Shown: positions 1-64,000 of the stretch, in pieces
Position numbering within the stretch: position 1 is the stretch's first letter
How the letters are laid out: the number at the start of each line of letters is the position of its first letter
IMG/VR virus record: IMGVR_UViG_3300009425_000015
Coordinates: 16,308 to 80,307 of that record
DNA: 64,000 nt
Source of the DNA: a virus
Direction: 5' to 3' (one strand)
Position numbers and translations under genes: made by a program
Notes under the pieces: generated by a model
Seen by the model: only the letters and a program-made list of their open reading frames with translations
Told to the model about the DNA's origin: nothing
Databases searched by the model: none

Positions 1-20
1 TCTGCTGGACACTTTTACTC

Positions 21-49
21 ATTATAGCTTATCTTTTGTTTGAAGTCAA
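21..49 (-). promoter_or_regulatory. sigma-70-type promoter
   Basis: On the minus strand a -35 box TTGACT (44-49) and a perfect -10 box TATAAT (21-26) are separated by 17 bp. It lies just downstream of the lipoprotein gene ending at 64 and would drive genes beyond the left edge of the window. Confidence 0.75.
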
Positions 50-63
50 ATAATTATTAATTT

Positions 64-396
64 TTATCTTACTCTCGCTTGCGGACAATAATAGCAAAGT
101 CTGCGGGGGTGGTACGCACAATAATACCCATATTCCTCGTACCTATCTCCGTACCAAACTCCATGTTGCGGATAACACTCTAGCCACTCACCGTCAACCA
201 CTATCTGCTCTGTGGGATGCCTAGACTGGTACATCGGACTCCAACTACAGACGTGTAAACTTCGGCAGTCGCCGTATTCTTCACATACCCATTCCGTGTG
301 ATGGTAGTCTGGATTCTTTGGATCACATGTGTCGTCGTAATGTATGTTACATCCCATGAAGAACAGCATAGACACAAGTATTGTAATTAGTTTCAT
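64..396 (-). CDS. small Cys-rich lipoprotein
   Basis: Predicted 110-aa exported lipoprotein of unknown function. The protein opens with a hydrophobic signal, MKLITILVSMLFFMGC, whose end fits a lipobox with Cys16 as the lipidation site. The mature part is rich in Cys, Tyr and Asp, with many cysteines spread along it, suggesting disulfides in the periplasm. A longer reading frame exists, but the ATG at 396 is preferred because it gives the signal peptide directly and overlaps the stop of the upstream gene as ATGA, implying translational coupling. The Shine-Dalgarno is weak (AAGAAAG). No family was recognised. Confidence 0.7.
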   Translation of the reverse strand: MKLITILVSMLFFMGCNIHYDDTCDPKNPDYHHTEWVCEEYGDCRSLHVCSWSPMYQSRHPTEQIVVDGEWLECYPQHGVWYGDRYEEYGYYCAYHPRRLCYYCPQARVR

Positions 397-614
397 TGAT
401 TTACTTTCTTGAGGCTCGACGCCATTATCTTGCGATGTTCCAATTGCGATCCACCTCCCTTCTTGCACCACAACACAGAACAAAGATAATCTGTTTGACG
501 AAACACTGCTGACTCTACCTTCATAACAAGTCCATGGCGTTCGGAGGTATCACTGAGATTACAAAAACTGTGCTGATGCACTACCAAATCACCGACTTTC
601 ACCAACTTTTTCAT
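393..614 (-). CDS. KVGDLV-family small SH3-like protein (member A)
   Basis: 73-aa protein whose N-terminus MKKLVKVGDLVV carries the K-V-G-D-L-V motif shared by the array of small genes to the right. The motif, followed by a G-L-V-M strand and a later V-L-W strand, suggests a small KOW/Tudor-like SH3 beta-barrel; function unknown. Start ATG 614 was chosen because it has a GGAG at good distance and overlaps the stop of the upstream 27-aa ORF as ATGA. In this copy the repeated DNA core GTGAAAGTCGGTGA (589-602) begins at codon 5 rather than at the start codon. Its stop overlaps the lipoprotein start downstream. Confidence 0.65.
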   Translation of the reverse strand: MKKLVKVGDLVVHQHSFCNLSDTSERHGLVMKVESAVFRQTDYLCSVLWCKKGGGSQLEHRKIMASSLKKVNQ

Positions 615-694
615 CTGTTTCTCCAACTGTCTATCAACATCTGGCCGGCCCACAAGCCGATTGCAATAGTTATCACGCTTCCTAGAAATTCCAT
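611..694 (-). CDS. 27-aa single-membrane-segment peptide
   Basis: A tiny ORF with ATG 694 preceded by a good GGAGG. The peptide has one hydrophobic stretch (FLGSVITIAIGLWAGQML) and a basic tail, so it looks like a small inner-membrane peptide. Its TGA overlaps the ATG of the next gene (ATGA). It is the first ORF after the promoter at 720-748. Reality rests on the ribosome site, membrane-like composition and overlap only. Confidence 0.5.
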   Translation of the reverse strand: MEFLGSVITIAIGLWAGQMLIDSWRNR

Positions 695-719
695 TGTCTT
701 TCCTCCATTTGATATATCA

Positions 720-748
720 ATCATATATCATTTTTTCTCATATGTCAA
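720..748 (-). promoter_or_regulatory. sigma-70-type promoter
   Basis: Minus-strand TTGACA (743-748), 17-bp spacer, TATGAT (720-725). It sits between the tRNA-Arg and the 27-aa ORF, so transcription of the lipoprotein operon restarts after the tRNA. Confidence 0.75.
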
Positions 749-776
749 GCTTATTTTTTATAAGCCTTGTTACATG

Positions 777-850
777 TACCCCGGACAGGACTCGAACCTG
801 TAACCCTCGGCTTAGAAGGCCGATGCTCTATCCAATTGAGCTACCGGGGC
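777..850 (-). tRNA. tRNA-Arg (anticodon UCU)
   Basis: 74-nt cloverleaf on the minus strand. Acceptor stem GCCCCGG pairs with CCGGGGT (first pair G-U), D-arm GCTC/GAGC, anticodon stem TCGGC/GCCGA with loop CTTCTAA giving anticodon TCT, T-arm ACAGG-TTCGAGT-CCTGT and discriminator A. CCA is not encoded. It reads AGA codons. Position 850 is the 5' end. A small KVGDLV-family ORF reads into its 5' part on the same strand. Confidence 0.95.
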
Positions 851-1004
851 TTATTGTTTTACATTCGCTTCTTACTCGCCAGAATGTTCTCTCCCTCTCA
901 AAATCATAAAATTTTATTGTCCCACCCTCTATGTTGTCATAAAGCATGATGCCAATCTGTGTGTCATAGGTGCTCCGCCAAAGAATCAAATCACCGACTT
1001 TCAC
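828..1004 (-). CDS. KVGDLV-family small SH3-like protein (member B), ends inside the tRNA
   Basis: 58-aa ORF with GTG start at 1004 within the overlap with member C, opening VKVGDLILW and containing IGIMLYDN and TFWRV segments typical of the family. The frame stays open through the last 23 nt into the tRNA-Arg gene and stops at a TAG inside the tRNA D-arm/anticodon region (828-830). The last residues are therefore encoded by tRNA sequence, and RNase processing of the tRNA would cut the end of this message. Either the gene is genuinely fused to the tRNA or its original 3' end was lost. Confidence 0.55.
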   Translation of the reverse strand: MKVGDLILWRSTYDTQIGIMLYDNIEGGTIKFYDFERERTFWRVRSECKTISPGSSIG

Positions 1005-1194
1005 CTGTCACCACCTTTAAATCATAATCCCACACGTTGTTCCCTATGGTACCGTTGTTCCACAATACCTTGAACGTCTTGTTGGTGCAACCCATGCCCT
1101 TGTTGTGTCCGACATTTTTAATAAGCACACCGAACCGATCAGTGTGAAATATCCGGTTTGGATGGTTGTCTTTTACTAAATCACCGACTTTCAC
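991..1194 (-). CDS. KVGDLV-family small SH3-like protein (member C)
   Basis: 67-aa protein starting at GTG 1194 inside the end of member D and ending in the tail GESR, which is encoded by the next gene's start region read in another frame. The second half, with NGTIGN and VWDYDLKVV, is shared with member K (3491-3679), so C and K are paralogs that diverged in the first half. The motif pattern VGDLV / FGVLI / FKVLW suggests a small beta-barrel. Function unknown. Confidence 0.75.
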   Translation of the reverse strand: MKVGDLVKDNHPNRIFHTDRFGVLIKNVGHNKGMGCTNKTFKVLWNNGTIGNNVWDYDLKVVTGESR

Positions 1195-1357
1195 TGATTA
1201 CCTCCAAGTAATTTTTAGACCAGTCATTCCGGCTGTGGTTGTCATCGAGCCACTGTACAGATACTTGGCCGGAGCAGATTTTAACCACGATACCCATAGA
1301 CTTCCTGTATTTCTTCCAGCCTTTATCTCGTGGTAGCACTAAATCACCGACTTTCAC
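1181..1357 (-). CDS. KVGDLV-family small SH3-like protein (member D)
   Basis: 58-aa protein, GTG start at 1357, opening VKVGDLVLPRDKGW, then MGIVVKI, VSVQWLDD and ending YLEVISESR. The terminal ESR-stop is read from the same 14 nt that encode V-K-V-G-D of member C in the other frame. GGAGGT of the downstream gene's ribosome site encodes E-V here. The strand-like pattern G-I-V-V ... V-Q-W is the clearest SH3/KOW-like signature in the array. Confidence 0.75.
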   Translation of the reverse strand: MKVGDLVLPRDKGWKKYRKSMGIVVKICSGQVSVQWLDDNHSRNDWSKNYLEVISESR

Positions 1358-1532
1358 TTAACACCTCCATGGCATGATAGCTCCACACACAGTGACCTAT
1401 TGCAGTTATAACATGAATATCTGGATTCTCAAAGGGGCATTTCTCGTAACTCGGACATACGCCGCACCAGCCGACTCCCGTTACGATACCGGTACGCCCT
1501 TGCCCATTTTGTACTAAGTCACCGACTTTCAC
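1344..1532 (-). CDS. KVGDLV-family small protein with Cys cluster (member E)
   Basis: 62-aa protein, GTG start at 1532, opening VKVGDLVQNGQG, then TGIVTGVGWCGVC and a second Cys in EKCPF. Three cysteines close together could bind a metal, unlike most members. It ends MEVLSESR through the dual-coded overlap with member D. Its own start lies just downstream of a truncated gene remnant (1536-1637), so the seam here follows a broken gene rather than an intact member. Confidence 0.7.
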   Translation of the reverse strand: MKVGDLVQNGQGRTGIVTGVGWCGVCPSYEKCPFENPDIHVITAIGHCVWSYHAMEVLSESR

Positions 1533-1535
1533 TGA

Positions 1536-1637
1536 TTAACTCCAAGAATCTTGTGTCACAATCATCTTCACAACATGCTTGTCGCATGCCATCGAAGCGG
1601 CGATGTTTGGATTTTCGTCTAATACAAAAATATTCAT
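1536..1637 (-). pseudogene. truncated N-terminus of an MNIFVLDENP-type phage protein
   Basis: A 33-aa ORF with a good GAGGT ribosome site, starting MNIFVLDENPNIAASMACDK and continuing H-V-V-K-M-I-V-T-Q. This opening is one I recall from much longer conserved phage proteins that start M-N-I-F-V-L-D-E-x-P and have C-D-K-H-V-V-K-M. Here it breaks off and reaches TAA exactly where the array junction sequence begins, out of frame with the usual ESR ending. It looks like the 5' remnant of a gene cut when the cassette E start was joined to it. Confidence 0.6.
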
Positions 1638-1640
1638 TTG

Positions 1641-1880
1641 TTACCTCAATCCTTCGAGTCGCTCACTTTCGTAAGCACCACTCAAGTCAATCGAGTGGGT
1701 AGGATCCTCTTGGTTGATGTCTGCCCACACTCGCAGGGTGTATTTACCCTCATAGAATTCGATATACGCTATCGCACCGAATTCTTCTGCGCAACTCCCC
1801 ATACCCGTGATATATATATCACATGAGGTGTCGACACTGCCATTGTTGATCGAGTTCCCAATTCTAGTACTAACACTCAT
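1641..1880 (-). CDS. hypothetical protein
   Basis: 79-aa acidic soluble protein of unknown function. ATG 1880 is used because GGAGGG lies four bases upstream and the ATG overlaps the upstream stop as TAATG; an earlier in-frame ATG has no such site. Short beta-strand-like segments (IAYIEFYEGKYTLRVW) are visible. It separates the two sub-blocks of the KVGDLV array. Confidence 0.6.
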   Translation of the reverse strand: MSVSTRIGNSINNGSVDTSCDIYITGMGSCAEEFGAIAYIEFYEGKYTLRVWADINQEDPTHSIDLSGAYESERLEGLR

Positions 1881-2002
1881 TATACCCTCCATCCACATTT
1901 ATTGCAATAGGTTGTCCAACTGAATATCCATGTATATCCGCAATTTCCACAAGGACTACCGGAATTATTGATAAAAACTGATGACTTCAAAATATTTTGC
2001 AC
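1880..2002 (-). CDS. 40-aa zinc-ribbon-like protein
   Basis: Small ORF with two C-x2-C knuckles (CGNCGY and CNKCGW) separated by about 11 residues, the spacing of a minimal zinc ribbon. GTG 2002 was chosen because a GGAG lies six bases upstream; a longer frame up to 2086 would overlap member F fully. Its 5' 38 nt overlap the 3' end of member F in another frame, and its TAA overlaps the next ATG (TAATG). Confidence 0.45.
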   Translation of the reverse strand: MQNILKSSVFINNSGSPCGNCGYTWIFSWTTYCNKCGWRV

Positions 2003-2132
2003 GATTTGCTCCACTAAGTAACGTATAATGTTTTCCCCATAGACGGATCCAACCACCGTCCCCATGGTTAATCCAAGCGACAACACCGTATATCTGTGTA
2101 CGGCGGCTCCACACTAAATCACCGACTTTCAC
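1965..2132 (-). CDS. KVGDLV-family small SH3-like protein (member F)
   Basis: 55-aa protein, GTG 2132, opening VKVGDLVWSRRTQ, with YGVVAWI and WIRLWGK strands, ending FEVISFYQ. The E-V-I-S stem of the usual tail is present, but the E-S-R ending is replaced because no family member follows; the zinc-ribbon ORF follows instead. The start lies in a 14-nt overlap with member G. Confidence 0.7.
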   Translation of the reverse strand: MKVGDLVWSRRTQIYGVVAWINHGDGGWIRLWGKHYTLLSGANRAKYFEVISFYQ

Positions 2133-2274
2133 TGAGCGACTCATATTGGGGGTTCCCAACCCAGAAGTCCTGCCTAATCCCACAACTCCACAGTACTGTT
2201 CTGCGACCGAATCCATGGGTCAGGATCACGAGTCCAACATTATCGAGCTTTCTTACCAAGTCACCGACTTTCAC
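2119..2274 (-). CDS. KVGDLV-family small SH3-like protein (member G)
   Basis: 51-aa protein, GTG 2274, opening VKVGDLVRKLDN, then VGLVILTHGFG and TVLWSCG, ending YESLSESR. Both ends lie in 14-nt dual-coded overlaps with H (upstream) and F (downstream). It is among the shortest members, near the minimum for an SH3-like barrel. Confidence 0.7.
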   Translation of the reverse strand: MKVGDLVRKLDNVGLVILTHGFGRRTVLWSCGIRQDFWVGNPQYESLSESR

Positions 2275-2461
2275 TGATTACCTCCGAAGACTGTTCTATT
2301 TGTCTGCCCAACTGGATGATCCTGCCAGCAACAAGTAATTCCCAGTCATAGTTTAGCCAGTCGGCACGAGGGAGTTTCCTGATCAGCAGGGCGATGCCCG
2401 TTGGCAATCCCCAGTGTCTACAACAGCCGGGTGGTAAGTTTATTATGTCACCGACTTTCAT
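2261..2461 (-). CDS. KVGDLV-family small protein (member H), paralog of L
   Basis: 66-aa protein with ATG 2461 preceded by TTGGAG. It shares the pattern CRHW-LPTGIALL-KLPR-YDW-GR-LGRQ-EQSSEVI with member L (3666-3866), same length and roughly two-thirds identical, so the two are recent duplicates. Expression likely comes from the promoter at 2489-2517. The tail SESR comes from the overlap with member G. Confidence 0.75.
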   Translation of the reverse strand: MKVGDIINLPPGCCRHWGLPTGIALLIRKLPRADWLNYDWELLVAGRIIQLGRQIEQSSEVISESR

Positions 2462-2488
2462 TTGACTTCTCCAAATCTTCATATTAAC

Positions 2489-2517
2489 ACAATATCAGTT
2501 GTTTTCTTAAAAGTCAA
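2489..2517 (-). promoter_or_regulatory. sigma-70-type promoter overlapping a stop codon
   Basis: Minus-strand TTGACT (2512-2517), 17-bp spacer, TATTGT (2489-2494; four of six matches). The TGA stop of member I (2514-2516) lies inside the -35 box. Confidence 0.55.
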
Positions 2518-2666
2518 GCATTATTTTTACTAATTATCTCCAACTCTGCGGCGATGGCCCAATACCACTTACCGGATGGATAAAGCACGCGATAGTTGTT
2601 GAACATAATCTCTACTAGTAACCCTACGCCGAAATCGTAAGTCTCAACTAAATCACCGACTTTCAT
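2514..2666 (-). CDS. KVGDLV-family small SH3-like protein (member I)
   Basis: 50-aa protein, ATG 2666, opening MKVGDLVETYDFG, then VGLLVEI, YRVLY, WYWAI and LEIISKN. It has the L-E-I-I-S stem of the family tail but no ESR ending, since a promoter and not a family gene follows. A GAG lies just before the start. Confidence 0.7.
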   Translation of the reverse strand: MKVGDLVETYDFGVGLLVEIMFNNYRVLYPSGKWYWAIAAELEIISKNNA

Positions 2667-2680
2667 TTTCTCTTGCCTTG

Positions 2681-3124
2681 TCAAGTAGTTTCTATTACTT
2701 TTCGGAGTCTCGCCCTCATCCTATCCTCATCCCAGTCGAGAGTCTCGCTATGACACTCGGTGATGATCTCTTTGATGAGCCTGTCGTATAATCGCTTATC
2801 TTCGTCGTCGAGGATGTCCTCTTCTCTCCATGTAATAACCTTTTCCAGCCGCTCAATCTGCTCTTCAACTCTTTCTGGTGTATTGCCGCCACAAATATGA
2901 CAAGCATCATCTTTACAAGAGGAGTCGCAGTAACAATCTGGGCATCCCATTCCGCCTTCTTGATAGGCAACACAGTCTTCTTTTAGATGCTTATAAGGAT
3001 ATGGATTGTCCGCCAACTTTTGTAATGTTTCTTTGTGATCGTCAATAACTTGTTCTGCTGCTTTTCGGCATAGTGATCGCAGTTTGATGTTTTCTTTTTT
3101 TAGTTTTCGGTTTTCGTCAGTCAT
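2681..3124 (-). CDS. coiled-coil protein with Cys cluster
   Basis: 147-aa protein of unknown function. The N-terminal ~35 residues are rich in Lys/Glu/Leu (coiled-coil-like), residues ~60-80 hold seven cysteines (CPDCYC, CKDDACHIC), a probable zinc site, and the rest is charged helix. ATG 3124 has a GAGGAG ribosome site. It sits between members I and J of the small-gene array. Confidence 0.65.
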   Translation of the reverse strand: MTDENRKLKKENIKLRSLCRKAAEQVIDDHKETLQKLADNPYPYKHLKEDCVAYQEGGMGCPDCYCDSSCKDDACHICGGNTPERVEEQIERLEKVITWREEDILDDEDKRLYDRLIKEIITECHSETLDWDEDRMRARLRKVIETT

Positions 3125-3186
3125 TTTATTTCTCCTCGCAACTGTCCATAAGTATCAAACTCTTGTTCGCAAGTTAACACAGTGTG

Positions 3187-3504
3187 TTAACTTTCGCAAC
3201 CATTCTTGATTGCAGCGTTTGGCCCTGATCTCCTTGCTTTTGGGAATAGGGTGTTTTCTTTTTTTAGATCTCGTACCAAACTATCCTCAATTGGCTCTGG
3301 ATGGATACCTTTTGTCTCTTTGTTTGGTAAGCGTTCTATTTCGCTGAATATTCCCTTTATTGCGACGTTTGCAAAGTGCTCACAACTGTCTTCCAATGTA
3401 GTATCCCTGTCATAGACAGTGCAAAAACCAGTCTCAGCTGTGCAGGTTGATCTAAGATAAACACAGTTTCTACAATGGCGCTTGACCAAATCACCGATTT
3501 TCAT
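3187..3504 (-). CDS. KIGDLV seam fused to a Cys-cluster domain (member J)
   Basis: 105-aa protein starting MKIGDLVKRHCRNCVYL. Only the first eight residues match the family; a Cys-rich block follows (C-x2-C, then CTAETGFC, then C-x-H around residue 42) and a charged tail rich in Lys and Pro. The block resembles small zinc-binding modules found in phage hypothetical proteins. The start lies in the 14-nt overlap with member K, where one base differs (ATGAAAATCGG), giving Ile for Val and NENR for the upstream tail. It looks like a different domain joined to the array's start sequence. Confidence 0.65.
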   Translation of the reverse strand: MKIGDLVKRHCRNCVYLRSTCTAETGFCTVYDRDTTLEDSCEHFANVAIKGIFSEIERLPNKETKGIHPEPIEDSLVRDLKKENTLFPKARRSGPNAAIKNGCES

Positions 3505-3679
3505 TTACAACCTTCAAATCGTAATCCCATACGCGATTGCCAATGGTGCCGTCTTGCCACGAGACTTTGAAACTCTTGTTTAGGGCTGTAGGCACGTTGA
3601 GATACATTTCGGTTAGAAGCACACCAATTTTCTTTGCTCGCCCAGGATAGTTATAGTAAACTAGATCACCGACTTTCAT
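3491..3679 (-). CDS. KVGDLV-family small SH3-like protein (member K), paralog of C
   Basis: 62-aa protein, ATG 3679, opening MKVGDLVYYNYPG, then IGVLLTEM, FKVSWQDGTIGN and VWDYDLKVV. The second half matches member C. Starts in the overlap with L and ends in the overlap with J, so L-K-J are chained by two identical-length seams. Confidence 0.75.
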   Translation of the reverse strand: MKVGDLVYYNYPGRAKKIGVLLTEMYLNVPTALNKSFKVSWQDGTIGNRVWDYDLKVVNENR

Positions 3680-3866
3680 TGATTACCTCCGAAGATTGCT
3701 CTAGCTGTCTACCGAGTTCAATATATCTGCCATCAACGAAGACTCTCCAGTCATACTCCAACCCGTCATTGCGTGGTAGCTTCTCAACCAAGAGCGCGAT
3801 GCCCGTTGGCAGTTCCCAATGGCGACAGGCACCTCTTTGCAACCTTATTAAGTCACCGACTTTCAT
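3666..3866 (-). CDS. KVGDLV-family small protein (member L), paralog of H
   Basis: 66-aa protein, ATG 3866, first gene after the promoter at 3907-3934. Opening MKVGDLIRLQRGACRHW, then LPTGIALLVEKL, and ending LEQSSEVINESR. Same length as H and strongly similar throughout. Unknown function; the hydrophobic pattern fits a small beta-barrel. Confidence 0.75.
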   Translation of the reverse strand: MKVGDLIRLQRGACRHWELPTGIALLVEKLPRNDGLEYDWRVFVDGRYIELGRQLEQSSEVINESR

Positions 3867-3906
3867 TTGGATAATCCTTTTTTAAGAATTTCTGACTTAC
3901 CTATTT

Positions 3907-3934
3907 AGTATATCATATATTTTCCAATTGTCAA
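3907..3934 (-). promoter_or_regulatory. sigma-70-type promoter overlapping a stop codon
   Basis: Minus-strand TTGACA (3929-3934), 16-bp spacer, TATACT (3907-3912). Drives members L-K-J. The TGA of the 47-aa gene upstream (3931-3933) lies inside the -35 box. Confidence 0.8.
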
Positions 3935-4074
3935 GCGATTTCGATTCTAGAAAACTTAATTTTTTTACCATGCTCCGCGATAAGATTCTTCCTTTTCTTC
4001 TCACAGATTTGCTTGGTGGCATATATATGCTGTCTTTTGCCATCACCTACTCTATAAGCCAAGTGGTATATCAT
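3931..4074 (-). CDS. 47-aa basic protein
   Basis: Small ORF with ATG 4074 and GGGAG seven bases upstream. The product MIYHLAYRVGDGKRQHIYAT... is basic and lysine-rich in its second half, which could suggest nucleic-acid contact, but no family is firmly recognised. Its stop is embedded in the following promoter. Confidence 0.6.
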   Translation of the reverse strand: MIYHLAYRVGDGKRQHIYATKQICEKKRKNLIAEHGKKIKFSRIEIA

Positions 4075-4112
4075 TCAATATCTCCCGATACTTGATTAAA
4101 GCTAGTTCTTTT

Positions 4113-4295
4113 TTATACTTTATCTACGAAAGTGTCGCGGGGGCGAAACAACTGCTTCACTCTTGCTAAAGCTTTTTGTGGTAGCGTCAATGCCCTGTAA
4201 ACATCGTAACATGTAGTGGACATCAACATATCCGCTGGACTGACTGTCCTCTTAATATCCTCTCGTGGCTCCAAGTGTACATCTGTATTCTTCAT
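4113..4295 (-). CDS. hypothetical protein
   Basis: 60-aa basic protein starting MKNTDVHLEPRED with AGGAGG eleven bases upstream. No motif recognised. It follows a ~210-nt leader from the promoter at 4508-4536, which also contains a possible 25-aa membrane peptide ORF. Confidence 0.55.
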   Translation of the reverse strand: MKNTDVHLEPREDIKRTVSPADMLMSTTCYDVYRALTLPQKALARVKQLFRPRDTFVDKV

Positions 4296-4408
4296 GAATT
4301 CTTTTTCCTCCTTTTTTGTTTTTATTTGTAAGAAGAATATATTATATACCCAATTCAGCCAAGATTAAAGCGAATAAACAATATTGTAGCAGGAATTCAG
4401 TAGGTTGC

Positions 4409-4486
4409 CTAGCTAAGAATTAGGGACACACCCAATATGAAAACGCCCAATACCAGCAATTTCAAAAGGACTAACCAAGTTAACAT
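4409..4486 (-). CDS. possible 25-aa membrane peptide
   Basis: ORF starting MLTWLVLLKLLVLGVFILG, almost entirely hydrophobic. It begins about 20 nt after the predicted -10 box, with only a weak, distant AGGAAAG. It may be a real leader-encoded membrane peptide or chance; composition is the only support. Confidence 0.3.
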   Translation of the reverse strand: MLTWLVLLKLLVLGVFILGVSLILS

Positions 4487-4507
4487 ATTTCTTTTTTCAA
4501 CTTTCCT

Positions 4508-4536
4508 ATAATATAGGATTTAATCGTGTAAGTCAA
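4508..4536 (-). promoter_or_regulatory. sigma-70-type promoter
   Basis: Minus-strand TTGACT (4531-4536), 17-bp spacer, TATTAT (4508-4513). Reads into the 4409-4486 ORF and the 60-aa gene at 4113-4295. Confidence 0.7.
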
Positions 4537-4554
4537 GCCAAAAGACAATAATAA

Positions 4555-4761
4555 TTAAATTCTCTTTCTCTTACTGATTATCTTCCACCTTTGGGTACCC
4601 CACCACCGAGAATCACCAGAGTTATCCAACACTAGTATATCTTTTAGCGTGGAATTGACGTCTAGAATTATCCCATGTTGCAAGACTTCCGGCTCAGGGA
4701 GAGAAGTGTTGAAGATATAACTAACTACTAGATCACCTATTTCATATTCGTCTTCGTTCAT
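4555..4761 (-). CDS. IGDLV-type small SH3-like protein
   Basis: 68-aa protein MNEDEYEIGDLVVSYIF... with HGIILDV, ILVLDNSG and WKIISK. The pattern GDLV, a G-I-I-L strand and an I-I-S-K end matches the array family, but it lacks the conserved seam DNA and stands outside the tandem overlaps. It may be an older, diverged relative. Follows the PAQR gene closely. Confidence 0.6.
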   Translation of the reverse strand: MNEDEYEIGDLVVSYIFNTSLPEPEVLQHGIILDVNSTLKDILVLDNSGDSRWWGTQRWKIISKRKRI

Positions 4762-4765
4762 ACAC

Positions 4766-5344
4766 TTAAATAGTACCTAGTATGTGTATGGACGACGCTA
4801 AAAGCACAATTACGTGCCATATCGTGTGATAATACCTCTTCTCATCATTAATATAGAAGTATATCCCCACCAAGTAAACAAGACAACCAATCAAGAAAAA
4901 AGCTATCTCTCCAACGCTGCCAGAAACACAAGCTACAACGCACAGGTTGGCGATGCCGATTGTAATAGGAACAAAAAGAGAATTTCTCTCAAAGGAAGGC
5001 TTGCCATAATATATAGCGATGTATTGACAACCCGAAGCTGCCAATACAATAGGGAGCGCAGAAAACAAAAACGAAGAACCAAGTATCAAACAATATGCGA
5101 CGGACGTGCCGCCGATGGCTAACTGTATTGAAATCATATCCAACATTCTGAGAATGTCTTTCTTTTTTGCTTCTCTCTCGTAGTGGTAAAGTGTCGAAAG
5201 AGCATACACAATGCACATGCTGATACACACTATCTTTGTCTCTATTCTTGGTAGCGACAAGGCTAGCGGCAAAGATACTGCGATACCGAGCGCATGCGTT
5301 CCAGAGTTCCACAACTCTTCTAATCGTGCTCTGTCTTTCGCCAC
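4766..5344 (-). CDS. hemolysin III / PAQR family membrane protein
   Basis: 192-aa multi-pass membrane protein resembling bacterial hemolysin III (TrhA), the bacterial branch of the PAQR/adiponectin-receptor superfamily. Visible signatures in order: EELWNSGTHALG at the N-terminus, STLYHYE with the first conserved His, a conserved Asp in RMLDMISIQ followed by GGTSVAY, and the C-terminal HTIWHVIVLLASSIHILG with the conserved His cluster expected to bind zinc. About seven hydrophobic segments. Start is GTG 5344, three bases after the methyltransferase stop. Such genes are not expected in phages; a role in altering the host membrane is inference. Confidence 0.75.
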   Translation of the reverse strand: MAKDRARLEELWNSGTHALGIAVSLPLALSLPRIETKIVCISMCIVYALSTLYHYEREAKKKDILRMLDMISIQLAIGGTSVAYCLILGSSFLFSALPIVLAASGCQYIAIYYGKPSFERNSLFVPITIGIANLCVVACVSGSVGEIAFFLIGCLVYLVGIYFYINDEKRYYHTIWHVIVLLASSIHILGTI

Positions 5345-5347
5345 TAA

Positions 5348-6613
5348 TTATTTTACCTTCTTGGCAGAAACTAGCTCGTCTTGCCACTCAAGCATAGTCT
5401 CTATCATTTGCTTCTTGTTCATGGAGCTTATCTCTTTGTGAGACAACTTCCCATTGCTTGTTATCGTCTGCTGACTACTGGTAATTATCTCCCTCTTGTA
5501 TCCTTCTTTTTTAATTTTTTCTGCAATCCTCATCCTCTCTATAGCAAGATTTGCATATTTGTGTGAGATGTCAATGCCAATCCAATTTCTTTCATTAATA
5601 TGCGCCATCTTCGTGGTTGTGCCAGAACCAACAAATGGATCTAAAACAACATCTCCGGGGGAAGTCCATGTTAATACATGATCCTCTACCAGCCTTTCAG
5701 GGTAAATCGCTGGATGATCGAAAGCTATGGCATCCTTTGTTGAAAAGTTTTTTCCTGTATTGTATTTCCATATATTATTTCTCGGTGAAAATTCTGGTAC
5801 AGGCTTCTGTACACGACTCTTTAGCTTTCCATCCTTACCTCTCATCGAAGATATTCCAAGCCCCAACTTGGAATAGTTAACTCTCGTAAAATCAAACCCA
5901 GAGTCATCAATTGTGACACCCTCTTGAGTCTCTTTGTATCCCATTGACTTCAGTGCTTTCCTGATGAGTTCAAACAATTCTTGCTTTTCCGTCTCGGTGT
6001 GACTTCCCCCAATGGAATCAAAGTTAAATTTATCATTAAAGCTACCCCACCCAGTCCACTTATTGGGCTTGTCGCACACAAGATTGTGAGTTTTGGGCTT
6101 TCCCTTAGAAAACACAAACATGTATTCAAAAATCTGAGAGTATCGGTTGCCATCGCGACGGGCAGGAAAGGATGTGCCGTTCTTTTCATATATCATCGTG
6201 TCATGAATGTTAAACCCTATTTCCTTGAAGTACAGCGCTTGGCGGAATGAGCTTCCAGATTCGCTACCCTTGTCGACGGCATCTCCAACAACCCATACAA
6301 CCACCCCACCTGGCTTAGTTACCCTATGAAGCTCGTCTGCAATGCTCTCAAACGGGAATGAGTAACCGTTGTTTTCTGTGAGTTTTTCTGCAATCTTCTT
6401 TTTCTTGAATGCTGACAATTGTCTCTTGTATTCATTCTCATCTGAGAAGTCGACAGCAGATAGATTGAAGGTTTCAGTAAACTCGTCGGAATAAAATCTA
6501 ATGTCATCGTACGGTGGCGAAGTCACCGTTAAATCAACACTGCTATCGGGTAAATTTTTAAGCTTCTCTACAGAGTCGCCACACAATATTCTGTTAAGCG
6601 GCAATTGTGACAT
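5348..6613 (-). CDS. DNA methyltransferase (N6-adenine/N4-cytosine, beta class)
   Basis: 421-aa SAM-dependent DNA modification enzyme. Motif IV appears first as TSPPYDD near residue 30, then the HRVTKPGGVVVWVVGD strand, and motif I near the C-terminal third as DPFVGSGTT followed by WIGIDISHKY. This order marks the beta class. ATG 6613 is chosen over an upstream start because AAGGGAT lies at the right distance and the N-terminus then begins just before the NRILCGD motif. Its start overlaps the end of the putative endonuclease gene by 20 nt, so the two are probably co-translated as a restriction-modification pair. Alternatively it protects phage DNA on its own. Confidence 0.85.
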   Translation of the reverse strand: MSQLPLNRILCGDSVEKLKNLPDSSVDLTVTSPPYDDIRFYSDEFTETFNLSAVDFSDENEYKRQLSAFKKKKIAEKLTENNGYSFPFESIADELHRVTKPGGVVVWVVGDAVDKGSESGSSFRQALYFKEIGFNIHDTMIYEKNGTSFPARRDGNRYSQIFEYMFVFSKGKPKTHNLVCDKPNKWTGWGSFNDKFNFDSIGGSHTETEKQELFELIRKALKSMGYKETQEGVTIDDSGFDFTRVNYSKLGLGISSMRGKDGKLKSRVQKPVPEFSPRNNIWKYNTGKNFSTKDAIAFDHPAIYPERLVEDHVLTWTSPGDVVLDPFVGSGTTTKMAHINERNWIGIDISHKYANLAIERMRIAEKIKKEGYKREIITSSQQTITSNGKLSHKEISSMNKKQMIETMLEWQDELVSAKKVK

Positions 6614-7352
6614 TGGATATCCCTTTCCCTGCCGGAGCAGCACTAGCTAGTGTGTTGTTACTATCTCGGTATGAGCACAGTGATTCCTTGAGAATTTTAC
6701 ACCATTTCCTCTGGGGCGCAACAGAACCTAGAGCAATGTACTCCGAATAACGTGATGCTACCGAATTGTGAATTTTAGCCTTAGTGAAACTGCTTTTATC
6801 AGTGGCTTTGCCTGCCCAACCCATGTCAAACCCGTCAACTACTGAAAAGTGCGCGGACTTAAACATGCCAGCTATCGCAGATGTCGAGAATGGTGGCAAC
6901 TGAATGTCTTTATCTAACTCGTAGTTGATAAGGACATAGTTGTCAATCTTTCCGCTGCCCTCCGAATGAGATGAGCCAGTCCAGCCATTATCGCTCTGAC
7001 TAGTCTTTACTTCAAAGTATACTACAGACTCTTTATCTAAAACTTTCACGCCAAAGTCGTTTTTTTGTTTCTTTGCGTTGTGAAGTTTAGATACTGTAAC
7101 GAAGCCACTATCGGATAAGACTTTCTTAATAGCATACTCAAACTCATATGCAGCCCTAACAGTCAAGAAAACAGTCTGCTGCCCCTTGTCTTCCTCGACA
7201 TGCTGCACGTAGTCGTTAAGCGTTCGGATCGAAGGCTCAAGTCTACGAAGAGATTTAAAATTATCTCCGACAACATTCTCCACCAAGGCGAGCACGCTAA
7301 TAGCAAATTTCTTCGTCCTCATGAAAGATACTAAATCATCGTATGTCTTCAT
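6594..7352 (-). CDS. probable type II restriction endonuclease (PD-(D/E)XK)
   Basis: 252-aa protein. The central region has the PD-(D/E)XK layout: an Asp in KNDFGV, a hydrophobic strand, then the E-x-K of VYFEVKTSQS, followed by NGWTGSSHS and a Lys-Asp-N-Y-V-L-I strand, a pattern I associate with type II restriction enzymes. Location directly upstream of, and overlapping, the methyltransferase gene supports this. ATG 7352 is preferred because GGGAG lies eight bases upstream. No specificity can be read. It could instead be another nuclease of the same fold. Confidence 0.6.
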   Translation of the reverse strand: MKTYDDLVSFMRTKKFAISVLALVENVVGDNFKSLRRLEPSIRTLNDYVQHVEEDKGQQTVFLTVRAAYEFEYAIKKVLSDSGFVTVSKLHNAKKQKNDFGVKVLDKESVVYFEVKTSQSDNGWTGSSHSEGSGKIDNYVLINYELDKDIQLPPFSTSAIAGMFKSAHFSVVDGFDMGWAGKATDKSSFTKAKIHNSVASRYSEYIALGSVAPQRKWCKILKESLCSYRDSNNTLASAAPAGKGISNVTIAA

Positions 7353-7581
7353 CTCTAACACTCCCTTTTTTAATTAATTTTGTTATGACGTAAGTCAATA
7401 CTAGTCTATCATTTTCGCAAGACAAGTCAATCTCTCTGAATTCCTTAAGCAGTTGTTCGATATCTCTGAACAGTAACTCTTCTTCACAATGAGAAGTAAT
7501 TGGCACTGGCGTCACATGTGGTGATGGCCAGGAAACTTCCCTATCGGATCCGTATTGTCCTTTACATTTTTGTATAGGCAT
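7336..7581 (-). CDS. hypothetical protein upstream of the restriction-modification pair
   Basis: 81-aa protein MPIQKCKGQYGSDREV... with a helical C-terminal half rich in Leu and Glu. No helix-turn-helix was seen, so there is no support for a controller protein. Its 3' end overlaps the endonuclease start by 17 nt and its start lies just after the previous stop, placing it in the same operon. Confidence 0.6.
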   Translation of the reverse strand: MPIQKCKGQYGSDREVSWPSPHVTPVPITSHCEEELLFRDIEQLLKEFREIDLSCENDRLVLTYVITKLIKKGSVRDEDIR

Positions 7582-7582
7582 C

Positions 7583-7789
7583 TTATTCTTCTCCAGTGTG
7601 AGAGCTAATTTCATTGGCTATCATTGTCAGCGCGTCGGCGATGTCAAATGCATCGTCAGGGCTGACATTTATACTAAAATTTGCCCCGATAGCGATGCTC
7701 ATCATACCGTGGTGCTCTAAAATTTCAACCCTTACCACATCACCTTCCTCTGCTGTCACATAGAACGATCTAGAATTGACTTCAAACAA
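7583..7789 (-). CDS. hypothetical protein
   Basis: 68-aa acidic protein beginning at a TTG (7789) with AGGAG seven bases upstream. Beta-rich first half (VVRVEILEHHG, SIAIGANF) and a helical end. Same operon as the genes to its left. Unknown function. Confidence 0.55.
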   Translation of the reverse strand: MFEVNSRSFYVTAEEGDVVRVEILEHHGMMSIAIGANFSINVSPDDAFDIADALTMIANEISSHTGEE

Positions 7790-7811
7790 TTATTTTCTCC
7801 TACTTTCTTTC

Positions 7812-8375
7812 TCACAAGTGATTGTGTAAACTACTTTCAGACATTCCCTTAAGGGGTATGTATACGTATTCTATTTCTATATATATTATACCTTCGTCTG
7901 AGAAGAGAGAAGCCTCAATCTCAAAATGTGGTATCTTCCAAGTTGTATTGATTTCAGCTACACCTACCCCTATTGCGTAACACTCTGAAGCGAATACAAG
8001 TTCCTCCATGATTGACTCTCGTATAATCTCTCGGAAGCGGGGGGGTCCATACTTCTTTGACATAGCTGACACTATATCTTTATATCTTACTTTGCAATTG
8101 AACTCATTAATACCTACTGGGCCGATGACTAACCATGCTTTGCTTATCTTTGATTTAAAAAATTTAATTATTAATTCAGTTTCATATATCTGCTCGATCT
8201 GCCCTCGGAATCGCATTTCTCCGTATTCCAAGTCTCCCATGATGTATCGATAATTTTTATATTTTTGAAAATTATAATTCAGCTCTTTTGCCCAAGGAAG
8301 ATCCAAAGGAGTAGCTACCACGTTTATCTGTGGGGCTAACATTGATAACAAACATAGGAGCGGAATATATATCAA
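7812..8375 (-). CDS. exported hypothetical protein
   Basis: 187-aa protein with an N-terminal signal peptide (MIYIPLLCLLSMLAPQINVVA) without lipobox, so probably released to the periplasm. The mature part alternates short beta strands and aromatic residues. No family recognised. First gene after the promoter at 8399-8427. Confidence 0.6.
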   Translation of the reverse strand: MIYIPLLCLLSMLAPQINVVATPLDLPWAKELNYNFQKYKNYRYIMGDLEYGEMRFRGQIEQIYETELIIKFFKSKISKAWLVIGPVGINEFNCKVRYKDIVSAMSKKYGPPRFREIIRESIMEELVFASECYAIGVGVAEINTTWKIPHFEIEASLFSDEGIIYIEIEYVYIPLKGMSESSLHNHL

Positions 8376-8398
8376 ACCCTTTCACCAACTGTTTATAT

Positions 8399-8427
8399 AT
8401 AGTAACATATAAAAATCAGACTTGCAA
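8399..8427 (-). promoter_or_regulatory. sigma-70-type promoter
   Basis: Minus-strand TTGCAA (8422-8427), 17-bp spacer, TACTAT (8399-8404), directly in front of the exported protein gene. Confidence 0.65.
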
Positions 8428-8433
8428 GTTAAT

Positions 8434-8667
8434 TTAAATTTTTTGTCTGGTTTCATAACTCTTCCTATAAGTGTTCATCGCCATCACTAACCTAGCTTGC
8501 AAGTCCGCTATCTCTGGGCGGTGGGGGATATTATTAGGAGACGTCAAATCGATAAAGGATTCTAGCACAGTTTCAATGCCGTACCTCCCAATAATCTTAG
8601 ACATTTCCTGAGAAACCATATCTTTCTGGCTCTCAGGCTTCTGTTCTTCTTCATTTTCGTTACTCAT
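8434..8667 (-). CDS. hypothetical protein
   Basis: 77-aa charged helical protein starting MSNENEEEQK with AGGAGG upstream. No domain recognised. Confidence 0.55.
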   Translation of the reverse strand: MSNENEEEQKPESQKDMVSQEMSKIIGRYGIETVLESFIDLTSPNNIPHRPEIADLQARLVMAMNTYRKSYETRQKI

Positions 8668-8706
8668 GTGTTTCCTCCTTCCAGCACTGATATATATATA
8701 AATAGT

Positions 8707-8961
8707 TTACTTTTTCCCTATTGTATCTCTTAAAATCCCAACCTCTTTCTGTAGGTTTCTCATTTCAAGTGTCATCATGCGCATTTCCATTACCACTTTC
8801 GACTCCTTTTCCGATTGATATTTTGCAACATCCACCGTTATAGAATTCGACTCCGCAGTTTGACTCATTATCATGAAAGTCACACATGCGAGGCACCCCA
8901 ATAACAAGAAAGCCAGGATGTTTATCCCCTTTGATAATTTAACTGCAACTTCTCTCTTCAC
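8707..8961 (-). CDS. membrane-anchored coiled-coil protein
   Basis: 84-aa type II membrane protein: short basic N-terminus, one membrane segment (ILAFLLLGCLACVTFMIM) and a charged coiled-coil (MRMMTLEMRNLQKEV). GTG 8961 is used because it overlaps the stop of the lipoprotein gene as GTGA; a longer frame starting at 9033 would overlap that gene by 76 nt. Membrane protein plus small lipoprotein in coupled genes recalls spanin pairs, but the gene order is reversed from the usual arrangement and this is only a possibility. Confidence 0.6.
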   Translation of the reverse strand: MKREVAVKLSKGINILAFLLLGCLACVTFMIMSQTAESNSITVDVAKYQSEKESKVVMEMRMMTLEMRNLQKEVGILRDTIGKK

Positions 8962-9182
8962 AGCCCATAATCCAAATCTGATAGCCAACAAAAGGCATGT
9001 TGGTTTCCGGCTTCCAAGCAATCTTCTGTGCACCTCAAGCCGTGTAATTCTGATTCAGGATTGTGACATAGCCACAGGCTTGGCGTTGCATCGTTTGTCG
9101 AAGAGTCTGTCGTCTCTGAATACAGTACATTCTGCTCTTCACAAGAAACTAACATAAACGCAAACAACCACAAGTATCTCAT
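8958..9182 (-). CDS. small Cys-containing lipoprotein
   Basis: 74-aa protein with signal MRYLWLFAFMLVSC; Cys14 fits a lipobox. The mature part has four more cysteines (WLCHN, RCTEDC, FCWL), suggesting disulfides. Coupled to the coiled-coil membrane protein downstream and overlapping the methyltransferase stop upstream as ATGA. Could be the outer partner of a lysis spanin pair or an unrelated surface protein. Confidence 0.6.
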   Translation of the reverse strand: MRYLWLFAFMLVSCEEQNVLYSETTDSSTNDATPSLWLCHNPESELHGLRCTEDCLEAGNQHAFCWLSDLDYGL

Positions 9183-9781
9183 ATATTCTCCTTATGCTGA
9201 ACCACAAAAATAGTCCTATTCGGCATGCCGTTCTTGTCCAGCACTTTAAAAGAATCTATTACTCTGTTTCTCTCGTTCAACAAATTTTCTAATTCTTCTT
9301 TTTCGATACTCAGACAGTCTGCTGAGTTTAATGCAAAATACGCGTCTGTGCACCCATACGACCACTCAATAAAGCATGCGCCGCCTTTTTTTAAAGTACG
9401 CATCCACTGATTCAGGCAATATCTAAAATCATAACTGTGATCTATCGAATTAGAATAAATAAAATCAAACTTTCCTACCCACCCTTCTTTAATATCATGA
9501 AAGTCCCACTGAAGTACGTTTGCAAACCTACTTGCAGTTTCAGAAATTTCCGTACCTATTATGTCAGCTTCAAGTAAATTTCGAAACCTCTCAACTTCAA
9601 ATCCGTTTCTGACGCCATGGCACACTCCACTTTCAACTTCCATATCGGAATTCTTAATCCATTCAACTATCGAATCTATCTCCCTTTCGGATATCCAAAC
9701 TCTTTCTAGTTTTCTTTTATTCGTATTTGTCTGTGCGTCAACATATTCATCATAATTTTCCCATGGACGATTATATTTCAT
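9179..9781 (-). CDS. class I SAM-dependent methyltransferase
   Basis: 200-aa protein with a Rossmann methyltransferase pattern: VCHGVRNGFEV in the place of motif I, an acidic residue after ADIIGTEIS for the SAM ribose, an Asp after FANVLQWDF, FDFIYSNSIDHSYD as the motif IV strand and WMRTLKKGGACFIEW as the post-IV strand. Substrate unknown; the form suggests a small-molecule or sugar methyltransferase. Good AAGGAAGGA site before ATG 9781. Confidence 0.7.
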   Translation of the reverse strand: MKYNRPWENYDEYVDAQTNTNKRKLERVWISEREIDSIVEWIKNSDMEVESGVCHGVRNGFEVERFRNLLEADIIGTEISETASRFANVLQWDFHDIKEGWVGKFDFIYSNSIDHSYDFRYCLNQWMRTLKKGGACFIEWSYGCTDAYFALNSADCLSIEKEELENLLNERNRVIDSFKVLDKNGMPNRTIFVVQHKENI

Positions 9782-9795
9782 TGCTATTCCTTCCT

Positions 9796-10032
9796 TTATT
9801 CAAAGTCTGTCGGAGATGGATCCACCACTAACAGACTTCCACTGTTGTATGCGCTCTCATTATAGCACGAGTACCCATACTTCTTCACAACTTCCTCGGT
9901 TATTTGCTTCATTTTTTTAGAATTGCCAGTTATAATACGGCAAGGCAATTCTGCCCAGTTTAAAAAACAGCTGATTTTCTCTACCGCAGCAGAGTGTCGT
10001 ATGTTATGTAAATCCAAAATCTGAAGAGCCAC
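9796..10032 (-). CDS. Smr-domain-like protein
   Basis: 78-aa protein resembling a minimal Smr (small MutS-related) domain, which in known members can be a nuclease or nucleic-acid binding module. The LDLHNIRHSAAVEKI start matches the D-L-H-G signature with Asn for Gly, and CRIITGNSKKM matches the later I-x-G-x-G segment with a changed motif. It has no other domain. GTG start at 10032 with AGGTG upstream. Changed motif residues leave activity uncertain. Confidence 0.6.
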   Translation of the reverse strand: MALQILDLHNIRHSAAVEKISCFLNWAELPCRIITGNSKKMKQITEEVVKKYGYSCYNESAYNSGSLLVVDPSPTDFE

Positions 10033-10044
10033 GTGACACCTACT

Positions 10045-10686
10045 TTAACATACTTCTCTGGCTAAATCTAACTCTTCAAGCAGAGTGTACGTGAAAGAGT
10101 TACCCCATACGTCGGCGGCACGATTACAAGTGTCCATGAACTCATAAAAGTCTTTACTACTTTGGAATACTTGACAGCCTGCAGATACCCCACCTGTATA
10201 CTCCCTTTCGTCAGATCCCCATTGACGATGAATATTGATGCCGTACCATCCCTCGTCCTCTGCGCCGACATAGTCAGGGGTAGAATCTCTATTATTGTCC
10301 CTCCAAACCTTAACCTTCGAACCTCTCTGCACAAGGGCTGTGTACTTCCGCTTGCCGCCGTGAGTTCCTATTCTATATGTCGAACGATACTGATCAGGTA
10401 CTAATATCGCAGTACCCTTGCTCTGAACGCTGGCTAGCGGTTTTCTCAGGATACTGATACCTGGTTCAGTTGTCGCAGGATAAATATCACAAACCCAGGA
10501 ATCATCCACCTTGTACAGAATGTTAATAAAGTCGTCGAAGCGTGATGCACTCCCCGACTTATTTCTCACGCCGACGATATTCAAGTTATAATCCCCATTC
10601 TTAAAGAATGAATAACCCTTGCTCTCCATAGCTGCCGCATAACTTTTCGCCAGAAGCTTCGCTTGTAATCCGATTATCTTTGCCAT
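10045..10686 (-). CDS. probable peptidoglycan-active enzyme (YkuD-like His...Cys pattern)
   Basis: 213-aa protein. The C-terminal half has a conserved His in GINIHRQWG followed, after a short loop, by SAGCQVF. This H-x(~15)-S-x-G-C pattern resembles L,D-transpeptidase/YkuD-like folds, and a related layout occurs in phage proteins of cell-wall function. Earlier parts include VGVRN and the strand-rich KVKVWRDNN. No signal peptide. A lysis or cell-wall role is therefore plausible but unproven; no other endolysin is visible in this window. Confidence 0.5.
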   Translation of the reverse strand: MAKIIGLQAKLLAKSYAAAMESKGYSFFKNGDYNLNIVGVRNKSGSASRFDDFINILYKVDDSWVCDIYPATTEPGISILRKPLASVQSKGTAILVPDQYRSTYRIGTHGGKRKYTALVQRGSKVKVWRDNNRDSTPDYVGAEDEGWYGINIHRQWGSDEREYTGGVSAGCQVFQSSKDFYEFMDTCNRAADVWGNSFTYTLLEELDLAREVC

Positions 10687-10709
10687 TTCTCAATGCTCCT
10701 ATTTGTCGA

Positions 10710-12590
10710 CTATGCTTCTTCAAACTCTGCATCAATGATATCGTCATCTTGCGAGTCTTGAGTTTGTTCTTCTGCTGGCTCTGCTTGTTGTGCTGCCTCA
10801 TACATTTTCTGGGTTGTCGACTGAACTAAGGCAGTAAGAGAGTCAAACTCCGAATTAATTTCAGACGGGTTATCTGAACCCTGAAGTGCAGCCTTCGCAG
10901 AAGCTATCGCTGTTTCCATTTTTTCGATGGAGCCAGCTTCAAGCTTTTCAGAATTTTCATCCATGAGTTTGCGGGTTTGAAATACTAGGGACTCCAGAGA
11001 ATTCCTCTTTTCTACGTTCTCTCTTTTTTGTTTGTCTTCCTCCGCGTAGCGCTTGGCGTCCTCTACCATGCGCTCGATGTCTTCTGCGGACATCGATCCT
11101 GATCCCTGTATCTTTATCGACTGCTCTTTGGAAGTTGCCTTGTCCTTAGCAGAAACGCTAACAATGCCATTTGCATCGATATCGAAAGTTACTTCTATCT
11201 GAGGCACTCCGCGGGGTGCGGGTGGAATTCCATCCAGTTTAAAGACACCGAGCCTCTTGTTGTCTGCCGAAAACTCCCTCTCCCCTTGCAAAACCTTAAT
11301 GTCGACTGCTGGTTGGTTGTTCTCCGCAGTAGTGAATACCTGAGACTTCGAGCATGGAATAGTGGAATTCCTCTCTATCAGTCTTGTCATGACGCCGCCC
11401 ATGGTTTCTAAGCCTAGGGATAGGGGGGTGACGTCCAATAAGAGAATGTCTTTCACCTCTCCCGAAAAAACTCCTCCCTGTACCGCTGCGCCTAGGGCAA
11501 CAACTTCGTCTGGATTCACCGATGAACTGGCGCTTTTTTCAAATAATTTCTCAACCGCCTGACGGACTAAAGGTATCCTAGTTGAACCTCCGACGAGCAA
11601 GACTTCATCAATATCCTTGATAGAAGCTGACGCATCCTTCATTGCTTTTCGCACTGGATCTAGAGTCTTTTCTACCAGCTCATCTATCATTTGTTCAAAC
11701 GTCGATCGAGTGAGAGAAACGTTCATATGCTTAGGGCCCGACGCATCAGCTGTCAGAAATGGCAGATTTATATCTGTCTGTTGCGCGCTTGATAGTTCAA
11801 TCTTTGCCTTCTCTGAAGCCTCTTTAAGCCTTTGCAACACCATCGGATCTCCAGATATGTCAACTCCCGTCTCCTTCTTGAATTCGCTCACAAGCCAATC
11901 AATTAAAATTTTATCAATATCGTCGCCGCCCAAATGAGTATCCCCGTTTGTACTCAACACTTCCACAACTCCGTCTGCGATGTCTAATATAGAAACATCG
12001 AACGTTCCTCCACCGAGATCATACACGGCTATCTTGCGCTCTTTTCCCTTGTCAAAGCCGCATGCCAGAGCTGCTGCAGTAGGTTCGTTGATAATTCTCC
12101 TGACTTCCAGGCCTGCTATCTTTCCAGCATCCCTAGTTGCCTGACGCTGAGAGTCGCTGAAGTATGCCGGGACTGTTATAACAGCCTCTCTGACTTCTTC
12201 CCCCAAGAAACTTTCCGCTGCTGCTTTGAGTTTTAAGAGCACTTGTGCGCTGATTTCCTGAGGGGCGTGCAACTTCTCGCTAGCTAGAACTTCACACATT
12301 CCAGAAGAAGACTTCTTCACCGAGTAGGGCATGGACTCTGCTTCGGCTGATATGTCATCGTACTTCATACCCATAAATCTCTTTACTGAAAAAATGGTAT
12401 TTTGCGGGTTCGTGACTGCCTGCCTTCTGGCTGGACTGCCCACTAGCCTATCTCCTAATTTCGTATATGCAACCACTGACGGGGTTGTCCTCGCCCCCTC
12501 TTCGTTTGTAATTATCTGGGGAGTTCCAGACTCCATGACTGAAACGACACTGTTCGTTGTTCCTAAATCTATTCCTATAACCTTTGACAT
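10710..12590 (-). CDS. dnaK: Hsp70 molecular chaperone DnaK
   Basis: 626-aa full-length Hsp70, close to the E. coli length of 638. Nucleotide-binding domain: [10 protein letters not shown] at the N-terminus, [11 protein letters not shown] and [15 protein letters not shown] phosphate-binding segments, and [13 protein letters not shown]. Substrate-binding domain: [12 protein letters not shown], the beta-sandwich and a helical lid, ending in the acidic tail [12 protein letters not shown] with its DnaK-like EExx end. All hallmark residues are present, so it is probably active. No DnaJ or GrpE gene is seen, so it would depend on host co-chaperones. Strong AAGGAG site; transcribed from the promoter at 12651-12678. 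Confidence 0.98.
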
Positions 12591-12650
12591 GAAATTCTCC
12601 TTTTCACCTTAGTCCTCTTAAATATAAACACATTTTTTACCTATGCAACC

Positions 12651-12678
12651 ATTATAGCATAAATAATTGCAAAATCAA
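12651..12678 (-). promoter_or_regulatory. sigma-70-type promoter for dnaK
   Basis: Minus-strand TTGATT (12673-12678), 16-bp spacer, TATAAT (12651-12656) preceded by TGC, an extended -10. About 60 nt before the dnaK start. Confidence 0.8.
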
Positions 12679-12697
12679 GACAATTTTTTAATTATTT

Positions 12698-12955
12698 TTA
12701 ATCCAAGGCAACAAACTTTATCAACCAGTTAACCGACACCCACCCTTTATACGGGCCCGTTTGCTTCGAGAACGCCTTCTCGAAGTGAGAAGAATATTCT
12801 GTTCCCGGCATCATATGCACGAGCGCTGCATGCTTGCCACTACTTAAGCCTTTATCATTCTTTTTCACTTCCAGAACAACACCCACCCACTCCTTACCAT
12901 ACAATATATGATACACTAAGTCACCTGGCTGAAACTCCTCTTCCTTTTTCCACAT
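12698..12955 (-). CDS. PGDLV-type small SH3-like protein
   Basis: 85-aa protein opening MWKKEEEFQPGDLVYHILY with WVGVVLEVKK, HAALVHMMPG and WVSVNWLIKF. A type seen widely in marine phages; the GDLV, G-V-V-L and later V-N-W strands suggest a KOW/Tudor-like barrel, distantly like the left-end array. ATG 12955 is chosen; another in-frame ATG lies at 12967. Confidence 0.65.
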   Translation of the reverse strand: MWKKEEEFQPGDLVYHILYGKEWVGVVLEVKKNDKGLSSGKHAALVHMMPGTEYSSHFEKAFSKQTGPYKGWVSVNWLIKFVALD

Positions 12956-13085
12956 TCTCTGCAGCATCCGTTGGTATCTCAGTCTGGAGTGTATTTAATC
13001 CGTCGTCAAACCAAACCAAATAACACAAACATATCCAAGCGGCGAGCCAAAGCACTAGTACCGCCTTCATAAACTTATCATTCAC
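12921..13085 (-). CDS. 54-aa single-membrane-segment protein
   Basis: GTG 13085 with GGAG eleven bases upstream and overlap with the previous small ORF. One membrane segment (AVLVLWLAAWICLCYLVW) and an acidic exterior tail. Its 3' end overlaps the next gene by 35 nt in another frame. Confidence 0.5.
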   Translation of the reverse strand: MNDKFMKAVLVLWLAAWICLCYLVWFDDGLNTLQTEIPTDAAENVEKGRGVSAR

Positions 13086-13209
13086 AACTAATTATGCTCC
13101 AGCTACGAGAATCTTTCCCATTTTGAATATCGAACTTTTCTTTTGCGCAAAACATTACTATAGTCAACAATACGGCGAGGGCCCCCAGTTTAATATTATA
13201 ACTTTTCAT
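13078..13209 (-). CDS. 43-aa signal-anchored protein
   Basis: ORF MKSYNIKLGALAVLLTIVMFC... with a hydrophobic segment ending in Cys21, possibly a minimal lipoprotein or anchor. Start overlaps the end of the upstream gene; no clear ribosome site, so it may depend on coupling. Confidence 0.4.
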   Translation of the reverse strand: MKSYNIKLGALAVLLTIVMFCAKEKFDIQNGKDSRSWSIISCE

Positions 13210-13807
13210 CTACGTCATATGGTATGATATTAACTATCTGAACTAGCCTTGAGATATATGAAGACGCAATGTCTTCTCTGTTTCTGTCTCGAGCCTCTGA
13301 TATTCGCCACCTAATAGCTTCGAATGTCATGCCACAATTTATATAAAATTGGTATGCCTCAAAAACAACCCTCGCCATTGAAGCATTTATAGATCTGCCA
13401 TATGCCCTAAACGTCATGGCGCTACCGTTACTACTGCACGTCTCTAAGATGACTAAAGCTTTAGCATCAGCCCCTGATGGCGTCTTTCTTGTGCCAACAT
13501 CAGCCTTAACTGAAAACCCTGAGAATGTCAGATTCCTTAAAAGGGGAAACTCCTCCACGTATTCTGACATAAGTGCCCCAAACAGTGAATTCACTGCCCC
13601 TTCTGACGTGTTTCTGATTTTTTTTTCTTTCTTTTTGTGCACGCCGCGCCTTTCTTCATATGAGCATGCAACCTCCGTCACGCCGGAATATTCTTTGATA
13701 CTGATACCTTTAAACGAAAAATCTATTAGATTTTTATCAGATATGTCTGATATTATCTTTTCAACATGGTGCCTTCTTGTTTCCTCTGGACGCAAGATGT
13801 CTCCCAT
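13196..13807 (-). CDS. stand-alone LeuA/CimA regulatory (dimer) domain-like protein
   Basis: 203-aa protein that resembles the C-terminal allosteric domain of isopropylmalate/citramalate synthases (LeuA_dimer) without the catalytic TIM barrel. Visible matches: GAVNSLFGALMSEY, like the G-P-V-N-A-L opening; the pair FSGFSVKADVG and AKALVILETCSSNG, like the D-Y-x-V and V-x-I-E strands; and FRAYGRSINASMARVVFEAY, like the G-V-S-x-N-I-x-E-A-S helix. In LeuA this domain binds leucine and controls activity. Whether this phage protein senses a ligand or interferes with a host enzyme is unknown. A weaker reading is an unrelated protein of similar topology. Confidence 0.55.
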   Translation of the reverse strand: MGDILRPEETRRHHVEKIISDISDKNLIDFSFKGISIKEYSGVTEVACSYEERRGVHKKKEKKIRNTSEGAVNSLFGALMSEYVEEFPLLRNLTFSGFSVKADVGTRKTPSGADAKALVILETCSSNGSAMTFRAYGRSINASMARVVFEAYQFYINCGMTFEAIRWRISEARDRNREDIASSYISRLVQIVNIIPYDVDEKL

Positions 13808-14188
13808 CTATTCTACTCTTTCTAACGAAGTTGAAACCTTAAAGATGTTGCTTACGCCTTTAAGCCTCTGGACGTCCCTCAGTATCCTTTTCTTGACATC
13901 CTCTGGTGCTCGAAACTCGCCTGGCACACTAGGTATAAATTTAATACTTACGCCCGCTACGTACCTCATCTCCCCTAAACGCTGGTTAGCTATAACCACG
14001 GTGACAATAGTGACATTCGCTAGCGCTCGCAAGTCGGCAAGTATGTCATCTAGCCCTCTCTGAGTGGTGCTGTCGGACTCAATAGTGTAACCCAACATGC
14101 AGTAAAACTTGTATATACCCCTTTGGCGAGATCTACCTTTCTCTTCAGATATCTCTGAAAAATAATTCTGTATTTCTTTGCGCAACAT
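13808..14188 (-). CDS. small alpha/beta protein, ferredoxin-like fold suspected
   Basis: 126-aa protein with helix-strand order typical of a ferredoxin-like sandwich: GLDDILADLRALANVTIV, a second strand GVSIKFIPSV, then a helix VKKRILRDVQRLKG and final strand IFKVSTSLERVE. It lies immediately upstream of the LeuA-dimer-like gene with no spacing, so they likely act together. Function unknown. GGAG six bases before ATG 14188. Confidence 0.55.
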   Translation of the reverse strand: MLRKEIQNYFSEISEEKGRSRQRGIYKFYCMLGYTIESDSTTQRGLDDILADLRALANVTIVTVVIANQRLGEMRYVAGVSIKFIPSVPGEFRAPEDVKKRILRDVQRLKGVSNIFKVSTSLERVE

Positions 14189-14278
14189 ATAGTGCTCCTA
14201 TTCTATACTAATTAGTAAAACAAAAACAAAAGGCTGCACGTTTGTGTCACCTTTTTCTGAGGTGTCATTCTAACATAA

Positions 14279-14632
14279 TCACGTAAATATCTGAATAACA
14301 ACAATCAGCAAAGATAATGCTACACACGATAAAGTTTTAGCTGTCATCATACTCTCTTTTAGGAATACGCTAGTAAGTATCGGGAACGTAACATAGGAAA
14401 GCCCGAAGCTCATAAACCTCGCCGACCAAACAGATTTACCGAGCCCCTCTGCAGTGAACCTCCATGCATACCAAAATGATAAGCCGCATGGAATGCCCAA
14501 CAGAACCACAGTTAGCAAGCCCTTGTCTTTCCACCAGTCATTAATGAACTGAAGATTCAGCTGAAACCAGCTTACTGTCTGAGCCAATAAGAACAGTCCT
14601 GCTCCAATTATTATCTTTTCCTGCGACGTCAT
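14279..14632 (-). CDS. four-segment membrane protein
   Basis: 117-aa protein with about four membrane segments (IIIGAGLFLLAQTV, LTVVLLGIPCGLSFWY, MSFGLSYVTFPILTSVF, LSCVALSLLIVVIQIF). The WSARFMSFG loop is of a type I have seen in phage and bacterial small membrane proteins of unknown role. Start overlaps the previous stop as TAATG. Confidence 0.6.
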   Translation of the reverse strand: MTSQEKIIIGAGLFLLAQTVSWFQLNLQFINDWWKDKGLLTVVLLGIPCGLSFWYAWRFTAEGLGKSVWSARFMSFGLSYVTFPILTSVFLKESMMTAKTLSCVALSLLIVVIQIFT

Positions 14633-14985
14633 TATTGAGTCTCCAGGCTTATACCAGCCTTAAGTAGTTCCGATCGGTTGACATTTAGCATCGCTGTTAT
14701 TTTAGATAGCCCCAACACAACTTCTACATCAACTTCGTAGTGGGTCTTCCCTGGTTCTGGAACAAAGTGTATCTCCAGCATCTCTCTGAAGGCGTGAGCC
14801 TCTAGCAGGATTTCGTGTACTCGGCTTGACACCTCTCTGCTGTGCAAGACGTTTCTAGTTGTGTAGTGATCAGCCAGTAGGGCATCGGCTCGTAAGGATA
14901 AGCTCTGTGCTTCTACAAAGAACCTCCTTACCTCAGTGGCTGTAAATGCTAGTCTTTTTTTAGGCTTTGGTTTATCTTCCGACAT
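14632..14985 (-). CDS. hypothetical protein
   Basis: 117-aa, mainly helical, soluble protein starting MSEDKPKPKKRLAF. No motif recognised. Coupled to the membrane protein gene downstream. Confidence 0.6.
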   Translation of the reverse strand: MSEDKPKPKKRLAFTATEVRRFFVEAQSLSLRADALLADHYTTRNVLHSREVSSRVHEILLEAHAFREMLEIHFVPEPGKTHYEVDVEVVLGLSKITAMLNVNRSELLKAGISLETQ

Positions 14986-14987
14986 GC

Positions 14988-15383
14988 TTAAATCCTCTTC
15001 CCTTTGCCCCAGAAGAAAGCGCTCTTCCTTGCCCGTGTGATAAGAAGGGCAGATATATATTTCTTACCGCGGGACTCCATTAAGCTAGCCTTGTGCAGCT
15101 CAAAGAGCCCATACTTTGGATATCTTTGCCTTTTGCCATACTTTTGCCTGGGCGGCGGTTTATTTAAGTAAGCCACGCAAGCTGCAGCCAACTCTTCGAT
15201 GGTTGCGTCTACCATGTCTCCGTCGTTGACGCGTATCTTTACTGCAACAACCCACTTTTTGGCGCCATACCCTGAGATTTCCCAGAAATTGCTGCCGTGG
15301 TATCTTCCGAATCTGACAGGGGACAACTTTGACGATGTTGAATATTCCCTTACTGGCTGTAAGTCACACTCCACCTCATACAT
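14988..15383 (-). CDS. hypothetical basic protein
   Basis: 131-aa protein with a strand-rich first half (WVVAVKIRV) and a very basic centre (PPPRQKYGKRQRYPKYG). AGGAG before ATG 15383; start overlaps the end of the glutaredoxin gene. Basic composition would allow nucleic-acid binding, nothing more is supported. Confidence 0.55.
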   Translation of the reverse strand: MYEVECDLQPVREYSTSSKLSPVRFGRYHGSNFWEISGYGAKKWVVAVKIRVNDGDMVDATIEELAAACVAYLNKPPPRQKYGKRQRYPKYGLFELHKASLMESRGKKYISALLITRARKSAFFWGKGKRI

Positions 15384-15636
15384 TTTGTTCTCCTATTTCT
15401 TTTTCCACGTCCGAGAAGCCTCCGACTAGTCGTGTGGCCCCGGTTAAAAGGTTGTTCTCCAGTATGATAGGTATTGTTCCCCAGCTATAATACCTTTTTG
15501 CCTCCTCTATACCTTCAACATCTTCCTCCATGTTCAAGAATACATATTTTATATCCAGCGACGTGAGCAAGTCTTCCGCTTTTCTGCAATAATTGCATGA
15601 TGGTGTGCCATAAATTATGTATCTTGAATTACCCAT
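15376..15636 (-). CDS. glutaredoxin
   Basis: 86-aa thioredoxin-fold oxidoreductase. Active site CNYC in YGTPSCNYCRKAE (residues ~14-17), the cis-Pro loop as GTIPIIL and the C-terminal LVGGFSDVEKE glutathione-binding segment. Full length for a phage glutaredoxin. In T4-like phages such proteins reduce ribonucleotide reductase, and a reductase gene is present at 35.9 kb, so that role is a reasonable inference. Confidence 0.9.
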   Translation of the reverse strand: MGNSRYIIYGTPSCNYCRKAEDLLTSLDIKYVFLNMEEDVEGIEEAKRYYSWGTIPIILENNLLTGATRLVGGFSDVEKEIGEQNV

Positions 15637-15937
15637 GTAGAATCACCTTCTTCGAAGAGAGGGAGAGACTCTCGCTCACCTCGTTCAGAGATCCAACGAC
15701 TGTAATCTCTGTATGATAATTGGAGTGACTACTGGTGAACATAATTGTACAAAAAGCTCGGTTCTCTCCTATCGTCGATGTGCTCTCAAATATCGCCGTA
15801 TTCAGCTTCTTGTTCTCTCGAAGAAACGCAACATGCTCTGAGTTGACAAGTATCTCCCTTGTTCTATACAACATTTTCGATGCCGGATTCTCTAAACTAG
15901 TAGATTCCCTGTATACTTCTTTTAACTTAACTATCAT
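15629..15937 (-). CDS. conserved phage hypothetical protein
   Basis: 102-aa beta-rich protein MIVKLKEVYRESTSLE... with YRTREILVNSEHVAFLRE and VVGSLNEV, and ending VILHG. I recall similar small proteins in marine phages without assigned function. AAGGAG site; overlaps glutaredoxin downstream. Confidence 0.6.
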   Translation of the reverse strand: MIVKLKEVYRESTSLENPASKMLYRTREILVNSEHVAFLRENKKLNTAIFESTSTIGENRAFCTIMFTSSHSNYHTEITVVGSLNEVSESLSLSSKKVILHG

Positions 15938-16155
15938 TTCCTATCTCCTTCGATTAAGAAAGCATTGCTTTTCATAACTAACCACGGGACACCGTCACAG
16001 AGAACTTTGTATATATCTCCAAAATCCCCCAACACCAACACCACTCGCGGTGTATGCAATTTCTTATACGCTGATGGGGAATTCTCATGATTCTGCATCA
16101 GCGTTTCCGATGGTAGGTATACCAAGCTATTCTTCAATGCTTTCCTGGTTTTCAT
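15934..16155 (-). CDS. hypothetical protein, possible SH3-like end
   Basis: 73-aa protein. The second half (VVLVLGDFGDIYKVLCDG, then PWLVMKSNAF) has the short-strand pattern of a small beta-barrel. Start at 16155 is uncertain because no clear ribosome site is visible; it overlaps the previous gene by 29 nt. Confidence 0.5.
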   Translation of the reverse strand: MKTRKALKNSLVYLPSETLMQNHENSPSAYKKLHTPRVVLVLGDFGDIYKVLCDGVPWLVMKSNAFLIEGDRK

Positions 16156-16438
16156 GATTATTTATCTTTTCGACAAGACTGTTAGCTAGCGCCGAGTTGT
16201 AGCTGGCAACAATTGCTAAACAATCGCTGATCAGCAAGTCTGCATGCACCATCTTGTCTCTAGCTTCGCTAAGCTTAATGTAGAATTCTTCTGGCGTTTG
16301 TTTATTCTCGAATTCTGACGCGGCGTCTGCTAAATCCTTAGAAGAAAGTCTCGAATACGAAACTGCCTTATCTAAAAGTCTCGCTACTTCTTCTGGGATA
16401 TCATCCATATCTACTGTATATTGTAATTTTACTTTCAA
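16127..16438 (-). CDS. conserved phage hypothetical protein
   Basis: 103-aa helical protein opening with a strand (KVKLQYTVDMDD) and IPEEVARLLDKAV. Apparent TTG start directly after the upstream stop; the start is not certain. Function unknown. Confidence 0.55.
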   Translation of the reverse strand: MKVKLQYTVDMDDIPEEVARLLDKAVSYSRLSSKDLADAASEFENKQTPEEFYIKLSEARDKMVHADLLISDCLAIVASYNSALANSLVEKINNHENQESIEE

Positions 16439-16788
16439 GCTCCCTCTCTTTCCAAATATCTCTTATATTTTTTTATTGAAATCCGAGACTCCTCGTCGTA
16501 CGACTCTGGCAAAGGTATCCCAAGAGATAAAGCCAGCAGCTTACCGTACTCCCATGCTGATAATTCCATATTCAAGACATCATCCTCAGTGCCCGAAGCA
16601 TGTCCTAAGATTGCATGCGATGCCTCGTGCAATAGTCCGCATAAGCATGACTCTGCGGTTTGGCTAGAATTCATCTCTATTAGACATGAGTCGTGATAGT
16701 AGCTATCTTCGTATGCTGAGTCGTAATCAACAACGATGTCGTACTCTTCGAGTAAAAGATGCTCGATTCTTCTAAGTAACTCTTCCAA
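16435..16788 (-). CDS. zincin-like putative metalloprotease
   Basis: 117-aa protein with LLHEASHAILGH (residues ~52-63), an H-E-x-x-H zinc-binding site followed by a further His, and downstream ELSAWEYGKLLALSLGI whose Glu could be the third ligand, as in ImmA/IrrE-type (M78) peptidases. Short for a protease, single domain. Start is TTG 16788 with AGGGGA upstream, first gene after the promoter at 16815-16843. A substrate cannot be inferred. Confidence 0.6.
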   Translation of the reverse strand: MEELLRRIEHLLLEEYDIVVDYDSAYEDSYYHDSCLIEMNSSQTAESCLCGLLHEASHAILGHASGTEDDVLNMELSAWEYGKLLALSLGIPLPESYDEESRISIKKYKRYLEREGA

Positions 16789-16814
16789 AACTCAAATCCC
16801 CTAACTATTAACTA

Positions 16815-16843
16815 ATTCTACCAGATCTAAGATAGAATGTCAA
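16815..16843 (-). promoter_or_regulatory. sigma-70-type promoter overlapping a stop codon
   Basis: Minus-strand TTGACA (16838-16843), 17-bp spacer, TAGAAT (16815-16820). The TGA of the 95-aa coiled-coil gene (16840-16842) lies inside the -35 box. Confidence 0.8.
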
Positions 16844-17127
16844 GAGCCAGAAGATATTTTATTCAGAACTAGTGCCCCGATGACACCAACAAAACTGGTG
16901 AACAATATCCACATCATCTTCGTGGAGGTGGATTTCCATGTTTCAAGATTCTTAATCCTAGCATACAATCCGTCATCGGGATTATAAACCGCTTCTTTTA
17001 TTTTTGCTATATCTTGAGACATCTCTTCCTGCTTCTCTCTCATAACAGAGATATCATTCATCATCTGACTCATCTTCAAGTCTATCTTCATCATGCACTG
17101 TTCTGCGTTGGGATTCTCATTACTCAT
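16840..17127 (-). CDS. coiled-coil protein with C-terminal membrane anchor (XhlA-like)
   Basis: 95-aa protein: acidic N-terminus, coiled coil (MMNDISVMREKQEEMSQDI), the segment GLYARIKNLETWKS and a C-terminal membrane helix (WILFTSFVGVIGALVL). This layout matches small phage XhlA/hemolysin-type membrane proteins sometimes found with lysis genes. No endolysin is adjacent, so the role stays open. Confidence 0.6.
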   Translation of the reverse strand: MSNENPNAEQCMMKIDLKMSQMMNDISVMREKQEEMSQDIAKIKEAVYNPDDGLYARIKNLETWKSTSTKMMWILFTSFVGVIGALVLNKISSGS

Positions 17128-17163
17128 AGCTCACCCTCCAAAGTAGGTTAGAATACACCGTAA

Positions 17164-18738
17164 TTAGTCATCGCAGTCGACAATTGCGTGATTAGTTGTC
17201 AATAATGTACCAGAAACGGATACTGCATTCACTAGGGCGCAGCGGGCAACCTTAACAGGATCAATAACCCCGACAAGATACATATCAACCATGTCTCCTG
17301 TTGAGAAATTCATGCCAGTATCACCTGATTCATTCAGAATACTGTTGATTACAACGTCCTCGGACATTCCGCAGTTTAAAGCCATTTGTCTAACCGGTGC
17401 CTGTAGCGCTTCCTTCACCACGGAAACCCCGATTGCTTGCTCTTCAGTGTCCGTTTCAACTGTCAGGTTCTCACTAATTCTCAACAAGGCGATGCCGCCG
17501 CCGGGGATGACACCCTCTTGCTGCGCCGATCTCACCGCCTCAAGTGCGTCTTCAATTCTATGCTTCTTTTCTATCATTTCAATTTCTGTTGCGGCGCCAA
17601 CCTTTATAACTGCGATACCACTAGCTAGCCTTGTAATCCTCTCCTGTACCCTCTCTGCGGCGAGGAGCGAGTCAGTCGTCTCCACCTCCCCCTTCAACAT
17701 ATCTATACGCTCCTCTGCCTTGTCAGCGTCACCGCGGCCTCCGACGATGGTGGTAAACCCTTTCGAGATCTCGATTGACTGAGCCGATCCGAATTGTTGC
17801 ATTTCAACGTTCTTAACATCGTCTCCTCGTGATTTCTCAAAATAATGCCCACCTGTGGCGATAGCTAAGTCGCTCATGATACCGCGGCGCTCCTCTCCAT
17901 ACCGAGGGGCTTTAATAGCTGCCACTTTCATAGTGCCTCTCATGGAATTCATGATTAACGCAGCAAGTGCTTGGCCAGAAATATCATCTGCGACAATGAC
18001 AAAAGGCTTGTTCTCCCGCGCAGCTATCTCTAGCGATGGAAGTATTTGCTCTACGTTTTCTATTTTCTCATTCACAATTAAGAACATCGGGTTTTCGTAA
18101 TTCACAGTGCCGCGTCTTTCGTCTGTAACAAAAGCCCCGGCTGCGTAGCCTGCATCCATGCGAAAGCCCTCTTTTAATTCTAGCGTAGTTTCTACTGAGC
18201 GTGCTTCTTCGATTGTTATAGCGCCATCTTTCCCGACTCTATCGACAGCCAGAGCAATAAGATTTCCTATCTCCAAATCCCCATTCGCGGATATCGTCGC
18301 AATGTGTGACACGTCCTGTTGACTCTGTATGGGGCGCGAGGATTCCTTGAGCCTCTCAGACACCTTCGCTACGGCTTTGTCCATCCCTCTCTTTATTTCG
18401 ATTGGCGAGGCGCCAGAAACCAAGTGTGCCATGGCAGACTTAAGTATTGCGCGAGCGAGCACAGTCGAAGTTGTCGTACCATCACCAGCATCAACGTTTG
18501 TTTTCGCTGCTGCCTGCTTTACAATCTGCGCTCCCAAGTTTTCAAACTCATCCTCAAACGAAATGAACTTAGCAACAGTCACTCCGTCTTTAGTTATGTA
18601 CGGCCTGCGGTTTTTCTCTTTAATGATAACGTTCCTTCCGCGTGGGCCCATCGTCGATGCCACGTTATCGGCTAAAGCATTAACACCTTTCATTAGCTTC
18701 TCTCTTAAAGAAATTTTCGAATCATACTTTTTAGACAT
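17164..18738 (-). CDS. groEL: 60-kDa chaperonin GroEL
   Basis: 524-aa chaperonin subunit. ATP site: TMGPRGRNVIIKEK and DAGDGTTTSTVLARA, with the later GVIPGGGIALL segment. Apical domain: GYAAGAFVTDERRG and PFVIVADDISGQALAAL, including the KAPRYGEERRGIMSDLAI segment. The normal Gly-Gly-Met tail is missing; the protein ends TNHAIVDCDD. Length is slightly below E. coli GroEL (548). A GroES-like gene sits far away at 33.7 kb rather than next to it. Phage GroEL proteins are thought to fold virion proteins; a role with this phage's large tail proteins is inference. Confidence 0.97.
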   Translation of the reverse strand: MSKKYDSKISLREKLMKGVNALADNVASTMGPRGRNVIIKEKNRRPYITKDGVTVAKFISFEDEFENLGAQIVKQAAAKTNVDAGDGTTTSTVLARAILKSAMAHLVSGASPIEIKRGMDKAVAKVSERLKESSRPIQSQQDVSHIATISANGDLEIGNLIALAVDRVGKDGAITIEEARSVETTLELKEGFRMDAGYAAGAFVTDERRGTVNYENPMFLIVNEKIENVEQILPSLEIAARENKPFVIVADDISGQALAALIMNSMRGTMKVAAIKAPRYGEERRGIMSDLAIATGGHYFEKSRGDDVKNVEMQQFGSAQSIEISKGFTTIVGGRGDADKAEERIDMLKGEVETTDSLLAAERVQERITRLASGIAVIKVGAATEIEMIEKKHRIEDALEAVRSAQQEGVIPGGGIALLRISENLTVETDTEEQAIGVSVVKEALQAPVRQMALNCGMSEDVVINSILNESGDTGMNFSTGDMVDMYLVGVIDPVKVARCALVNAVSVSGTLLTTNHAIVDCDD

Positions 18739-18771
18739 TATTACCCCTTTGTAAAATCAAGTACCCTATAT

Positions 18772-18799
18772 ATTATAATCATTTTATCAGATTTGTCAA
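18772..18799 (-). promoter_or_regulatory. sigma-70-type promoter for groEL
   Basis: Minus-strand TTGACA (18794-18799), 16-bp spacer, TATAAT (18772-18777): both boxes perfect. It lies ~30 nt before the groEL start. Confidence 0.9.
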
Positions 18800-18810
18800 G
18801 TGTTTTAAAA

Positions 18811-20013
18811 TTAAATACGGCCGGCGGATTTAGAGACAGCGTCGGCTGAACTCTTCACTTTTCCTGCTTTTTCTTTCGTATTTGCTGATGGGGCATAAAG
18901 TAGCTCCGTTGATTTTTTACTAAGATCTTGCAGGGTTGATAGTAAGCCTTTAAATTTCTCGTCCAGATCAGACAGTATCTGCTCTGTGCGCGCCTCTACA
19001 TTTTCGAACTCTATCGTTCCAAGATGCTGATATGCTGCCTGATTTAAGAGCCAGGAGCTGTCCACCTTCATTCCTTCTGGCTCCCTTGGCGAATCCACGC
19101 CTAGGTGCCTCTTTATCGTCGGAACACTTTTCGCAAATTGACTTTTAGAAGATACTCTAGACATAAGCGGATCTCCGGGAACATATTTGTCAGATTTCTT
19201 TTTCCTACCCTTCCTCTGTTTCTTAATATATTTCCTTGGGGCTCTCTCTCGAAATGCGTCGATGACTTCCTCAGAGATATGGAAAGCTTCAAAAGATAAA
19301 GTATTCTTACCCTTATCCGCAACAATGTAAGTAAACCCTTCAGGGTATTTCTCTAGCGACATTTTTATCGAAGCTTCGCTGAATTTTACTTTTGTTGCCC
19401 CTGAGGATATTAATTTTATTGATGTCGCAAGACTGGGGAAATCGACATCAACCACGCCGGAATCTTTCGTCTTCTTGTTGTCCGGACGTATACGCTCTCC
19501 ACCAAACACTAAAGCCATTAGAACTTCAAACAAAAATCCGGCAGATGATGCATCCGGTGTTTTTTGCAAATTATAAAATATTCTCAAAACCTGTATTGTT
19601 GATAGCGCAGCTGCATGATCATTGACGCTCACAGAACTATTCAAGAATGAATTCATCTCATTTATGAAGCTCCCCAAGTCTCTGATGTCTCTTGTCACCC
19701 TAAGACTTTCCAACGCTGACTTTAGCTTTTCTTTTTCGTGCGGAAAGGACGCGCCCTCAGCATTGATGCTCAGCCAGCTGGGATCAAGCTGAAAGTCTGG
19801 TATCAGCAATTTCACCTCTTTGCTCGTCCCTTTCGCACTAGCTGATTCTAATATCTCCGGATTTTGCTCAACCTCAGTGGCGGCTTCAACCTTCTTATCG
19901 AAGGGTGATGAGCCTTCAACCTGCTCCACCAGCTCAACTAGGTTCTTAAAATTTAGAACGTTCTGGGCTTTGCGGGGTAAAAATTTCTCTACTATATCCT
20001 CGAACGACGGCAT
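18811..20013 (-). CDS. hypothetical protein, weak nuclease-like centre
   Basis: 400-aa soluble protein. The middle has SAGFLFEVLMALVFGGERI, then VVDVDFPSLATSIKLIS. An acidic residue followed by S-x-K in this arrangement recalls PD-(D/E)XK-like folds, but the catalytic Glu is Ser here and the match is weak. C-terminus is Lys/Ser-rich. It precedes the groEL promoter and follows the ClpP-like gene; a virion or head-assembly role is possible. Confidence 0.5.
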   Translation of the reverse strand: MPSFEDIVEKFLPRKAQNVLNFKNLVELVEQVEGSSPFDKKVEAATEVEQNPEILESASAKGTSKEVKLLIPDFQLDPSWLSINAEGASFPHEKEKLKSALESLRVTRDIRDLGSFINEMNSFLNSSVSVNDHAAALSTIQVLRIFYNLQKTPDASSAGFLFEVLMALVFGGERIRPDNKKTKDSGVVDVDFPSLATSIKLISSGATKVKFSEASIKMSLEKYPEGFTYIVADKGKNTLSFEAFHISEEVIDAFRERAPRKYIKKQRKGRKKKSDKYVPGDPLMSRVSSKSQFAKSVPTIKRHLGVDSPREPEGMKVDSSWLLNQAAYQHLGTIEFENVEARTEQILSDLDEKFKGLLSTLQDLSKKSTELLYAPSANTKEKAGKVKSSADAVSKSAGRI

Positions 20014-20047
20014 TGGGTATCCTCCATCTTAATTAGTTACGTGCAAG

Positions 20048-20815
20048 TTAAATTACCACATCTGCAATGCCATGCTCGATAGCTTCTTCTGCAGACAGGT
20101 ATACGTCAACATTCTTTTTCAAAAATTTACGAATTCTCTTCTCAGAAAGGTTTGTCTCAGCTGCTAAACACTTAACATACTGGCTTTGGATCCACCTAAC
20201 TTCTGATATTTCATTCTCCATATTTAGGAAGCTTCCGTGATAGCCGCCGTTAACACTGTGTATCATTACTCGACAATTGGCGCCGATTTCCCTTTTGCCT
20301 TTGGTGCCAGCTGCTAGCAAAAGTACTCCGGCAGACATTACCTTCCCCATCCCAACGGTGTTTACATCGCAGGTTTCCTTAACCAGGTTTATAGTGTCGT
20401 ATATCGCAAACATCTCCGAGGCAGTGCCGCCGTTTGTTGAAATTAAAAAACTCATCGACTTTCTTGATTTGGACTCTTCTAAAGTCTCCTCTTCAATTTC
20501 ATCGCTTGACTCGTCATTATCTCGGGCAGGGTGTGCGTGATCTTTAAGGAACATGAGAGACTGAACAATTTCGGATCCTTTTTCTTCAGTTAAATCCCCG
20601 TAGAGAGTCATACTTCTCAGTAGCGATGGTTCTGAGCTTGGCTGCTCTATGTTGTTGATTATTACAAACCGTTCTTCGTCAATTGACGAAGCTTCGTCAA
20701 ATTTGAAGTCGTCATCAATAATGATATCTTCCACCTTCCCTTCTTTCGATGATGGCTTCCCCTTGCTCTTCCTATCCTTCGATTTTTTATCACTACTTTT
20801 ATCTTTTTCTTTCAT
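20048..20815 (-). CDS. ClpP-like serine protease
   Basis: 255-aa protein of the ClpP/crotonase-like fold. Catalytic residues can be read in order: Ser in GKVMSAGVLLLAAGTKGKR, His in RVMIHSVNGG and Asp in NVDVYLSAEEAIEHG. The normal family length is about 200; here ~55 Lys/Ser/Asp-rich residues precede the domain and an acidic insert (SSDEIEEETLEE) lies near residue 105. Phage ClpP-like proteases commonly act in head maturation; a role in degrading host proteins with a host Clp ATPase is the alternative. No ClpX/ClpA gene is seen. Neighbours are small unknown proteins and an acidic, scaffold-like protein. Confidence 0.88.
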   Translation of the reverse strand: MKEKDKSSDKKSKDRKSKGKPSSKEGKVEDIIIDDDFKFDEASSIDEERFVIINNIEQPSSEPSLLRSMTLYGDLTEEKGSEIVQSLMFLKDHAHPARDNDESSDEIEEETLEESKSRKSMSFLISTNGGTASEMFAIYDTINLVKETCDVNTVGMGKVMSAGVLLLAAGTKGKREIGANCRVMIHSVNGGYHGSFLNMENEISEVRWIQSQYVKCLAAETNLSEKRIRKFLKKNVDVYLSAEEAIEHGIADVVI

Positions 20816-21092
20816 TAAATGTCCTTTTCTTTTCCCGTTTATCTGATAGTTCTACTATTTGGAAGGATAAGCCTTTTGCGAAGGCTACCCATTCCACCCT
20901 TGTACTAAATTCTCTTTCCAACAACACAATGCTCTTCTTAGTTAACGCGTTATATCCCTGCCCCACATTCTTACCTCCGATTTCCGCTGATGCCTGCTTA
21001 AGCAATGTCGGCATTGCAGTTACCTGGAAGATATATAAGAAACCACTTTTTTCTTCCTTTCTCCAAGCGTATGCTTCTATACCACCTTTCAT
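20799..21092 (-). CDS. hypothetical protein
   Basis: 97-aa protein MKGGIEAYAWRKEEKSG... with a beta-rich first half and a basic tail. ATG 21092 is preferred over a longer frame because GGAGG precedes it and its ATG overlaps the previous stop. Overlaps the ClpP-like start downstream. Confidence 0.6.
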   Translation of the reverse strand: MKGGIEAYAWRKEEKSGFLYIFQVTAMPTLLKQASAEIGGKNVGQGYNALTKKSIVLLEREFSTRVEWVAFAKGLSFQIVELSDKREKKRTFNERKR

Positions 21093-21472
21093 CGTTTTTT
21101 GTCCTCCATTCTTTGCCTTAAAACCCGTTGGGCTTCGTCCCAATTAGTATACTGAACAAACTTATGAAAATATCTTGGCATAGAGCCTATTAAGTTAATT
21201 ATAACTCCGTCGCGCCACAGTGCTAAAGTTGCTGCGTCTTTCTTGCGGAGAAGCTTCAATGCCTCTTTGCTAGCGCCCTCGGCTTTCAGCTGCTTATACT
21301 TGATTTTGAAAGACATTTCAATGTCCGTACTTGCCGCACGTAACATATTAAGTGTCAGTGTGTCTAGGCGTGTGAACAGAATATATCCGTTCCCTAACGC
21401 TAGCACATAGGTTATCACCTTGTAAAAAAGTGCCCCTCCAAAAAACCACATCAATGATTCGTAAAAATCCAT
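21089..21472 (-). CDS. hypothetical membrane-associated protein
   Basis: 127-aa protein with a hydrophobic N-terminal segment (MWFFGGALFYKVITYVLAL) and a basic helical remainder. First gene after a strong promoter at 21480-21507, in front of the ClpP-like gene. Function unknown. Confidence 0.6.
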   Translation of the reverse strand: MDFYESLMWFFGGALFYKVITYVLALGNGYILFTRLDTLTLNMLRAASTDIEMSFKIKYKQLKAEGASKEALKLLRKKDAATLALWRDGVIINLIGSMPRYFHKFVQYTNWDEAQRVLRQRMEDKKR

Positions 21473-21479
21473 ATTACTT

Positions 21480-21507
21480 ATTATACCAAATTTATCAGAT
21501 ATGTCAA
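21480..21507 (-). promoter_or_regulatory. sigma-70-type promoter
   Basis: Minus-strand TTGACA (21502-21507), 16-bp spacer, TATAAT (21480-21485), directly after the terminator at 21509-21542. Drives the 21472-to-18811 gene group. Confidence 0.9.
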
Positions 21508-21508
21508 C

Positions 21509-21542
21509 AAAAAAGTCCCCATTATAAATTTATAATGGGGAC
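21509..21542 (-). terminator. rho-independent terminator
   Basis: Perfect inverted repeat GTCCCCATTATAAA / TTTATAATGGGGAC (21515-21542) followed on the minus strand by six T (21509-21514). It ends transcription of the acidic protein gene just before the next promoter. Confidence 0.9.
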
Positions 21543-21572
21543 TTTGACATAAGCAAGAAAATGTCTAATTCG

Positions 21573-22121
21573 CTATTTCTTCATTCGCTCACGAACGATT
21601 CTAGAAGTAACTCTTTTCATGACTTCGTTAACTAAATTATCAAAGCCTTCCTCTTCCATAAGCTCGTCTTCTGGTTCTTCGCCGGGTAGAGCCTCAGGAG
21701 CCTCAGGAGCCTCAGCCTCGGGCCCGGGCTCAAATTCTTCTTCTTCGTCTTCTGGCGCTTCTTCGCCTTCTGGTGCTTCTTCGCCTTCTGGCGCTTCGAC
21801 TCCAGCTGCCTGCAATTTCTTACCCAAGCTCACTAGTATCGCTGCTTCTTCATCAGTAAGCTCCATGTCTCCTTCTTCGTCAGGACCACCTGGATCTTCA
21901 ACTGGAACATCGTCCATCGGATCCTCTTCCTCTTCCTCTCCTGCCGGATCACCTTGCATAGGTTCTTCGCCTGGCGGAGGGGCGCCCATGGGGTCTTCTC
22001 GCTCTTCCTCCTCCTCTTCTGTCACAAAATTTTCTTTTATAAAAGAATTGCTAGGAGCGCCTATCGAGGCTAACTTCATAAAACGTCTTATTGTGTTTTC
22101 TTGTAAAATTTTCTTGCTCAT
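21573..22121 (-). CDS. very acidic Glu/Pro-rich protein
   Basis: 182-aa protein with a short basic N-terminus (TIRRFMKLASIG) and helical end (LVNEVMKRVTSRIVRERMKK) around a low-complexity acidic middle. The middle has runs of Glu and a repeated A-P-E-G-E-E unit encoded by nearly identical 18-bp repeats (about 21745-21800). Composition recalls phage prohead core or scaffold proteins, but the capsid genes are outside this window, so this is a guess. Confidence 0.6.
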   Translation of the reverse strand: MSKKILQENTIRRFMKLASIGAPSNSFIKENFVTEEEEEEREDPMGAPPPGEEPMQGDPAGEEEEEDPMDDVPVEDPGGPDEEGDMELTDEEAAILVSLGKKLQAAGVEAPEGEEAPEGEEAPEDEEEEFEPGPEAEAPEAPEALPGEEPEDELMEEEGFDNLVNEVMKRVTSRIVRERMKK

Positions 22122-22189
22122 TTGATTTCTCCCTTGTAAGTTTAAACTCTATCAAAGCTATTAGCATGCTATGTCTCTACTAAATAGTT

Positions 22190-22447
22190 CTAATTTTCAT
22201 AAAAACCTTCTTTATTTTTCCAAGATTTTCTCTTCCTCAACTTCTCTAAGGCTTGCTGTTCTATCTGCCTAACTCTGACAAAACTAACCCCGATTCTTTC
22301 ACCTACCTGCTCAAGCGTCATATTACCATGCCTGTAAACAGATATTAACGAACAGTTGAAATCTTCTGCGAAATCCATCCAGTGGCGACACTCTGATTTA
22401 TCGCACACATAATCCTTGTCTATACACTCTTTTGAACATTGTTTCAC
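22190..22447 (-). CDS. sigma-70 region-4-like HTH mini-protein with Cys N-terminus
   Basis: 85-aa protein. Residues ~1-22 hold four Cys and a His (MKQCSKEC, VCDKSECRHW), a likely zinc knuckle. Residues ~38-72 match sigma-70 region 4: NMTLEQVGERIGVSFVRVRQ followed by IEQQALEKLRKR, with the same order as the -35-recognition helix-turn-helix of RpoD. Region 2 is missing, so it cannot be a complete sigma factor. It may bind DNA or compete for the RNA polymerase flap. GTG start overlaps the previous stop (GTGA). Confidence 0.75.
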   Translation of the reverse strand: MKQCSKECIDKDYVCDKSECRHWMDFAEDFNCSLISVYRHGNMTLEQVGERIGVSFVRVRQIEQQALEKLRKRKSWKNKEGFYEN

Positions 22448-22794
22448 TCAATCATCTCCTTTGCTATCATATCAAACAGTCCTTGCTTTTCTTCTGGAGA
22501 GAGATCGAAAATACCAAATAATTCCTCTCCCTCTCTTATTGCCCTTCTGGATTTTGCAATCCTTCTCTTACCATGCCTCCCCAACTCATACTTATACTCT
22601 GTTAAGTAGTCAATTATCCTCTCATCGTTATTTAGGTATCCAGTTATCATCCTCTGAAAAAACTGAATTTGCGTAATGCCATCATGTCTAAGTCTTATTC
22701 TTAAATCGCCATGGCGCTTATCATCGTCGACGAACGTTATCGTTTTTCCCTCTTTCCCATATCGATATTCTTTCTTCTCCTTGTTATCTGACAT
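22444..22794 (-). CDS. conserved phage hypothetical protein
   Basis: 116-aa basic protein. The stretch DLRIRLRHDGITQIQFFQRM followed by ITGYLNNDERIIDYL is of a type I recall from marine phage genomes without function. Overlaps both neighbours by a few bases. Confidence 0.6.
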   Translation of the reverse strand: MSDNKEKKEYRYGKEGKTITFVDDDKRHGDLRIRLRHDGITQIQFFQRMITGYLNNDERIIDYLTEYKYELGRHGKRRIAKSRRAIREGEELFGIFDLSPEEKQGLFDMIAKEMIE

Positions 22795-23848
22795 TTAAAA
22801 TATGTGTTCCACTCTCCAGCTGAGATGCCGAAGTCTGCAAGATAAACTGGGAATTTTCCCTTAGCTCTTCCACATCCCTTGCGCCACTATAAGAAAATCC
22901 GCTTCGTACGTTGTTCGCGATGTCTTCTAGTATAAAAGATGCCGAGCCTTTATAGGGTATCGTAGTAGAAACACCCTCTAGAGAGCTAGCAAAGCCCCTC
23001 CAGTCCTCTTGAGCTTCGCGGCTTGCCATTCCCCTGTACGCCTTGTAAGACTTGCCTGAGGACTCAGTAAACACCTCTCCTGGGGCTTCTAGCGTTCCCG
23101 CTAGCATCGAACCCAACATAACGAAATCTGCACCGGCGGCGATGGCCTTAACAATATCCCCTGACGACTTGATTCCCCCATCAGCGATAATAGGCTTTGG
23201 AGTAAAATTATATTTTTCGCCCGAATGAAAGTGATTCAGCGCAGCCATTCGTGCCATGCGACATGCGAGTATCGACTGGAAGGTACTCATGCCGTGGCCT
23301 GTTTGAATTCTTGTGGAACATATGCTCCCTCCGCCGATGCCGACGCGGACGGCATCGGCGCCCCACCGGCACAAATCGACATATCCGGTGTCGGTTGCTA
23401 TGTTTCCAGCTATAATCGAGACGTCTTCACCGAAAATGTCTTTGAGAGTCTTTATCGCTCTCTCGACATTTGTGTGATGGCCGTGGGCAACATCAATGCA
23501 AATAATATCTGCACCACTTGCTACAAGTTCTTGTGCTCGAACTTTATAATTATCTGTCACGCCCACTGCTGCAGCAACATTCTCCACCCCAGCTGCCTTG
23601 GCAGCGTTAACGATTTTAGCTTGAGCTTGAATATAGTTATAACGATGAAGTATTCCAAACCCTCCTGCCTTTCCTAAAGCGGATATCATCTCCAGCTCCG
23701 TTACAGTATCCATGGGACTAGAAACAATAGGCAGACTAAACTTTACGCCATTCAACTCTGATCCTATGTCTATTTCCTTTCGGCTTTCAATGTCGCTCTT
23801 TTTTGGGACTAATAGCACATCGTCGAACGATAAGGTGTCACTAAACAT
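22784..23848 (-). CDS. IMP dehydrogenase / GMP reductase family enzyme
   Basis: 354-aa TIM-barrel enzyme of purine metabolism. N-terminus [15 protein letters not shown] is diagnostic; [12 protein letters not shown] and the catalytic loop [17 protein letters not shown] with the nucleophile Cys follow, then [19 protein letters not shown] and [15 protein letters not shown] domains are absent, as in GMP reductases and some short IMPDHs. The flap residues do not settle whether it makes XMP from IMP or IMP from GMP. It sits with dUTPase in a nucleotide-metabolism group. Confidence 0.9.
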
Positions 23849-24113
23849 TTCCCGCCTCCACGTCTTTTTGAATTTCCATTAGCATCTCAGTTGCTCGCGT
23901 CCAGCACTCTGGACAATACAAATTTACCTTATTTTGCTTTTCTCTCACAACAACCCTCCATGAAGAAACCTGCTCCTTGTCAGACTTATCAAATTTGGCG
24001 GAGCAGGACAAACACTCTTCAGACAGTTTACCCATTAAGGAAACTTTCTCTTCCAAATCTTTCCCTGCCACCTTCTTCTTATTTCTATTAATTTTTCTTA
24101 TTGCCGAAGACAT
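23841..24113 (-). CDS. conserved zinc-finger-like hypothetical protein
   Basis: 90-aa protein, basic N-terminus (SSAIRKINRNKKK), then a CLSC knuckle and a CPEC knuckle about 30 residues later, likely one zinc site. ATG 24113 overlaps the dUTPase stop. Function unknown. Confidence 0.65.
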   Translation of the reverse strand: MSSAIRKINRNKKKVAGKDLEEKVSLMGKLSEECLSCSAKFDKSDKEQVSSWRVVVREKQNKVNLYCPECWTRATEMLMEIQKDVEAGNV

Positions 24114-24562
24114 CAAAAGTCCCCCGTCGAGCCGAGTGCTCCGGATCCGCGAGTGGTGCTGGACTCATACACACTATCCTCCTGTATCTCTTCAAACTCT
24201 GCTGCAGCGATAGGAACAAGGACGGCTTGTGCAACCTTCTCGCCGGGAAGAATAGTTTGTCTGAGCGCCCCGATGTTATGCAGGTTCACAAACACTTCAC
24301 CATTGTAGCCGCTGTCGACAACACAGGCACCGACAACCAAAGATCTCTTGAATGCCACTCCTGACTTGTTTTTGATTTCGAGCATATATCCGGCTGGTAC
24401 GCCAATCTTCAACCCAGTTGGGATTAGTTCACTTTCGTTCTCATAAACGACAAGCGGATCCTCCGCCTCTGGACAATAAAAGATGTCTGCTCCTGCATCT
24501 GTCGGGTGTGCCCTGACGGGCAGTTTCGCATTTTCTCTAACCTTGAATACTTTGAGTTTCAT
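24113..24562 (-). CDS. dut: dUTP diphosphatase
   Basis: 149-aa trimeric dUTPase; converts dUTP to dUMP, feeding thymidylate synthesis. All five motifs are seen: HPTDAGADI, NKSGVAF, VVDSGYNGEV, PGEKVAQAVL and RGSGALGSTG. Length and motif spacing are normal. ThyX at 33.0 kb would use the product. Confidence 0.95.
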   Translation of the reverse strand: MKLKVFKVRENAKLPVRAHPTDAGADIFYCPEAEDPLVVYENESELIPTGLKIGVPAGYMLEIKNKSGVAFKRSLVVGACVVDSGYNGEVFVNLHNIGALRQTILPGEKVAQAVLVPIAAAEFEEIQEDSVYESSTTRGSGALGSTGDF

Positions 24563-24565
24563 TTT

Positions 24566-25384
24566 CTATCTCCTTTTTCCCATAAATACACACCCATCTA
24601 CAATCTTTCTAGAATGATATATGTCGTCCTGACTACTCAACACTTCGCGAACACAGTCAACGGTGGAATGTATGACGGATGATGCTTCGAAATCAAACTT
24701 TCCAAAGTAATCAGACAAGAACAAGCTAGCAATATTATCCCTGACTCTAGAAGATTTCATCACCCTTCTCATTTCCTTATCCACTTCAGGCTCCCGGTGT
24801 ACTAACCTCAGTGCTTCGCCTTGAAGTATATTGTTTGGAGCACTCACCTGCTCAAGACGCTGTCGGCGAGCGTCGGCCACGATGACATTTTTTGCCAAAT
24901 TAAAAACTTTCATAAAATCTAAGATTTTCTCAGTTATATGGCCCTGCATGCTACCATCGTCTAGAGATGCTATAGCCGAATTGAAAACTTCTCGATGCAT
25001 CGAACACCGGAAGTTATCGAAGAAATCAGCAACCTCAGACACAACCATCCTCTCCTCGGCAGCTGCAAATCTTTGTGCAGCGGACAAAGGAATATCTCCA
25101 TTTTTTATCAGATACTTTACCTCTCTTGCTAGCCTCATAGTGCCGGAATGGCCATAAAATTTATCCCAATTCTCGAAAATCTCTTGAAAGTTCTCCTCCG
25201 TCAACTCAACTTCAGGACTCAAGTAACTCAAGCGCCCACTTGAATATTCTTCTTTAAATTTATTCTTGGCAGCATTTTCAATTTGCTCGTCCGTTGCAAC
25301 ACTGCACCATTTCAAATATTTGCTTGTATAAACTTCAACTTTCCCATTGAGCTTCTTGCTCACCTTCGACTGTTTTATTTTCAT
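24566..25384 (-). CDS. hypothetical protein
   Basis: 272-aa mainly helical soluble protein starting MKIKQSKVSKKLNG. ATG 25384 is preferred because AGGAG is correctly placed and the upstream stop overlaps as TAATG; a longer frame exists. No motif recognised. Lies between the polymerase operon and dUTPase. Confidence 0.6.
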   Translation of the reverse strand: MKIKQSKVSKKLNGKVEVYTSKYLKWCSVATDEQIENAAKNKFKEEYSSGRLSYLSPEVELTEENFQEIFENWDKFYGHSGTMRLAREVKYLIKNGDIPLSAAQRFAAAEERMVVSEVADFFDNFRCSMHREVFNSAIASLDDGSMQGHITEKILDFMKVFNLAKNVIVADARRQRLEQVSAPNNILQGEALRLVHREPEVDKEMRRVMKSSRVRDNIASLFLSDYFGKFDFEASSVIHSTVDCVREVLSSQDDIYHSRKIVDGCVFMGKRR

Positions 25385-25620
25385 TAGCTGTCTCCTTTTT
25401 GACAAATTATCTCTGATTCTGTTTCTATCCACACCTTCGCACCACAAGAGAGTGGCTTATCCGGTGAGTAAACGACCTTGCAAGGGCCGTCTATGTAAAC
25501 CTCATAACAGTATGTGTTGCTCTTGTATGTCTTCACAGTTATCACCGGCTCTCTCGCATTGTCGGGCAACTTAGAGTTCGCCCTTATCTTATGTTGATTT
25601 ACGTGGATTCTCTTTTTCAT
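25384..25620 (-). CDS. conserved phage hypothetical protein
   Basis: 78-aa protein MKKRIHVNQHKIRANSK... with VITVKTYKSNTYCYEV, KVVYSPDKPLSCGAKVW. A type I have seen near replication genes of phages and plasmids; beta-rich and basic at the N-terminus. ATG overlaps the polymerase stop (ATGA). Confidence 0.65.
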   Translation of the reverse strand: MKKRIHVNQHKIRANSKLPDNAREPVITVKTYKSNTYCYEVYIDGPCKVVYSPDKPLSCGAKVWIETESEIICQKGDS

Positions 25621-28600
25621 GCTAACATCCGAAATGCCCTTCCAATGCTTCTCGTTGAGAAGCCCCATTGAGCGTCCCATTCAAGCTTTGCCATGTACGG
25701 ACGATTGACTCTAACAATATCCTTATCTGGACGAACACCCCAACACTTAATCGTGTTTGCCTCGTTGTTGCTATCGATAACCCGAATTAAATAATAGTCC
25801 TTGCCATTTCGTGTCTTCTTTTTTATTACTTCTCGTGGTACAAACCAAACAACTCCGGCAGATAGCTGGGCATCATACTCAGAAATAGGTGGAATGTAAT
25901 TCTTTTCCAGACTACTCCTAATGTGATCTGATAACACCAAACCAAAAGGAAATACTCCGGTTAAATCTACAAGGTACTGTATCTCTTCCTCTTCTGAAAA
26001 GTTTCCCTCTGGTGCATACTTTACAATGTTTTCTAGCAAGTTTTTCTCCTTGCGAGGCCTATCGACGGCGATAGCACTCCAAAAATGCTTTGTACCCTTA
26101 AACCTAGCGTCCATGAGCGGGGTAAGTGCCCCGGAGCGTGCCAGCACATCCAACGCTTTCTTGTTCAACTTTGAGTATACAATACCCTCGTTAAAGAGGA
26201 AGTCCTCTATCTTATGAAACGGGCGATTTTCAATAATCTGCTCAATAGCCTTCTCTCCCAAGCCCTTAATCGAAGTTAGCGGCTGTATCAAAGTCTTGCC
26301 GTCTTCCGATATCTCCCATACAGAACCAGAGGTGTTAATGTTTAGAGGTTCAATGCTGAAGCCGTGAGCTTTCGCAACATTGATTGCCTTTTCCTTCCTT
26401 GTTTCTGGCTCTTTATCTAAGAATGCAGCCATCCATTCGGCGGGATAGTAATTCATTAACCAGGCACACTGGAAAGACAGTACGCAATATGACACGGCAT
26501 GAGATTTGTTAAACCCATAGCCTGAAAAATACTCAAAAGTGTCCCAAAGCTCTTTCGCTTGCCGCTTCTCAAGCCCCTTCTCCAGGCAGCCGTCTAGAAA
26601 CTTGGAATATATCTTGTCCTTTTGCTCCTGTACTTCTCCTGTACCTTTTTTTGTCAAAAGCTTTCTGAGCTTATTTCCCTCATCTAGAGATAAATCCTTC
26701 CCCAGGCGATGCGCTAGCATAGCAATCTGCTCTTGAAAAATGAGGAACCCAAAAGTTTCCTCCGTCACCTCCCTAACGATATCACTAACGTATTCCACCT
26801 CTTCTGGCGTGTTTTTCGCAGCTATGAATTTCTTATCCACGCCGGCGCCGAGAGGGCCGGGGCGGTATATCGAGGTGATTGCTGCCAATTCGATAATGTT
26901 ATTCGGGGTAGCTCTCTTACAAAAAGACTGGGCTCCGCTTTCAGTAAACTGAAATATACCTGCCCACTTACCTCCATGAAAAATATTATCCCACACCTGC
27001 TTATCGTTTAAATCGATTGCTTCTGGGTGCAGGAATTTATTATAAAAAGCCTTGACGTCTTCGAAAGTTGGGCTCTCAACTCCCTTATGCCTCTTTAGTA
27101 CATGCCTCACCGCACCTTCTATCATCCGAAGAGAAGCAAGTCCCAGTATATCAAATTTAATAAAACCCATTGGTTCCAAATGTCGTACATTTTGTCCCTC
27201 ACTCCATGGCGTCTGGCGGACGCCTCCGCTGTTTATCATTGGCATCCATTCGTCTAAGTTCTCACCGATAACAACTCCGCCAGCGTGTCGGCTTGCCGAT
27301 CTAACCTGCCCGTATAAAGCCTCGACGTGGGTTTTAATTTTCGGATATTTTACTAAGAAATTTTTTAAAGTATCCGAAAACTCCATCACCTCTTCAAACG
27401 TTGGAGCGTATACCCCCGCTGTGATGCCATGCTTTTTTTTCGCCAAAGGAGTTGCTTCAAAAAGCATCTTCCCAGTGACATTGTTAACCTCAGAGAACGG
27501 CACTTCATAAAATTTTGAAATATCCTTAATCAAAGATCGCAATTGCAAAGTATTCCAATTAGTAATTGGGACTACAGTATCATCCCCCCACTCGTTAATC
27601 AACTCTTCTTTCAAGTCCATCGGAGAGCTTACATCATAATCGATGTCTGGATATCCCGTACCGCCCTTTGTCAAGAACCGTTCGAACTGGAGTCCGTACT
27701 TGATCGGATCCACTTGTGTTATTCCTAAAGCGTAAGAGACTAACGCACCCGCTGCAGAGCCTCTGCCAGCGCCGACGAGCTGGTTCTTTGTAGCCCTATC
27801 CGCAATTGCTTTCATCGTTAGAAAGTACTTACTGAACCCTCTACTATCTATAACTTCTATCTCCATGTCTAACCGATTAATATACTCTTCCTTTTCTCCA
27901 AACCCTAGGAGCCTTGCACCCTCCATACACAACTTAGCTAGAGCATCAGTTGCGCTAAGACCTTCTGGTACCACAAAGTCAGGGAGGCGCACTGTATTGT
28001 CAGGGAAAAAGGATTCAATTCTTTCATGCGCAATTCGATGAGACTCCGTGATAGAGTCCATAACTACACTGTCGTCGTACTCGACGTCGCATGACTTAGA
28101 GTATTTCTTGTAAGATTCCCACATCTCGTCACCGTTTTTTGGATACAGCTCGTAACCTACGTCGGCGACGTCTAGTGGTAATTCCATGTTCATCCATTCG
28201 GGAGTGCTTCTGCCTAGCCATGCCAGACGTTTGTATAATTCTCTGTCTTTCCAAACATCCGAATTCGGATAATGGCTATCTGCAGTTGAGAGCAAGGGTA
28301 CCCCAAACTCGTGATGCATCTGAACAATATACTGGTTCAAAGTGTGCTGTTCCGGTACGTTGTTCCACTGCAGTTCTCCGTACCATCTATCACCAAAAAT
28401 TGACTGCATCTTTTGAGTGGTTGCTCTCATCGAATCAAGAACTGAGTCAGCGCCGTCATCTCGGTTCTCCCAATAATTCCCGGCATAAACACCACCGAGA
28501 CAAGCAGAAGATGCAATTACTCCTGTATTGTACCTCTTAAGCATTGCATAATCCACTCGTGGGTATCTGAAGAAATGATCACCTCGATAGGATGTAGATA

Positions 28601-29060
28601 TCATCTTGAAGATATTCTTGAGGCCCTCTGGGTTCTGCGCCAGCAAGATGAGATGGCGTCGGCGGTTCAAAGTAGAACTAATTTTCTTTTTAGATTCTTC
28701 ATTTTCGACTGTAGTACCACTCTGTACAGCCTCCTTCTTTCCTCTTTTCTTTTCCTTCTTGGCTGCCTCGTATTCCTCTTTCCAATTAGCGATGGATGGG
28801 ATGAAGTACACCTCACAACCATAAATAGGCTTGAAGCTCTTCCCCTCTGACTGCATCTTCTTAGCATGCAAAACCTGATATGCCAATCCGTTGGCGTTCC
28901 CATGATCTGTCAAAGCAAGAGCATCCATTCCGTTTTGATAAGCGAAATCCATATGCTCCTGCGGATACCCCAAAGCGTCAAAGATGCTTCCCGCTACCGA
29001 GTGGGCATGTAAGCCTACAAAAGGAATGCTGGGCTTCTTTCTAGTTTCTAATTTCTGCAA
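25617..29060 (-). CDS. dnaE: DNA polymerase III alpha subunit (DnaE type)
   Basis: 1147-aa C-family replicative DNA polymerase. PHP domain at residues 15-115 (LHAHS at 17, TDHGN at 51). Palm: GAGRGSAAGALVSYALG around 430-447 and the catalytic acid cluster YPDIDYDVS with Asp472, 474 and 476. A helix-hairpin-helix-like IKGLGEKAIEQI follows in the C-terminal third and an OB-like end (LIRVIDSNNEANTIKCWG). Length agrees with the family. TTG start at 29060 with GGAG seven bases upstream. No 3'-5' exonuclease domain or separate epsilon subunit is visible, and no clamp is seen in this window. Confidence 0.97.
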   Translation of the reverse strand: MQKLETRKKPSIPFVGLHAHSVAGSIFDALGYPQEHMDFAYQNGMDALALTDHGNANGLAYQVLHAKKMQSEGKSFKPIYGCEVYFIPSIANWKEEYEAAKKEKKRGKKEAVQSGTTVENEESKKKISSTLNRRRHLILLAQNPEGLKNIFKMISTSYRGDHFFRYPRVDYAMLKRYNTGVIASSACLGGVYAGNYWENRDDGADSVLDSMRATTQKMQSIFGDRWYGELQWNNVPEQHTLNQYIVQMHHEFGVPLLSTADSHYPNSDVWKDRELYKRLAWLGRSTPEWMNMELPLDVADVGYELYPKNGDEMWESYKKYSKSCDVEYDDSVVMDSITESHRIAHERIESFFPDNTVRLPDFVVPEGLSATDALAKLCMEGARLLGFGEKEEYINRLDMEIEVIDSRGFSKYFLTMKAIADRATKNQLVGAGRGSAAGALVSYALGITQVDPIKYGLQFERFLTKGGTGYPDIDYDVSSPMDLKEELINEWGDDTVVPITNWNTLQLRSLIKDISKFYEVPFSEVNNVTGKMLFEATPLAKKKHGITAGVYAPTFEEVMEFSDTLKNFLVKYPKIKTHVEALYGQVRSASRHAGGVVIGENLDEWMPMINSGGVRQTPWSEGQNVRHLEPMGFIKFDILGLASLRMIEGAVRHVLKRHKGVESPTFEDVKAFYNKFLHPEAIDLNDKQVWDNIFHGGKWAGIFQFTESGAQSFCKRATPNNIIELAAITSIYRPGPLGAGVDKKFIAAKNTPEEVEYVSDIVREVTEETFGFLIFQEQIAMLAHRLGKDLSLDEGNKLRKLLTKKGTGEVQEQKDKIYSKFLDGCLEKGLEKRQAKELWDTFEYFSGYGFNKSHAVSYCVLSFQCAWLMNYYPAEWMAAFLDKEPETRKEKAINVAKAHGFSIEPLNINTSGSVWEISEDGKTLIQPLTSIKGLGEKAIEQIIENRPFHKIEDFLFNEGIVYSKLNKKALDVLARSGALTPLMDARFKGTKHFWSAIAVDRPRKEKNLLENIVKYAPEGNFSEEEEIQYLVDLTGVFPFGLVLSDHIRSSLEKNYIPPISEYDAQLSAGVVWFVPREVIKKKTRNGKDYYLIRVIDSNNEANTIKCWGVRPDKDIVRVNRPYMAKLEWDAQWGFSTRSIGRAFRMLA

Positions 29061-29265
29061 TTACATTCTCCAATTCTTCTACGATTGTATTTAGTTCTTC
29101 TACTAATTCTTCTCTCACTGGAGTTGCAGTCTTGTATCCAGCCTCATACACATGGTACAAGAGGCTCTGCTCGTCATGAGTTAACTTATGAAATGCATAT
29201 GGCATTTTAGCAAACTCCTTGATATGGCATGGAATTTCATTGTACAAATCTCTAACTTCTTTCAT
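29041..29265 (-). CDS. hypothetical protein
   Basis: 74-aa helical protein with a C-terminal Glu/Leu coiled-coil (VEELNTIVEELENVIAE). Coupled to the polymerase gene, whose start lies 20 nt before this stop. Could be a small accessory to the polymerase; no direct evidence. Confidence 0.6.
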   Translation of the reverse strand: MKEVRDLYNEIPCHIKEFAKMPYAFHKLTHDEQSLLYHVYEAGYKTATPVREELVEELNTIVEELENVIAEIRN

Positions 29266-30146
29266 CTCTTTTCCCTTTCAAACAATACTTTACTATATTC
29301 ATGGTAACTAAACATTTTAGAATGCGGCTTTTTGATAGTCTGACTATGCGGGGAAGAAAGGAAGTTAACATATCTTTCCCACCCATCTATCGGATAATAC
29401 CAATCCAAGTCTTTCACACTTGATTCATTTATTATAGCACAATCAAATATTTCGTCAAGCAAAAAATGCTTAGAACTCCATCTTTTTTTTCTGTCCAAGG
29501 CACTTGAGCCTCCGGTGCACTTATCTTTTACATTCCACAAATATTTGTTATATTCTTGCGCATCCATAGTAAACCCTAAATATTCCCCATCCCGGATAGT
29601 CTTGCCGTTGTGAGACAAGAAAAAAGGCTTGGGGGAAGATATTCGTTTTCGCTCCCCCTTCACGCATGCCGGATCATACACCCCATATGGGAAAGAGATA
29701 TAATATCTGTTTGGAGTGAGCCACTTACTTATCTTGCCGGAAACAATAAATGCAGTTAAAGCTCCATGTAGAACGCCCCAGCCATAACTATCTCTGCGCT
29801 CTCTGTCTTTCGGGTGTATCGGTGTATAGAATATTGGTATTTGTCTCCTGTGTTCGGAGGGAAACTTGACAAAATTGTGTTTAGCTAAAAAGTACGGATC
29901 CTCGATGAAATCACCCATCCTCTTTTTTATTAGGCGCTGCATGTTGTCGTTGCATACAACCCAAATAGTTTCGCATCCGGCATATGCACATTCAACGACT
30001 GAGCGTTCTACTGCTAGATAATCCAAAGCTATTGGCTGAAGGGAGTCGTGCCAAGGAAATCCAAAGTCTAGCGGTGGGCCTGCCGTGGGGATGACACCTG
30101 CCAAGTGATAATTCCGAGCGCTAATTCCTGCATGCTCATCCATCAC
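29262..30146 (-). CDS. GT-A-fold nucleotidyltransferase-like protein
   Basis: 294-aa protein. The opening LAGVIPTAGPPLDFGFPWHD then SLQPIALDYLAVERSVVECA and GCETIWVVCNDNMQRLI follow the pattern of sugar-nucleotidyltransferases (N-terminal G-x-x-P-A-G loop, then a V-E-R helix and V-C-N-D strand). Proteins with almost this opening are common in T4-like marine phages without proven activity. Overlaps the small helical gene downstream. Confidence 0.65.
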   Translation of the reverse strand: MMDEHAGISARNYHLAGVIPTAGPPLDFGFPWHDSLQPIALDYLAVERSVVECAYAGCETIWVVCNDNMQRLIKKRMGDFIEDPYFLAKHNFVKFPSEHRRQIPIFYTPIHPKDRERRDSYGWGVLHGALTAFIVSGKISKWLTPNRYYISFPYGVYDPACVKGERKRISSPKPFFLSHNGKTIRDGEYLGFTMDAQEYNKYLWNVKDKCTGGSSALDRKKRWSSKHFLLDEIFDCAIINESSVKDLDWYYPIDGWERYVNFLSSPHSQTIKKPHSKMFSYHEYSKVLFEREKR

Positions 30147-30164
30147 TGACTAGTCCCCCACATG

Positions 30165-30950
30165 CTAGTGGCGCACTTCAGAGGACTTCATATACCTAAC
30201 ACAGTCAGTATCCTCATAGCGCGTACGAGTTAATAACTCTACGACTCTTCTTTTGGGCTCGAGCTTTATATTTGATATCCTCTGTCTGTCCTTGGCATCA
30301 AACCCCTTCTTTGCGCCTGTGATGCCGGCGGCTACCATCATCTTCTGTACCTTAAACTTCACCATAGTGTCTGAATATTCAAATTGATTAATTTCCTCTT
30401 CTCCCATATAGGAGACTGATACACAGTCTTTCTTATTGTGGTTCCCATCAACTCTTGAAGATGGATAAAAATAAACCGTCTTAACAAAGTCGTCATCTCC
30501 GTCGAGTTCGTCAACATGGTGGTTGCTTCCAACTCTAACGTCTATCCAGTCAATTACTCTAAACTTGGCTTCTCTATCATCCAAAACAACATTATTTTCC
30601 GAAGTCACAAAGTCATCTTCGAATATAAAACATTTCTTAAATTCGACACCAACCAAGAACGAATCACGTACAGAGACAAGCATTCTATTTCCCGTAATGT
30701 TTACTTTCGCATCCCCAGAGCCGAAAGGCACTAGACCCTTCATACCATGACTAAAGAGCATCGCAGACCACAGCTCCTCAGCACGGGAAAGACTCTCAGT
30801 GTTGTCGACAACCTCCGTTACCATGTCAAAAGCGAATGGGGCTCTGTCTGAATTCAATATAATCGGATACTCGTTATGGTAGGCGTACTGTACAGCGCTA
30901 AGACTATAGCCAATCACCACGTTCTCAAATCCATAAACGTGTTTATTCAT
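30165..30950 (-). CDS. conserved phage protein with Rossmann-like N-terminus
   Basis: 261-aa protein beginning MNKHVYGFENVVIGYSLSAV, followed by Y-A-Y-H-N-E-Y-P-I-I, a strand-loop-helix that resembles a dinucleotide-binding start although the Gly pattern is incomplete. Later segments are beta-rich and acidic. I recall similar proteins in marine phages next to the nucleotidyltransferase-like gene. Function unknown. Confidence 0.55.
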   Translation of the reverse strand: MNKHVYGFENVVIGYSLSAVQYAYHNEYPIILNSDRAPFAFDMVTEVVDNTESLSRAEELWSAMLFSHGMKGLVPFGSGDAKVNITGNRMLVSVRDSFLVGVEFKKCFIFEDDFVTSENNVVLDDREAKFRVIDWIDVRVGSNHHVDELDGDDDFVKTVYFYPSSRVDGNHNKKDCVSVSYMGEEEINQFEYSDTMVKFKVQKMMVAAGITGAKKGFDAKDRQRISNIKLEPKRRVVELLTRTRYEDTDCVRYMKSSEVRH

Positions 30951-33015
30951 AGGAGGCTCTCATATACCCATGACTAAGCCCTCTAATATATCGGGGAGTG
31001 GTAGTGTTATCAGGCATATGCATAGGCTCATAGCATGCCAATATTGTAAAATCTTGAGACTTCCCTAGGTTAGCTGCCTCCTCTTCCTGTCGCGAATTGA
31101 TACAGGCAGCCTCCTCTATCACCTCTTCGATGGCATCTGCAATCCGTTGTTCGCTATTCACGCCGACGCCACCGAGTTCATCTGTGTGTACTGCGCCGAC
31201 ATCTATCAACTGTTGGTAGCTATGCCTATTGCCCCTGTTACCAATAATAAAAACCATCCCGCCAGAGTGAGCCATGGCTCTTGCCGCATCGTGTGCAGTC
31301 CACTCATCACCTTGGGCAGGCTCGTCACCTAAGACGAAGATGATACGATGAGTGTGTTGACTTAAATCCACCTCCCAGGAATCTTGGACTCCCTGAATTT
31401 GGGCGAAGGGGCGGTTCGTACTCCAGAGAATATTATCTGGGACACCATCTTGATCCCAGTCAATCAAATCGTCTGTCAAGAATCTACCAATTGCGTCCAA
31501 AGTATTCTCTGAAGAGCCTCCCTGGTTGACAGTCCCAGCTAGTAAGTTTAATCGCAAAGTGTTCACGGCGTTCGACATGTCTTCGATGGGTACCACTGGA
31601 GGATCTTCCACACCTGGTACGCAGTTGTCACCAGGGTTAAACAAATGGGGATCTGCCTCGTCGTCGTTACCAACCACAGCCAACATATAACATATGCCGT
31701 CGACGCCATTGTTGAAAAGTCTATTTACAGAATCTCTTGTAGCGTTAAACGCAGCACTGAGTTCATCTTCATTCATAGAGCCCGATACGTCGACAATCAT
31801 CATGACTGCCACGCTCCCTTGTTCAAAGTCCTCGTCGATGATTCCGTCGCAGTCGTCGTCGAATTCGTTGCAGCGCTCAATTCTTGGCTGTATCTCCTGG
31901 ACACACGTGTAATACCCAGTTTGCCTTGCTCCATCTTCCGCGTTACCTAGTTCGCAAAAAGATATTCCCAGGCGACAATTACCGCCGGCATACTGGGGCC
32001 CGTCAGCTCGAGCGTCATAAAGAAACACTTCCCCGGTTAGAGCATCAGTAGAGCAGAGCTTTGTCAGTGGGCCTCCTAGGGGTCCTTCGTCGATGAAGCC
32101 ATCACAATCATCGTCGGCGCCGTTACAAACTTCCGGCTGAGGTACGTAATCTGGGTGATCACAAACGCAATCGCCATCGTCGAAATCCTCATCGATAATG
32201 CCATCGCAGTCATTATCAACAAAGTCACATAGCTCTCGAGGTGTAGCGCCGCATGCTCCACAGTCGTTGAGAAGCAGCTCATCGATTTGATCATCGCAGT
32301 CATTGTCTTCACCGTCGCAGATTTCCACCGGGACGTCACCACATAGACTGCATGCATTAAGAACCCCCTCATCGACTGAATTATCACAATCGTTGTCTAA
32401 ATTATCACACTGTTCCATAGTTGGCACTACTTGATTTTCACATTCCCCGTACCCGTAATACACTTCAATTCCAGCGTCTGTGGCTCTCGAAAGCTCTTGA
32501 CATAGTGATATCCCAGGAGCGCAAACTCCGTTCTTAGAGCTTCCTAGCGTGCCAGTATAGCAACTTCTAAATAAAACCCCCGAAGGAGGTTCTCCTGCAT
32601 CTGGAAGTTCAAACCTTGGAGACTCATTCAATTCGCCGTCGCAGTCGTTGTCAAGTCCATCGCAGATTTCGATACGAGAAAACATAACTGGAACACAATC
32701 AGACCATCCGAGGGTGTTACACATCTCTATTCCATTGGCACAATTGCCTAATAAGCCAGGTACGTTGCATGGTTGGCGAGCACCAAGGGGCAGACAGGGC
32801 GGGGGCGGAGGGGCTGCGTCGATGATGGCGTCCTGGATTGGCATCGCATCAAGGATGTGCACAGACTCATCCGGATCTACAAACGAATCTTTAACATCTG
32901 GAATTTGCGTGTCTGGTACGCTAATTCCCGGCAAGATATCCGGCTCTACAGCAATCGTGTTATCTTTACACGATACAAAGCACAACGTCACCAGCAAATA
33001 TATAATACTTTTCAT
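30943..33015 (-). CDS. lipoprotein with MopE-type metal-binding repeats and a VWA domain
   Basis: 690-aa predicted surface or periplasmic lipoprotein. Signal peptide MKSIIYLLVTLCFVSC with lipobox Cys16, then an Asp/Pro-rich linker with five prolines around residue 70. Six C-D-x-x-D-N-D-C-D-G-type repeats (near residues 116, 203, 233, 263, 297 and 382), such as EICDGLDNDCDGELNE, look like the MopE-type putative metal-binding motif. The C-terminal VWA domain has the MIDAS start MMIVDVSGSMNEDEL near 405-419. I know this combination from Myxococcota-type bacteria, not from phages. ATG 33015 is chosen since GGAGAGG fits it. Roles in adhesion, superinfection exclusion or host-surface change are all inference. 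Confidence 0.85.
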   Translation of the reverse strand: MKSIIYLLVTLCFVSCKDNTIAVEPDILPGISVPDTQIPDVKDSFVDPDESVHILDAMPIQDAIIDAAPPPPPCLPLGARQPCNVPGLLGNCANGIEMCNTLGWSDCVPVMFSRIEICDGLDNDCDGELNESPRFELPDAGEPPSGVLFRSCYTGTLGSSKNGVCAPGISLCQELSRATDAGIEVYYGYGECENQVVPTMEQCDNLDNDCDNSVDEGVLNACSLCGDVPVEICDGEDNDCDDQIDELLLNDCGACGATPRELCDFVDNDCDGIIDEDFDDGDCVCDHPDYVPQPEVCNGADDDCDGFIDEGPLGGPLTKLCSTDALTGEVFLYDARADGPQYAGGNCRLGISFCELGNAEDGARQTGYYTCVQEIQPRIERCNEFDDDCDGIIDEDFEQGSVAVMMIVDVSGSMNEDELSAAFNATRDSVNRLFNNGVDGICYMLAVVGNDDEADPHLFNPGDNCVPGVEDPPVVPIEDMSNAVNTLRLNLLAGTVNQGGSSENTLDAIGRFLTDDLIDWDQDGVPDNILWSTNRPFAQIQGVQDSWEVDLSQHTHRIIFVLGDEPAQGDEWTAHDAARAMAHSGGMVFIIGNRGNRHSYQQLIDVGAVHTDELGGVGVNSEQRIADAIEEVIEEAACINSRQEEEAANLGKSQDFTILACYEPMHMPDNTTTPRYIRGLSHGYMRASYE

Positions 33016-33034
33016 CTTCAACCTCTCCTAACTT

Positions 33035-33745
33035 CTATTTAAACTTCTCTTTATATGCTTTCACCGACTCTGGGAATAACTTTTCCGCTATTTCCATGCA
33101 TGCGTACGCAACCTTTTGTATTTCCCATTGCGCGCCTTCGTGGACACGGAGAGTTATAAATTTCAATAAATTATGTAAGTTCACCGTGCCATAGTACTGA
33201 GTATACAGGCTTTGCGGCAATACTCCCCTAGCTTGCTCTCTGCATATGCCGCTATCAATCAAAGAGTTGTATAATTCAAGGCTTTTCCTGTTATGAGCCG
33301 ATACGGCAGTCGAGGCAAGATACGAAGGGGTTGGGCACAACTTTAGATCAGAGTTATGCTTGGCTATATCAGGATTTATAAGCTCCTCAGTGCTAGCCTG
33401 CCTATTCGACTTATGTTGGCTTCTAAACTCGCATGGCTCGTAAAACGACATGTCGATGCTTGTATATCTGCGACTAATTTCATTGTAAGCCCAAGTACGG
33501 TGTCGGTGATGCTGGCTCCGAATAAATAAGGGTACGGTAAACCGCATCGTGACAGTGCAATGCTCGAAGGGGCTGGTATGATTGTGTTCCATAAGATACT
33601 TGATAAGCTTTACATCTTTCGGCTTTAACTCATCTCGTGACGCCCCGAACGAAACGCGGGCTGCGTTGACAACTGATAAATCATCTCCCATGTGGGAGAT
33701 ATATTCCACAGCACCAATATCGTCGCCGTACAGTTCAACCCTCAT
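33035..33745 (-). CDS. thyX: flavin-dependent thymidylate synthase ThyX
   Basis: 236-aa enzyme making dTMP from dUMP with FAD, NADPH and methylene-tetrahydrofolate. The signature is present as RHRTWAYNEISRRY; the usual Ser in R-H-R-x-x-S is Ala here. Other family segments: EHNHTSPFEHCTVTMRF, QARGVLPQSLYTQYYG and NLLKFITLR. ATG 33745 with GAGG upstream is chosen; it overlaps the end of the GroES-like gene by 11 nt. Confidence 0.95.
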   Translation of the reverse strand: MRVELYGDDIGAVEYISHMGDDLSVVNAARVSFGASRDELKPKDVKLIKYLMEHNHTSPFEHCTVTMRFTVPLFIRSQHHRHRTWAYNEISRRYTSIDMSFYEPCEFRSQHKSNRQASTEELINPDIAKHNSDLKLCPTPSYLASTAVSAHNRKSLELYNSLIDSGICREQARGVLPQSLYTQYYGTVNLHNLLKFITLRVHEGAQWEIQKVAYACMEIAEKLFPESVKAYKEKFK

Positions 33746-34064
33746 TAATGCCTCGAAGTATCCCAACTACATAATTTTCTAATATGAGGTAATTTGTTTT
33801 GTTATCAACATTTATCTCTTCAATCATGTTTCTGTCCACAATTACTAGCTTTTCGGCAAAAGTGCCGCGACGTAATTTTCTAAAGTGCTCTGAACAATCG
33901 GGTGCGACATCAACCACCGTCGCGACAATGTGTCGCGACTTAGGGGGCTCATAACCCTCAGGCAGTAGTACAGCACTAGACGACTCTTCCAACTTAGGTT
34001 CATAATGAGGCACAATCAGAAAATGACGATTGACTGGCTTAAGTGATTTAGGTATTTTAGCCAT
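33735..34064 (-). CDS. GroES-like co-chaperonin
   Basis: 109-aa protein fitting the GroES/gp31 fold. It opens LKPVNRHFLIVPHYEP like the P-x-x-D-R-V-x-V strand, has a Ser-rich loop LEESSSAVLLPEG in the place of the GroEL-binding mobile loop, then IVATVVDVAPDCSEHFRKLR and ILENYVVGILRG at the end, like the E-x-D-I-L-A final strand. Identity to GroES is low, so a T4 gp31-type replacement is likely. It would work with GroEL at 17-18.7 kb. Confidence 0.7.
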   Translation of the reverse strand: MAKIPKSLKPVNRHFLIVPHYEPKLEESSSAVLLPEGYEPPKSRHIVATVVDVAPDCSEHFRKLRRGTFAEKLVIVDRNMIEEINVDNKTNYLILENYVVGILRGINEG

Positions 34065-34350
34065 TTTTGCCAACCGTCTTCTTCACGTGCTCTACGAAAT
34101 CTAATAATTGCTCGATGTCCGTGTCGCTCTTCATCAAGCGGTATGCTTTGACAGCCATAGAAATCTCCTCCTTCGTAAGCCATCCGTTCTCTACGTAGTT
34201 TGCCTTGAGATCTCTCTTTGACTCTTTGTATGGTTCCATAGCGTCCTCGAGGGACACCATCATTTTAATATATTCTGTGATATACCCTTCTTTCTGTTCC
34301 ACACTCATGGTGGTAGTCTCGTCCCTAACAACTGATAAATTCGCAGCCAT
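34057..34350 (-). CDS. conserved phage hypothetical protein
   Basis: 97-aa helical protein. The block DAMEPYKESKRDLKANYVEN followed by GWLTKEEISMAVKAYRLMK is one I recognise from marine phages and recalls small DNA-associated helical proteins, but no function is known. First gene after the promoter at 34383-34411. Confidence 0.65.
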   Translation of the reverse strand: MAANLSVVRDETTTMSVEQKEGYITEYIKMMVSLEDAMEPYKESKRDLKANYVENGWLTKEEISMAVKAYRLMKSDTDIEQLLDFVEHVKKTVGKNG

Positions 34351-34382
34351 TTTCTCTCTCCTTTTGTGTTATTTCTTTATAT

Positions 34383-34411
34383 ATATTAGCACTAATTTAT
34401 GAAAATATCAA
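34383..34411 (-). promoter_or_regulatory. sigma-70-type promoter overlapping a stop codon
   Basis: Minus-strand TTGATA (34406-34411), 17-bp spacer, TAATAT (34383-34388). The TGA of the 208-aa gene (34408-34410) lies inside the -35 box. Confidence 0.65.
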
Positions 34412-35034
34412 GTATTTTTTAATACTTTTTTGGCAATTGCTTTAACTGCCATCCTTTCGTTCTTCGAAAGCTTCTTATATGTCTCGAGCCCTTCGCCAAA
34501 AGTGAAGGGGCGGTTTTTAATTTTTGTCATGAACTCTTTCTCTCTACCGAAATCGCGTCGGCCGACTGCTACCTTCTTACCATACCCTGGAAACTCAGAA
34601 TTGTTGGTACCATACAAATAAGCTCCTTCTCCGCCTTGTGGGATCACCAACACTGAGTCTTGGCAATATTTTTCACCCAAAGTTGTTATGGAATGCACAA
34701 AGCTAGGATCATCGTTGAGGTTAACCACGAAATAGCTATCTTCGCTTACTTCGAATGCTTCGGGCGTATCATAGTCCTCGATGTAGGAGCCATTCGCTTT
34801 CGTAACTCCGTATCCCAGAGATAAGAGTGTTGCCTTCAAGTCACGATTCCTTGTGAGGTTAGTGTCTTCCTCCGAAGGGTAATCTGTGCCATCTGCGCAC
34901 TTGCTAGCATCTGAAATATCTCCCCTGAAAGCTGTTATTGTTGCAGTTTCATGCTTTTCCATATGTGAGTGTACACGTGTTAAAGAAGACTCAGACAAAA
35001 ACTTCCTCCAGACTCCCAATACTGTTGACATCAT
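34408..35034 (-). CDS. conserved phage hypothetical protein
   Basis: 208-aa protein. Conserved-looking segments ATITAFRGD, LKATLLSLGYGVTKANGSYIE, YFVVNLND and DSVLVIPQGGEGAYL then RPFTFGEGL are of a type I have seen in marine phages and some plasmids, without function. Overlaps the MKVGQV-type gene upstream as ATGA. Confidence 0.65.
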   Translation of the reverse strand: MMSTVLGVWRKFLSESSLTRVHSHMEKHETATITAFRGDISDASKCADGTDYPSEEDTNLTRNRDLKATLLSLGYGVTKANGSYIEDYDTPEAFEVSEDSYFVVNLNDDPSFVHSITTLGEKYCQDSVLVIPQGGEGAYLYGTNNSEFPGYGKKVAVGRRDFGREKEFMTKIKNRPFTFGEGLETYKKLSKNERMAVKAIAKKVLKNT

Positions 35035-35324
35035 GACTGCAGCTCCGCAAAACGCTTAATTTCTAAAAGTGTCGACACTTCTTTTTCTAAATTAATTTGC
35101 ACCAACTTGTCGACACGATACTCATATAAGCCGCAATCTGTACCATCGTTTCGTAACTTATTTGTATTTTTTATGACACTTTCGTAGGCTGTGTCGTTGA
35201 ACCATCTTACTTTTGCATATGTCCACGGCACGGATAATCCCTCATCTTTTTCTCGAAGGGACAGTACGATACCATACCTCCGAATACTATGCCATTCATT
35301 GAATATAACTTGTCCTACCTTCAT
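35031..35324 (-). CDS. KVGQV-type small SH3-like protein
   Basis: 97-aa protein opening MKVGQVIFNEWHSIRRYGIV with YAKVRWFND and a helical tail. The K-V-G, G-I-V and V-R-W spacing links it to the left-end array family, but it has no seam repeat and a longer C-terminus. Function unknown. Confidence 0.6.
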   Translation of the reverse strand: MKVGQVIFNEWHSIRRYGIVLSLREKDEGLSVPWTYAKVRWFNDTAYESVIKNTNKLRNDGTDCGLYEYRVDKLVQINLEKEVSTLLEIKRFAELQS

Positions 35325-35884
35325 ACTTCCCCTCTTTCGCCTTCTGGCAATTCTTTATAAACCTCAATATGCTCAAACCACGCAACCACCGGAATTGAAC
35401 CGTGGCTTATTGCGTAGTGTATTCCTTTGTATATTTTTGACGAACTATCTCTTATCGGTACAAAATGCTCTTCGTATCCGGGTGTTGCCTTGTCTTTTCC
35501 AGCTAAAGCTTTTAAGACTTTGTGTATGTCAGGGACAACTTGGCCAGTTGCCTTTTTCGACTTTTTAAGCAAGTCTTCAACATCAACCCTTATGTCGTAA
35601 ATATCACTAGCTGGTACTTCTGCAGTGAATAGCGTGCCGCTGGCGATATTTCTCTCTGTTTTTTCCTTATCTAGATAAAAGAAAACTCTTGGAAAGGTAG
35701 AAGCATTATACTCATTCTTACTATAACTGTTTCTGTTGGTGACGAACCTGTTCGGGTCTAACACCAAACTATCAGCAGATCGTACCCTGGAGTAGTGAAA
35801 CAACTTTACCATATCGGAATGGACATAGTCCTTAAATTGTTCTTTTAAAATATACTTGTTCCAGTTTTCAAAGACTTCATCCAT
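35321..35884 (-). CDS. conserved phage hypothetical protein
   Basis: 187-aa protein with KLFHYSRVRSADSLVLDPNR, NEYNASTFPRVFFYLD and later FVPIRDSSSKIYKG. I recall such proteins in large phages. ATG 35884 is chosen because AAGGGG is eight bases away; another ATG lies six bases earlier. Coupled to the 97-aa gene. Confidence 0.6.
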   Translation of the reverse strand: MDEVFENWNKYILKEQFKDYVHSDMVKLFHYSRVRSADSLVLDPNRFVTNRNSYSKNEYNASTFPRVFFYLDKEKTERNIASGTLFTAEVPASDIYDIRVDVEDLLKKSKKATGQVVPDIHKVLKALAGKDKATPGYEEHFVPIRDSSSKIYKGIHYAISHGSIPVVAWFEHIEVYKELPEGERGEV

Positions 35885-35896
35885 AACCATTACCCC

Positions 35897-37765
35897 TTAT
35901 AAAAATTTAATTTCGCAGCTGCCGCCTGCGCAGGCTGCCTCCGCGGTTAACTGTGTATTATCATCGGACTCTACAACCCTAGTCAAATCGACACGCGATA
36001 AAGACTTCATAAGCGCTGCATACCTCTCCACAGAACAGTCCTCAAACGGAGCTTGCTTATACGTTCCCCCGTTGAACGGAAGTACTGAAAGTCCGGTATA
36101 AGACTCCCTGTTTTCCCACATCCATTCTCCGACGTCTGTCCATTCAGAATCCTTGAGAGATATCGTTGCCGAAACATTGTGATTGTTCGGGCCTTTTCCT
36201 CCGCCAGGGAATACCCACTTTTGTGTAACCTCTTTAACACGTTTGAGCAATTGCAACGCTGATTCTGTCCTAAGTATTGCGCCAGATGGTGCTTTTTGAG
36301 GGACAGAAATAACCGCTGTATCATGAGGGCGGAAATACTCGTCCTCAACCAACTCTGGGTGATTTTTAAGCAAGAATGAGTAAATTGGTTCATTCTTGCC
36401 TACACGAATTCTCCTAATATAGTAGTCGTTGTGCCATGCGTGAATGCCACTCGATGTGCCAAGGACTAATGACGTGGTGCCGGCTGGCTTAACACAGGTA
36501 GCTCTTGCTGCAGGAGAGATGCCTATAAGCTTTGCCACTAGAGCGTTTTCTTTCCTCACTACTGCTGCAGCGGCTTTCATATCTAAATCTAGAACTTTTC
36601 CTGATGCAATACCAGTCATACTAACACCCAGCAAAGCATCCTTGTCAGTGTTCACTTGCCACACAGGACGTAGATAATGAAAATCTGTATATCCTGCCTG
36701 TAATGTCCCGATAAAGGATGCAATACGTGCGCGCTCTTCTAAGTCCTTCTGGTTTTCTACATCGCTGACGTTTATCTCCGTCAAATTACAAAATTGACAT
36801 GATCTCAGAGATATCTCATGACATGGGTTAAATCCTCGCTCTTTGTCATTGGTGAAAGAAAATCCTGGTTCCCCTGCCCCGCTAGCCTGAATCCTTTCCC
36901 ATAATCCTAGGAACATCTCTTTAGTTATTCTATGCCGAAGAATAACAACCGAATTGTTAGCGCGGCCGCGTTGGGGGTTCTTCTCCCACCACGCTCCAGT
37001 CTTCGAAGATATCATGTCCTGATCGTCTGCGGAAAACAAAGATATCATTGCGGCGCGGCGGATGCCACCTGCTAATACTGCGTCTGCGACGTGGCACATA
37101 ATATCATGAGCCTCTACGGATTCTAAGCGCTGTCCGTTTTCTTTGCCTTCGAGTATCCCTTTAATTTTCAACAAGCACTCTTTAAGGGGTTGTGGGCCGG
37201 GCGCTTTGCCACCAGAAGTGACGAGCCTTTCGCCCTTTTGTCGGATGTCGCCATAATCAAATCGAACATGGCTGCTCCTATACCCATAATAGGTTTCCAT
37301 CAAAACCTTAACTGCGTCTGCCCAACCCTCAATGCTATCCTGTATGAGATATCGGTATGTCCTATTCGATGTTGGTTTTCTAACCTCTGGCAGCTTCTCG
37401 ATATGGTGCTTTTGTACTGAAAAGCCTACACCTGTGCCGCCCAGCAACAAAAACATGGACTCGCTAAACGCCCTATAATCGTCCAATGCCACGAAGGCAC
37501 AGTTAAATATCCTCGATGGGTTTATTTCAATTGGCTTTCCGCCGAACTGCATTGATCTCATCGAAGGGAGCACTTTTCTGTCATGAACCATCTTATACGC
37601 TTTTCTTATCCTAAGCTCCACTTCAGGAAACTTCTTAATGTGCATATTCATGTTTCTAGTTACCAATTCTTCCCAAGTCTCTCTTCTGTTCTCTGCAGGT
37701 AAGAATCTTGCGTACTTCATATGCACCGTGATATCAGATAATATTTCGTTAGACAATTCATTCAT
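35897..37765 (-). CDS. adenosylcobalamin-dependent ribonucleotide reductase (class II)
   Basis: 622-aa monomeric-type class II ribonucleotide reductase, converting ribonucleotides to deoxyribonucleotides with a B12 radical. Segments seen: MRSMQFGG and FNCAFVALDDYRAFSESMFLL with the first active-site Cys, GGTGVGFSVQ, NPCHEISLRSCQFCNLTEIN with the radical-site Cys and Glu, KPAGTTSLVLGTSSGIHAWH, and the C-terminal redox pair AACAGGSCEIKFL. No class I beta subunit is needed. Glutaredoxin at 15.4 kb may reduce it. The start overlaps the helicase stop (ATGA), so dNTP supply and replication are co-expressed. Confidence 0.95.
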   Translation of the reverse strand: MNELSNEILSDITVHMKYARFLPAENRRETWEELVTRNMNMHIKKFPEVELRIRKAYKMVHDRKVLPSMRSMQFGGKPIEINPSRIFNCAFVALDDYRAFSESMFLLLGGTGVGFSVQKHHIEKLPEVRKPTSNRTYRYLIQDSIEGWADAVKVLMETYYGYRSSHVRFDYGDIRQKGERLVTSGGKAPGPQPLKECLLKIKGILEGKENGQRLESVEAHDIMCHVADAVLAGGIRRAAMISLFSADDQDMISSKTGAWWEKNPQRGRANNSVVILRHRITKEMFLGLWERIQASGAGEPGFSFTNDKERGFNPCHEISLRSCQFCNLTEINVSDVENQKDLEERARIASFIGTLQAGYTDFHYLRPVWQVNTDKDALLGVSMTGIASGKVLDLDMKAAAAVVRKENALVAKLIGISPAARATCVKPAGTTSLVLGTSSGIHAWHNDYYIRRIRVGKNEPIYSFLLKNHPELVEDEYFRPHDTAVISVPQKAPSGAILRTESALQLLKRVKEVTQKWVFPGGGKGPNNHNVSATISLKDSEWTDVGEWMWENRESYTGLSVLPFNGGTYKQAPFEDCSVERYAALMKSLSRVDLTRVVESDDNTQLTAEAACAGGSCEIKFL

Positions 37766-39138
37766 GTTTTTTTCTCCTTCTTGTAAGTGTTGTATTTTTC
37801 CTTTAATAATTCCCTTTGGTGTTTTGCTGCGTTTTCTATTACATCACCCACAGTCTCACTTGTCGGTGGCAGTACTTTGATTTTGACATTACTAGTGTCC
37901 ATGAAGATAGGAAAAATTAAACCGTCGGGCCCGTTCCTATTCTTAGCTACGAATATTCTACCCCCGTTTACACCCTTGTCTTTGATGGTTCTAGAGATTG
38001 TGAATATAAAATCTGCTACAAAACATTTGTTAAAAGCTTCCGATATGGACTCCATTGTTATAACTTCTGCATTTAATCCTGAGCGGTTAGTTTGTGACGC
38101 TGTCCACACAGGGCAACGATTTATTTGGGCTAATCCTCTCAACTCTTCATAAATAGTTTCTAGTTGATGTCTTTTCTCATCTTTTCGTGAACCTGCAGGT
38201 TTTATTAAATCTCCGTAGTCTACAATTATTATATCGGGGTCGAAGCCGCGCATTTTCATCTTTTCTAAATGATTCTTAATTGTCTGAATACTTGCCGATC
38301 TTGTTGGGTATTCCTTAACAATTAGCTTGCCCTCTATGCCTTGAATCTCTTCATATATCTTTTCCTTGAATGCCTTCAAGTCTGACAATCCTACGCCGGT
38401 TATCGCGCTGTCATATCTACTAGCGACGATAGTGTCCGCTAACTCGAGCGTGTAATGAACAACGTTCTTTCCGTCTTTTAGAGCTTGAGCACCGAGGTGC
38501 ACCAGCGCCATACTCTTTCCGGCGCCAGTGGGGGCTATTACTACCCCAAGTTCTCCAGAGCCCAAGCCACCGGTGCACAGAGAATCTATCTCTTTCCACC
38601 CTGTAGTAACTGGACTTCTTTCTTTTATTTCGAATCTTCTCTCAAAGTCAATATGATAATCATACCCAAAGTCGTTATCACTACCAAGTTTAATAGCCTC
38701 ATTAATAATCTCGCTAACCTCGTCAAATGACGACTTCTTTATTAAATCCACAGACTTAATAAGCGCCTCCTTGAGCTTCTGCTTTCGACAAAAATCAAGC
38801 GCGACGTCCTTAATGTAATCAGAACCTTCAACTTCTAATTTAGTCGAAATTGTATGTGCGAAGTAATCGCGGATACGAACTTTTATCGCGTCTGTCTCTT
38901 CTCTTAATTCAGTCCTTACAACTGATAACATAATCTTTTGAGTTGGGTGTACGTTATATTTCTCTCTGTAATTCTTTATAAGTCCTACAAAAACTCTCAA
39001 ATATTTCAATTCTAAAAACTCGATGTCAAGAACCTCAAATATCTGATCAGCGAATGGTCTGTCTACCAGTATAAGCTGACATAAACTTTCTTGAAAAGAT
39101 TTTCCATACTTGGAAAAATTTTCTTGTTCTTTGCTCAT
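37762..39138 (-). CDS. DnaB-like replicative helicase
   Basis: 458-aa replicative helicase. Walker A APTGAGKS at residues 202-209, Walker B DIIIVDYGDLIKP, followed by an Arg/Gln-rich segment (VWTASQTNRSG). The N-terminal ~150 residues are helical, as in DnaB. No separate primase was recognised in the window. First gene after the promoter at 39163-39191. Confidence 0.9.
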   Translation of the reverse strand: MSKEQENFSKYGKSFQESLCQLILVDRPFADQIFEVLDIEFLELKYLRVFVGLIKNYREKYNVHPTQKIMLSVVRTELREETDAIKVRIRDYFAHTISTKLEVEGSDYIKDVALDFCRKQKLKEALIKSVDLIKKSSFDEVSEIINEAIKLGSDNDFGYDYHIDFERRFEIKERSPVTTGWKEIDSLCTGGLGSGELGVVIAPTGAGKSMALVHLGAQALKDGKNVVHYTLELADTIVASRYDSAITGVGLSDLKAFKEKIYEEIQGIEGKLIVKEYPTRSASIQTIKNHLEKMKMRGFDPDIIIVDYGDLIKPAGSRKDEKRHQLETIYEELRGLAQINRCPVWTASQTNRSGLNAEVITMESISEAFNKCFVADFIFTISRTIKDKGVNGGRIFVAKNRNGPDGLIFPIFMDTSNVKIKVLPPTSETVGDVIENAAKHQRELLKEKYNTYKKEKKT

Positions 39139-39162
39139 TAAGTGCCTTTCTTTGTAAGATTA

Positions 39163-39191
39163 ATTATAGCTCAATAGTAGCTAAAATGCAA
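39163..39191 (-). promoter_or_regulatory. sigma-70-type promoter for the helicase-RNR operon
   Basis: Minus-strand TTGCAT (39186-39191), 17-bp spacer, TATAAT (39163-39168). About 25 nt before the helicase start. Confidence 0.8.
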
Positions 39192-39192
39192 G

Positions 39193-40173
39193 CTATTTGT
39201 TCGAATCTGAAACAATTCTATTAAAAGTTGTAAACAAGTCGAACAGCGAAACTTCCCCAAGTCCGTCTTTCATCATTTCAGTGCGGAGCCCACTTTTGTT
39301 GAATTCTGGATGAAATTCTGTCATGCATTCTCGTACTTTAGCGTGTGTCTGAGCGGATAAAGACGGTACGTACAGCTGCATCATCTTATAGTTTTCCCTG
39401 ACGATGCTTTGGTTCTCAACGACAGTGTGGTGCACCTTAAGCGGGGCATCTTGAGAAAGACAGTCTTTCACAATATCGTCTAAGAAATAGCTCTTCTCTT
39501 CAGATAAAAAAGGAAACCTCTTGGCGACGGTACCCATTCCCACGCCCATTAAGCCAGGCAAGTTATCGCTAGTGTCTCCAACCATCGCTTTCGCTAAGGC
39601 AAAGTTGCTTGGGTGTACACCGTATTTTTTAATGAGAGTTTTCTTATTCAATATCTCTTTCTGAGTTGGGCGGTATATCAAAGTTTTATCATCCAACAAC
39701 TGAAAGAAGTCCTTATCCGATGATACTATTACCTTTTCCCAGTCTTCGTGTGATGGATGCTGGACAACTGCTGCAATGATGTCATCTGCCTCTACGCCGT
39801 CTTCCAAAAGCTGAATTACAGGGGTACAATTCAAGTATTCCAATACTCTCGATAGTTGCCACAACTTATTTGTCGCTTCTTGTTCCTCTGTCATAGTCCT
39901 TACATCTCTATTTAGCCTTACCCTGGCGGCGCGTGGGACAGGGGGAGAGCGCCCTGCTTTATAATTTTTGTTAATGGACTTTCTTTTTTTTGATCCACCC
40001 TCACCGTCCCAGACAACAACCACCTTGTCAGGCTTAATTTTTCTAACTAGCGTATTCAAGATTTTAAGAAATCCCTTGCATCCGCCTACGGGCTGGCCAT
40101 TCGCTGACATGCTAGGATCTACAATGTAAGATCTTGAGAATTGGTTCAATGCGTCTACTACCATCAGTCTCAT
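39193..40173 (-). CDS. 5'-3' exonuclease (FEN / PolA N-terminal family)
   Basis: 326-aa flap-type nuclease that removes RNA primers or flaps. Acidic metal-binding residues are seen in MRLMVVDALN, VVVWDGEGGSKKRK, VEADDIIAAV and VIVSSDKDFFQLLDD, followed by the helix-hairpin-helix AMVGDTSDNLPGLMGVGMGT. The PolA polymerase here lacks this domain, so the pair may work together although encoded 3.5 kb apart. Confidence 0.92.
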   Translation of the reverse strand: MRLMVVDALNQFSRSYIVDPSMSANGQPVGGCKGFLKILNTLVRKIKPDKVVVVWDGEGGSKKRKSINKNYKAGRSPPVPRAARVRLNRDVRTMTEEQEATNKLWQLSRVLEYLNCTPVIQLLEDGVEADDIIAAVVQHPSHEDWEKVIVSSDKDFFQLLDDKTLIYRPTQKEILNKKTLIKKYGVHPSNFALAKAMVGDTSDNLPGLMGVGMGTVAKRFPFLSEEKSYFLDDIVKDCLSQDAPLKVHHTVVENQSIVRENYKMMQLYVPSLSAQTHAKVRECMTEFHPEFNKSGLRTEMMKDGLGEVSLFDLFTTFNRIVSDSNK

Positions 40174-40183
40174 TACTTTCTCC

Positions 40184-40218
40184 TTTTTAAAAAAATAAGC
40201 CGCCTGTTAGGGCGGCTT
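40184..40218 (-). terminator. rho-independent terminator after recA
   Basis: Inverted repeat AAGCCGCC / GGCGGCTT (40197-40218) with a 6-nt loop, followed on the minus strand by A and a run of T (40184-40195). It ends recA transcription before the exonuclease gene. Confidence 0.88.
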
Positions 40219-40237
40219 TTATAGTTAGGGGCACTAA

Positions 40238-41365
40238 CTATTCTTCTGTAGTTCCAGTCTCAAGATCATAAAAATCTGAAGCCTTCCCTGTCCTTTCGGA
40301 AAACTTTTTAATAACATCGTTATCCATCAAGTGCAGTACTCTTGCTCTAAACTTTTCGTTTTCCAGCTTCTCAACCCAACCCTTGCGTTGGAACTTTTCC
40401 TCCGAGCCGTCCTCATAAACAATCGAAAACCAAGCTCCAGTCTGTTTTAGGCTTTCAGAAATCTGAATTGCATCAAACCAACTTTCCCTATCTTGGACAC
40501 CGATTTCTCCACTGTCTCCCCAAAGTATCTTAAAGTTGCAAGTCCTACCTGCCGTGCCGAACCTAGATTTCTCTATCTTCGCCTTAACTTCTGATCCAAT
40601 CCTGAAGCCGTTAACGTCCGTCACATACGATGCTTTCGCTTTTCTCCCAGTAAGCCAAATCCTCAAAGAGTAAGAGTAAGGCAAGGACTTGCCTCCCGGT
40701 GTCATATATGGGGTTGTCATCGCTTCAGACGGAGAACGAGTTATATTGGTTTTTAGCTGATTCAATACCAGCAATGTTGCATCAGCATTAGCGATAGGAA
40801 CAACCAACTTGGACATACCCTTCGACAAGATTCTAGCCTTCTTCCCGACTTCCGAATTCGGGTTAAAATCTCCGGCAATGTCTGAAACCGAAGGAGTCAA
40901 AGCGAGAGAGTCCCAAATAAACAAAAGCCTATTACCAGTCGCTAGCAAGTCTTCTATTGTCTCCAGTACAAATTCTACAGATTGTGCCTGAGTGTACAAC
41001 AACCTCTCTAAATCGCAGCCTGCTCTCTCCAGGAAGTTAGGATCGATTGCAGACTCAGAATCGAAATATACGACGTCGATGCCCATCTTTTGGGCATTTG
41101 CAGCAACCTGAGCTGCCATAAAGCTCTTGCCCGTAGATTCCAGGCCTGCAATCTCAGATATTTTGCCCACTGGGACACCTGCCAACTTGCCCTTGCAAGT
41201 GATGGAGTCCAGCCACCTAGATCCTGTCGGAATCCAATCCTTTACCTCAGTGGGGTTGTCCTCCTTGAGACTATAGGCAACAGTAGAGCCTGCCCTCTTG
41301 TTAACCAAGGACTTCATTTGCTCGAATGAAACCTTGCCTGTTTTAATTTTGCTAATTTTAGCCAT
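40238..41365 (-). CDS. recA: RecA-like recombinase
   Basis: 375-aa recombinase. ATP site GLESTGKS with ISEIAGLE before it, Walker B RLLFIWDSLA, the DSESAIDP segment and NQLKTNI in place of the L2-type loop, with the GGKSLPYSYSLRIWL strand after it. Related to bacterial RecA rather than T4 UvsX in general arrangement. ATG 41365 with AGGGGGT is chosen over a longer frame. Recombination and repair of phage DNA is the expected role. Confidence 0.92.
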   Translation of the reverse strand: MAKISKIKTGKVSFEQMKSLVNKRAGSTVAYSLKEDNPTEVKDWIPTGSRWLDSITCKGKLAGVPVGKISEIAGLESTGKSFMAAQVAANAQKMGIDVVYFDSESAIDPNFLERAGCDLERLLYTQAQSVEFVLETIEDLLATGNRLLFIWDSLALTPSVSDIAGDFNPNSEVGKKARILSKGMSKLVVPIANADATLLVLNQLKTNITRSPSEAMTTPYMTPGGKSLPYSYSLRIWLTGRKAKASYVTDVNGFRIGSEVKAKIEKSRFGTAGRTCNFKILWGDSGEIGVQDRESWFDAIQISESLKQTGAWFSIVYEDGSEEKFQRKGWVEKLENEKFRARVLHLMDNDVIKKFSERTGKASDFYDLETGTTEE

Positions 41366-41396
41366 CTTATACCCCCTGTCGTACGATTGTGAATCT

Positions 41397-41864
41397 CTAA
41401 TTATTAGTGTCCTCTGCCACGTCAACTAATTCAATTTCAAAATTTAAAGTTTTGCCTGCCATTGGATGATTAAAATTCAACAATACAGTACCCGAATCAC
41501 GAATCTCCGCAATGGTTGCCTGTACCGGAGCATCCTGCGGGCCCGTGCCATGCACAATATTGCCGACATTAAATTCGAAGTCATCTGGAAACTCTTCTTT
41601 TGGAATTTCCTTAAAAAGTTCCGGATTTTCCACCCCATATGCCTCGGTTGGCTTAAGTGTGATATTCTTAGTCTCACCAATTGCCATATCGCGGACTGCA
41701 GTGTCAAAGCCCTCAATTAAAACACCAGAGCCCACCTCGAAGGTAAGTGGCTCGTCTCTAGTCCTAGAGCTGTCGAATTCCGTTCCGTCCGCGAGAGTGC
41801 CCACATAATGGACGCTCACAGTCTTGCCTTCTGTCAATTGCTTATTCTTATTTTTTTTAGACAT
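41397..41864 (-). CDS. FKBP-type peptidyl-prolyl isomerase (SlyD-like)
   Basis: 155-aa isomerase and chaperone. FKBP part: VSVHYVGTLADGTEFDSS, PLTFEVGSGVLIEGFD and AIGETKNITLKPTEAYG; then an insert-in-flap chaperone domain and the closing NHPMAGKTLNFEIELVDV, which is SlyD-like. The His/Cys-rich metal tail of SlyD is absent. Unusual in a phage; it adds to DnaK, GroEL and the GroES-like protein. A 120-nt structured leader precedes it. Confidence 0.93.
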   Translation of the reverse strand: MSKKNKNKQLTEGKTVSVHYVGTLADGTEFDSSRTRDEPLTFEVGSGVLIEGFDTAVRDMAIGETKNITLKPTEAYGVENPELFKEIPKEEFPDDFEFNVGNIVHGTGPQDAPVQATIAEIRDSGTVLLNFNHPMAGKTLNFEIELVDVAEDTNN

Positions 41865-41899
41865 TTGATATTACTCCTTTTTTTTATTATTGTACATGT

Positions 41900-41953
41900 G
41901 AGGCACCTCTTCCCCGTGCCTCCCTGCGGGTATCTTTCCCCAAGAGGAAGATA
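41900..41953 (-). other. two hairpins in the FKBP leader
   Basis: Between the ssDNA-binding protein stop and the FKBP start lie 120 nt. On the minus strand TATCTTCC / GGAAAGATA (41931-41953, one bulge) and GAGGCAC / GTGCCTC (41900-41922, 9-nt loop) can form stems. No T-run follows the second, so it is not a simple terminator. It could mark an RNA-processing or attenuation site, or protect the end of the upstream message. Confidence 0.45.
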
Positions 41954-41984
41954 TCTAATAGGCGTCTACTCTACTAGCCATAGA

Positions 41985-42743
41985 TTAGCCATTTAGCAAA
42001 TCATTAAATGCCGCTTCGACAGAATCTTGATTTTGATTAGCTGCTTGGGTAGTGCCAAACTTTTCTACCTGGTTGGTTGAGCCGCCATCATTAGATAGAA
42101 AGGTGTCCAACAAGCCAGAAACTTCGTCTGTAGTCTTTCTCTCAAAAATCGTCTCAAAATCTGGGACTGTGTCCAACAACTCTGCACATCGTTCATCGCC
42201 GCCGACGGAATCATTACACAATACGCTCTTTCGAGGCCTCGGGCGGATATCAGTAGTCGGAAAGGACGCACCTGGGGCTTTACCATAAAGCACTTTCAAG
42301 TCGTTGCCCTCTTCAACGTCCGTGATATCACCATAGTCCGGATCCAAAACAATATTGAGCAGCTTTTGGTATGCCTGCTTTCCGTATCCCCAGACTCGAA
42401 TTCCTTCCGTCTCCTCTCCCCTCACCAGGACAGGTGAGAAAAATCGTTGCTTAGCGAACATATCCTTTGCAAGCCTCTTACTCTCTTCAGTCCCCTCATT
42501 CCACAGCTTGCTTCCAAAGTCACAAACCGGACATGAGTCTCCAAAATTTCTCTTAGGACACAGAAACCCACCCTTTGCAACGTTGTAGTGAAACCAACGC
42601 TCCTTGAAGGGATCTCCGTCCGAAGTGGTAACAATTCGAACGTTATTCTCTCCGTCTTGCGGCCGCCAGAACATCTTCCTAGCGCCATCCTTGCCTTGAA
42701 GGGCGCTCAACTTTGCCCTCATTCTGTCAATATCAATAGCCAT
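41985..42743 (-). CDS. single-stranded DNA-binding protein (gp32-like)
   Basis: 252-aa protein like phage gp32 ssDNA-binding proteins. N-terminal KMFWRPQDGENNVRIV, a zinc site FLCPKRNFGDSCPVCDFG (a Cys and a C-x2-C pair, possibly with the nearby His), basic core and an acidic C-terminal tail (QDSVEAAFNDLLNG) expected to recruit replication partners. ATG 42743 with AAGGAG is chosen. First gene of the operon from the promoter at 42815-42843, before FKBP and RecA. Confidence 0.85.
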   Translation of the reverse strand: MAIDIDRMRAKLSALQGKDGARKMFWRPQDGENNVRIVTTSDGDPFKERWFHYNVAKGGFLCPKRNFGDSCPVCDFGSKLWNEGTEESKRLAKDMFAKQRFFSPVLVRGEETEGIRVWGYGKQAYQKLLNIVLDPDYGDITDVEEGNDLKVLYGKAPGASFPTTDIRPRPRKSVLCNDSVGGDERCAELLDTVPDFETIFERKTTDEVSGLLDTFLSNDGGSTNQVEKFGTTQAANQNQDSVEAAFNDLLNG

Positions 42744-42814
42744 AATAAATCTCCTTATTGTTTTTTTGCTCACCGGCTAAAGTAAGTCGGCAAATTTCCC
42801 GACTCACTAACAAC

Positions 42815-42843
42815 ATTATATTACTATTTTGTCATCTTGTCAA
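42815..42843 (-). promoter_or_regulatory. sigma-70-type promoter overlapping a stop codon
   Basis: Minus-strand TTGACA (42838-42843), 17-bp spacer, TATAAT (42815-42820): both boxes perfect. The TGA of the tubulin-like gene (42840-42842) lies inside the -35 box. Drives ssb-FKBP-recA. Confidence 0.9.
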
Positions 42844-43694
42844 GTGTTTTTTTCTAATTTCTGAATATTTGAACTGTTAGCCATAACATATACGTAATCG
42901 TGCTCATAATCCGTTGAATATATCCCATAACTAACTTTTGTACTTTCAGTTAACTTAGATTTAACCTGGTTAACTATCTGCCTGAATAAATGCTTCTCTG
43001 TTTCCAACTTATGTTGGGAGATTGCATAATAATACCTCTTTTCCCGCGGGTTGTCAAGAGAAAAGAAAAATTTCTCTTCACCGCTTTCAAAACCAACGAA
43101 CCCGAAAGTATAGATTCTTGCCGTATTGCCAGGGGGAGAGAATGTATCAGATACTGATTGTGTGTTATTGAAAACATTTACCATATGTATCGTAGAAACC
43201 AAAAAATCGTTTATTGTCTCATGATAATTCATTATAGTAAGATTTTCCACCAAAGGTTCCATATGAACGTTTGACGCCAAATATAATTTGTCGAATACGC
43301 CAGATCTGGTATATTCCTGCAGAACGTTCCTGACTACCCTCTCTTGCTTTGTTTTTATTTCTCCTAACAATTCTACCTCAGGCACTATACAAAGTATACT
43401 AATTTTACAATTGTTTTTTTTCAACTGTTCAAGCGCTATTAAAGAAACGCTGGCAACTGAACTGGCGCCGCATACAACAAAAAGCACCGAAGTATCTTTA
43501 ACTTCTTCAAAGAATACCGATAAGTCAGGAGGGTTGTTCTCATAATCTTCTGGAATTTCAAACGATGGCAGCAAAAAACACCTTTCCCCCTCCTGCTCTT
43601 CAACGTCGATTTTGTACGTACCATATTGTGCATACTTCTCAAATTTTCTGGTAACATTGCAGCCTGCAGTACCTAAACCTACTACTATTTCCAC
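42840..43694 (-). CDS. tubulin/FtsZ-superfamily-like protein
   Basis: 284-aa protein with the N-terminal Rossmann start of FtsZ/tubulin: MEIVVGLGTAGCNVTRKFEK compares with G-x-G-x-x-G-x-N in FtsZ. A strand then leads to VVCGASSVASVSLIALEQL at the place of the G-G-G-T-G-[ST]-G tubulin signature, here clearly changed. Later helical segments (QERVVRNVLQEY, NDFLVSTIHMVNVFN) resemble the FtsZ core. I recall related marine-phage proteins. With the loop changed, GTP hydrolysis and polymer formation are doubtful. Overlaps the PolA-like gene by 10 nt. Confidence 0.6.
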   Translation of the reverse strand: MEIVVGLGTAGCNVTRKFEKYAQYGTYKIDVEEQEGERCFLLPSFEIPEDYENNPPDLSVFFEEVKDTSVLFVVCGASSVASVSLIALEQLKKNNCKISILCIVPEVELLGEIKTKQERVVRNVLQEYTRSGVFDKLYLASNVHMEPLVENLTIMNYHETINDFLVSTIHMVNVFNNTQSVSDTFSPPGNTARIYTFGFVGFESGEEKFFFSLDNPREKRYYYAISQHKLETEKHLFRQIVNQVKSKLTESTKVSYGIYSTDYEHDYVYVMANSSNIQKLEKNT

Positions 43695-44881
43695 GTTATC
43701 TCCTTAAGATTTCCATAATTCTTGCCAGCGCTCACATTAACATTGAAATTTCCAAACCTTGTATCTCGCAAGGTGTTGACGATGCTAGTTAAAGATGCCC
43801 TGTCCTCCATAGAATAGTCAATTACTATTGAATCGTGCACGGTAAAACATATTTTTGATTTCTTGTCAGACAAGACGTCATGTGCCTCTATCGCCTTTTC
43901 CAAAACCAAATCACTGGTTGTTGATTGTACCAGATAATTCAATGCATGATGTCTGTCTGACGCTATGACTCTTCCGTACGGGGTTTTTACTTCCTCACCA
44001 TTCCAATATTCTAAAGATACATTCTTGTCATAATATTTTTCTAGCATGTAATCACTAGCAGTTGGATTATATAGCCATGCAAAAAACCTCACCTTCATTT
44101 CGCTCCGCGTTGTAAGCGATCGGGCACAATTTGTCAAATTCCACTCATGGATATCTTCGTTTGGTTGTGGCTTCCCAGACAGCGCCAACAAAGTCCTTAT
44201 CTCTGCGCCGTTATAATCAAGCTCCACAAATAAATCATTTTTAGGCTTAAGTACACAGCGATGATCCCTGTCTAAAGTCAATGCAGGAAAAGTGTTCTTT
44301 AAAGTTGTCAATCTTCCAGTTTTTGTTCCATATAGATTATACCTCACATTTGGCTTCATCTTCAAAAGTTTCTTATAAAAATTTCTAGTCTTAACTTGGT
44401 GAAAATTGGCTTTAAGCTCGGCAGGTGCAATGTTTAAATCCTGTGCCGAAATGTCTTCAAGCATTTCGTGCACGGACGATAAGAACTTGTAATTCCTTGG
44501 CTTTTCATAGCTATTTAAAATATGATAACATATTTCATTCCGGATATTGTAATAATCTTTAAGAAATTTCTCAGGTACCAACTCAAAAAAGCAATTCTCA
44601 TCGAGAGAGACTTTGGAAGCTTGAAGTGCTCGAAAGAATGCCCTCATCTTTCCCTCTGCTGCAGCAAACTCTACAGTAAGGTTTCCAGGGCAAGAATCCC
44701 TTAAAGTGGCACCCGAACTAGCGACATAAGCGTAGTCCAAGACACCCTTACATGCTTGCAGGGAAGGAGAATACCTCCACGTGGCACTGAGGGCTTCCCA
44801 ATTTATATCTTCCAGTTGAATGTTACCATCGGCATATATACCCAAACACTCTGCTTTTGAATCTAGAGCTTGAAATATCAT
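43685..44881 (-). CDS. family A DNA polymerase, polymerase domain only
   Basis: 398-aa short PolA-type polymerase. Finger and palm motifs: LYGTKTGRLTT, motif A LDYNGAEIRTLLALSG with catalytic Asp, motif B RSEMKVRFFAWLYNP with its Lys and the Phe that sits at the position of E. coli F762, NYLVQSTTSDLVLEKA, and motif C FTVHDSIVIDYS with the second Asp. No 3'-5' or 5'-3' exonuclease domain, so it is much shorter than Pol I (~930 aa). The window also holds a DnaE-type polymerase. Role in repair, primer replacement or lesion bypass is inference. Confidence 0.88.
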   Translation of the reverse strand: MIFQALDSKAECLGIYADGNIQLEDINWEALSATWRYSPSLQACKGVLDYAYVASSGATLRDSCPGNLTVEFAAAEGKMRAFFRALQASKVSLDENCFFELVPEKFLKDYYNIRNEICYHILNSYEKPRNYKFLSSVHEMLEDISAQDLNIAPAELKANFHQVKTRNFYKKLLKMKPNVRYNLYGTKTGRLTTLKNTFPALTLDRDHRCVLKPKNDLFVELDYNGAEIRTLLALSGKPQPNEDIHEWNLTNCARSLTTRSEMKVRFFAWLYNPTASDYMLEKYYDKNVSLEYWNGEEVKTPYGRVIASDRHHALNYLVQSTTSDLVLEKAIEAHDVLSDKKSKICFTVHDSIVIDYSMEDRASLTSIVNTLRDTRFGNFNVNVSAGKNYGNLKEITWK

Positions 44882-44907
44882 CTTTTCTTTCTTTCGTTAA
44901 TGATTGC

Positions 44908-46164
44908 TTAAGTTTCTTTACCCATTGGGGTAACTCTATCTAATGATTCTATCACAATCTTTGTGCCATTGTCAAGCCTTTTTGCAATCATTATTTGGTT
45001 GCCTCCGTTGGCATATGCCAAGCTTCTTCCCTTTACTGCCTGATTGATTACGTTCAAGGCTCTTTCAAGGTTGTAATATCGATATGCGATCTTTGCGCGG
45101 GTGATTATTTTCTGAAATTGTCTAACAGATATTGAACTTTCCGATGGTGATTCTTCTAACCTCACCCTCAACAATAGCCTAAGCCAATAAACAACGTTAT
45201 ACTTCTTTTCTGTCTCGTCGATGGGCTTCCTGTGACTCAAACGCGAAACAGTCTTTCCCGAACAAACTGCTGTCCTTTTGACTGAGGGGTTTGATGCCAC
45301 AAAACTCTGATACGTAGAGGTGAGGAAGCCCCTCAAATCGTCCATATCATGCATGTGGGTTTTCATGCAATATTCTTCAAAATAATCACTGGCAGATCCT
45401 GGCATCCTTCTCACGCCGGCGCGCACCATATATCTTAGCATTTTTGTCGACGATAGGTTTGCTACAAGCCGCCATGGAGCATTTTTATCTACCAAGAACC
45501 CAAACTGTTCTGCCTTAGCAACATATGTCGTGAAATATTCTGATTCCACCATCGGTGTCTTCACTGAATCGTCAGATATATCATTCTCGCTTAGATTAAT
45601 TGCCAGGCCTGAAACTTCGGTTGGCGTGTTGTTAAGCAAGACTATCCCAGTTCTAGTTATCGGGAACTGCACCCCCATGGGCTCCATGTGCTCTTTTATA
45701 AAAACTCTCACAAAGTCATCAAAATTTTGTATGTCTTTTTCATTCCTTTTTAATAAAAAACTAACAAAGTACTTTTTCATTTCAGAAATATGATTCTCCC
45801 GCAGAAGATCGAAACTGTGCCAGCATGACGTCGGGAGTAGGGGCATTATTCCAGGCGGAGGCTGTGTCGAGTTGCTAGCTAAAAGCTCAATATAGCTTCT
45901 CCGGAAATCCTCAAAAGCTCTGACTACGAAATTCACCCCAAACACACCTGATGTACCTTCAAAGTATTCTAGGGCGCCCTTCGAGTCTTCAGTCATTAGA
46001 TAACAGGCATCGCCCCTCCTGTCGACTTTACCATAAAGCCTATTTTCGTTGGCTGTGTCAATATATGGAATATCCGAGGGGAAGCTGAGGTGCTTATAGA
46101 TGCTCCTAAGCTTATAAGATGCCTCAGCGCCATGATTGTTGTTTCCTATGTACTTAGATGGCAT
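44908..46164 (-). CDS. hypothetical protein, probable virion or assembly protein
   Basis: 418-aa protein starting MPSKYIGNNNHGAEASYKLR. No motif recognised; position at the start of the virion block, directly after a very large structural gene, suggests a tail or baseplate role. A good GAGG lies before the start. Confidence 0.55.
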   Translation of the reverse strand: MPSKYIGNNNHGAEASYKLRSIYKHLSFPSDIPYIDTANENRLYGKVDRRGDACYLMTEDSKGALEYFEGTSGVFGVNFVVRAFEDFRRSYIELLASNSTQPPPGIMPLLPTSCWHSFDLLRENHISEMKKYFVSFLLKRNEKDIQNFDDFVRVFIKEHMEPMGVQFPITRTGIVLLNNTPTEVSGLAINLSENDISDDSVKTPMVESEYFTTYVAKAEQFGFLVDKNAPWRLVANLSSTKMLRYMVRAGVRRMPGSASDYFEEYCMKTHMHDMDDLRGFLTSTYQSFVASNPSVKRTAVCSGKTVSRLSHRKPIDETEKKYNVVYWLRLLLRVRLEESPSESSISVRQFQKIITRAKIAYRYYNLERALNVINQAVKGRSLAYANGGNQIMIAKRLDNGTKIVIESLDRVTPMGKET

Positions 46165-46174
46165 TTTTTACCTC

Positions 46175-49100
46175 CTACTTTGTATTCTTTAGAACATCTT
46201 TCGTATCCATGTACTCTTCTTTTTTGCCGCTATCTTCATGGGCAATCTTAGCTCTCTTGTGTTTTCGGACTTCGTCGGCGATAGACTGGTATTCTCCGAA
46301 TAGATCAGACTCGGGATTAACAAACTGGTATATACCTTTTGGCGTGGCGACTTTAACTATGATGGGATAATATGTATCGCCAGTGGCGTCGCTATCGCTC
46401 GAATAGACGTCACCCTTGCTCATCTTGCCTTCGTTGCCGAGATTTAAGGGATTGAAGCTGTATTTTACCTCGCTGAATTTTAACCTGGGGGATAGGGTAT
46501 CGAGTGCGCCTCGCATTTTGGCGTTGATCAACATGTACTCAGAGTTATCCGCTGTCTGGAGGCTTGGAAGCAATGTCGACATATCTGTCGCTGATTCAAA
46601 GATTGCCTTCGCAACTTTGCTCCATCCATCGTTGACAGCCTCGGCGGCGTTAAACTGTTTCGCCTTTTTGTACAAGTCCCTCACCTCGCGATCTAGCCTT
46701 TTGGTGTTTTCGCGGACTCGATGGATATTCCCCGCTGCGATGAGAGCTTCGGCCTTCAAAGTGCCCATGCCTGGATCGAACAATGTCTTTGCCTCGAGCA
46801 ATTTCTCCTGGACTCTTTCCATATCAGTCATGGGCTTCTCCGAGATATCGAATACGATCTCCGCCGGCGCCGTTGGGGCTTCAAACGGAACGCTCTTGCT
46901 CTTTCTGGCGGCAAAGGATTCGGGCATTCGAGAGCCCTGAAATCCATAACTAGTGAATTGTGCTCTCAAAGTATTTTCAAATGTACCACCTTCGATTTTC
47001 ATCGTGGATCCCAAAACAACATAATAGCCGCCCAGGCCCAACTTTGAAACTACAGAATTTTTGTTTTTTGGATCGCCCATGCCAGTCAATGAAGGGTTCA
47101 AATAAAGCTGCATGCCTGGGCGGAAATAAGTGTTGCCAATCAACCTTATGTCTGCATTATACGGGTGTTTTATCCTGTCTATCTCGCTCTCCATCGCCAG
47201 GCGTGATTCGAAAAAGTATGGCATATCATTTCTAGAGAACTTTATCTCCTTCACTAAGCCCCTATCCCTGCCAAGGGTGAGGTGGAATATTCCCTCGGAT
47301 TCGTCATCTCTTTTATTTCCTTTGCGGTGGGATGGTTTAGTAAATGTAGATCTCAATAATATATACTCGTGCAAGCCGCTTGCCTTAAGATTTGCTGACC
47401 AAGCCCTATTCATAGTCTTGAATGCCCCTGCCATGGCGTTAATGTGAACCCGGGGTTCCTTTTTCAATATGTCTCTGGGAACAGAGAAGACATCCATAGA
47501 CAGCTTTTTAGAACTCATTGCTATGTTTGGGGCAGCCTCATAACAAACTCCCCCCAAAGCTGGAAATATCATAGTTGTTGCAATCTTTCTCAAAAATCTG
47601 CCCAGTGGCCACTTCGTTAAGCCCTGTTCTACCACCGATTTTGTATACCAATCTAAAAACAAATTCAAAGAAATTGGTATATCTGCCAAATTAACTGACA
47701 CCGGCTCTTCAGTAATTGGGTGAGAATATGTCAGAGGACCTGTCAATAAACTGAACCTGTAATGATTTGCATCTGTGTTCCTCTTTCTTATCGACGAGAT
47801 AGCTGCTTGTATCAGCTCCCCTAGAAAAAAATAAGAAAACTGATATCTACCTGACGCGACGATAGGCATAAGTGCCCCCATATCTGTCGCGCCTGTTTCG
47901 GATACTGATGGTTTTTTAGACTTTTTTTCAGCTGAGGTGTCTCCAGCAGGCGACTTCTTTTCTGTTATTGCTGCGGTGGCTTTCACTTTTGCCTCTTCTT
48001 TGGCTTTTACTTTATCTGCTGCAGCTTGTGCTATGCTGACAGCGCGGTTAGCTTGCGCCGGAGTACCAACACTAGTGAATGGGGGTACGCGTCTATCATA
48101 CTTGCTTCCCGATCCCCAAGTACCCATGGAGCCAGCATTAAGCTTCATGTAGGAGTCTAGCTCCACTTTATCAACAGAAATAGTCCTTATCGCCCTTCTT
48201 ATCTCCAATTCCCTTATAAGCTGCACGTGTTTGTCAGCTCGAGCTGTCTGGACAAGGGAGTCTGCTTTGGCTATTTCGTCTTCAAACCCTGCCACTGTCA
48301 ATTCGTGGGTGTCGCGGAGCAGCTGCGTGTACTCCCTTATCTTCGGCACGGCGGAGGGATTGTACTGAGCAATCCACGAAATCTTATCGGCTTCCTTACC
48401 TTTCTGTACTGCCGGCGGTGCTTTTGCCAATGCCTTTTCAACAATTGGCGTTTTCATAAACATAACCAGTCTCTTGTGAGCTGAGTCACTGGTCATGTGC
48501 GCCTTCATTTGTGCTGTTGTTTTTTCAACCTGTTTTGCTGCTTTATCTCGCAAATATACTTCTCCTGCAGATTCTGCAAATATATTTGTTCTGTAGTCAT
48601 CGTCAAGCAGGCCTTCGAGGCGGCCGTGGTATTCGACAGTTATATTCGCGCTGCCGTCCTGATTAAAGTCGATGTTGTGATTATTTAAAGTCATTAACGT
48701 TGTTAGTTTGCTATTGTTTATAGCAATACGGAGATCCTTATTTATGAGCTTTACTAGCTTGGAAGGAAGACTCCATCCAATAACTGCCTTTATTTCAAAA
48801 TTCATTGAATTTGCTATCTGTGAATAGTGCACTAGTTGGCCAGACTTCTTATCACGAACCCAGCTTTTGCCTTTTTTCCCCTTGAGCAGTTTTTGTGGTA
48901 CCAACAAATCCATCGGGGCTGCAGCTCCGGGGCGTGCGGGCTTAGTGAATGTCGTTAAGTCCTGGACATATAAGACTATAGTTGCCATGACAATTCTTTC
49001 CGCAGACTCCATATCTGTACCTTGCCAGTCGAAGTTTATACTTTTGATGCCCACACCTTCACCTCTGCCGGCTCGGCCCTTCAAGATGGCTGACACCTTG

Positions 49101-50653
49101 TTTTTTGATAAGTGATCTTCGAAAACAAAGGGCTTTTCAGTAGACTTTTTCACGCTATCATTGGCATATGTAACCTTATAAAGTTCTATTTTCGGAGTCA
49201 GCAATGCCGCTTGGGCTGGAGTGATGTCCATCATGGGCTTTATTCCTGCCCTGCTTAATAGTTTGTTCGTTATAACAGAAGCTTCCCCCTCCAATATCAC
49301 CATGCCGCCGTTTGGCGTGACAAGCTGTGAAGTTTTAGATATCGCCGAAAATTTATCTACAAAGCTCATGAGGTAGCATTGCTCCATCATTCTTACCTGT
49401 GCTGGTTTGCCTGCAGTAAAGTCGGTGTCTTCCTCTACGTCTTTAACTTCTTGCTTCATCAACAGCGCTTGCCAGAGTTGAACCTCCTCCTGGCTTCCTT
49501 TCATCTCATGCTCCTTATGAAGCTTTGCTAGAAGCATCTCCAGTGCGTTTTTTTGCTCCCCTGACATAACTTGGCCGGCTTTGCCAGCAGCGGCGATTAC
49601 CCGTGCCTTGTATTTCTTGGCTAGCTGGACGATCCCCATGATGGGCCCTGGCAGGTACTTCAGGATGGATTCTTTAGTCGCTCGGACGTCGAATTCTGTA
49701 TTGTCGCTGCTGGAACCGAGTAAACTGAATACTTCTGATTTCTTCATTACGCCTGTATCAATTATCCTTTTCAGCTTCTGTGGCATATTATGATTTGTCA
49801 TCAGTTCTATGGCACGTGCTCGCGCTGCATCGTCGTCGAGCGGAACGGAGCCGTGGATGGTGCCGACGTCTGTACCAGTCATGAAATGGTGCATGCCGCT
49901 AGTGTAGGGCTTACCTACCCATTTATCCTCGATGTACTTGATAATATCTTTGACGTTATTACTCCATGGGCCGTGCAGGCCAGTTGCGCCACTGTCCATG
50001 ACTTTACTACCTGTGACGAGATATGACACCTGTTGAACATAGCGTGTATGTCGTCCCGCGGATCCACGTGGGTTAGATACTATATCGCTTTCCAAGGACT
50101 CGTCGCGGGTTGCGTTTAAGAATTTCTTATAATCTGCGGAGTCAGCGTTGCCAGATATCGTTTCGGATTCGATCTTTAAGAGATGCTCGCCAAACAGCTT
50201 GCTAGCAACCGCTTTAAAGTCTACAAGAGTCAGTGGAACTGCGTAGTTTTTATCGTATCGCAGGTTCCCACCGGCTCGCGTGCGCAGATCGAGCCAGGTG
50301 TCGAGTACTTTTCGCTGAAACTGCTCACCTTCTCCGACGTTGTTCGTGGCGCGCCAAGCGTCCGTCACGCGGCCGCGCTGGTTTTCATCTGTCGTGACAG
50401 TATCAGCAGCAACCAGCATATCTACAAAAAGCCTCATGGCGTTCGTGGATTTTCCATTGGACTGAATGAACTTCCTCATTTCAGTGGAAGACATATTTGT
50501 CTTAGTGGCCAAGTCTTGGAAATCTTCTTCACCAGCTTGCAATTTGAGATATGTTAGCGCGCCGGGCTTCAGCTGAATGCCATTCGCCTTATTGGAGGTA
50601 ATTTGTTCATCAAGATATTTCGTCTTTTCTCCTGTTTCATATATATCTGCCAT
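46175..50653 (-). CDS. very large virion structural protein, possible baseplate hub
   Basis: 1492-aa protein, the largest in the window. The second half includes GNTYFRPGMQLYLNPSLTGM, GLGGYYVVLGSTMKIEGGTF and a preceding NNHNIDFNQDGSANITVEYH, which I recognise as the style of phage baseplate-hub or tail structural proteins. A Lys/Ala/Glu-rich stretch near residues 870-910 may be a flexible linker. No enzymatic motif could be assigned. It sits beside the LysM protein and tape measure gene. Confidence 0.65.
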   Translation of the reverse strand: MADIYETGEKTKYLDEQITSNKANGIQLKPGALTYLKLQAGEEDFQDLATKTNMSSTEMRKFIQSNGKSTNAMRLFVDMLVAADTVTTDENQRGRVTDAWRATNNVGEGEQFQRKVLDTWLDLRTRAGGNLRYDKNYAVPLTLVDFKAVASKLFGEHLLKIESETISGNADSADYKKFLNATRDESLESDIVSNPRGSAGRHTRYVQQVSYLVTGSKVMDSGATGLHGPWSNNVKDIIKYIEDKWVGKPYTSGMHHFMTGTDVGTIHGSVPLDDDAARARAIELMTNHNMPQKLKRIIDTGVMKKSEVFSLLGSSSDNTEFDVRATKESILKYLPGPIMGIVQLAKKYKARVIAAAGKAGQVMSGEQKNALEMLLAKLHKEHEMKGSQEEVQLWQALLMKQEVKDVEEDTDFTAGKPAQVRMMEQCYLMSFVDKFSAISKTSQLVTPNGGMVILEGEASVITNKLLSRAGIKPMMDITPAQAALLTPKIELYKVTYANDSVKKSTEKPFVFEDHLSKNKVSAILKGRAGRGEGVGIKSINFDWQGTDMESAERIVMATIVLYVQDLTTFTKPARPGAAAPMDLLVPQKLLKGKKGKSWVRDKKSGQLVHYSQIANSMNFEIKAVIGWSLPSKLVKLINKDLRIAINNSKLTTLMTLNNHNIDFNQDGSANITVEYHGRLEGLLDDDYRTNIFAESAGEVYLRDKAAKQVEKTTAQMKAHMTSDSAHKRLVMFMKTPIVEKALAKAPPAVQKGKEADKISWIAQYNPSAVPKIREYTQLLRDTHELTVAGFEDEIAKADSLVQTARADKHVQLIRELEIRRAIRTISVDKVELDSYMKLNAGSMGTWGSGSKYDRRVPPFTSVGTPAQANRAVSIAQAAADKVKAKEEAKVKATAAITEKKSPAGDTSAEKKSKKPSVSETGATDMGALMPIVASGRYQFSYFFLGELIQAAISSIRKRNTDANHYRFSLLTGPLTYSHPITEEPVSVNLADIPISLNLFLDWYTKSVVEQGLTKWPLGRFLRKIATTMIFPALGGVCYEAAPNIAMSSKKLSMDVFSVPRDILKKEPRVHINAMAGAFKTMNRAWSANLKASGLHEYILLRSTFTKPSHRKGNKRDDESEGIFHLTLGRDRGLVKEIKFSRNDMPYFFESRLAMESEIDRIKHPYNADIRLIGNTYFRPGMQLYLNPSLTGMGDPKNKNSVVSKLGLGGYYVVLGSTMKIEGGTFENTLRAQFTSYGFQGSRMPESFAARKSKSVPFEAPTAPAEIVFDISEKPMTDMERVQEKLLEAKTLFDPGMGTLKAEALIAAGNIHRVRENTKRLDREVRDLYKKAKQFNAAEAVNDGWSKVAKAIFESATDMSTLLPSLQTADNSEYMLINAKMRGALDTLSPRLKFSEVKYSFNPLNLGNEGKMSKGDVYSSDSDATGDTYYPIIVKVATPKGIYQFVNPESDLFGEYQSIADEVRKHKRAKIAHEDSGKKEEYMDTKDVLKNTK

Positions 50654-50656
50654 TTT

Positions 50657-51004
50657 TTATCCCTTCGCACTATAAAACATGCCAAGGATGTCTTCCAAAG
50701 GCAGTGGTATATACACCGGATCTCCCACGTCTAAATGGGCGTCTGTTGGTTTTTCGTTAAACCAGGCTATAAGCCACCAATATTCTGGATCTCCATAGAA
50801 TTGCTGTGACAGTTTGTAATATCTGTCTCCAACAGTCCAGATGTGCCCAATAGTTGTTAGCTCTGAAACGTCTTCAGCGTTCATTTGATAAAACTCAGGA
50901 AACCCGTAATGGTTGAATCCACTTATTCCTCTTTCTTTTGCCTTTTTAGCATATAATTCATGATTATTAAAGAAAACTTTTTTTAAATCGGATCTACCAG
51001 CCAT
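50657..51004 (-). CDS. LysM-domain baseplate protein (gp53-like)
   Basis: 115-aa protein whose centre is a LysM-like fold: HIWTVGDRYYKLSQQFYGDP, then EYWWLIAWFN and LDVGDPVYIPLP. LysM repeats occur in contractile-phage baseplate proteins such as T4 gp53. Adjacent to the tape-measure region; the previous stop overlaps its start. Confidence 0.75.
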   Translation of the reverse strand: MAGRSDLKKVFFNNHELYAKKAKERGISGFNHYGFPEFYQMNAEDVSELTTIGHIWTVGDRYYKLSQQFYGDPEYWWLIAWFNEKPTDAHLDVGDPVYIPLPLEDILGMFYSAKG

Positions 51005-51906
51005 TACCTGCTCCCCGGGGGCTTGGCCGGGCCGAAAAAACCGCCTAGAGATAAGTTGGTGGATGGTATCGAAAGAATCTCACCCACGGCGCCGTCCGCG
51101 ATCTTGGGTAGTACTCTTTTTTTCTTCTTCTTGCCTTTTTCCTTGGGGCGATCTTTAGTAGGCAAAATATCTCCCTTCGCATTGATCCTTTTGCCACTGG
51201 CTGCATCACACTTACTATAGTTCCCAGTCAAATCGTCAGTGCCATACGGGAACGCCGTTAAGCCTGAACCTGGCTTTGGATCTCCTCTCCATCTGCTTTT
51301 TTGATCCCAACCAAGTGGATGAGTGTGCAATACCGTAAACGAAACATTCATTGACACACTCTTCGGGTATAACTGCCCAGTACCTGGCATAAAAAATCCT
51401 GGTTCAAATGTTGGAGCGTAGTTTAGTGCTTCCACCACTGCCACCAAGCCACCTTTTGCCGCATAAGGCGAGTTGCCTGAAGCGTCTGCTTGCCTTATCA
51501 TGTTGGCAAACTTAATCTTCATTAATGGGCTAGCCTGAAGTGTTGCAATTTTGCCTTTATTATACACTGGATACAGCATTGACATTAGGTGTTCTATTCT
51601 ATGCAAGTTAGATTGAGCTTCTTCCAAAGATACCGCTACCACATCAAATGAAATTGATATTTTTCTAGAAGTGCCCTGATATGTCATAATCGGATCCAAT
51701 CTTCCGTATACCTGTTCTGAATTCCAGTTAGCTTGATATTGATCGTCAAAAGCTGTCACAAAACCCTTGAATGCAACACACTTGCCTGTAGCTATATGGT
51801 AAAAATCAATAAACATATGTTTATGATTTACCATTGCCTGATCTCCCACAGAACCCCTATCTCCCATAGGTACGTGAGTTACTGATGGTGGTACGTATCC
51901 TGCCAT
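51004..51906 (-). CDS. tail/baseplate structural protein
   Basis: 300-aa protein with FIDFYHIATGKCVAFKGFVT, VYGRLDPIMTYQGTSRKISI and EEAQSNLHRIEHLMSMLYPV, a pattern I have seen in virion proteins between tape measure and LysM genes of contractile phages. The C-terminus has a Lys-rich stretch (KEKGKKKKKR). Function within the tail not known. Confidence 0.65.
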   Translation of the reverse strand: MAGYVPPSVTHVPMGDRGSVGDQAMVNHKHMFIDFYHIATGKCVAFKGFVTAFDDQYQANWNSEQVYGRLDPIMTYQGTSRKISISFDVVAVSLEEAQSNLHRIEHLMSMLYPVYNKGKIATLQASPLMKIKFANMIRQADASGNSPYAAKGGLVAVVEALNYAPTFEPGFFMPGTGQLYPKSVSMNVSFTVLHTHPLGWDQKSRWRGDPKPGSGLTAFPYGTDDLTGNYSKCDAASGKRINAKGDILPTKDRPKEKGKKKKKRVLPKIADGAVGEILSIPSTNLSLGGFFGPAKPPGSR

Positions 51907-51913
51907 GATTTAA

Positions 51914-54256
51914 TCACCTCCCTCCAGAGTTCAAGCCCCTTGAGGCTCTCTTGTTATAATTATACATTGAACTTTCAAGTGATGACTCGCCGCTGGACAT
52001 CGCAACCTGCGGACGGCTAGTATGCTTTGCTATTTCCTTAAGATGTTCTTCGTTTTTCTTTTGCACTTTGTTCATCTCTTTAAGTATTGCCACCATGCTT
52101 TGTAGGCCGGCGTCGACGCCCCCTCCAGACTTAACGCCAAGGAAAGAGTCATTCTTGTTGATTGGCTGGATTGTCCCACCAGTATCATCCCCCTGGTATA
52201 CAAAGTCGTCCATCGCGGCGCCTGCCACGTTAAGGCCTGCGCCAGCAGCCATTAAGCCGGCGCCAACTGCCCAACCAACACCAGGGACGAACATTGCAAT
52301 GCCGCCAGCCATGCCGAGTACCCCACCTAAACCTGATGCGACTCGGGATCCTGTTGACTTACTTTTGTCAGTGGCTCCTTTATAGCCCATGTATCCCATT
52401 CCCGCGCCAACGGTCGCACCGACGCCCTTGCCCAGACCACCGGCTGGGCCTCTGCCCATCGGTATAGATGCTGCAACTGCCCGATTGGAAGCTATTTGGG
52501 TGACAGCTGAAGCCTTCGCAGCGGCTGCGAGCGCTACGTATCCGGCGATGGCTTTGACTATTGCGGCGCCCATACTAAACATTGCCCAGCCTATCAGAAC
52601 GTTAACAATGGTGCTTGCCAATTCTTTTATCTTGTCAATTAGCCCTGGCTTTCCCTGTCCACCTGCAATAATCTCTTTCCATTCTTGGATTTTCTCTTGC
52701 ATATTTTTTATGCCTTCAGCGCCATCTCCTGTGGCACCCATAAAATCTTTGAATAAAACCATAGCGATCTCTTTAAGTGCCAGTTGCATCATTCTTAATA
52801 TTGGCTGAATTGCTTTTGCCCTGTCTGCGAAAGCGATATCAGTTGCTGCTGCCCTATCCATCTCCTTCCTTCTGGCTGAAGCCTCTGTTGTGCTCATTCT
52901 CATTAATCTGCCTGCCTCTTCGACATCCATATTCAGAGCCTTTGCAATACCCTTCTTTTGAAACCTTTCCATCTGTTCCCAGCTTCTTCCTGATGCCTTC
53001 ATAGAATTCCGTACGGCTTCTATCCTTTCATCCTCTTTCATCCCCACAAGCTCAACGGTATTGAGGTATGGGCCGCCTAGAAAAGCGTTGAGTGTTCCGG
53101 CGGCCGCCGCGGCGCCTTGAAATGTATCAAACTGTCCGGTTGTTGCTAGCAATCTCGACATTGACAGCCCCGTTGCCTTTGATTGAGCTTCCAACTTGAC
53201 AAACACCGACTTCATCTGGCCGCCGTAGACTGCCAATTGTGGAGCTGCCTGCTGAAATTCTGCTGCCAAATCTTTTGGTGCTTTGCCCAAAGCTGATGAC
53301 ATCTTATATATTTCTTCCACAGTACCTATAGCAGCTTCTCTTGTTGCCCCTATGGACTTCTCCATGCTGTCCATTATTCTGACGCTGTCTTGGCTTGACA
53401 TACCCAATTCATCCAGAACTGTAAGTTGTTTTGCTAGCTGAAGTCTTGTTTTCTCACCGATGTCATTGAAGCTAGAGTAAGAATTTTTGAGCGCTATTAT
53501 TGTTGGCAGGACATCCGAGAATTCCCACTTAACCCCCATCGTCTCTTGTCTTATCTCTGCCAACATGCCAACGTATTCAGTGCCGGCGCCGGTGGCTTGC
53601 GCAAAAGAATGCTGAGCTGTATCAACCGCCAATATAGCGCCGCCCACTACCTTACCTATCATAGCTATGGCGTCGACGCCGCCGAAAAGTCCGACACTGG
53701 CTATGGATTTCCCCAAACCGTGAAATGCGCCCTTTACCTTGTCCACGTTTGTTATCGTTTTTGCCCATCCAGTGTTGTTCAAACCAGTTACCGTCCGAGC
53801 AAGCATCTTCAACTTTTCATTTGTGCCGGCAGATGCATTTTTAAAATTTTCAAGCTTTTTGGCTGCAATATCTTGTGCCTTGGCGTTTCTTTCCAATTCT
53901 TTTGTTAGAGCCTTGAGCCGCTTGGTTTCTTCCTCATTGAGGCTTCCTTTCTGCTTTAGCTTAGCTATCTCCCTTTCTAACTGGACTTGTCGGACTTGGA
54001 GTACAGCGTTGAGCCTCTGACTTTCCACAGTTTGCCTCTGTGTGATAGAAATAAGAGACTTTCTGGCAGCAGCTTCTTCATTAATCTGTTTTATTGCTTC
54101 TTCTGGGGACAGGGTGTCAAGCTTGACACCGAAAACGCTAGAAGATCCTGATTTGCTGCCTTCCGTCATGCCTTCTTTAACTGCCTGCTTGAGAAGCCCA
54201 GGCAGAGCGTCTAGAAGTTGGGCGAATTCTGAATTGACGTTATTTCCATTTGCCAT
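51914..54256 (-). CDS. tail tape measure protein
   Basis: 780-aa protein: long coiled-coil first part (LQVRQVQLEREIAKLKQKGS), Ala/Gly-rich middle, and two hydrophobic stretches (VNVLIGWAMFSMGAAIVKAI and GMAGGIAMFVPGVGWAVGAG). Location between baseplate genes and the tail tube/chaperone group is the usual place. At roughly 1.5 angstrom per residue it would set a tail near 115 nm, a rule-of-thumb estimate only. Confidence 0.88.
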   Translation of the reverse strand: MANGNNVNSEFAQLLDALPGLLKQAVKEGMTEGSKSGSSSVFGVKLDTLSPEEAIKQINEEAAARKSLISITQRQTVESQRLNAVLQVRQVQLEREIAKLKQKGSLNEEETKRLKALTKELERNAKAQDIAAKKLENFKNASAGTNEKLKMLARTVTGLNNTGWAKTITNVDKVKGAFHGLGKSIASVGLFGGVDAIAMIGKVVGGAILAVDTAQHSFAQATGAGTEYVGMLAEIRQETMGVKWEFSDVLPTIIALKNSYSSFNDIGEKTRLQLAKQLTVLDELGMSSQDSVRIMDSMEKSIGATREAAIGTVEEIYKMSSALGKAPKDLAAEFQQAAPQLAVYGGQMKSVFVKLEAQSKATGLSMSRLLATTGQFDTFQGAAAAAGTLNAFLGGPYLNTVELVGMKEDERIEAVRNSMKASGRSWEQMERFQKKGIAKALNMDVEEAGRLMRMSTTEASARRKEMDRAAATDIAFADRAKAIQPILRMMQLALKEIAMVLFKDFMGATGDGAEGIKNMQEKIQEWKEIIAGGQGKPGLIDKIKELASTIVNVLIGWAMFSMGAAIVKAIAGYVALAAAAKASAVTQIASNRAVAASIPMGRGPAGGLGKGVGATVGAGMGYMGYKGATDKSKSTGSRVASGLGGVLGMAGGIAMFVPGVGWAVGAGLMAAGAGLNVAGAAMDDFVYQGDDTGGTIQPINKNDSFLGVKSGGGVDAGLQSMVAILKEMNKVQKKNEEHLKEIAKHTSRPQVAMSSGESSLESSMYNYNKRASRGLNSGGR

Positions 54257-54267
54257 GAGTTACCCCC

Positions 54268-54603
54268 CTATTTAAAGGGCCACGGAATGCCTGTTTGTCT
54301 TTCGAACTTTGAAACCGCGCTGTGCAAACTAATACGGCTTCTATATGTATTTTTATCATTCAACCCATTCTTGTTGAATGAGTCCATATACGTCTTTTCA
54401 GCTGCCAGGGCTCCGGCAAATGCCTTTATCTGATCCCTGGTGCCTGTTACTGAGCCTGCCATTGCGTTAAAGGGTGATGACGAACCAAACATAAGATGAA
54501 GCATCATTTTAATTTGAGCGCCCATAACTGCTGCGTTATAGAGCATCTCATTGACTTCTTTTCCTTTTGTCAAGTCTATGACAATACTGTCTGTGGTGTC
54601 CAT
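54268..54603 (-). CDS. hypothetical tail-region protein
   Basis: 111-aa helical protein starting MDTTDSIVIDLTKGKEVNEM. Lies between the tape measure and the small assembly gene, separated from the latter by a terminator. Probably a tail assembly component by position. Confidence 0.55.
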   Translation of the reverse strand: MDTTDSIVIDLTKGKEVNEMLYNAAVMGAQIKMMLHLMFGSSSPFNAMAGSVTGTRDQIKAFAGALAAEKTYMDSFNKNGLNDKNTYRSRISLHSAVSKFERQTGIPWPFK

Positions 54604-54652
54604 TGGATATAATCCCCCCGTATTTATAACTAGTTAACCAAACAATAAAATA

Positions 54653-54682
54653 AACGAGCTAATACAAATGTACTAGCTCGTT
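54653..54682 (-). terminator. rho-independent-like terminator inside the tail gene group
   Basis: Long inverted repeat AACGAGCTAGTAC / GTATTAGCTCGTT around an ATTT loop (one mismatch), followed on the minus strand by T-rich sequence. It would separate the tube/gp26-like genes from the tape measure transcript. Confidence 0.75.
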
Positions 54683-54685
54683 TTA

Positions 54686-54886
54686 CTAATTAGAACGCTT
54701 TTTGGCTTTTTCTATTTCTTCGTTTTGTTCCTCGAAATGCCTTGTTAGCCTTTGGACAAACCAAAGACGCAGTTTAATCGGAAGATTATATGCTTCCCAA
54801 AAGCTCCATCCACCATGGTGCTTTAAATAAAAAAACTGCTCATACACATGTTCGATATATTCATTTGCTAGGCCAAAAGAACTCAC
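54686..54886 (-). CDS. small tail assembly protein
   Basis: 66-aa protein, GTG 54886, with GGAGGTG ten bases upstream. Segments YIEHVYEQFFYLKHHGGWSF then WEAYNLPIKLRLWF resemble small conserved proteins placed after gp26-like genes in marine myoviruses. It overlaps the gp26-like gene by 26 nt in another frame, between tube and tape measure, where many phages make a frameshifted tail chaperone. Confidence 0.6.
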   Translation of the reverse strand: MSSFGLANEYIEHVYEQFFYLKHHGGWSFWEAYNLPIKLRLWFVQRLTRHFEEQNEEIEKAKKRSN

Positions 54887-55712
54887 CCGTGAAAGGCACC
54901 TCCACAACTGATCCGGTACCACACTCCGGACAGGTAACTACCTGAGACATATCTACGTCAGGTATAATTTTCGTATAAGTACTTCTCAAGATTCTAGAAT
55001 CCTGAGCAGGCATCATATCTATGAACTTAGCTATCAAAGTCTTATCATCGCTTCCGTTGGCAGAAACAATAATCGACTTTAACATATCTGTCAAACTTGA
55101 ATCTGGCAAGTTATACTTTTTCTTCTTCTTTTCAGCAGCTGCCTGTATCTTTTCGTCCTTTCCGAAGAGCGGACGTAATCCAACAGTAACTTTAGACATC
55201 GGAAGCTGCATATAATACAAGCCGTCTCTCAATTCAACATCGTTTTCTTCTAGGTTTGGTTCTTGCACCGAATCTAGAGCGCTCAAATCAAATGTTTCAG
55301 AGAAGTTCGCTGTACAATGTGAACAACCAACGGAAACCTCATAATCTGAGCCGTATCCAGTAACTCTTGCTGCTACTAAAATAGCGTTTCTATCACCGAC
55401 TAGCAAGTCGTCTGGCGATACATCATCCAACATGATGCTACTAATTAACCTGTCTAAAACAATACCCTTAGTTATCAAACTTTTGGACGTTAAGATGTCT
55501 TCTTCCTTTGCTGTCATATATTTAATTTCAACAGATTGCTTTCCACAAAGCGGATGCCCTTCTCGATAGAGGAGTCCCCCAGAGGGTAACTCAACGATCT
55601 CGGTTGGCATAACGAAGGAAAGCATAGAAGATGGATCTTTGTCCATAACTTCGTTCGGTGGGGTAGGAGCATCGTTAACAGGGTTTACTCTACTCTCATT
55701 TCTTCTTGACAT
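54861..55712 (-). CDS. T4 gp26-like baseplate/tail protein with zinc knuckles
   Basis: 283-aa protein. MPTEIVELPSGGLLYREGHP followed by VEIKYMTAKEEDILTS is a pattern I associate with T4 gp26-type baseplate hub proteins. Two Cys pairs, CSHC near residue 134 and CPEC near residue 267, could form one zinc site. Directly downstream of the tail tube gene and overlapping the 66-aa assembly gene. Confidence 0.75.
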   Translation of the reverse strand: MSRRNESRVNPVNDAPTPPNEVMDKDPSSMLSFVMPTEIVELPSGGLLYREGHPLCGKQSVEIKYMTAKEEDILTSKSLITKGIVLDRLISSIMLDDVSPDDLLVGDRNAILVAARVTGYGSDYEVSVGCSHCTANFSETFDLSALDSVQEPNLEENDVELRDGLYYMQLPMSKVTVGLRPLFGKDEKIQAAAEKKKKKYNLPDSSLTDMLKSIIVSANGSDDKTLIAKFIDMMPAQDSRILRSTYTKIIPDVDMSQVVTCPECGTGSVVEVPFTGEFFWPSK

Positions 55713-55730
55713 AATCTCCTCTACTTGTCA

Positions 55731-56333
55731 TTATTTTTTGGGCGGGGGCCCGGCTGCACTAGCACCTATTCTTCCAGTACCTGGTGCAAAATTTATCCTA
55801 GATTTCGACTTGCTCGTCAATAACTGAGCCCAGTCGAACCTAATAGTTAACTCGATTTCTACAATATCGTCTGTTTGGTAGTCTAGCTGTCCAAAGTTGA
55901 CGCTCTTTATCCATGGGTTTTTCAATTCCCAAGCTTCGACAACTCCTTGTCCATCAGCGTCTATCTGCTTGATTATAACCGATCTGCCGATGGCTATAAT
56001 AGATTTCTTCTTTGAGATGGTGATAGGGGAAGCCATGTCTATTTCGTTTGGATATACGTATCCAGCGTCCTGCAACAACTTCATAAGAGTGACGGCGGCA
56101 TCTGGCTGAATTGGATCTACCAGAGTACATGATATCTCCGACCACTCAATTCTACCGGGAAAATAAAACTTATAGTTTAGAAATGAATGTTCCGACTCTG
56201 AAACCGTAAAGCTGGGCTTTGCTACCTTTTTCATCATCCATTGATCGATGCCACGAAAATTCATAACCCATCTATATGCTCTTTTTGGTTCAGTTACTGC
56301 GTCTGCCCAAAATCCTGTTCCTTGTGCTGCCAT
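55731..56333 (-). CDS. tail tube protein (gp19-like)
   Basis: 200-aa protein matching phage tail tube proteins of the T4 gp19 type: KRAYRWVMNFRGID near the N-terminus, KPSFTVSESEHSFLNYKFYF and IEWSEISCTLVDPIQPDAAV, and the final beta-strand region (IVEIELTIRFDWAQLL). Forms the inner tube of the contractile tail. Follows the sheath gene as expected. Confidence 0.88.
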   Translation of the reverse strand: MAAQGTGFWADAVTEPKRAYRWVMNFRGIDQWMMKKVAKPSFTVSESEHSFLNYKFYFPGRIEWSEISCTLVDPIQPDAAVTLMKLLQDAGYVYPNEIDMASPITISKKKSIIAIGRSVIIKQIDADGQGVVEAWELKNPWIKSVNFGQLDYQTDDIVEIELTIRFDWAQLLTSKSKSRINFAPGTGRIGASAAGPPPKK

Positions 56334-56396
56334 GTCTTAAAGTCTCCTATAAAGTATTATATATCCTAATTAGAGAAAATTAAATGTTTTTCTCTT

Positions 56397-59300
56397 TTAA
56401 TCTTCAAAAGCGGCGCCGGTATTGGTAATGACAAAGTCTACTGCAATGAATTCAACAGCACGTGCAGGCTTCAAGAATATCTTAGCATACATGATATTTC
56501 TGTCAACCAAATCTGGTGTTGTTGTAGTCGCGTCCAGCACAACCTTAAAGTCTGATAACCCAAAGCCTATCTTAACTCTTTCGAGGAAAGGACTAACTTC
56601 TTGAACAAAACGCTCCCAGGTTGTTTGGACATTCTGATCGAAGAGGAGCCTAGAAGCAATCCTAGAAACCTCTTTCTTGACATAAATGAGCAACCTTCTA
56701 ACGTTGATTCTATCAAGCGCAGATGGTGTAACTTGTAATGTCTTCTGTCCAAAAACGACTATGCCCTCTGATGGGAATGAAGCAATTGGATTTATGCTAG
56801 CATCATACAAGGTGTCCCGTTCCTTAGAAGTTAATTTCTCCGAGACTCCTAGTACCGATATGCCAGCGCCGCCTTCTGTGAGGCCTCCTCGGTTAAATCC
56901 TGCAGGCGCAAACCATAAAGCATCGCGGTTCTCTGTGTTTGCCATAACGCCGAGGGCGACAATCGAAGGTGGTGCCCAGACGCTAGCGTCGTTTATTTCG
57001 TCGTATATCTTAACCCATGGATAATATGTGCATCCATAGCTAGAGTTCAGTCCTCGGAGTTGAAACGCTGAGGCTACAGCGCTAGCGCCTGTGCCCAATC
57101 TAGCTGCAAAGTTGCTAGCACGCTGTTCGTACTGAGGAGTGTACACTTTGTCGATATCTATGATAGCGAGGGCGTCAGCTCTCGCTTCGCATGCGCTCAT
57201 GAGTTGCTTTGTCAAAGCATCGACAGTAATTCCTGGCATTGCCATCAAATTTGCTTCGACTACTTCAGGATCCGAAACGGAATCCAGGGCCCTGCGAACC
57301 GATGCGAATTCGTAACTATTCGTTTCTGATTTATCTCTTAGGACTCTGTTATTAAACGGCTCTGCTTCAGTAATATCTACTCCATCAAAACCGCCGAATA
57401 CTGGGGCTGTGAACTTATCAATTCCAGCAGCCAATATTGCTCGATATCCAGAATCAGTACTATTATCGTTAGCCTTTACCGCATTAAGTGACACGCCCCT
57501 CTCTCTTGAGCCGCTCGAGTGATAGTACGTATTGTTAGACGTTCCTGTCTGTATAATGTCATCCAGAGTGAACACCCACGAATACTGGGTTAAAGTGCTT
57601 GGAGTTTCTTTCTCTCCTGACGCGTCGACGGGTAGTGGGGATACATGATCCGCGTAAGACTCATCATGCCTTATACTGCCTGTTGATCTGTGAGTCCAAA
57701 CTCCGAAATAAGCATCCTTTTGGTTACTTATGGATCCGTGAGACGCTGACACTCTTAATGGCAACGTCGGGAAAGAGACATTTATTGTATTGTCGAAACC
57801 ATTGAACAAGCCGACTGCAGCAGGGCCGCCGGCGTAGACGGGATTTGCGGCGTCGCCCCATTCCTTTTGAGTGCCGAGCCATCCGTGTGATCCGGCAGTT
57901 GCTTTAAGAAGTGCGGCGTCCTTATATACTGGAATCCCTAGCACACCGAAAGGTAACAGTTCAGCCTCAGCGGAGCCCATGTCGACATCCGTATCCATCA
58001 CAACCCTAAAGTACTTAGAAAGATTCGGGTGACTGCCATACATTTTGTATCTTCTCTCTGTAGTACTCCAAGTCTGGTGCATATCCCCTATTTTTCTAGC
58101 TAAGTAATTCGAGGAGTTTGGATTTAAATTACAGTTTGAAAACTGCTCGACTATTTGGGGAGCAATATCTGAATCTCCCGCCTTCCTCACTAGCAAGCTA
58201 AAAGAGCCATAGGGATTAACACCGTCAGCGCGTGCAGCCTTTACGTCCTTTATCGATACTTTAAAATTCCTTTGTGTGTGGGATCCGGCGTCGTGAGCGA
58301 GAAGTTTAAAGAGCTTGGGCTGCTTTGACGCATCAAAGCCGCCACCGCCAGTAAAGCTCGTCGCAGTTATGCCTCCAAGGCCATCGATTATTGTAGTATT
58401 ACCGTTTGAACCAGCAGCTAGTTGTGTCAATGTCATCGTCTTCGCACCATCAGTGACAGCAACGTCTGGCCCTACTACAATCTTTCCATTATGTCCATTT
58501 GCGTGATTAATCGCAAGTTTAAAATCGTTTAAAGCGCTAGCCTGTGTAGCGTTCGATAAATTAAAGTTTACAGCAATACCACCAACTAGGCCTGCGCCAG
58601 CTGTGCTAGCACCAGTATCTGAATTTAAAGCCAAAACAGTACCTGTGGCTACCACTGAGTCCGCGCCATTAACGACTACATAAGTCCTGCTTGTTGTAAC
58701 TCCCTGTGCATCTTTAGCTACTATTGTTAAAGTTTCTTTTTCTGCCATTCCATGTGCAGCATCACCGTCAGCAATAGCAAGTGATCCCGCTGCCTGTGTC
58801 AAATCTGTTTCCATCCTCTGCGAGATGAACCAGTTTGTCTGAGCTGGCAACATGCTCTGGCGATAATCTTCGCCATCGAATGATGTATCTCCGAGAGGCA
58901 GCGTACATGCGAATGGGTATAAGCCAGAAGTTCTAGGTGTCATGGTGACATTGTTGATGTGATTCTCATAACTTTCGCCAAGCCAATATAGCTTCTTGTT
59001 AGCGACACTGACGATATCTTGGTTTGTCATGGCGGGATTTGTATTGAAAACTTTTCTTATGTATCTCGGAGATGTCTTTTTGAAGTTGAATGTTATTTTA
59101 TCTTTTAGAGTTGATCCGTCATAAACCTCAGCTGTCCACTCTGGTGCGGCACCACTAGACCAAGATGACGTCGTTGCCACTCCTCGGATAAGCATCTGAG
59201 CAGAAGATGTCACCATTGTTGATAAGCCGGTAGTGGGCACCGTTCTGGGGCCTAGTACCATTTGCCCCTTTAATCTTATTTTTACGGTATCCGAAGTAGT

Positions 59301-59819
59301 ATAAAATACCGCGCCTACAGTTGCCGAGGCAGCTGCTGCGGCGATGTTGCCATCGGTGGATCCGCCGGAGTTGCATGAGGGGTCATAATAATTTGATCCT
59401 GATGCTTGCCCAACCAACAGAGCGAAAGCATTGCTAGCTACCCAACCTGCTTGTCCGTCTCCGACGCCACCGGCTGCTACTACAGCTTTTTCGTCATCGT
59501 GAACGCCCAGAAGCCTAACGTAGTTAATTGGTGAAGAATTTTTAAGATATGCCTGAGCAGCGTACGCACCATAAGCTGGAGCCAGAAGCCCATTACCTTC
59601 TCTCCAGATATCTTGCCCTGATGAACCGGCTATAGGATCGCCAAAGATTTCTACAAACTGAGAAAAAGATTCTATTCTTACAGGACGCAATGCGGGGCCC
59701 ATTCTGGCTCTACCAACAATGACTGGCCCTATATCGTCTGATTCTTTTGCTAGTTGAGAGTTGTCTATCTCGTTAAGAAAGACTCCTGGTGATATAAACT
59801 TAAATTTCTTAGCTGACAT
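56397..59819 (-). CDS. contractile tail sheath protein
   Basis: 1140-aa sheath subunit, larger than T4 gp18 (659 aa) because of inserted domains in the middle. The N-terminus FKFISPGVFLNEIDNS is typical. The conserved C-terminal core is seen in TLQVTPSALDRINVRRLLIY, VKKEVSRIASRLLFDQN, TTWERFVQEVSPFLE and AVEFIAVDFVITN. ATG 59819 with AGGAG ten bases upstream is preferred. It drives tail contraction. Confidence 0.93.
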   Translation of the reverse strand: MSAKKFKFISPGVFLNEIDNSQLAKESDDIGPVIVGRARMGPALRPVRIESFSQFVEIFGDPIAGSSGQDIWREGNGLLAPAYGAYAAQAYLKNSSPINYVRLLGVHDDEKAVVAAGGVGDGQAGWVASNAFALLVGQASGSNYYDPSCNSGGSTDGNIAAAAASATVGAVFYTTSDTVKIRLKGQMVLGPRTVPTTGLSTMVTSSAQMLIRGVATTSSWSSGAAPEWTAEVYDGSTLKDKITFNFKKTSPRYIRKVFNTNPAMTNQDIVSVANKKLYWLGESYENHINNVTMTPRTSGLYPFACTLPLGDTSFDGEDYRQSMLPAQTNWFISQRMETDLTQAAGSLAIADGDAAHGMAEKETLTIVAKDAQGVTTSRTYVVVNGADSVVATGTVLALNSDTGASTAGAGLVGGIAVNFNLSNATQASALNDFKLAINHANGHNGKIVVGPDVAVTDGAKTMTLTQLAAGSNGNTTIIDGLGGITATSFTGGGGFDASKQPKLFKLLAHDAGSHTQRNFKVSIKDVKAARADGVNPYGSFSLLVRKAGDSDIAPQIVEQFSNCNLNPNSSNYLARKIGDMHQTWSTTERRYKMYGSHPNLSKYFRVVMDTDVDMGSAEAELLPFGVLGIPVYKDAALLKATAGSHGWLGTQKEWGDAANPVYAGGPAAVGLFNGFDNTINVSFPTLPLRVSASHGSISNQKDAYFGVWTHRSTGSIRHDESYADHVSPLPVDASGEKETPSTLTQYSWVFTLDDIIQTGTSNNTYYHSSGSRERGVSLNAVKANDNSTDSGYRAILAAGIDKFTAPVFGGFDGVDITEAEPFNNRVLRDKSETNSYEFASVRRALDSVSDPEVVEANLMAMPGITVDALTKQLMSACEARADALAIIDIDKVYTPQYEQRASNFAARLGTGASAVASAFQLRGLNSSYGCTYYPWVKIYDEINDASVWAPPSIVALGVMANTENRDALWFAPAGFNRGGLTEGGAGISVLGVSEKLTSKERDTLYDASINPIASFPSEGIVVFGQKTLQVTPSALDRINVRRLLIYVKKEVSRIASRLLFDQNVQTTWERFVQEVSPFLERVKIGFGLSDFKVVLDATTTTPDLVDRNIMYAKIFLKPARAVEFIAVDFVITNTGAAFED

Positions 59820-59915
59820 ATCTTTTGTTCTCCTACGCATTTACCTGGAAATATTTACAAACTTTTCTCTAGTAAATAGTTTATCAACTGTCAAAAGGAA
59901 GACAATTTAGAAAAG

Positions 59916-59945
59916 AAAAATGGAGCCTGCCGAAGCAGGCTCCAT
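59916..59945 (-). terminator. rho-independent terminator after the fibre gene
   Basis: Perfect stem ATGGAGCCTGC / GCAGGCTCCAT with a TTCG tetraloop (59920-59945), followed by TTTTTC on the minus strand. Separates the fibre transcript from the sheath gene. Confidence 0.93.
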
Positions 59946-59974
59946 AGCCGGTAGGATTCACAGGAGGGCGGCTA

Positions 59975-62900
59975 TTAACCGTCAGTGATGTAAGAGATGA
60001 CGACGACGTCATCAGAATCAACAGCTTCGGACATAGCAACCGTATATGGATCAGTTGAAGTATAGAGGATGTAGTCGCATGCGCCGGCGGTGGCGCCACT
60101 AATTCTCTGAAGCATACCGTTGAGGTAAACCTGAACGGAATCTGCTAGAGGAGTTCTTGAAAGTGAGGCTGTCAAGCCGGCTGTCATTGCTGCTGCATCG
60201 CCAGCTCCGGAGCCATCGCTGGCAGACATGAAAGTATCTCTTACCCAGTTGATGGATAAAACACCGGCGGTGGAAACCAAACCAGAACCACAAGAAGCAG
60301 AAACAATATCTGCAACAGTGTCTCTCTTCATCGTCCCGTCTGAATCTCTAAAATATAGAGAATCAGATCCAACTGCTATACTAGCATCACCAGCACCCGT
60401 TGGAGTAATCGCACCATGGATTTCAACAACACCTGAGATGTCAACCGCGCCATTGATATCAATATCAGTCGCAGTGAGATCAATCTCAGAAGCGGCGACG
60501 ATACCAAGTGTTCCATCGGCAACAGAGTAAATGTATTCCCCACCCTGATCACGAAAACCCAATCTCATGCCAGAATTCAAGTGAACACCAACATCATTAG
60601 TGTGAGTAAGAGAAACATCTTTACCGGCGCCGAAGTTAAGAACTGCAGAGTCCGATAAAAGGTGCAAATCATTACCAACAACAGCATCTAAAGCAACGCT
60701 CAAACCACCGTCGGTTTGTAAAGAGCCGTCAGTAGTTGAAGTTGCATCGGTAGCATCATCAGTTTTAAGGATGCCAGAAAATACGCCAGTCGTGCCGACA
60801 AGGGCAGCGAATGAACCAGCTGCTGCACTATTGGCGCCGATAACTGTTCCGTCAATTGCACCACCATCAACGTTAACGCTATCACAGTGAAGCGAAGCGG
60901 CTTGCATCGCACCAGAACCAGAAATGGTTGTGGCAGTCACGCCAGCACTGAAAGTGCCAGTTGTACCAACGAGAGCAGCGAATGAACCAGCTGCAACAGC
61001 AGCTGCACCAATAGTAACTCCATCAATTGAGCCACCATTGAGATCCATTGTTGTGACAGCGCCCATGTCAGCGCAAGTCATACCAGCAACTGTCCAAGTA
61101 CTATCACCCTTAATGGTAAGAGCTTTGCTGGCAGCGGCAGTACCGAGAGTAGCGATATCAACATAGTTGAGTTCAGCTGCTGTGGCAGTCACTGTGACGC
61201 CACCAAGCAAAAGACCGTTAGTTCCGTCATGAGACGCAATATCGAAATCATAAGCACCGTCTTTGATAATAATATCACCATCAGCTTGAAGCAGGATTAA
61301 ATCCGTAACCGAATCGGATCCAATATATGAGCCATCATCAACTCTCAGCGACTTAAGGTTTGTATCACCGTCAGCATCGACTGCAAAACCTGGCATAGTG
61401 ATAGTGCCCATGGTAAGATCGCCGGAGCCGTCGATTGATGTTGCGCCAGCAATCGAACCACATCCAGTGATGCCTTGACTGCCCATAACTAGTGCCTCCG
61501 CTTGCGTACCAAGAGAAGTCAAGCTAGAATTAACAACTGCAGATCCAAGCGTAGTTGCATTAAGAACCGAAGTTCCAGCAATCTTGTACGCCTTTGTCGA
61601 AGCTACATCAATATCAACATTAGAGCTAAGTGCTGTATTAGCATGCACATACTTCCAGAAGAGGTTGGTGCCACCAGTGACATCAATCTCCATACCTGAT
61701 CCATCTGCGTTAGCTACAGAATCATTGCCCTTCGATACGGTAATCAAATCATCTGCAACAGTAAGAACTGTCGAGTTGATTGTTGTTGTCGTGCCGGTGA
61801 CAGTAAGATGTCCAGCGACTGTCGTTGTTGACGCACCACCCAAACCGAGCGTCACGTCGACGACACCGGCCGACGTCGTTCCCTGAAGCTGAAGTCCTTT
61901 TGCGAGAGTGCCATCATTTGCTGCAACGTAGAAATCTAAGCCACCCTGTTCTGCACCAGAAGATGCGTCATCAATAGTTGCGTTGATTCTTGCGAAAGTG
62001 TGCGCGTTGGTGGCGTCATCCTCACTAGCGAAATCGATGTTACCGCAGATATCTCCATCAGCTGGACTAGCTCCATTCTTATTGAGTTTAAGTGTGGCGC
62101 CCGTACCATCCGCATTTGTGTTTCTAAGCTCAAATACCGGAACGGCTGTGACAGCACTCTCCATCAACAAGCCCGAGTCGGGAACGTGAGCTAAAGTCAC
62201 TTCCGAATCTGCACCAAAGGCAATCTGAGCATTTTCTGATAGCAGAATAAGATCATCACCGATAACCGCGTCTAAAACAACACTCAAACCACCATCTGTC
62301 TGTAAAGAACCATCGGTTGTAGTAGTTGCATTGGTAGCATTATCAGTTTTAAGGATGCCAGAAAATACGCCAGTCGTGCCGACAAGGGCAGCGAATGAAC
62401 CAGCTGCTACACTATTGGCGCCGATAACAGTGCCGTCAATTGCGCCACCATCAACGTCAACACTATCACAGTGAAGCGAAGCGGCTTGCATTGCGCCAGA
62501 ACCAGAAATGGTTGTGGCAGTCACACCAGCACTGAAAGTGCCAGTTGTACCAACCAATGCCGCGAATGAGCCAGCTGCAACAGCAGCTGCACCAATAACA
62601 GTCCCGTCAATTGAACCGCCATTGAGGTCCATAGTAGTGACAATACCCATGTCGGCAACAGTGCGGCTAGCATTGGTCCAGTTATTAGCCATAGAGGCAA
62701 TACCAAGAGCGTTGATTGTGTCAATGTTGCGACTACCATCAACGACAAGAGCCTTTGAAGCTTCAGCAGTACCATTAGTAATACCATCAAGCTTCTCAAG
62801 CTCAGCTTCTGTCAATACAGCACTACCTATGCCAATTGATGTTACAGCAGTTATAGTACCAGCTGTAGACAAATTGCCAGCAGAGCTTAGTGTCATTTTT

Positions 62901-64000
62901 GCAGTTGCGGAAGACGCGGCAGTTTCTGATACACCCGCTGTAAATACTAATTTTGTAGCATTAGCAGATGCAGAAAATGTATCTTCCGCTATAGCGTGAA
63001 TACCAGCAGCAACTGTTGCACCATCTGTGCCGTCAGAGTCACCAGCTGCAAATTCAAGTGAAGCGATAACGTCTGCCGCAACGACGTCGTCCTCCTCAGA
63101 CTTCAGCTGCAGAACTATCGGTAGTCCGGCGCCGGATCCGGCATGGGTTAGTGTAAGTCCCTTGTCAGCAACATGGGTTAGTGTAACATCTTGATCATTA
63201 CCAAAATGAATAACACCAGAGTCACCTAAATATAGCTCTGCCCACTCAAGGGCCGCGCTGCCTATTTTTCTTGCGTCTGCCGATGATGGCACCAAGTCGG
63301 TGTTAAATGTTATTTGCGCATTATTAATTTTTGTACGAGCCACGTCGTCTCCTCCTGCTTCTGCTGAACCTCCGGACATACCACTAACACTAGTGTTGGT
63401 TGATCCTGATCCTGAGTTAACAGCTGTTATTGTTGTATTCCCACCTGTTCCGTGGGCGTCGTTTGTTAACGTAACTGAATTACTGCTAGCCACTGCCGTG
63501 AGGGCGATGCCAGCTGCGTTTATTGCATCTGCAATGTAGGTTGCAAATGCAGACGTCGACATTGTCGAGCCACTTGATCCTACGATATCCTCTGAAAACG
63601 GTGCATATGCCGTTTCATTTAAGTGCTGAAGGTGTGCTATGTCATACCCGTTGGAAATACTAGCGTGACCCGTTATCATACAGATTGCTGCGTCCAACGA
63701 TGTCCAACTAGCAGAACCATACCTCATCACAGTAACCGATAAGCCTATGCCTGCGGATCCGCGCTGAGTCGATATAATTCTATTCCAACGCGTCGTCTGA
63801 ATGTCGTTTGTTATAGCTAATGTGCCATTCGAAACAACATCATCCAATGCTGCATCAACGGCGCCAGTAAACTTATAATCGTAGGTGTACGATGCATGTG
63901 CCGGAACCATTATACTGTAGCTTGTAGCAGAATTTTTCCTAACTAGCTGTGTATATGTGCCAGAGCCCAATTTATCTGATACACCGAATGCGGTTTCGCC
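59975..64000 (-). CDS. repeat-rich tail fibre/structural protein (5' end beyond the window)
   Basis: The frame is open to the right edge (1341 residues visible), so the start lies outside. N-terminal part SYSIMVPAHASYTYDYKF; the long middle is Gly/Ala/Thr/Ser-rich with repeated units GSFAALVGTTGTFS, TISGSGAMQAASLHCDSV and DGSLQTDGGLSV; C-terminal domain ADSVQVYLNGMLQRISGA and DDVVVISYITDG, typical of phage fibre ends. An internal ~420-bp direct repeat encodes two nearly identical segments. Acts at the host surface or decorates the virion. The terminator at 59916 follows. Confidence 0.8.
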   Translation of the reverse strand, partial: GETAFGVSDKLGSGTYTQLVRKNSATSYSIMVPAHASYTYDYKFTGAVDAALDDVVSNGTLAITNDIQTTRWNRIISTQRGSAGIGLSVTVMRYGSASWTSLDAAICMITGHASISNGYDIAHLQHLNETAYAPFSEDIVGSSGSTMSTSAFATYIADAINAAGIALTAVASSNSVTLTNDAHGTGGNTTITAVNSGSGSTNTSVSGMSGGSAEAGGDDVARTKINNAQITFNTDLVPSSADARKIGSAALEWAELYLGDSGVIHFGNDQDVTLTHVADKGLTLTHAGSGAGLPIVLQLKSEEDDVVAADVIASLEFAAGDSDGTDGATVAAGIHAIAEDTFSASANATKLVFTAGVSETAASSATAKMTLSSAGNLSTAGTITAVTSIGIGSAVLTEAELEKLDGITNGTAEASKALVVDGSRNIDTINALGIASMANNWTNASRTVADMGIVTTMDLNGGSIDGTVIGAAAVAAGSFAALVGTTGTFSAGVTATTISGSGAMQAASLHCDSVDVDGGAIDGTVIGANSVAAGSFAALVGTTGVFSGILKTDNATNATTTTDGSLQTDGGLSVVLDAVIGDDLILLSENAQIAFGADSEVTLAHVPDSGLLMESAVTAVPVFELRNTNADGTGATLKLNKNGASPADGDICGNIDFASEDDATNAHTFARINATIDDASSGAEQGGLDFYVAANDGTLAKGLQLQGTTSAGVVDVTLGLGGASTTTVAGHLTVTGTTTTINSTVLTVADDLITVSKGNDSVANADGSGMEIDVTGGTNLFWKYVHANTALSSNVDIDVASTKAYKIAGTSVLNATTLGSAVVNSSLTSLGTQAEALVMGSQGITGCGSIAGATSIDGSGDLTMGTITMPGFAVDADGDTNLKSLRVDDGSYIGSDSVTDLILLQADGDIIIKDGAYDFDIASHDGTNGLLLGGVTVTATAAELNYVDIATLGTAAASKALTIKGDSTWTVAGMTCADMGAVTTMDLNGGSIDGVTIGAAAVAAGSFAALVGTTGTFSAGVTATTISGSGAMQAASLHCDSVNVDGGAIDGTVIGANSAAAGSFAALVGTTGVFSGILKTDDATDATSTTDGSLQTDGGLSVALDAVVGNDLHLLSDSAVLNFGAGKDVSLTHTNDVGVHLNSGMRLGFRDQGGEYIYSVADGTLGIVAASEIDLTATDIDINGAVDISGVVEIHGAITPTGAGDASIAVGSDSLYFRDSDGTMKRDTVADIVSASCGSGLVSTAGVLSINWVRDTFMSASDGSGAGDAAAMTAGLTASLSRTPLADSVQVYLNGMLQRISGATAGACDYILYTSTDPYTVAMSEAVDSDDVVVISYITDG
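60655..61075 (-). repeat. intragenic direct repeat, copy 2 (C-terminal)
   Basis: About 420 bp closely similar to 62239-62659, offset exactly 1584 bp (528 codons), so in frame. The best-conserved part, 60761-60980, differs by only scattered, mostly third-position changes. Duplicated fibre segment encoding GSLQTDGG through GTVIGA units. Confidence 0.8.
62239..62659 (-). repeat. intragenic direct repeat, copy 1 (N-terminal)
   Basis: Partner of 60655-61075 in the fibre gene. The two copies could recombine to delete or multiply 528 codons. Confidence 0.8.

What the first reader, a model, noticed from the sequence alone, without database searches (positions are those of the whole stretch)
589..3866. 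Tandem array of tiny genes chained by identical 14-nt dual-coding seams
About twelve small genes share the opening V/M-K-V-G-D-L but differ after it. At seven junctions the last 14 nt of one gene are exactly the first 14 nt of the next (core GTGAAAGTCGGTGA). One frame reads K-V-G-D, the other E-S-R-stop. The GGAGGTAATCA just before doubles as ribosome site and codons for E-V-I. The seam is nearly invariant while the bodies vary widely, as if it is a fixed joint that lets bodies be exchanged, gained or lost while keeping start, stop and translational coupling. This is a possible phage gene-cassette system working by sequence homology at overlaps.
Basis: partly seen in the sequence, partly recalled or inferred. 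Interest (0 to 1): 0.87.

Follow-up and report, generated by a model that had tools for sequence, protein, structure and literature searches.

The report
Marine phage gene cassettes with dual-coding joints
Large uncultured viruses, apparently lytic phages of bacteria, carry strings of tiny genes joined by a nearly identical short sequence that is at once the end of one gene and the start of the next, and comparison of close relatives shows whole genes being added, lost and swapped exactly at those joints with no integrase family found.

Summary
The window holds 12 family genes on the minus strand and exactly seven 14-nt gene overlaps. The array continues past the window edge, to 20-21 genes and 13 overlaps over contig 14541-20173. 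The same joint, about 32 nt (TGGAGGTNATCA-RTGAAAGTCGGTGA-YTTRGT), occurs in at least 120 IMG/VR contigs. In the loci fetched there are 1332 family genes, 691 fourteen-nt overlaps and 759 body types.

Among phages at least 95% identical, all six independent clean unit insertions/deletions inside arrays have both ends in the joint, with 19-40 nt shared there. Single units are up to 99% identical between phages whose compared backbone is 68-76% identical. In diverged genomes the same body has the same neighbour in only 3.4% of cases, against 26% for ordinary genes.

One correction: the joint is not a fixed DNA site. Its conservation follows codon constraints (KVGDLV starts an SH3/KOW-like barrel; the overlapping frame supplies ESR-stop and the ribosome site). 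That makes each boundary a short direct repeat and a frame-safe recombination substrate. No tyrosine or serine recombinase was found in 29 large contigs; RecA/UvsX is in 28. Closest known: T4 PeSLs, lambdoid boundary sequences, mycobacteriophage SAS. Protein function is unknown.

The parts
3666..3866 (-). unit 1, 66 aa (MKVGDLIRLQRG...INESR)
   Evidence: body type with paralogue at 2261-2461 and homologues in 12+ contigs
3666..3679 (-). joint 1, 14-nt overlap ATGAAAGTCGGTGA, preceded by GGAGGTAATCA
3491..3679 (-). unit 2, 62 aa (KVGDLVYYNYPG...NENR)
   Evidence: body type in 21 loci
3491..3504 (-). joint 2, 14-nt overlap ATGAAAATCGGTGA
3187..3504 (-). unit 3, 105 aa (MKIGDLVKRHCRNCVYL...), Cys-containing, no overlap with a following unit
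   Evidence: no Pfam match
2514..2666 (-). unit 4, 50 aa (MKVGDLVETYDFGVG...)
   Evidence: body shared with L082, L087, L125
2261..2461 (-). unit 5, 66 aa (MKVGDIINLPPG...ISESR), paralogue of unit 1
2261..2274 (-). joint 3, GTGAAAGTCGGTGA
2119..2274 (-). unit 6, 51 aa
2119..2132 (-). joint 4, GTGAAAGTCGGTGA
1965..2132 (-). unit 7, 55 aa (ends VISFYQ, no following unit)
1344..1532 (-). unit 8, 62 aa (VKVGDLVQNGQG...); 79% DNA match in L159 bounded by joints
1344..1357 (-). joint 5, GTGAAAGTCGGTGA
1181..1357 (-). unit 9, 58 aa
1181..1194 (-). joint 6, GTGAAAGTCGGTGA with GGAGGTAATCA
991..1194 (-). unit 10, 67 aa (VKVGDLVKDNHP...), predicted SH3-like barrel, pLDDT 82.8
991..1004 (-). joint 7, GTGAAAGTCGGTGA
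828..1004 (-). unit 11, 58 aa; its last residues (SPGSSIG-stop) are encoded by the 5' end of the tRNA-Arg gene
776..850 (-). tRNA-Arg (TCT) at the end of this run of units
393..602 (-). unit 12, 69 aa; solitary member with the 14-mer at 589-602
1..392 (-). the array continues beyond the window edge: 8 further units at contig 15931-14541 (window = contig - 16307), six 14-nt joints, and the unit at contig 14911-14750 (VKVGSLVRRK...) 91.7% identical to one in L159
40238..41425 (-). RecA/UvsX-like recombinase, inferred agent of exchange
   Evidence: Pfam PF00154 E 2e-35; RecA in 28 of 29 array-bearing contigs
41985..42773 (-). gp32-like single-strand binding protein
   Evidence: Pfam PF08804 E 8e-13

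Best explanation
This is an integrase-free gene-cassette array. Shown: each unit is a tiny gene of about 60 codons. For the predicted members it encodes an SH3/KOW-like barrel that begins [MV]-[KQR]-V-G-D-L-V. The start of each gene overlaps the last 14 nt of the gene before (ESR-stop) and lies 3' of a Shine-Dalgarno sequence embedded in the upstream gene's E-[VL]-I codons. Three coding demands superposed (barrel N-terminus, upstream stop, ribosome site) keep a near-identical tract of about 20-32 nt at every boundary. Also shown: among related phages whole units are gained, lost, permuted and transferred between lineages with breakpoints in that tract, and the fused joint has the left flank of one joint and the right flank of the other. 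Inferred: the exchanges are made by the phage's general recombination or annealing machinery (RecA/UvsX, gp32) or by template switching at short direct repeats during replication or co-infection, not by a dedicated recombinase. Because both frames are encoded inside the joint, any crossover within it restores an intact stop, ribosome site and start, so every product is translatable. Also inferred: the diverse barrels are early, non-structural accessory proteins kept as a fast-changing repertoire, probably for interaction with host or rival factors.
For: Joint consensus from 412 non-redundant junctions in 121 contigs. 691 overlaps of exactly 14 nt against 78 of 4 nt. Clean indels in arrays of phages at least 95% identical: six independent, all at joints with 19-40 nt shared; two outside arrays share only 7-8 nt and are not at joints. 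Junction alignments show crossover inside the joint, in L043/L122 after its sixth base. Unit-sized matches: 79% of homology starts fall in -30..+13 and 75% of ends in 0..+25 of a joint, against 21% and 15% at random. Neighbour kept in 56 of 1638 comparisons against 660 of 2508 for ordinary ORFs. Recent single-unit transfers at 92-99% with 68-76% backbones. Non-barrel bodies carry the same start: membrane proteins L029/L052 and L104_10735, helical L158_17213. The upstream C-terminus ends in SR in 542 of 691 overlapped but 21 of 463 non-overlapped units. One body type ends in ESR where a unit follows, but in tRNA-Arg-encoded SPGSS[IV]G in the window, L057 and L124. RecA in 28 of 29, Phage_integrase 0 of 29, Resolvase 0 of 29. 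Fold.
Against: No reads or cultured phage were available, so a rate or a live intermediate was not seen. Joints of 20-32 nt are the kind of repeat that can mislead short-read assembly. The joint's conservation is largely accounted for by coding, so selection FOR exchange is not shown. Sequence homology of 19-22 nt is short for RecA-type pairing. A chimeric-looking body inside one cluster suggests exchange is not confined to joints. Translational coupling and protein function were not tested.
Confidence: 0.8

Rival explanations
1. Ordinary tandem gene family (birth and death). The units are paralogues made by local duplication, the joint is just conserved protein motif plus overlap, and exchange between phages plays no special role.
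For: The joint's conservation follows codon degeneracy (-5 and +20 free) and dual coding; the window has two within-array paralogue pairs.
Against: Single units 92-99% identical sit between unrelated neighbours in phages whose backbone is 68-76% identical; neighbours are kept in only 3.4% of comparisons; the KVGD start is found on non-barrel bodies; 507 of 759 body types are seen once.
Confidence: 0.08
2. Integron-like system in which the joint is a recognition site for a dedicated tyrosine or serine recombinase.
For: Array organisation, one orientation per genome, cassette permutation and a large open pool of bodies resemble integron cassette arrays.
Against: No Phage_integrase and no Resolvase match in 29 array-bearing contigs of 80-293 kb; the joint is not palindromic and is conserved as codons, not as a fixed site; the sequence shared at events varies from 19 to 40 nt with local similarity.
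Confidence: 0.04
3. A homing-type endonuclease cuts at the joint and break repair copies in another unit.
For: T6 SegB shows that an endonuclease plus UvsX and microhomology can amplify accessory loci (PMC13096335); HNH domains occur in 5 of 29 contigs.
Against: 24 of 29 array-bearing contigs have no HNH match; GIY-YIG and LAGLIDADG families were not searched.
Confidence: 0.06
4. The joint is mainly an expression element (like mycobacteriophage SAS): a fixed translation-initiation sequence kept for regulation, with recombination at it a side effect.
For: It contains the ribosome site and start codon; SAS are start-associated repeats whose authors also suggested recombination as a possible consequence (PMC3203893).
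Against: Conservation extends 19 nt into the gene and obeys codon degeneracy; solitary family genes relax to GTC 64% and GGT 74%. It is compatible with, rather than exclusive of, the best explanation.
Confidence: 0.08
5. Assembly artefact: short-read assemblers join fragments of different phages at the repeated 20-32 nt joint.
For: The joints are exact or near-exact repeats inside one genome.
Against: Contigs from different sample accessions reproduce the same array order over long stretches (L157/L161, 99.7% over 20.7 kb including the array; L029/L052; all other units of L015/L017); ordinary clean indels outside arrays were also found; the array sits at the same locus in relatives with almost wholly different content.
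Confidence: 0.04

Closest known systems
PeSL / PeMob mobile regulatory cassettes of T4-type phages (Arbiol 2010, Comeau 2014; known here through PMC4503421 and PMC4177764, the papers themselves were not held)
   Same: Short repeated sequences at gene boundaries in T4-like phages that mediate shuffling of small accessory genes.
   Different: PeSLs are described as promoter plus stem-loop motifs between genes; here the repeat lies inside overlapping coding sequence (stop, ribosome site and start).
Lambdoid boundary/linker sequences and the interlinked ninR genes of phage lambda (Susskind and Botstein, Kroger and Hobom, Clark et al.; from memory)
   Same: Chains of small accessory genes whose stop/start overlap and ribosome site were proposed as sites of modular exchange.
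   Different: Tested here: lambda junctions overlap mostly by 4 nt and are only 37% identical over -12..+19, against 82% in this array; lambda nin genes are not one repeated fold.
Start-associated sequences (SAS) of cluster K mycobacteriophages (PMC3203893)
   Same: Short asymmetric repeat tied to gene starts, in one orientation, with genes of different families.
   Different: SAS (GGGATAGGAGCCC) lies before the start codon; no stop of a previous gene is encoded in it and no unit exchange at it is shown in the passages read.
Integron gene-cassette arrays
   Same: Linear array of single-gene cassettes, open pool, order shuffling.
   Different: No integrase, no attC-like site seen, cassettes overlap in coding sequence.
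SH3-like / KOW / Tudor small barrels (NusG, Spt5, SPbeta YorP)
   Same: Predicted fold of two units; weak NusG profile match.
   Different: No Pfam or PHROG family reaches significance for the window units tested.

Membership tests
Conserved-linker modular shuffling in phages (PeSL / lambdoid boundary class, in the broad sense) | Short conserved sequence at gene boundaries shared by otherwise unrelated genes | tested here: met
   82% joint identity, 27% (chance) body identity in this contig; 412 junctions, 121 contigs
Conserved-linker modular shuffling in phages (PeSL / lambdoid boundary class, in the broad sense) | Breakpoints of gene exchange fall in that sequence | tested here: met
PeSL proper | Early promoter and terminator stem-loop in the repeat | tested here: not met
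   The repeat is fully coding and contains ribosome site, start and stop; PeSL definition only through PMC4503421
Integron | Tyrosine recombinase integrase | tested here: not met
   0 of 29 array-bearing contigs match PF00589; control genomes 14 of 14
Integron | Structured attC site per cassette | tested here: inconclusive
   Joint is a non-palindromic coding tract, which argues against it; no folding test was run
Integron | Cassette order varies between close relatives | tested here: met
Mycobacteriophage SAS | Consensus GGGATAGGAGCCC immediately upstream of starts | tested here: not met
   Joint consensus is different and spans the start (against PMC3203893)
SH3-like barrel proteins | Five-stranded barrel | tested here: met
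   Two AlphaFold2 models, pLDDT 82.8 and 90.4, five strands; Foldseek neighbours Spt5/NusG KOW, Tudor, YorP at E 0.01-0.05; prediction only, no E-value below 0.001
Translationally coupled genes | Downstream translation depends on upstream translation | not testable with these tools
   Architecture fits; needs ribosome profiling or reporters

The most novel reading that the evidence does not exclude
The dual-coding joint is a selected exchange format shared across many large phage lineages: a common, frame-safe currency that lets unrelated bodies (barrels and, occasionally, membrane or helical proteins) be plugged into a polycistronic array by the phage's own recombination, in effect an integrase-free integron that gives these phages a rapidly reshuffled accessory proteome.
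Probability: 0.35. Interest if true: 0.88.

Novelty: new variant of a known kind. Interest (0 to 1): 0.78.

Why it matters
Why phage genomes are mosaic at gene boundaries is a long-standing question, debated between illegitimate recombination plus selection and recombination at conserved linkers. Here is a natural, replicated case, with hundreds of joints and more than 750 body types, in which linker-directed exchange of single genes can be read directly, and in which the linker is explained by overlapping coding rather than by a recombinase site. It also names a large, almost unannotated class of small variable phage proteins whose fast turnover suggests a role in conflict with hosts or other phages.

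Tried and rejected
Search of isolates: a made-up consensus protein found nothing in 50,697 phage records, and a 38-nt joint query gave only chance matches of 17-22 nt. One exact joint pattern found nothing in GTDB genomes, so no sign of prophages. The 224-aa flanking gene gave no relatives. Pfam and PHROG scans of single units gave no significant family. First counts with a strict KVGD pattern missed QVGD/RVGD/KVGS joints and were redone. The idea that the joint is a fixed DNA recognition site was rejected on free third positions. Residue 5 being limited to D/S/N by the upstream stop was tested and does not discriminate, since D also dominates where the upstream frame is closed. The two primary PeSL papers are not held, and literature searches for an earlier description of this array found none.
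Full report
Observation. The window is bases 16308-80307 of an 80.3-kb virus record. It carries a large T4-like gene set: RecA/UvsX, gp32-like SSB, DnaB-type helicase, 5'-3' exonuclease, GroEL and DnaK. GTGAAAGTCGGTGA, up to two mismatches, is expected 0.35 times in the window and found 12 times. The array goes on past the window to contig 14541: the final count is 20 genes by the rule, with 13 fourteen-nt joints. Over -12..+19 these joints are 82% identical while the bodies are at chance.

Distribution. The loci held contain 1332 family genes, 691 overlaps of exactly 14 nt and 78 of 4 nt, in runs of up to 19. A later exact scan that was not cut short returned mostly contigs already seen, so the sample covers most of the collection's carriers (inference). 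In 29 contigs of 80-293 kb every exact joint lies on one strand. No match was found in GTDB genomes with one exact pattern, nor a significant one in isolate phage records.

What keeps the joint constant. From 412 non-redundant junctions in 121 contigs the conserved tract is TGGAGGTNATCA-RTGAAAGTCGGTGA-YTTRGT. Third codon positions in the singly coded parts are free (-5 and +20, about 0.1 bit). In the 14-nt overlap, +8 is C in 83% and A in 12%, both of which give Arg in the upstream frame; T, the commonest third base of Val codons in these genomes (35%), is about 1% because it would give Trp. Where no upstream ORF overlaps, GTC falls to about 60-64% and GGT to about 70-74%. So the tract is held by overlapping coding plus ribosome site. 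The upstream ESR tail is a by-product of the overlap: 542 of 691 overlapped genes end in SR, but only 21 of 463 without a following unit. The clearest case is the body type of window 828-1004. It ends in ESR or ASR in phages where a unit follows, but in the window, L057 and L124 its tail is the 5' end of a tRNA-Arg gene read as SPGSS[IV]G-stop.

Exchange at the joints. (a) Close relatives. For pairs at least 95% identical, every clean insertion or deletion inside an array has its ends in the joint: L015/L017 176 nt; L037 against L045 and L021 703 nt; L037 against L082/L087 330 and 196 nt; L043/L122 148 nt; L082/L087 175 nt. That is six independent events, sharing 19-40 nt. The two clean indels outside arrays share 7-8 nt and are not at joints. 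The fused joint has the left flank of one parental joint and the right flank of the other; in L043/L122 the crossover lies after the sixth base of the joint. (b) Order. L057 and L124 (98% identical) carry the same two units in opposite order. (c) Transfer. L053 and L057 share a 231-nt unit at 98.7% with 68% backbone; L053 and L159 share 363 nt at 99.2% with 76% backbone. The window contig's own unit at contig 14911-14750 is 91.7% identical to L159, whose backbone is about 72% identical, with matches ending at the joints and unrelated neighbours on both sides. (d) Statistics. Homology starts and ends cluster at joints (79% and 75% in the expected zones against 21% and 15% at random). The same body keeps the same neighbour in 56 of 1638 comparisons between diverged genomes, against 660 of 2508 for ordinary ORFs of 90 aa or more; in near-identical genomes 158 of 290 against 134 of 144. 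Comparisons within one body type are not independent, so no p-value is given; weighting each body type equally gives 6.6%.

Bodies. Two units were modelled as five-stranded SH3-like barrels (pLDDT 82.8 and 90.4). Their nearest solved folds are KOW domains of Spt5/NusG, PWWP/Tudor domains and SPbeta YorP, at E-values of about 0.01-0.05. The family is therefore SH3/KOW-like by prediction, not by significant sequence match. A few bodies are not barrels by inspection yet carry the KVGD start or both joints: membrane proteins in L029/L052 and L104, a helical protein in L158. These argue that the joint can travel without the fold.

Mechanism. No tyrosine recombinase and no serine resolvase was found in 29 carriers, HNH in 5, RecA in 28. 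General recombination, annealing or template switching at the 19-40-nt repeats is therefore the simplest agent. In T6, tandem amplification at microhomology was lost without uvsX or uvsY (PMC13096335), which shows that such machinery can act on short repeats. That it acts here is inference. The special property of this joint is that any crossover inside it leaves an intact stop, ribosome site and start.

Comparison. The nearest known systems are PeSL cassettes of T4-type phages, lambdoid boundary sequences and SAS of cluster K mycobacteriophages. Lambda nin junctions were measured: mostly 4-nt overlaps and 37% identity over the same span. The system is filed as a new variant of linker-mediated modular exchange, not as a PeSL, an integron or an SAS.

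Limits. No reads, no culture, no expression data; protein function unknown; hosts unknown, and the marine origin is inferred rather than looked up. Assembly error at short repeats is the main technical risk; identical arrays from different sample accessions (L157/L161 over 20.7 kb) argue against it as a general cause.

Noticed in passing
window 776-850 and 828-1004: The last 23 nt of unit 11 overlap the 5' end of a tRNA-Arg gene; the same arrangement is in L057 and L124, so a protein tail (SPGSS[IV]G) is encoded by a tRNA gene.
   Followed up: yes
window 5348-7361: An N6/N4 DNA methyltransferase gene overlaps a 255-aa gene of no known family upstream of it; the 255-aa gene lies near the array in relatives L157-L159 too, and the pair could be a phage modification or restriction pair.
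   Followed up: partly
window 10710-12590, 17164-18738, 20048-20815: The phage encodes full-length DnaK, a GroEL-like chaperonin and a ClpP-like protease.
   Followed up: partly
window 22784-23848, 33035-33766, 35897-37765: IMPDH/GMP reductase, ThyX and a class II ribonucleotide reductase: an extended nucleotide metabolism set.
   Followed up: no
window 4555-4761: A 68-aa protein with an EIGDLV start and barrel-like pattern but no joint: possibly a solitary relative of the array family.
   Followed up: no
L082:1677-1850, L087:970-1143, L037:11358-11531 (array-strand coordinates): A decayed joint (GTGACGTCCGGCGATTTAGT) has lost the upstream stop, so the upstream protein reads on into SDVRRFSEG.
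   Followed up: partly
alignment A1, row VKVGDLVKDNHPSRHGAERYGIILGFSTRFLIHRY...: A body that looks like a chimera of two body types, suggesting recombination inside bodies as well.
   Followed up: no
viral structure library hits to the unit at contig 15074-14898: Many of the best matches carry neighbouring accessions (A0A516M...), which suggests several paralogues from one already deposited, unannotated virus data set.
   Followed up: no
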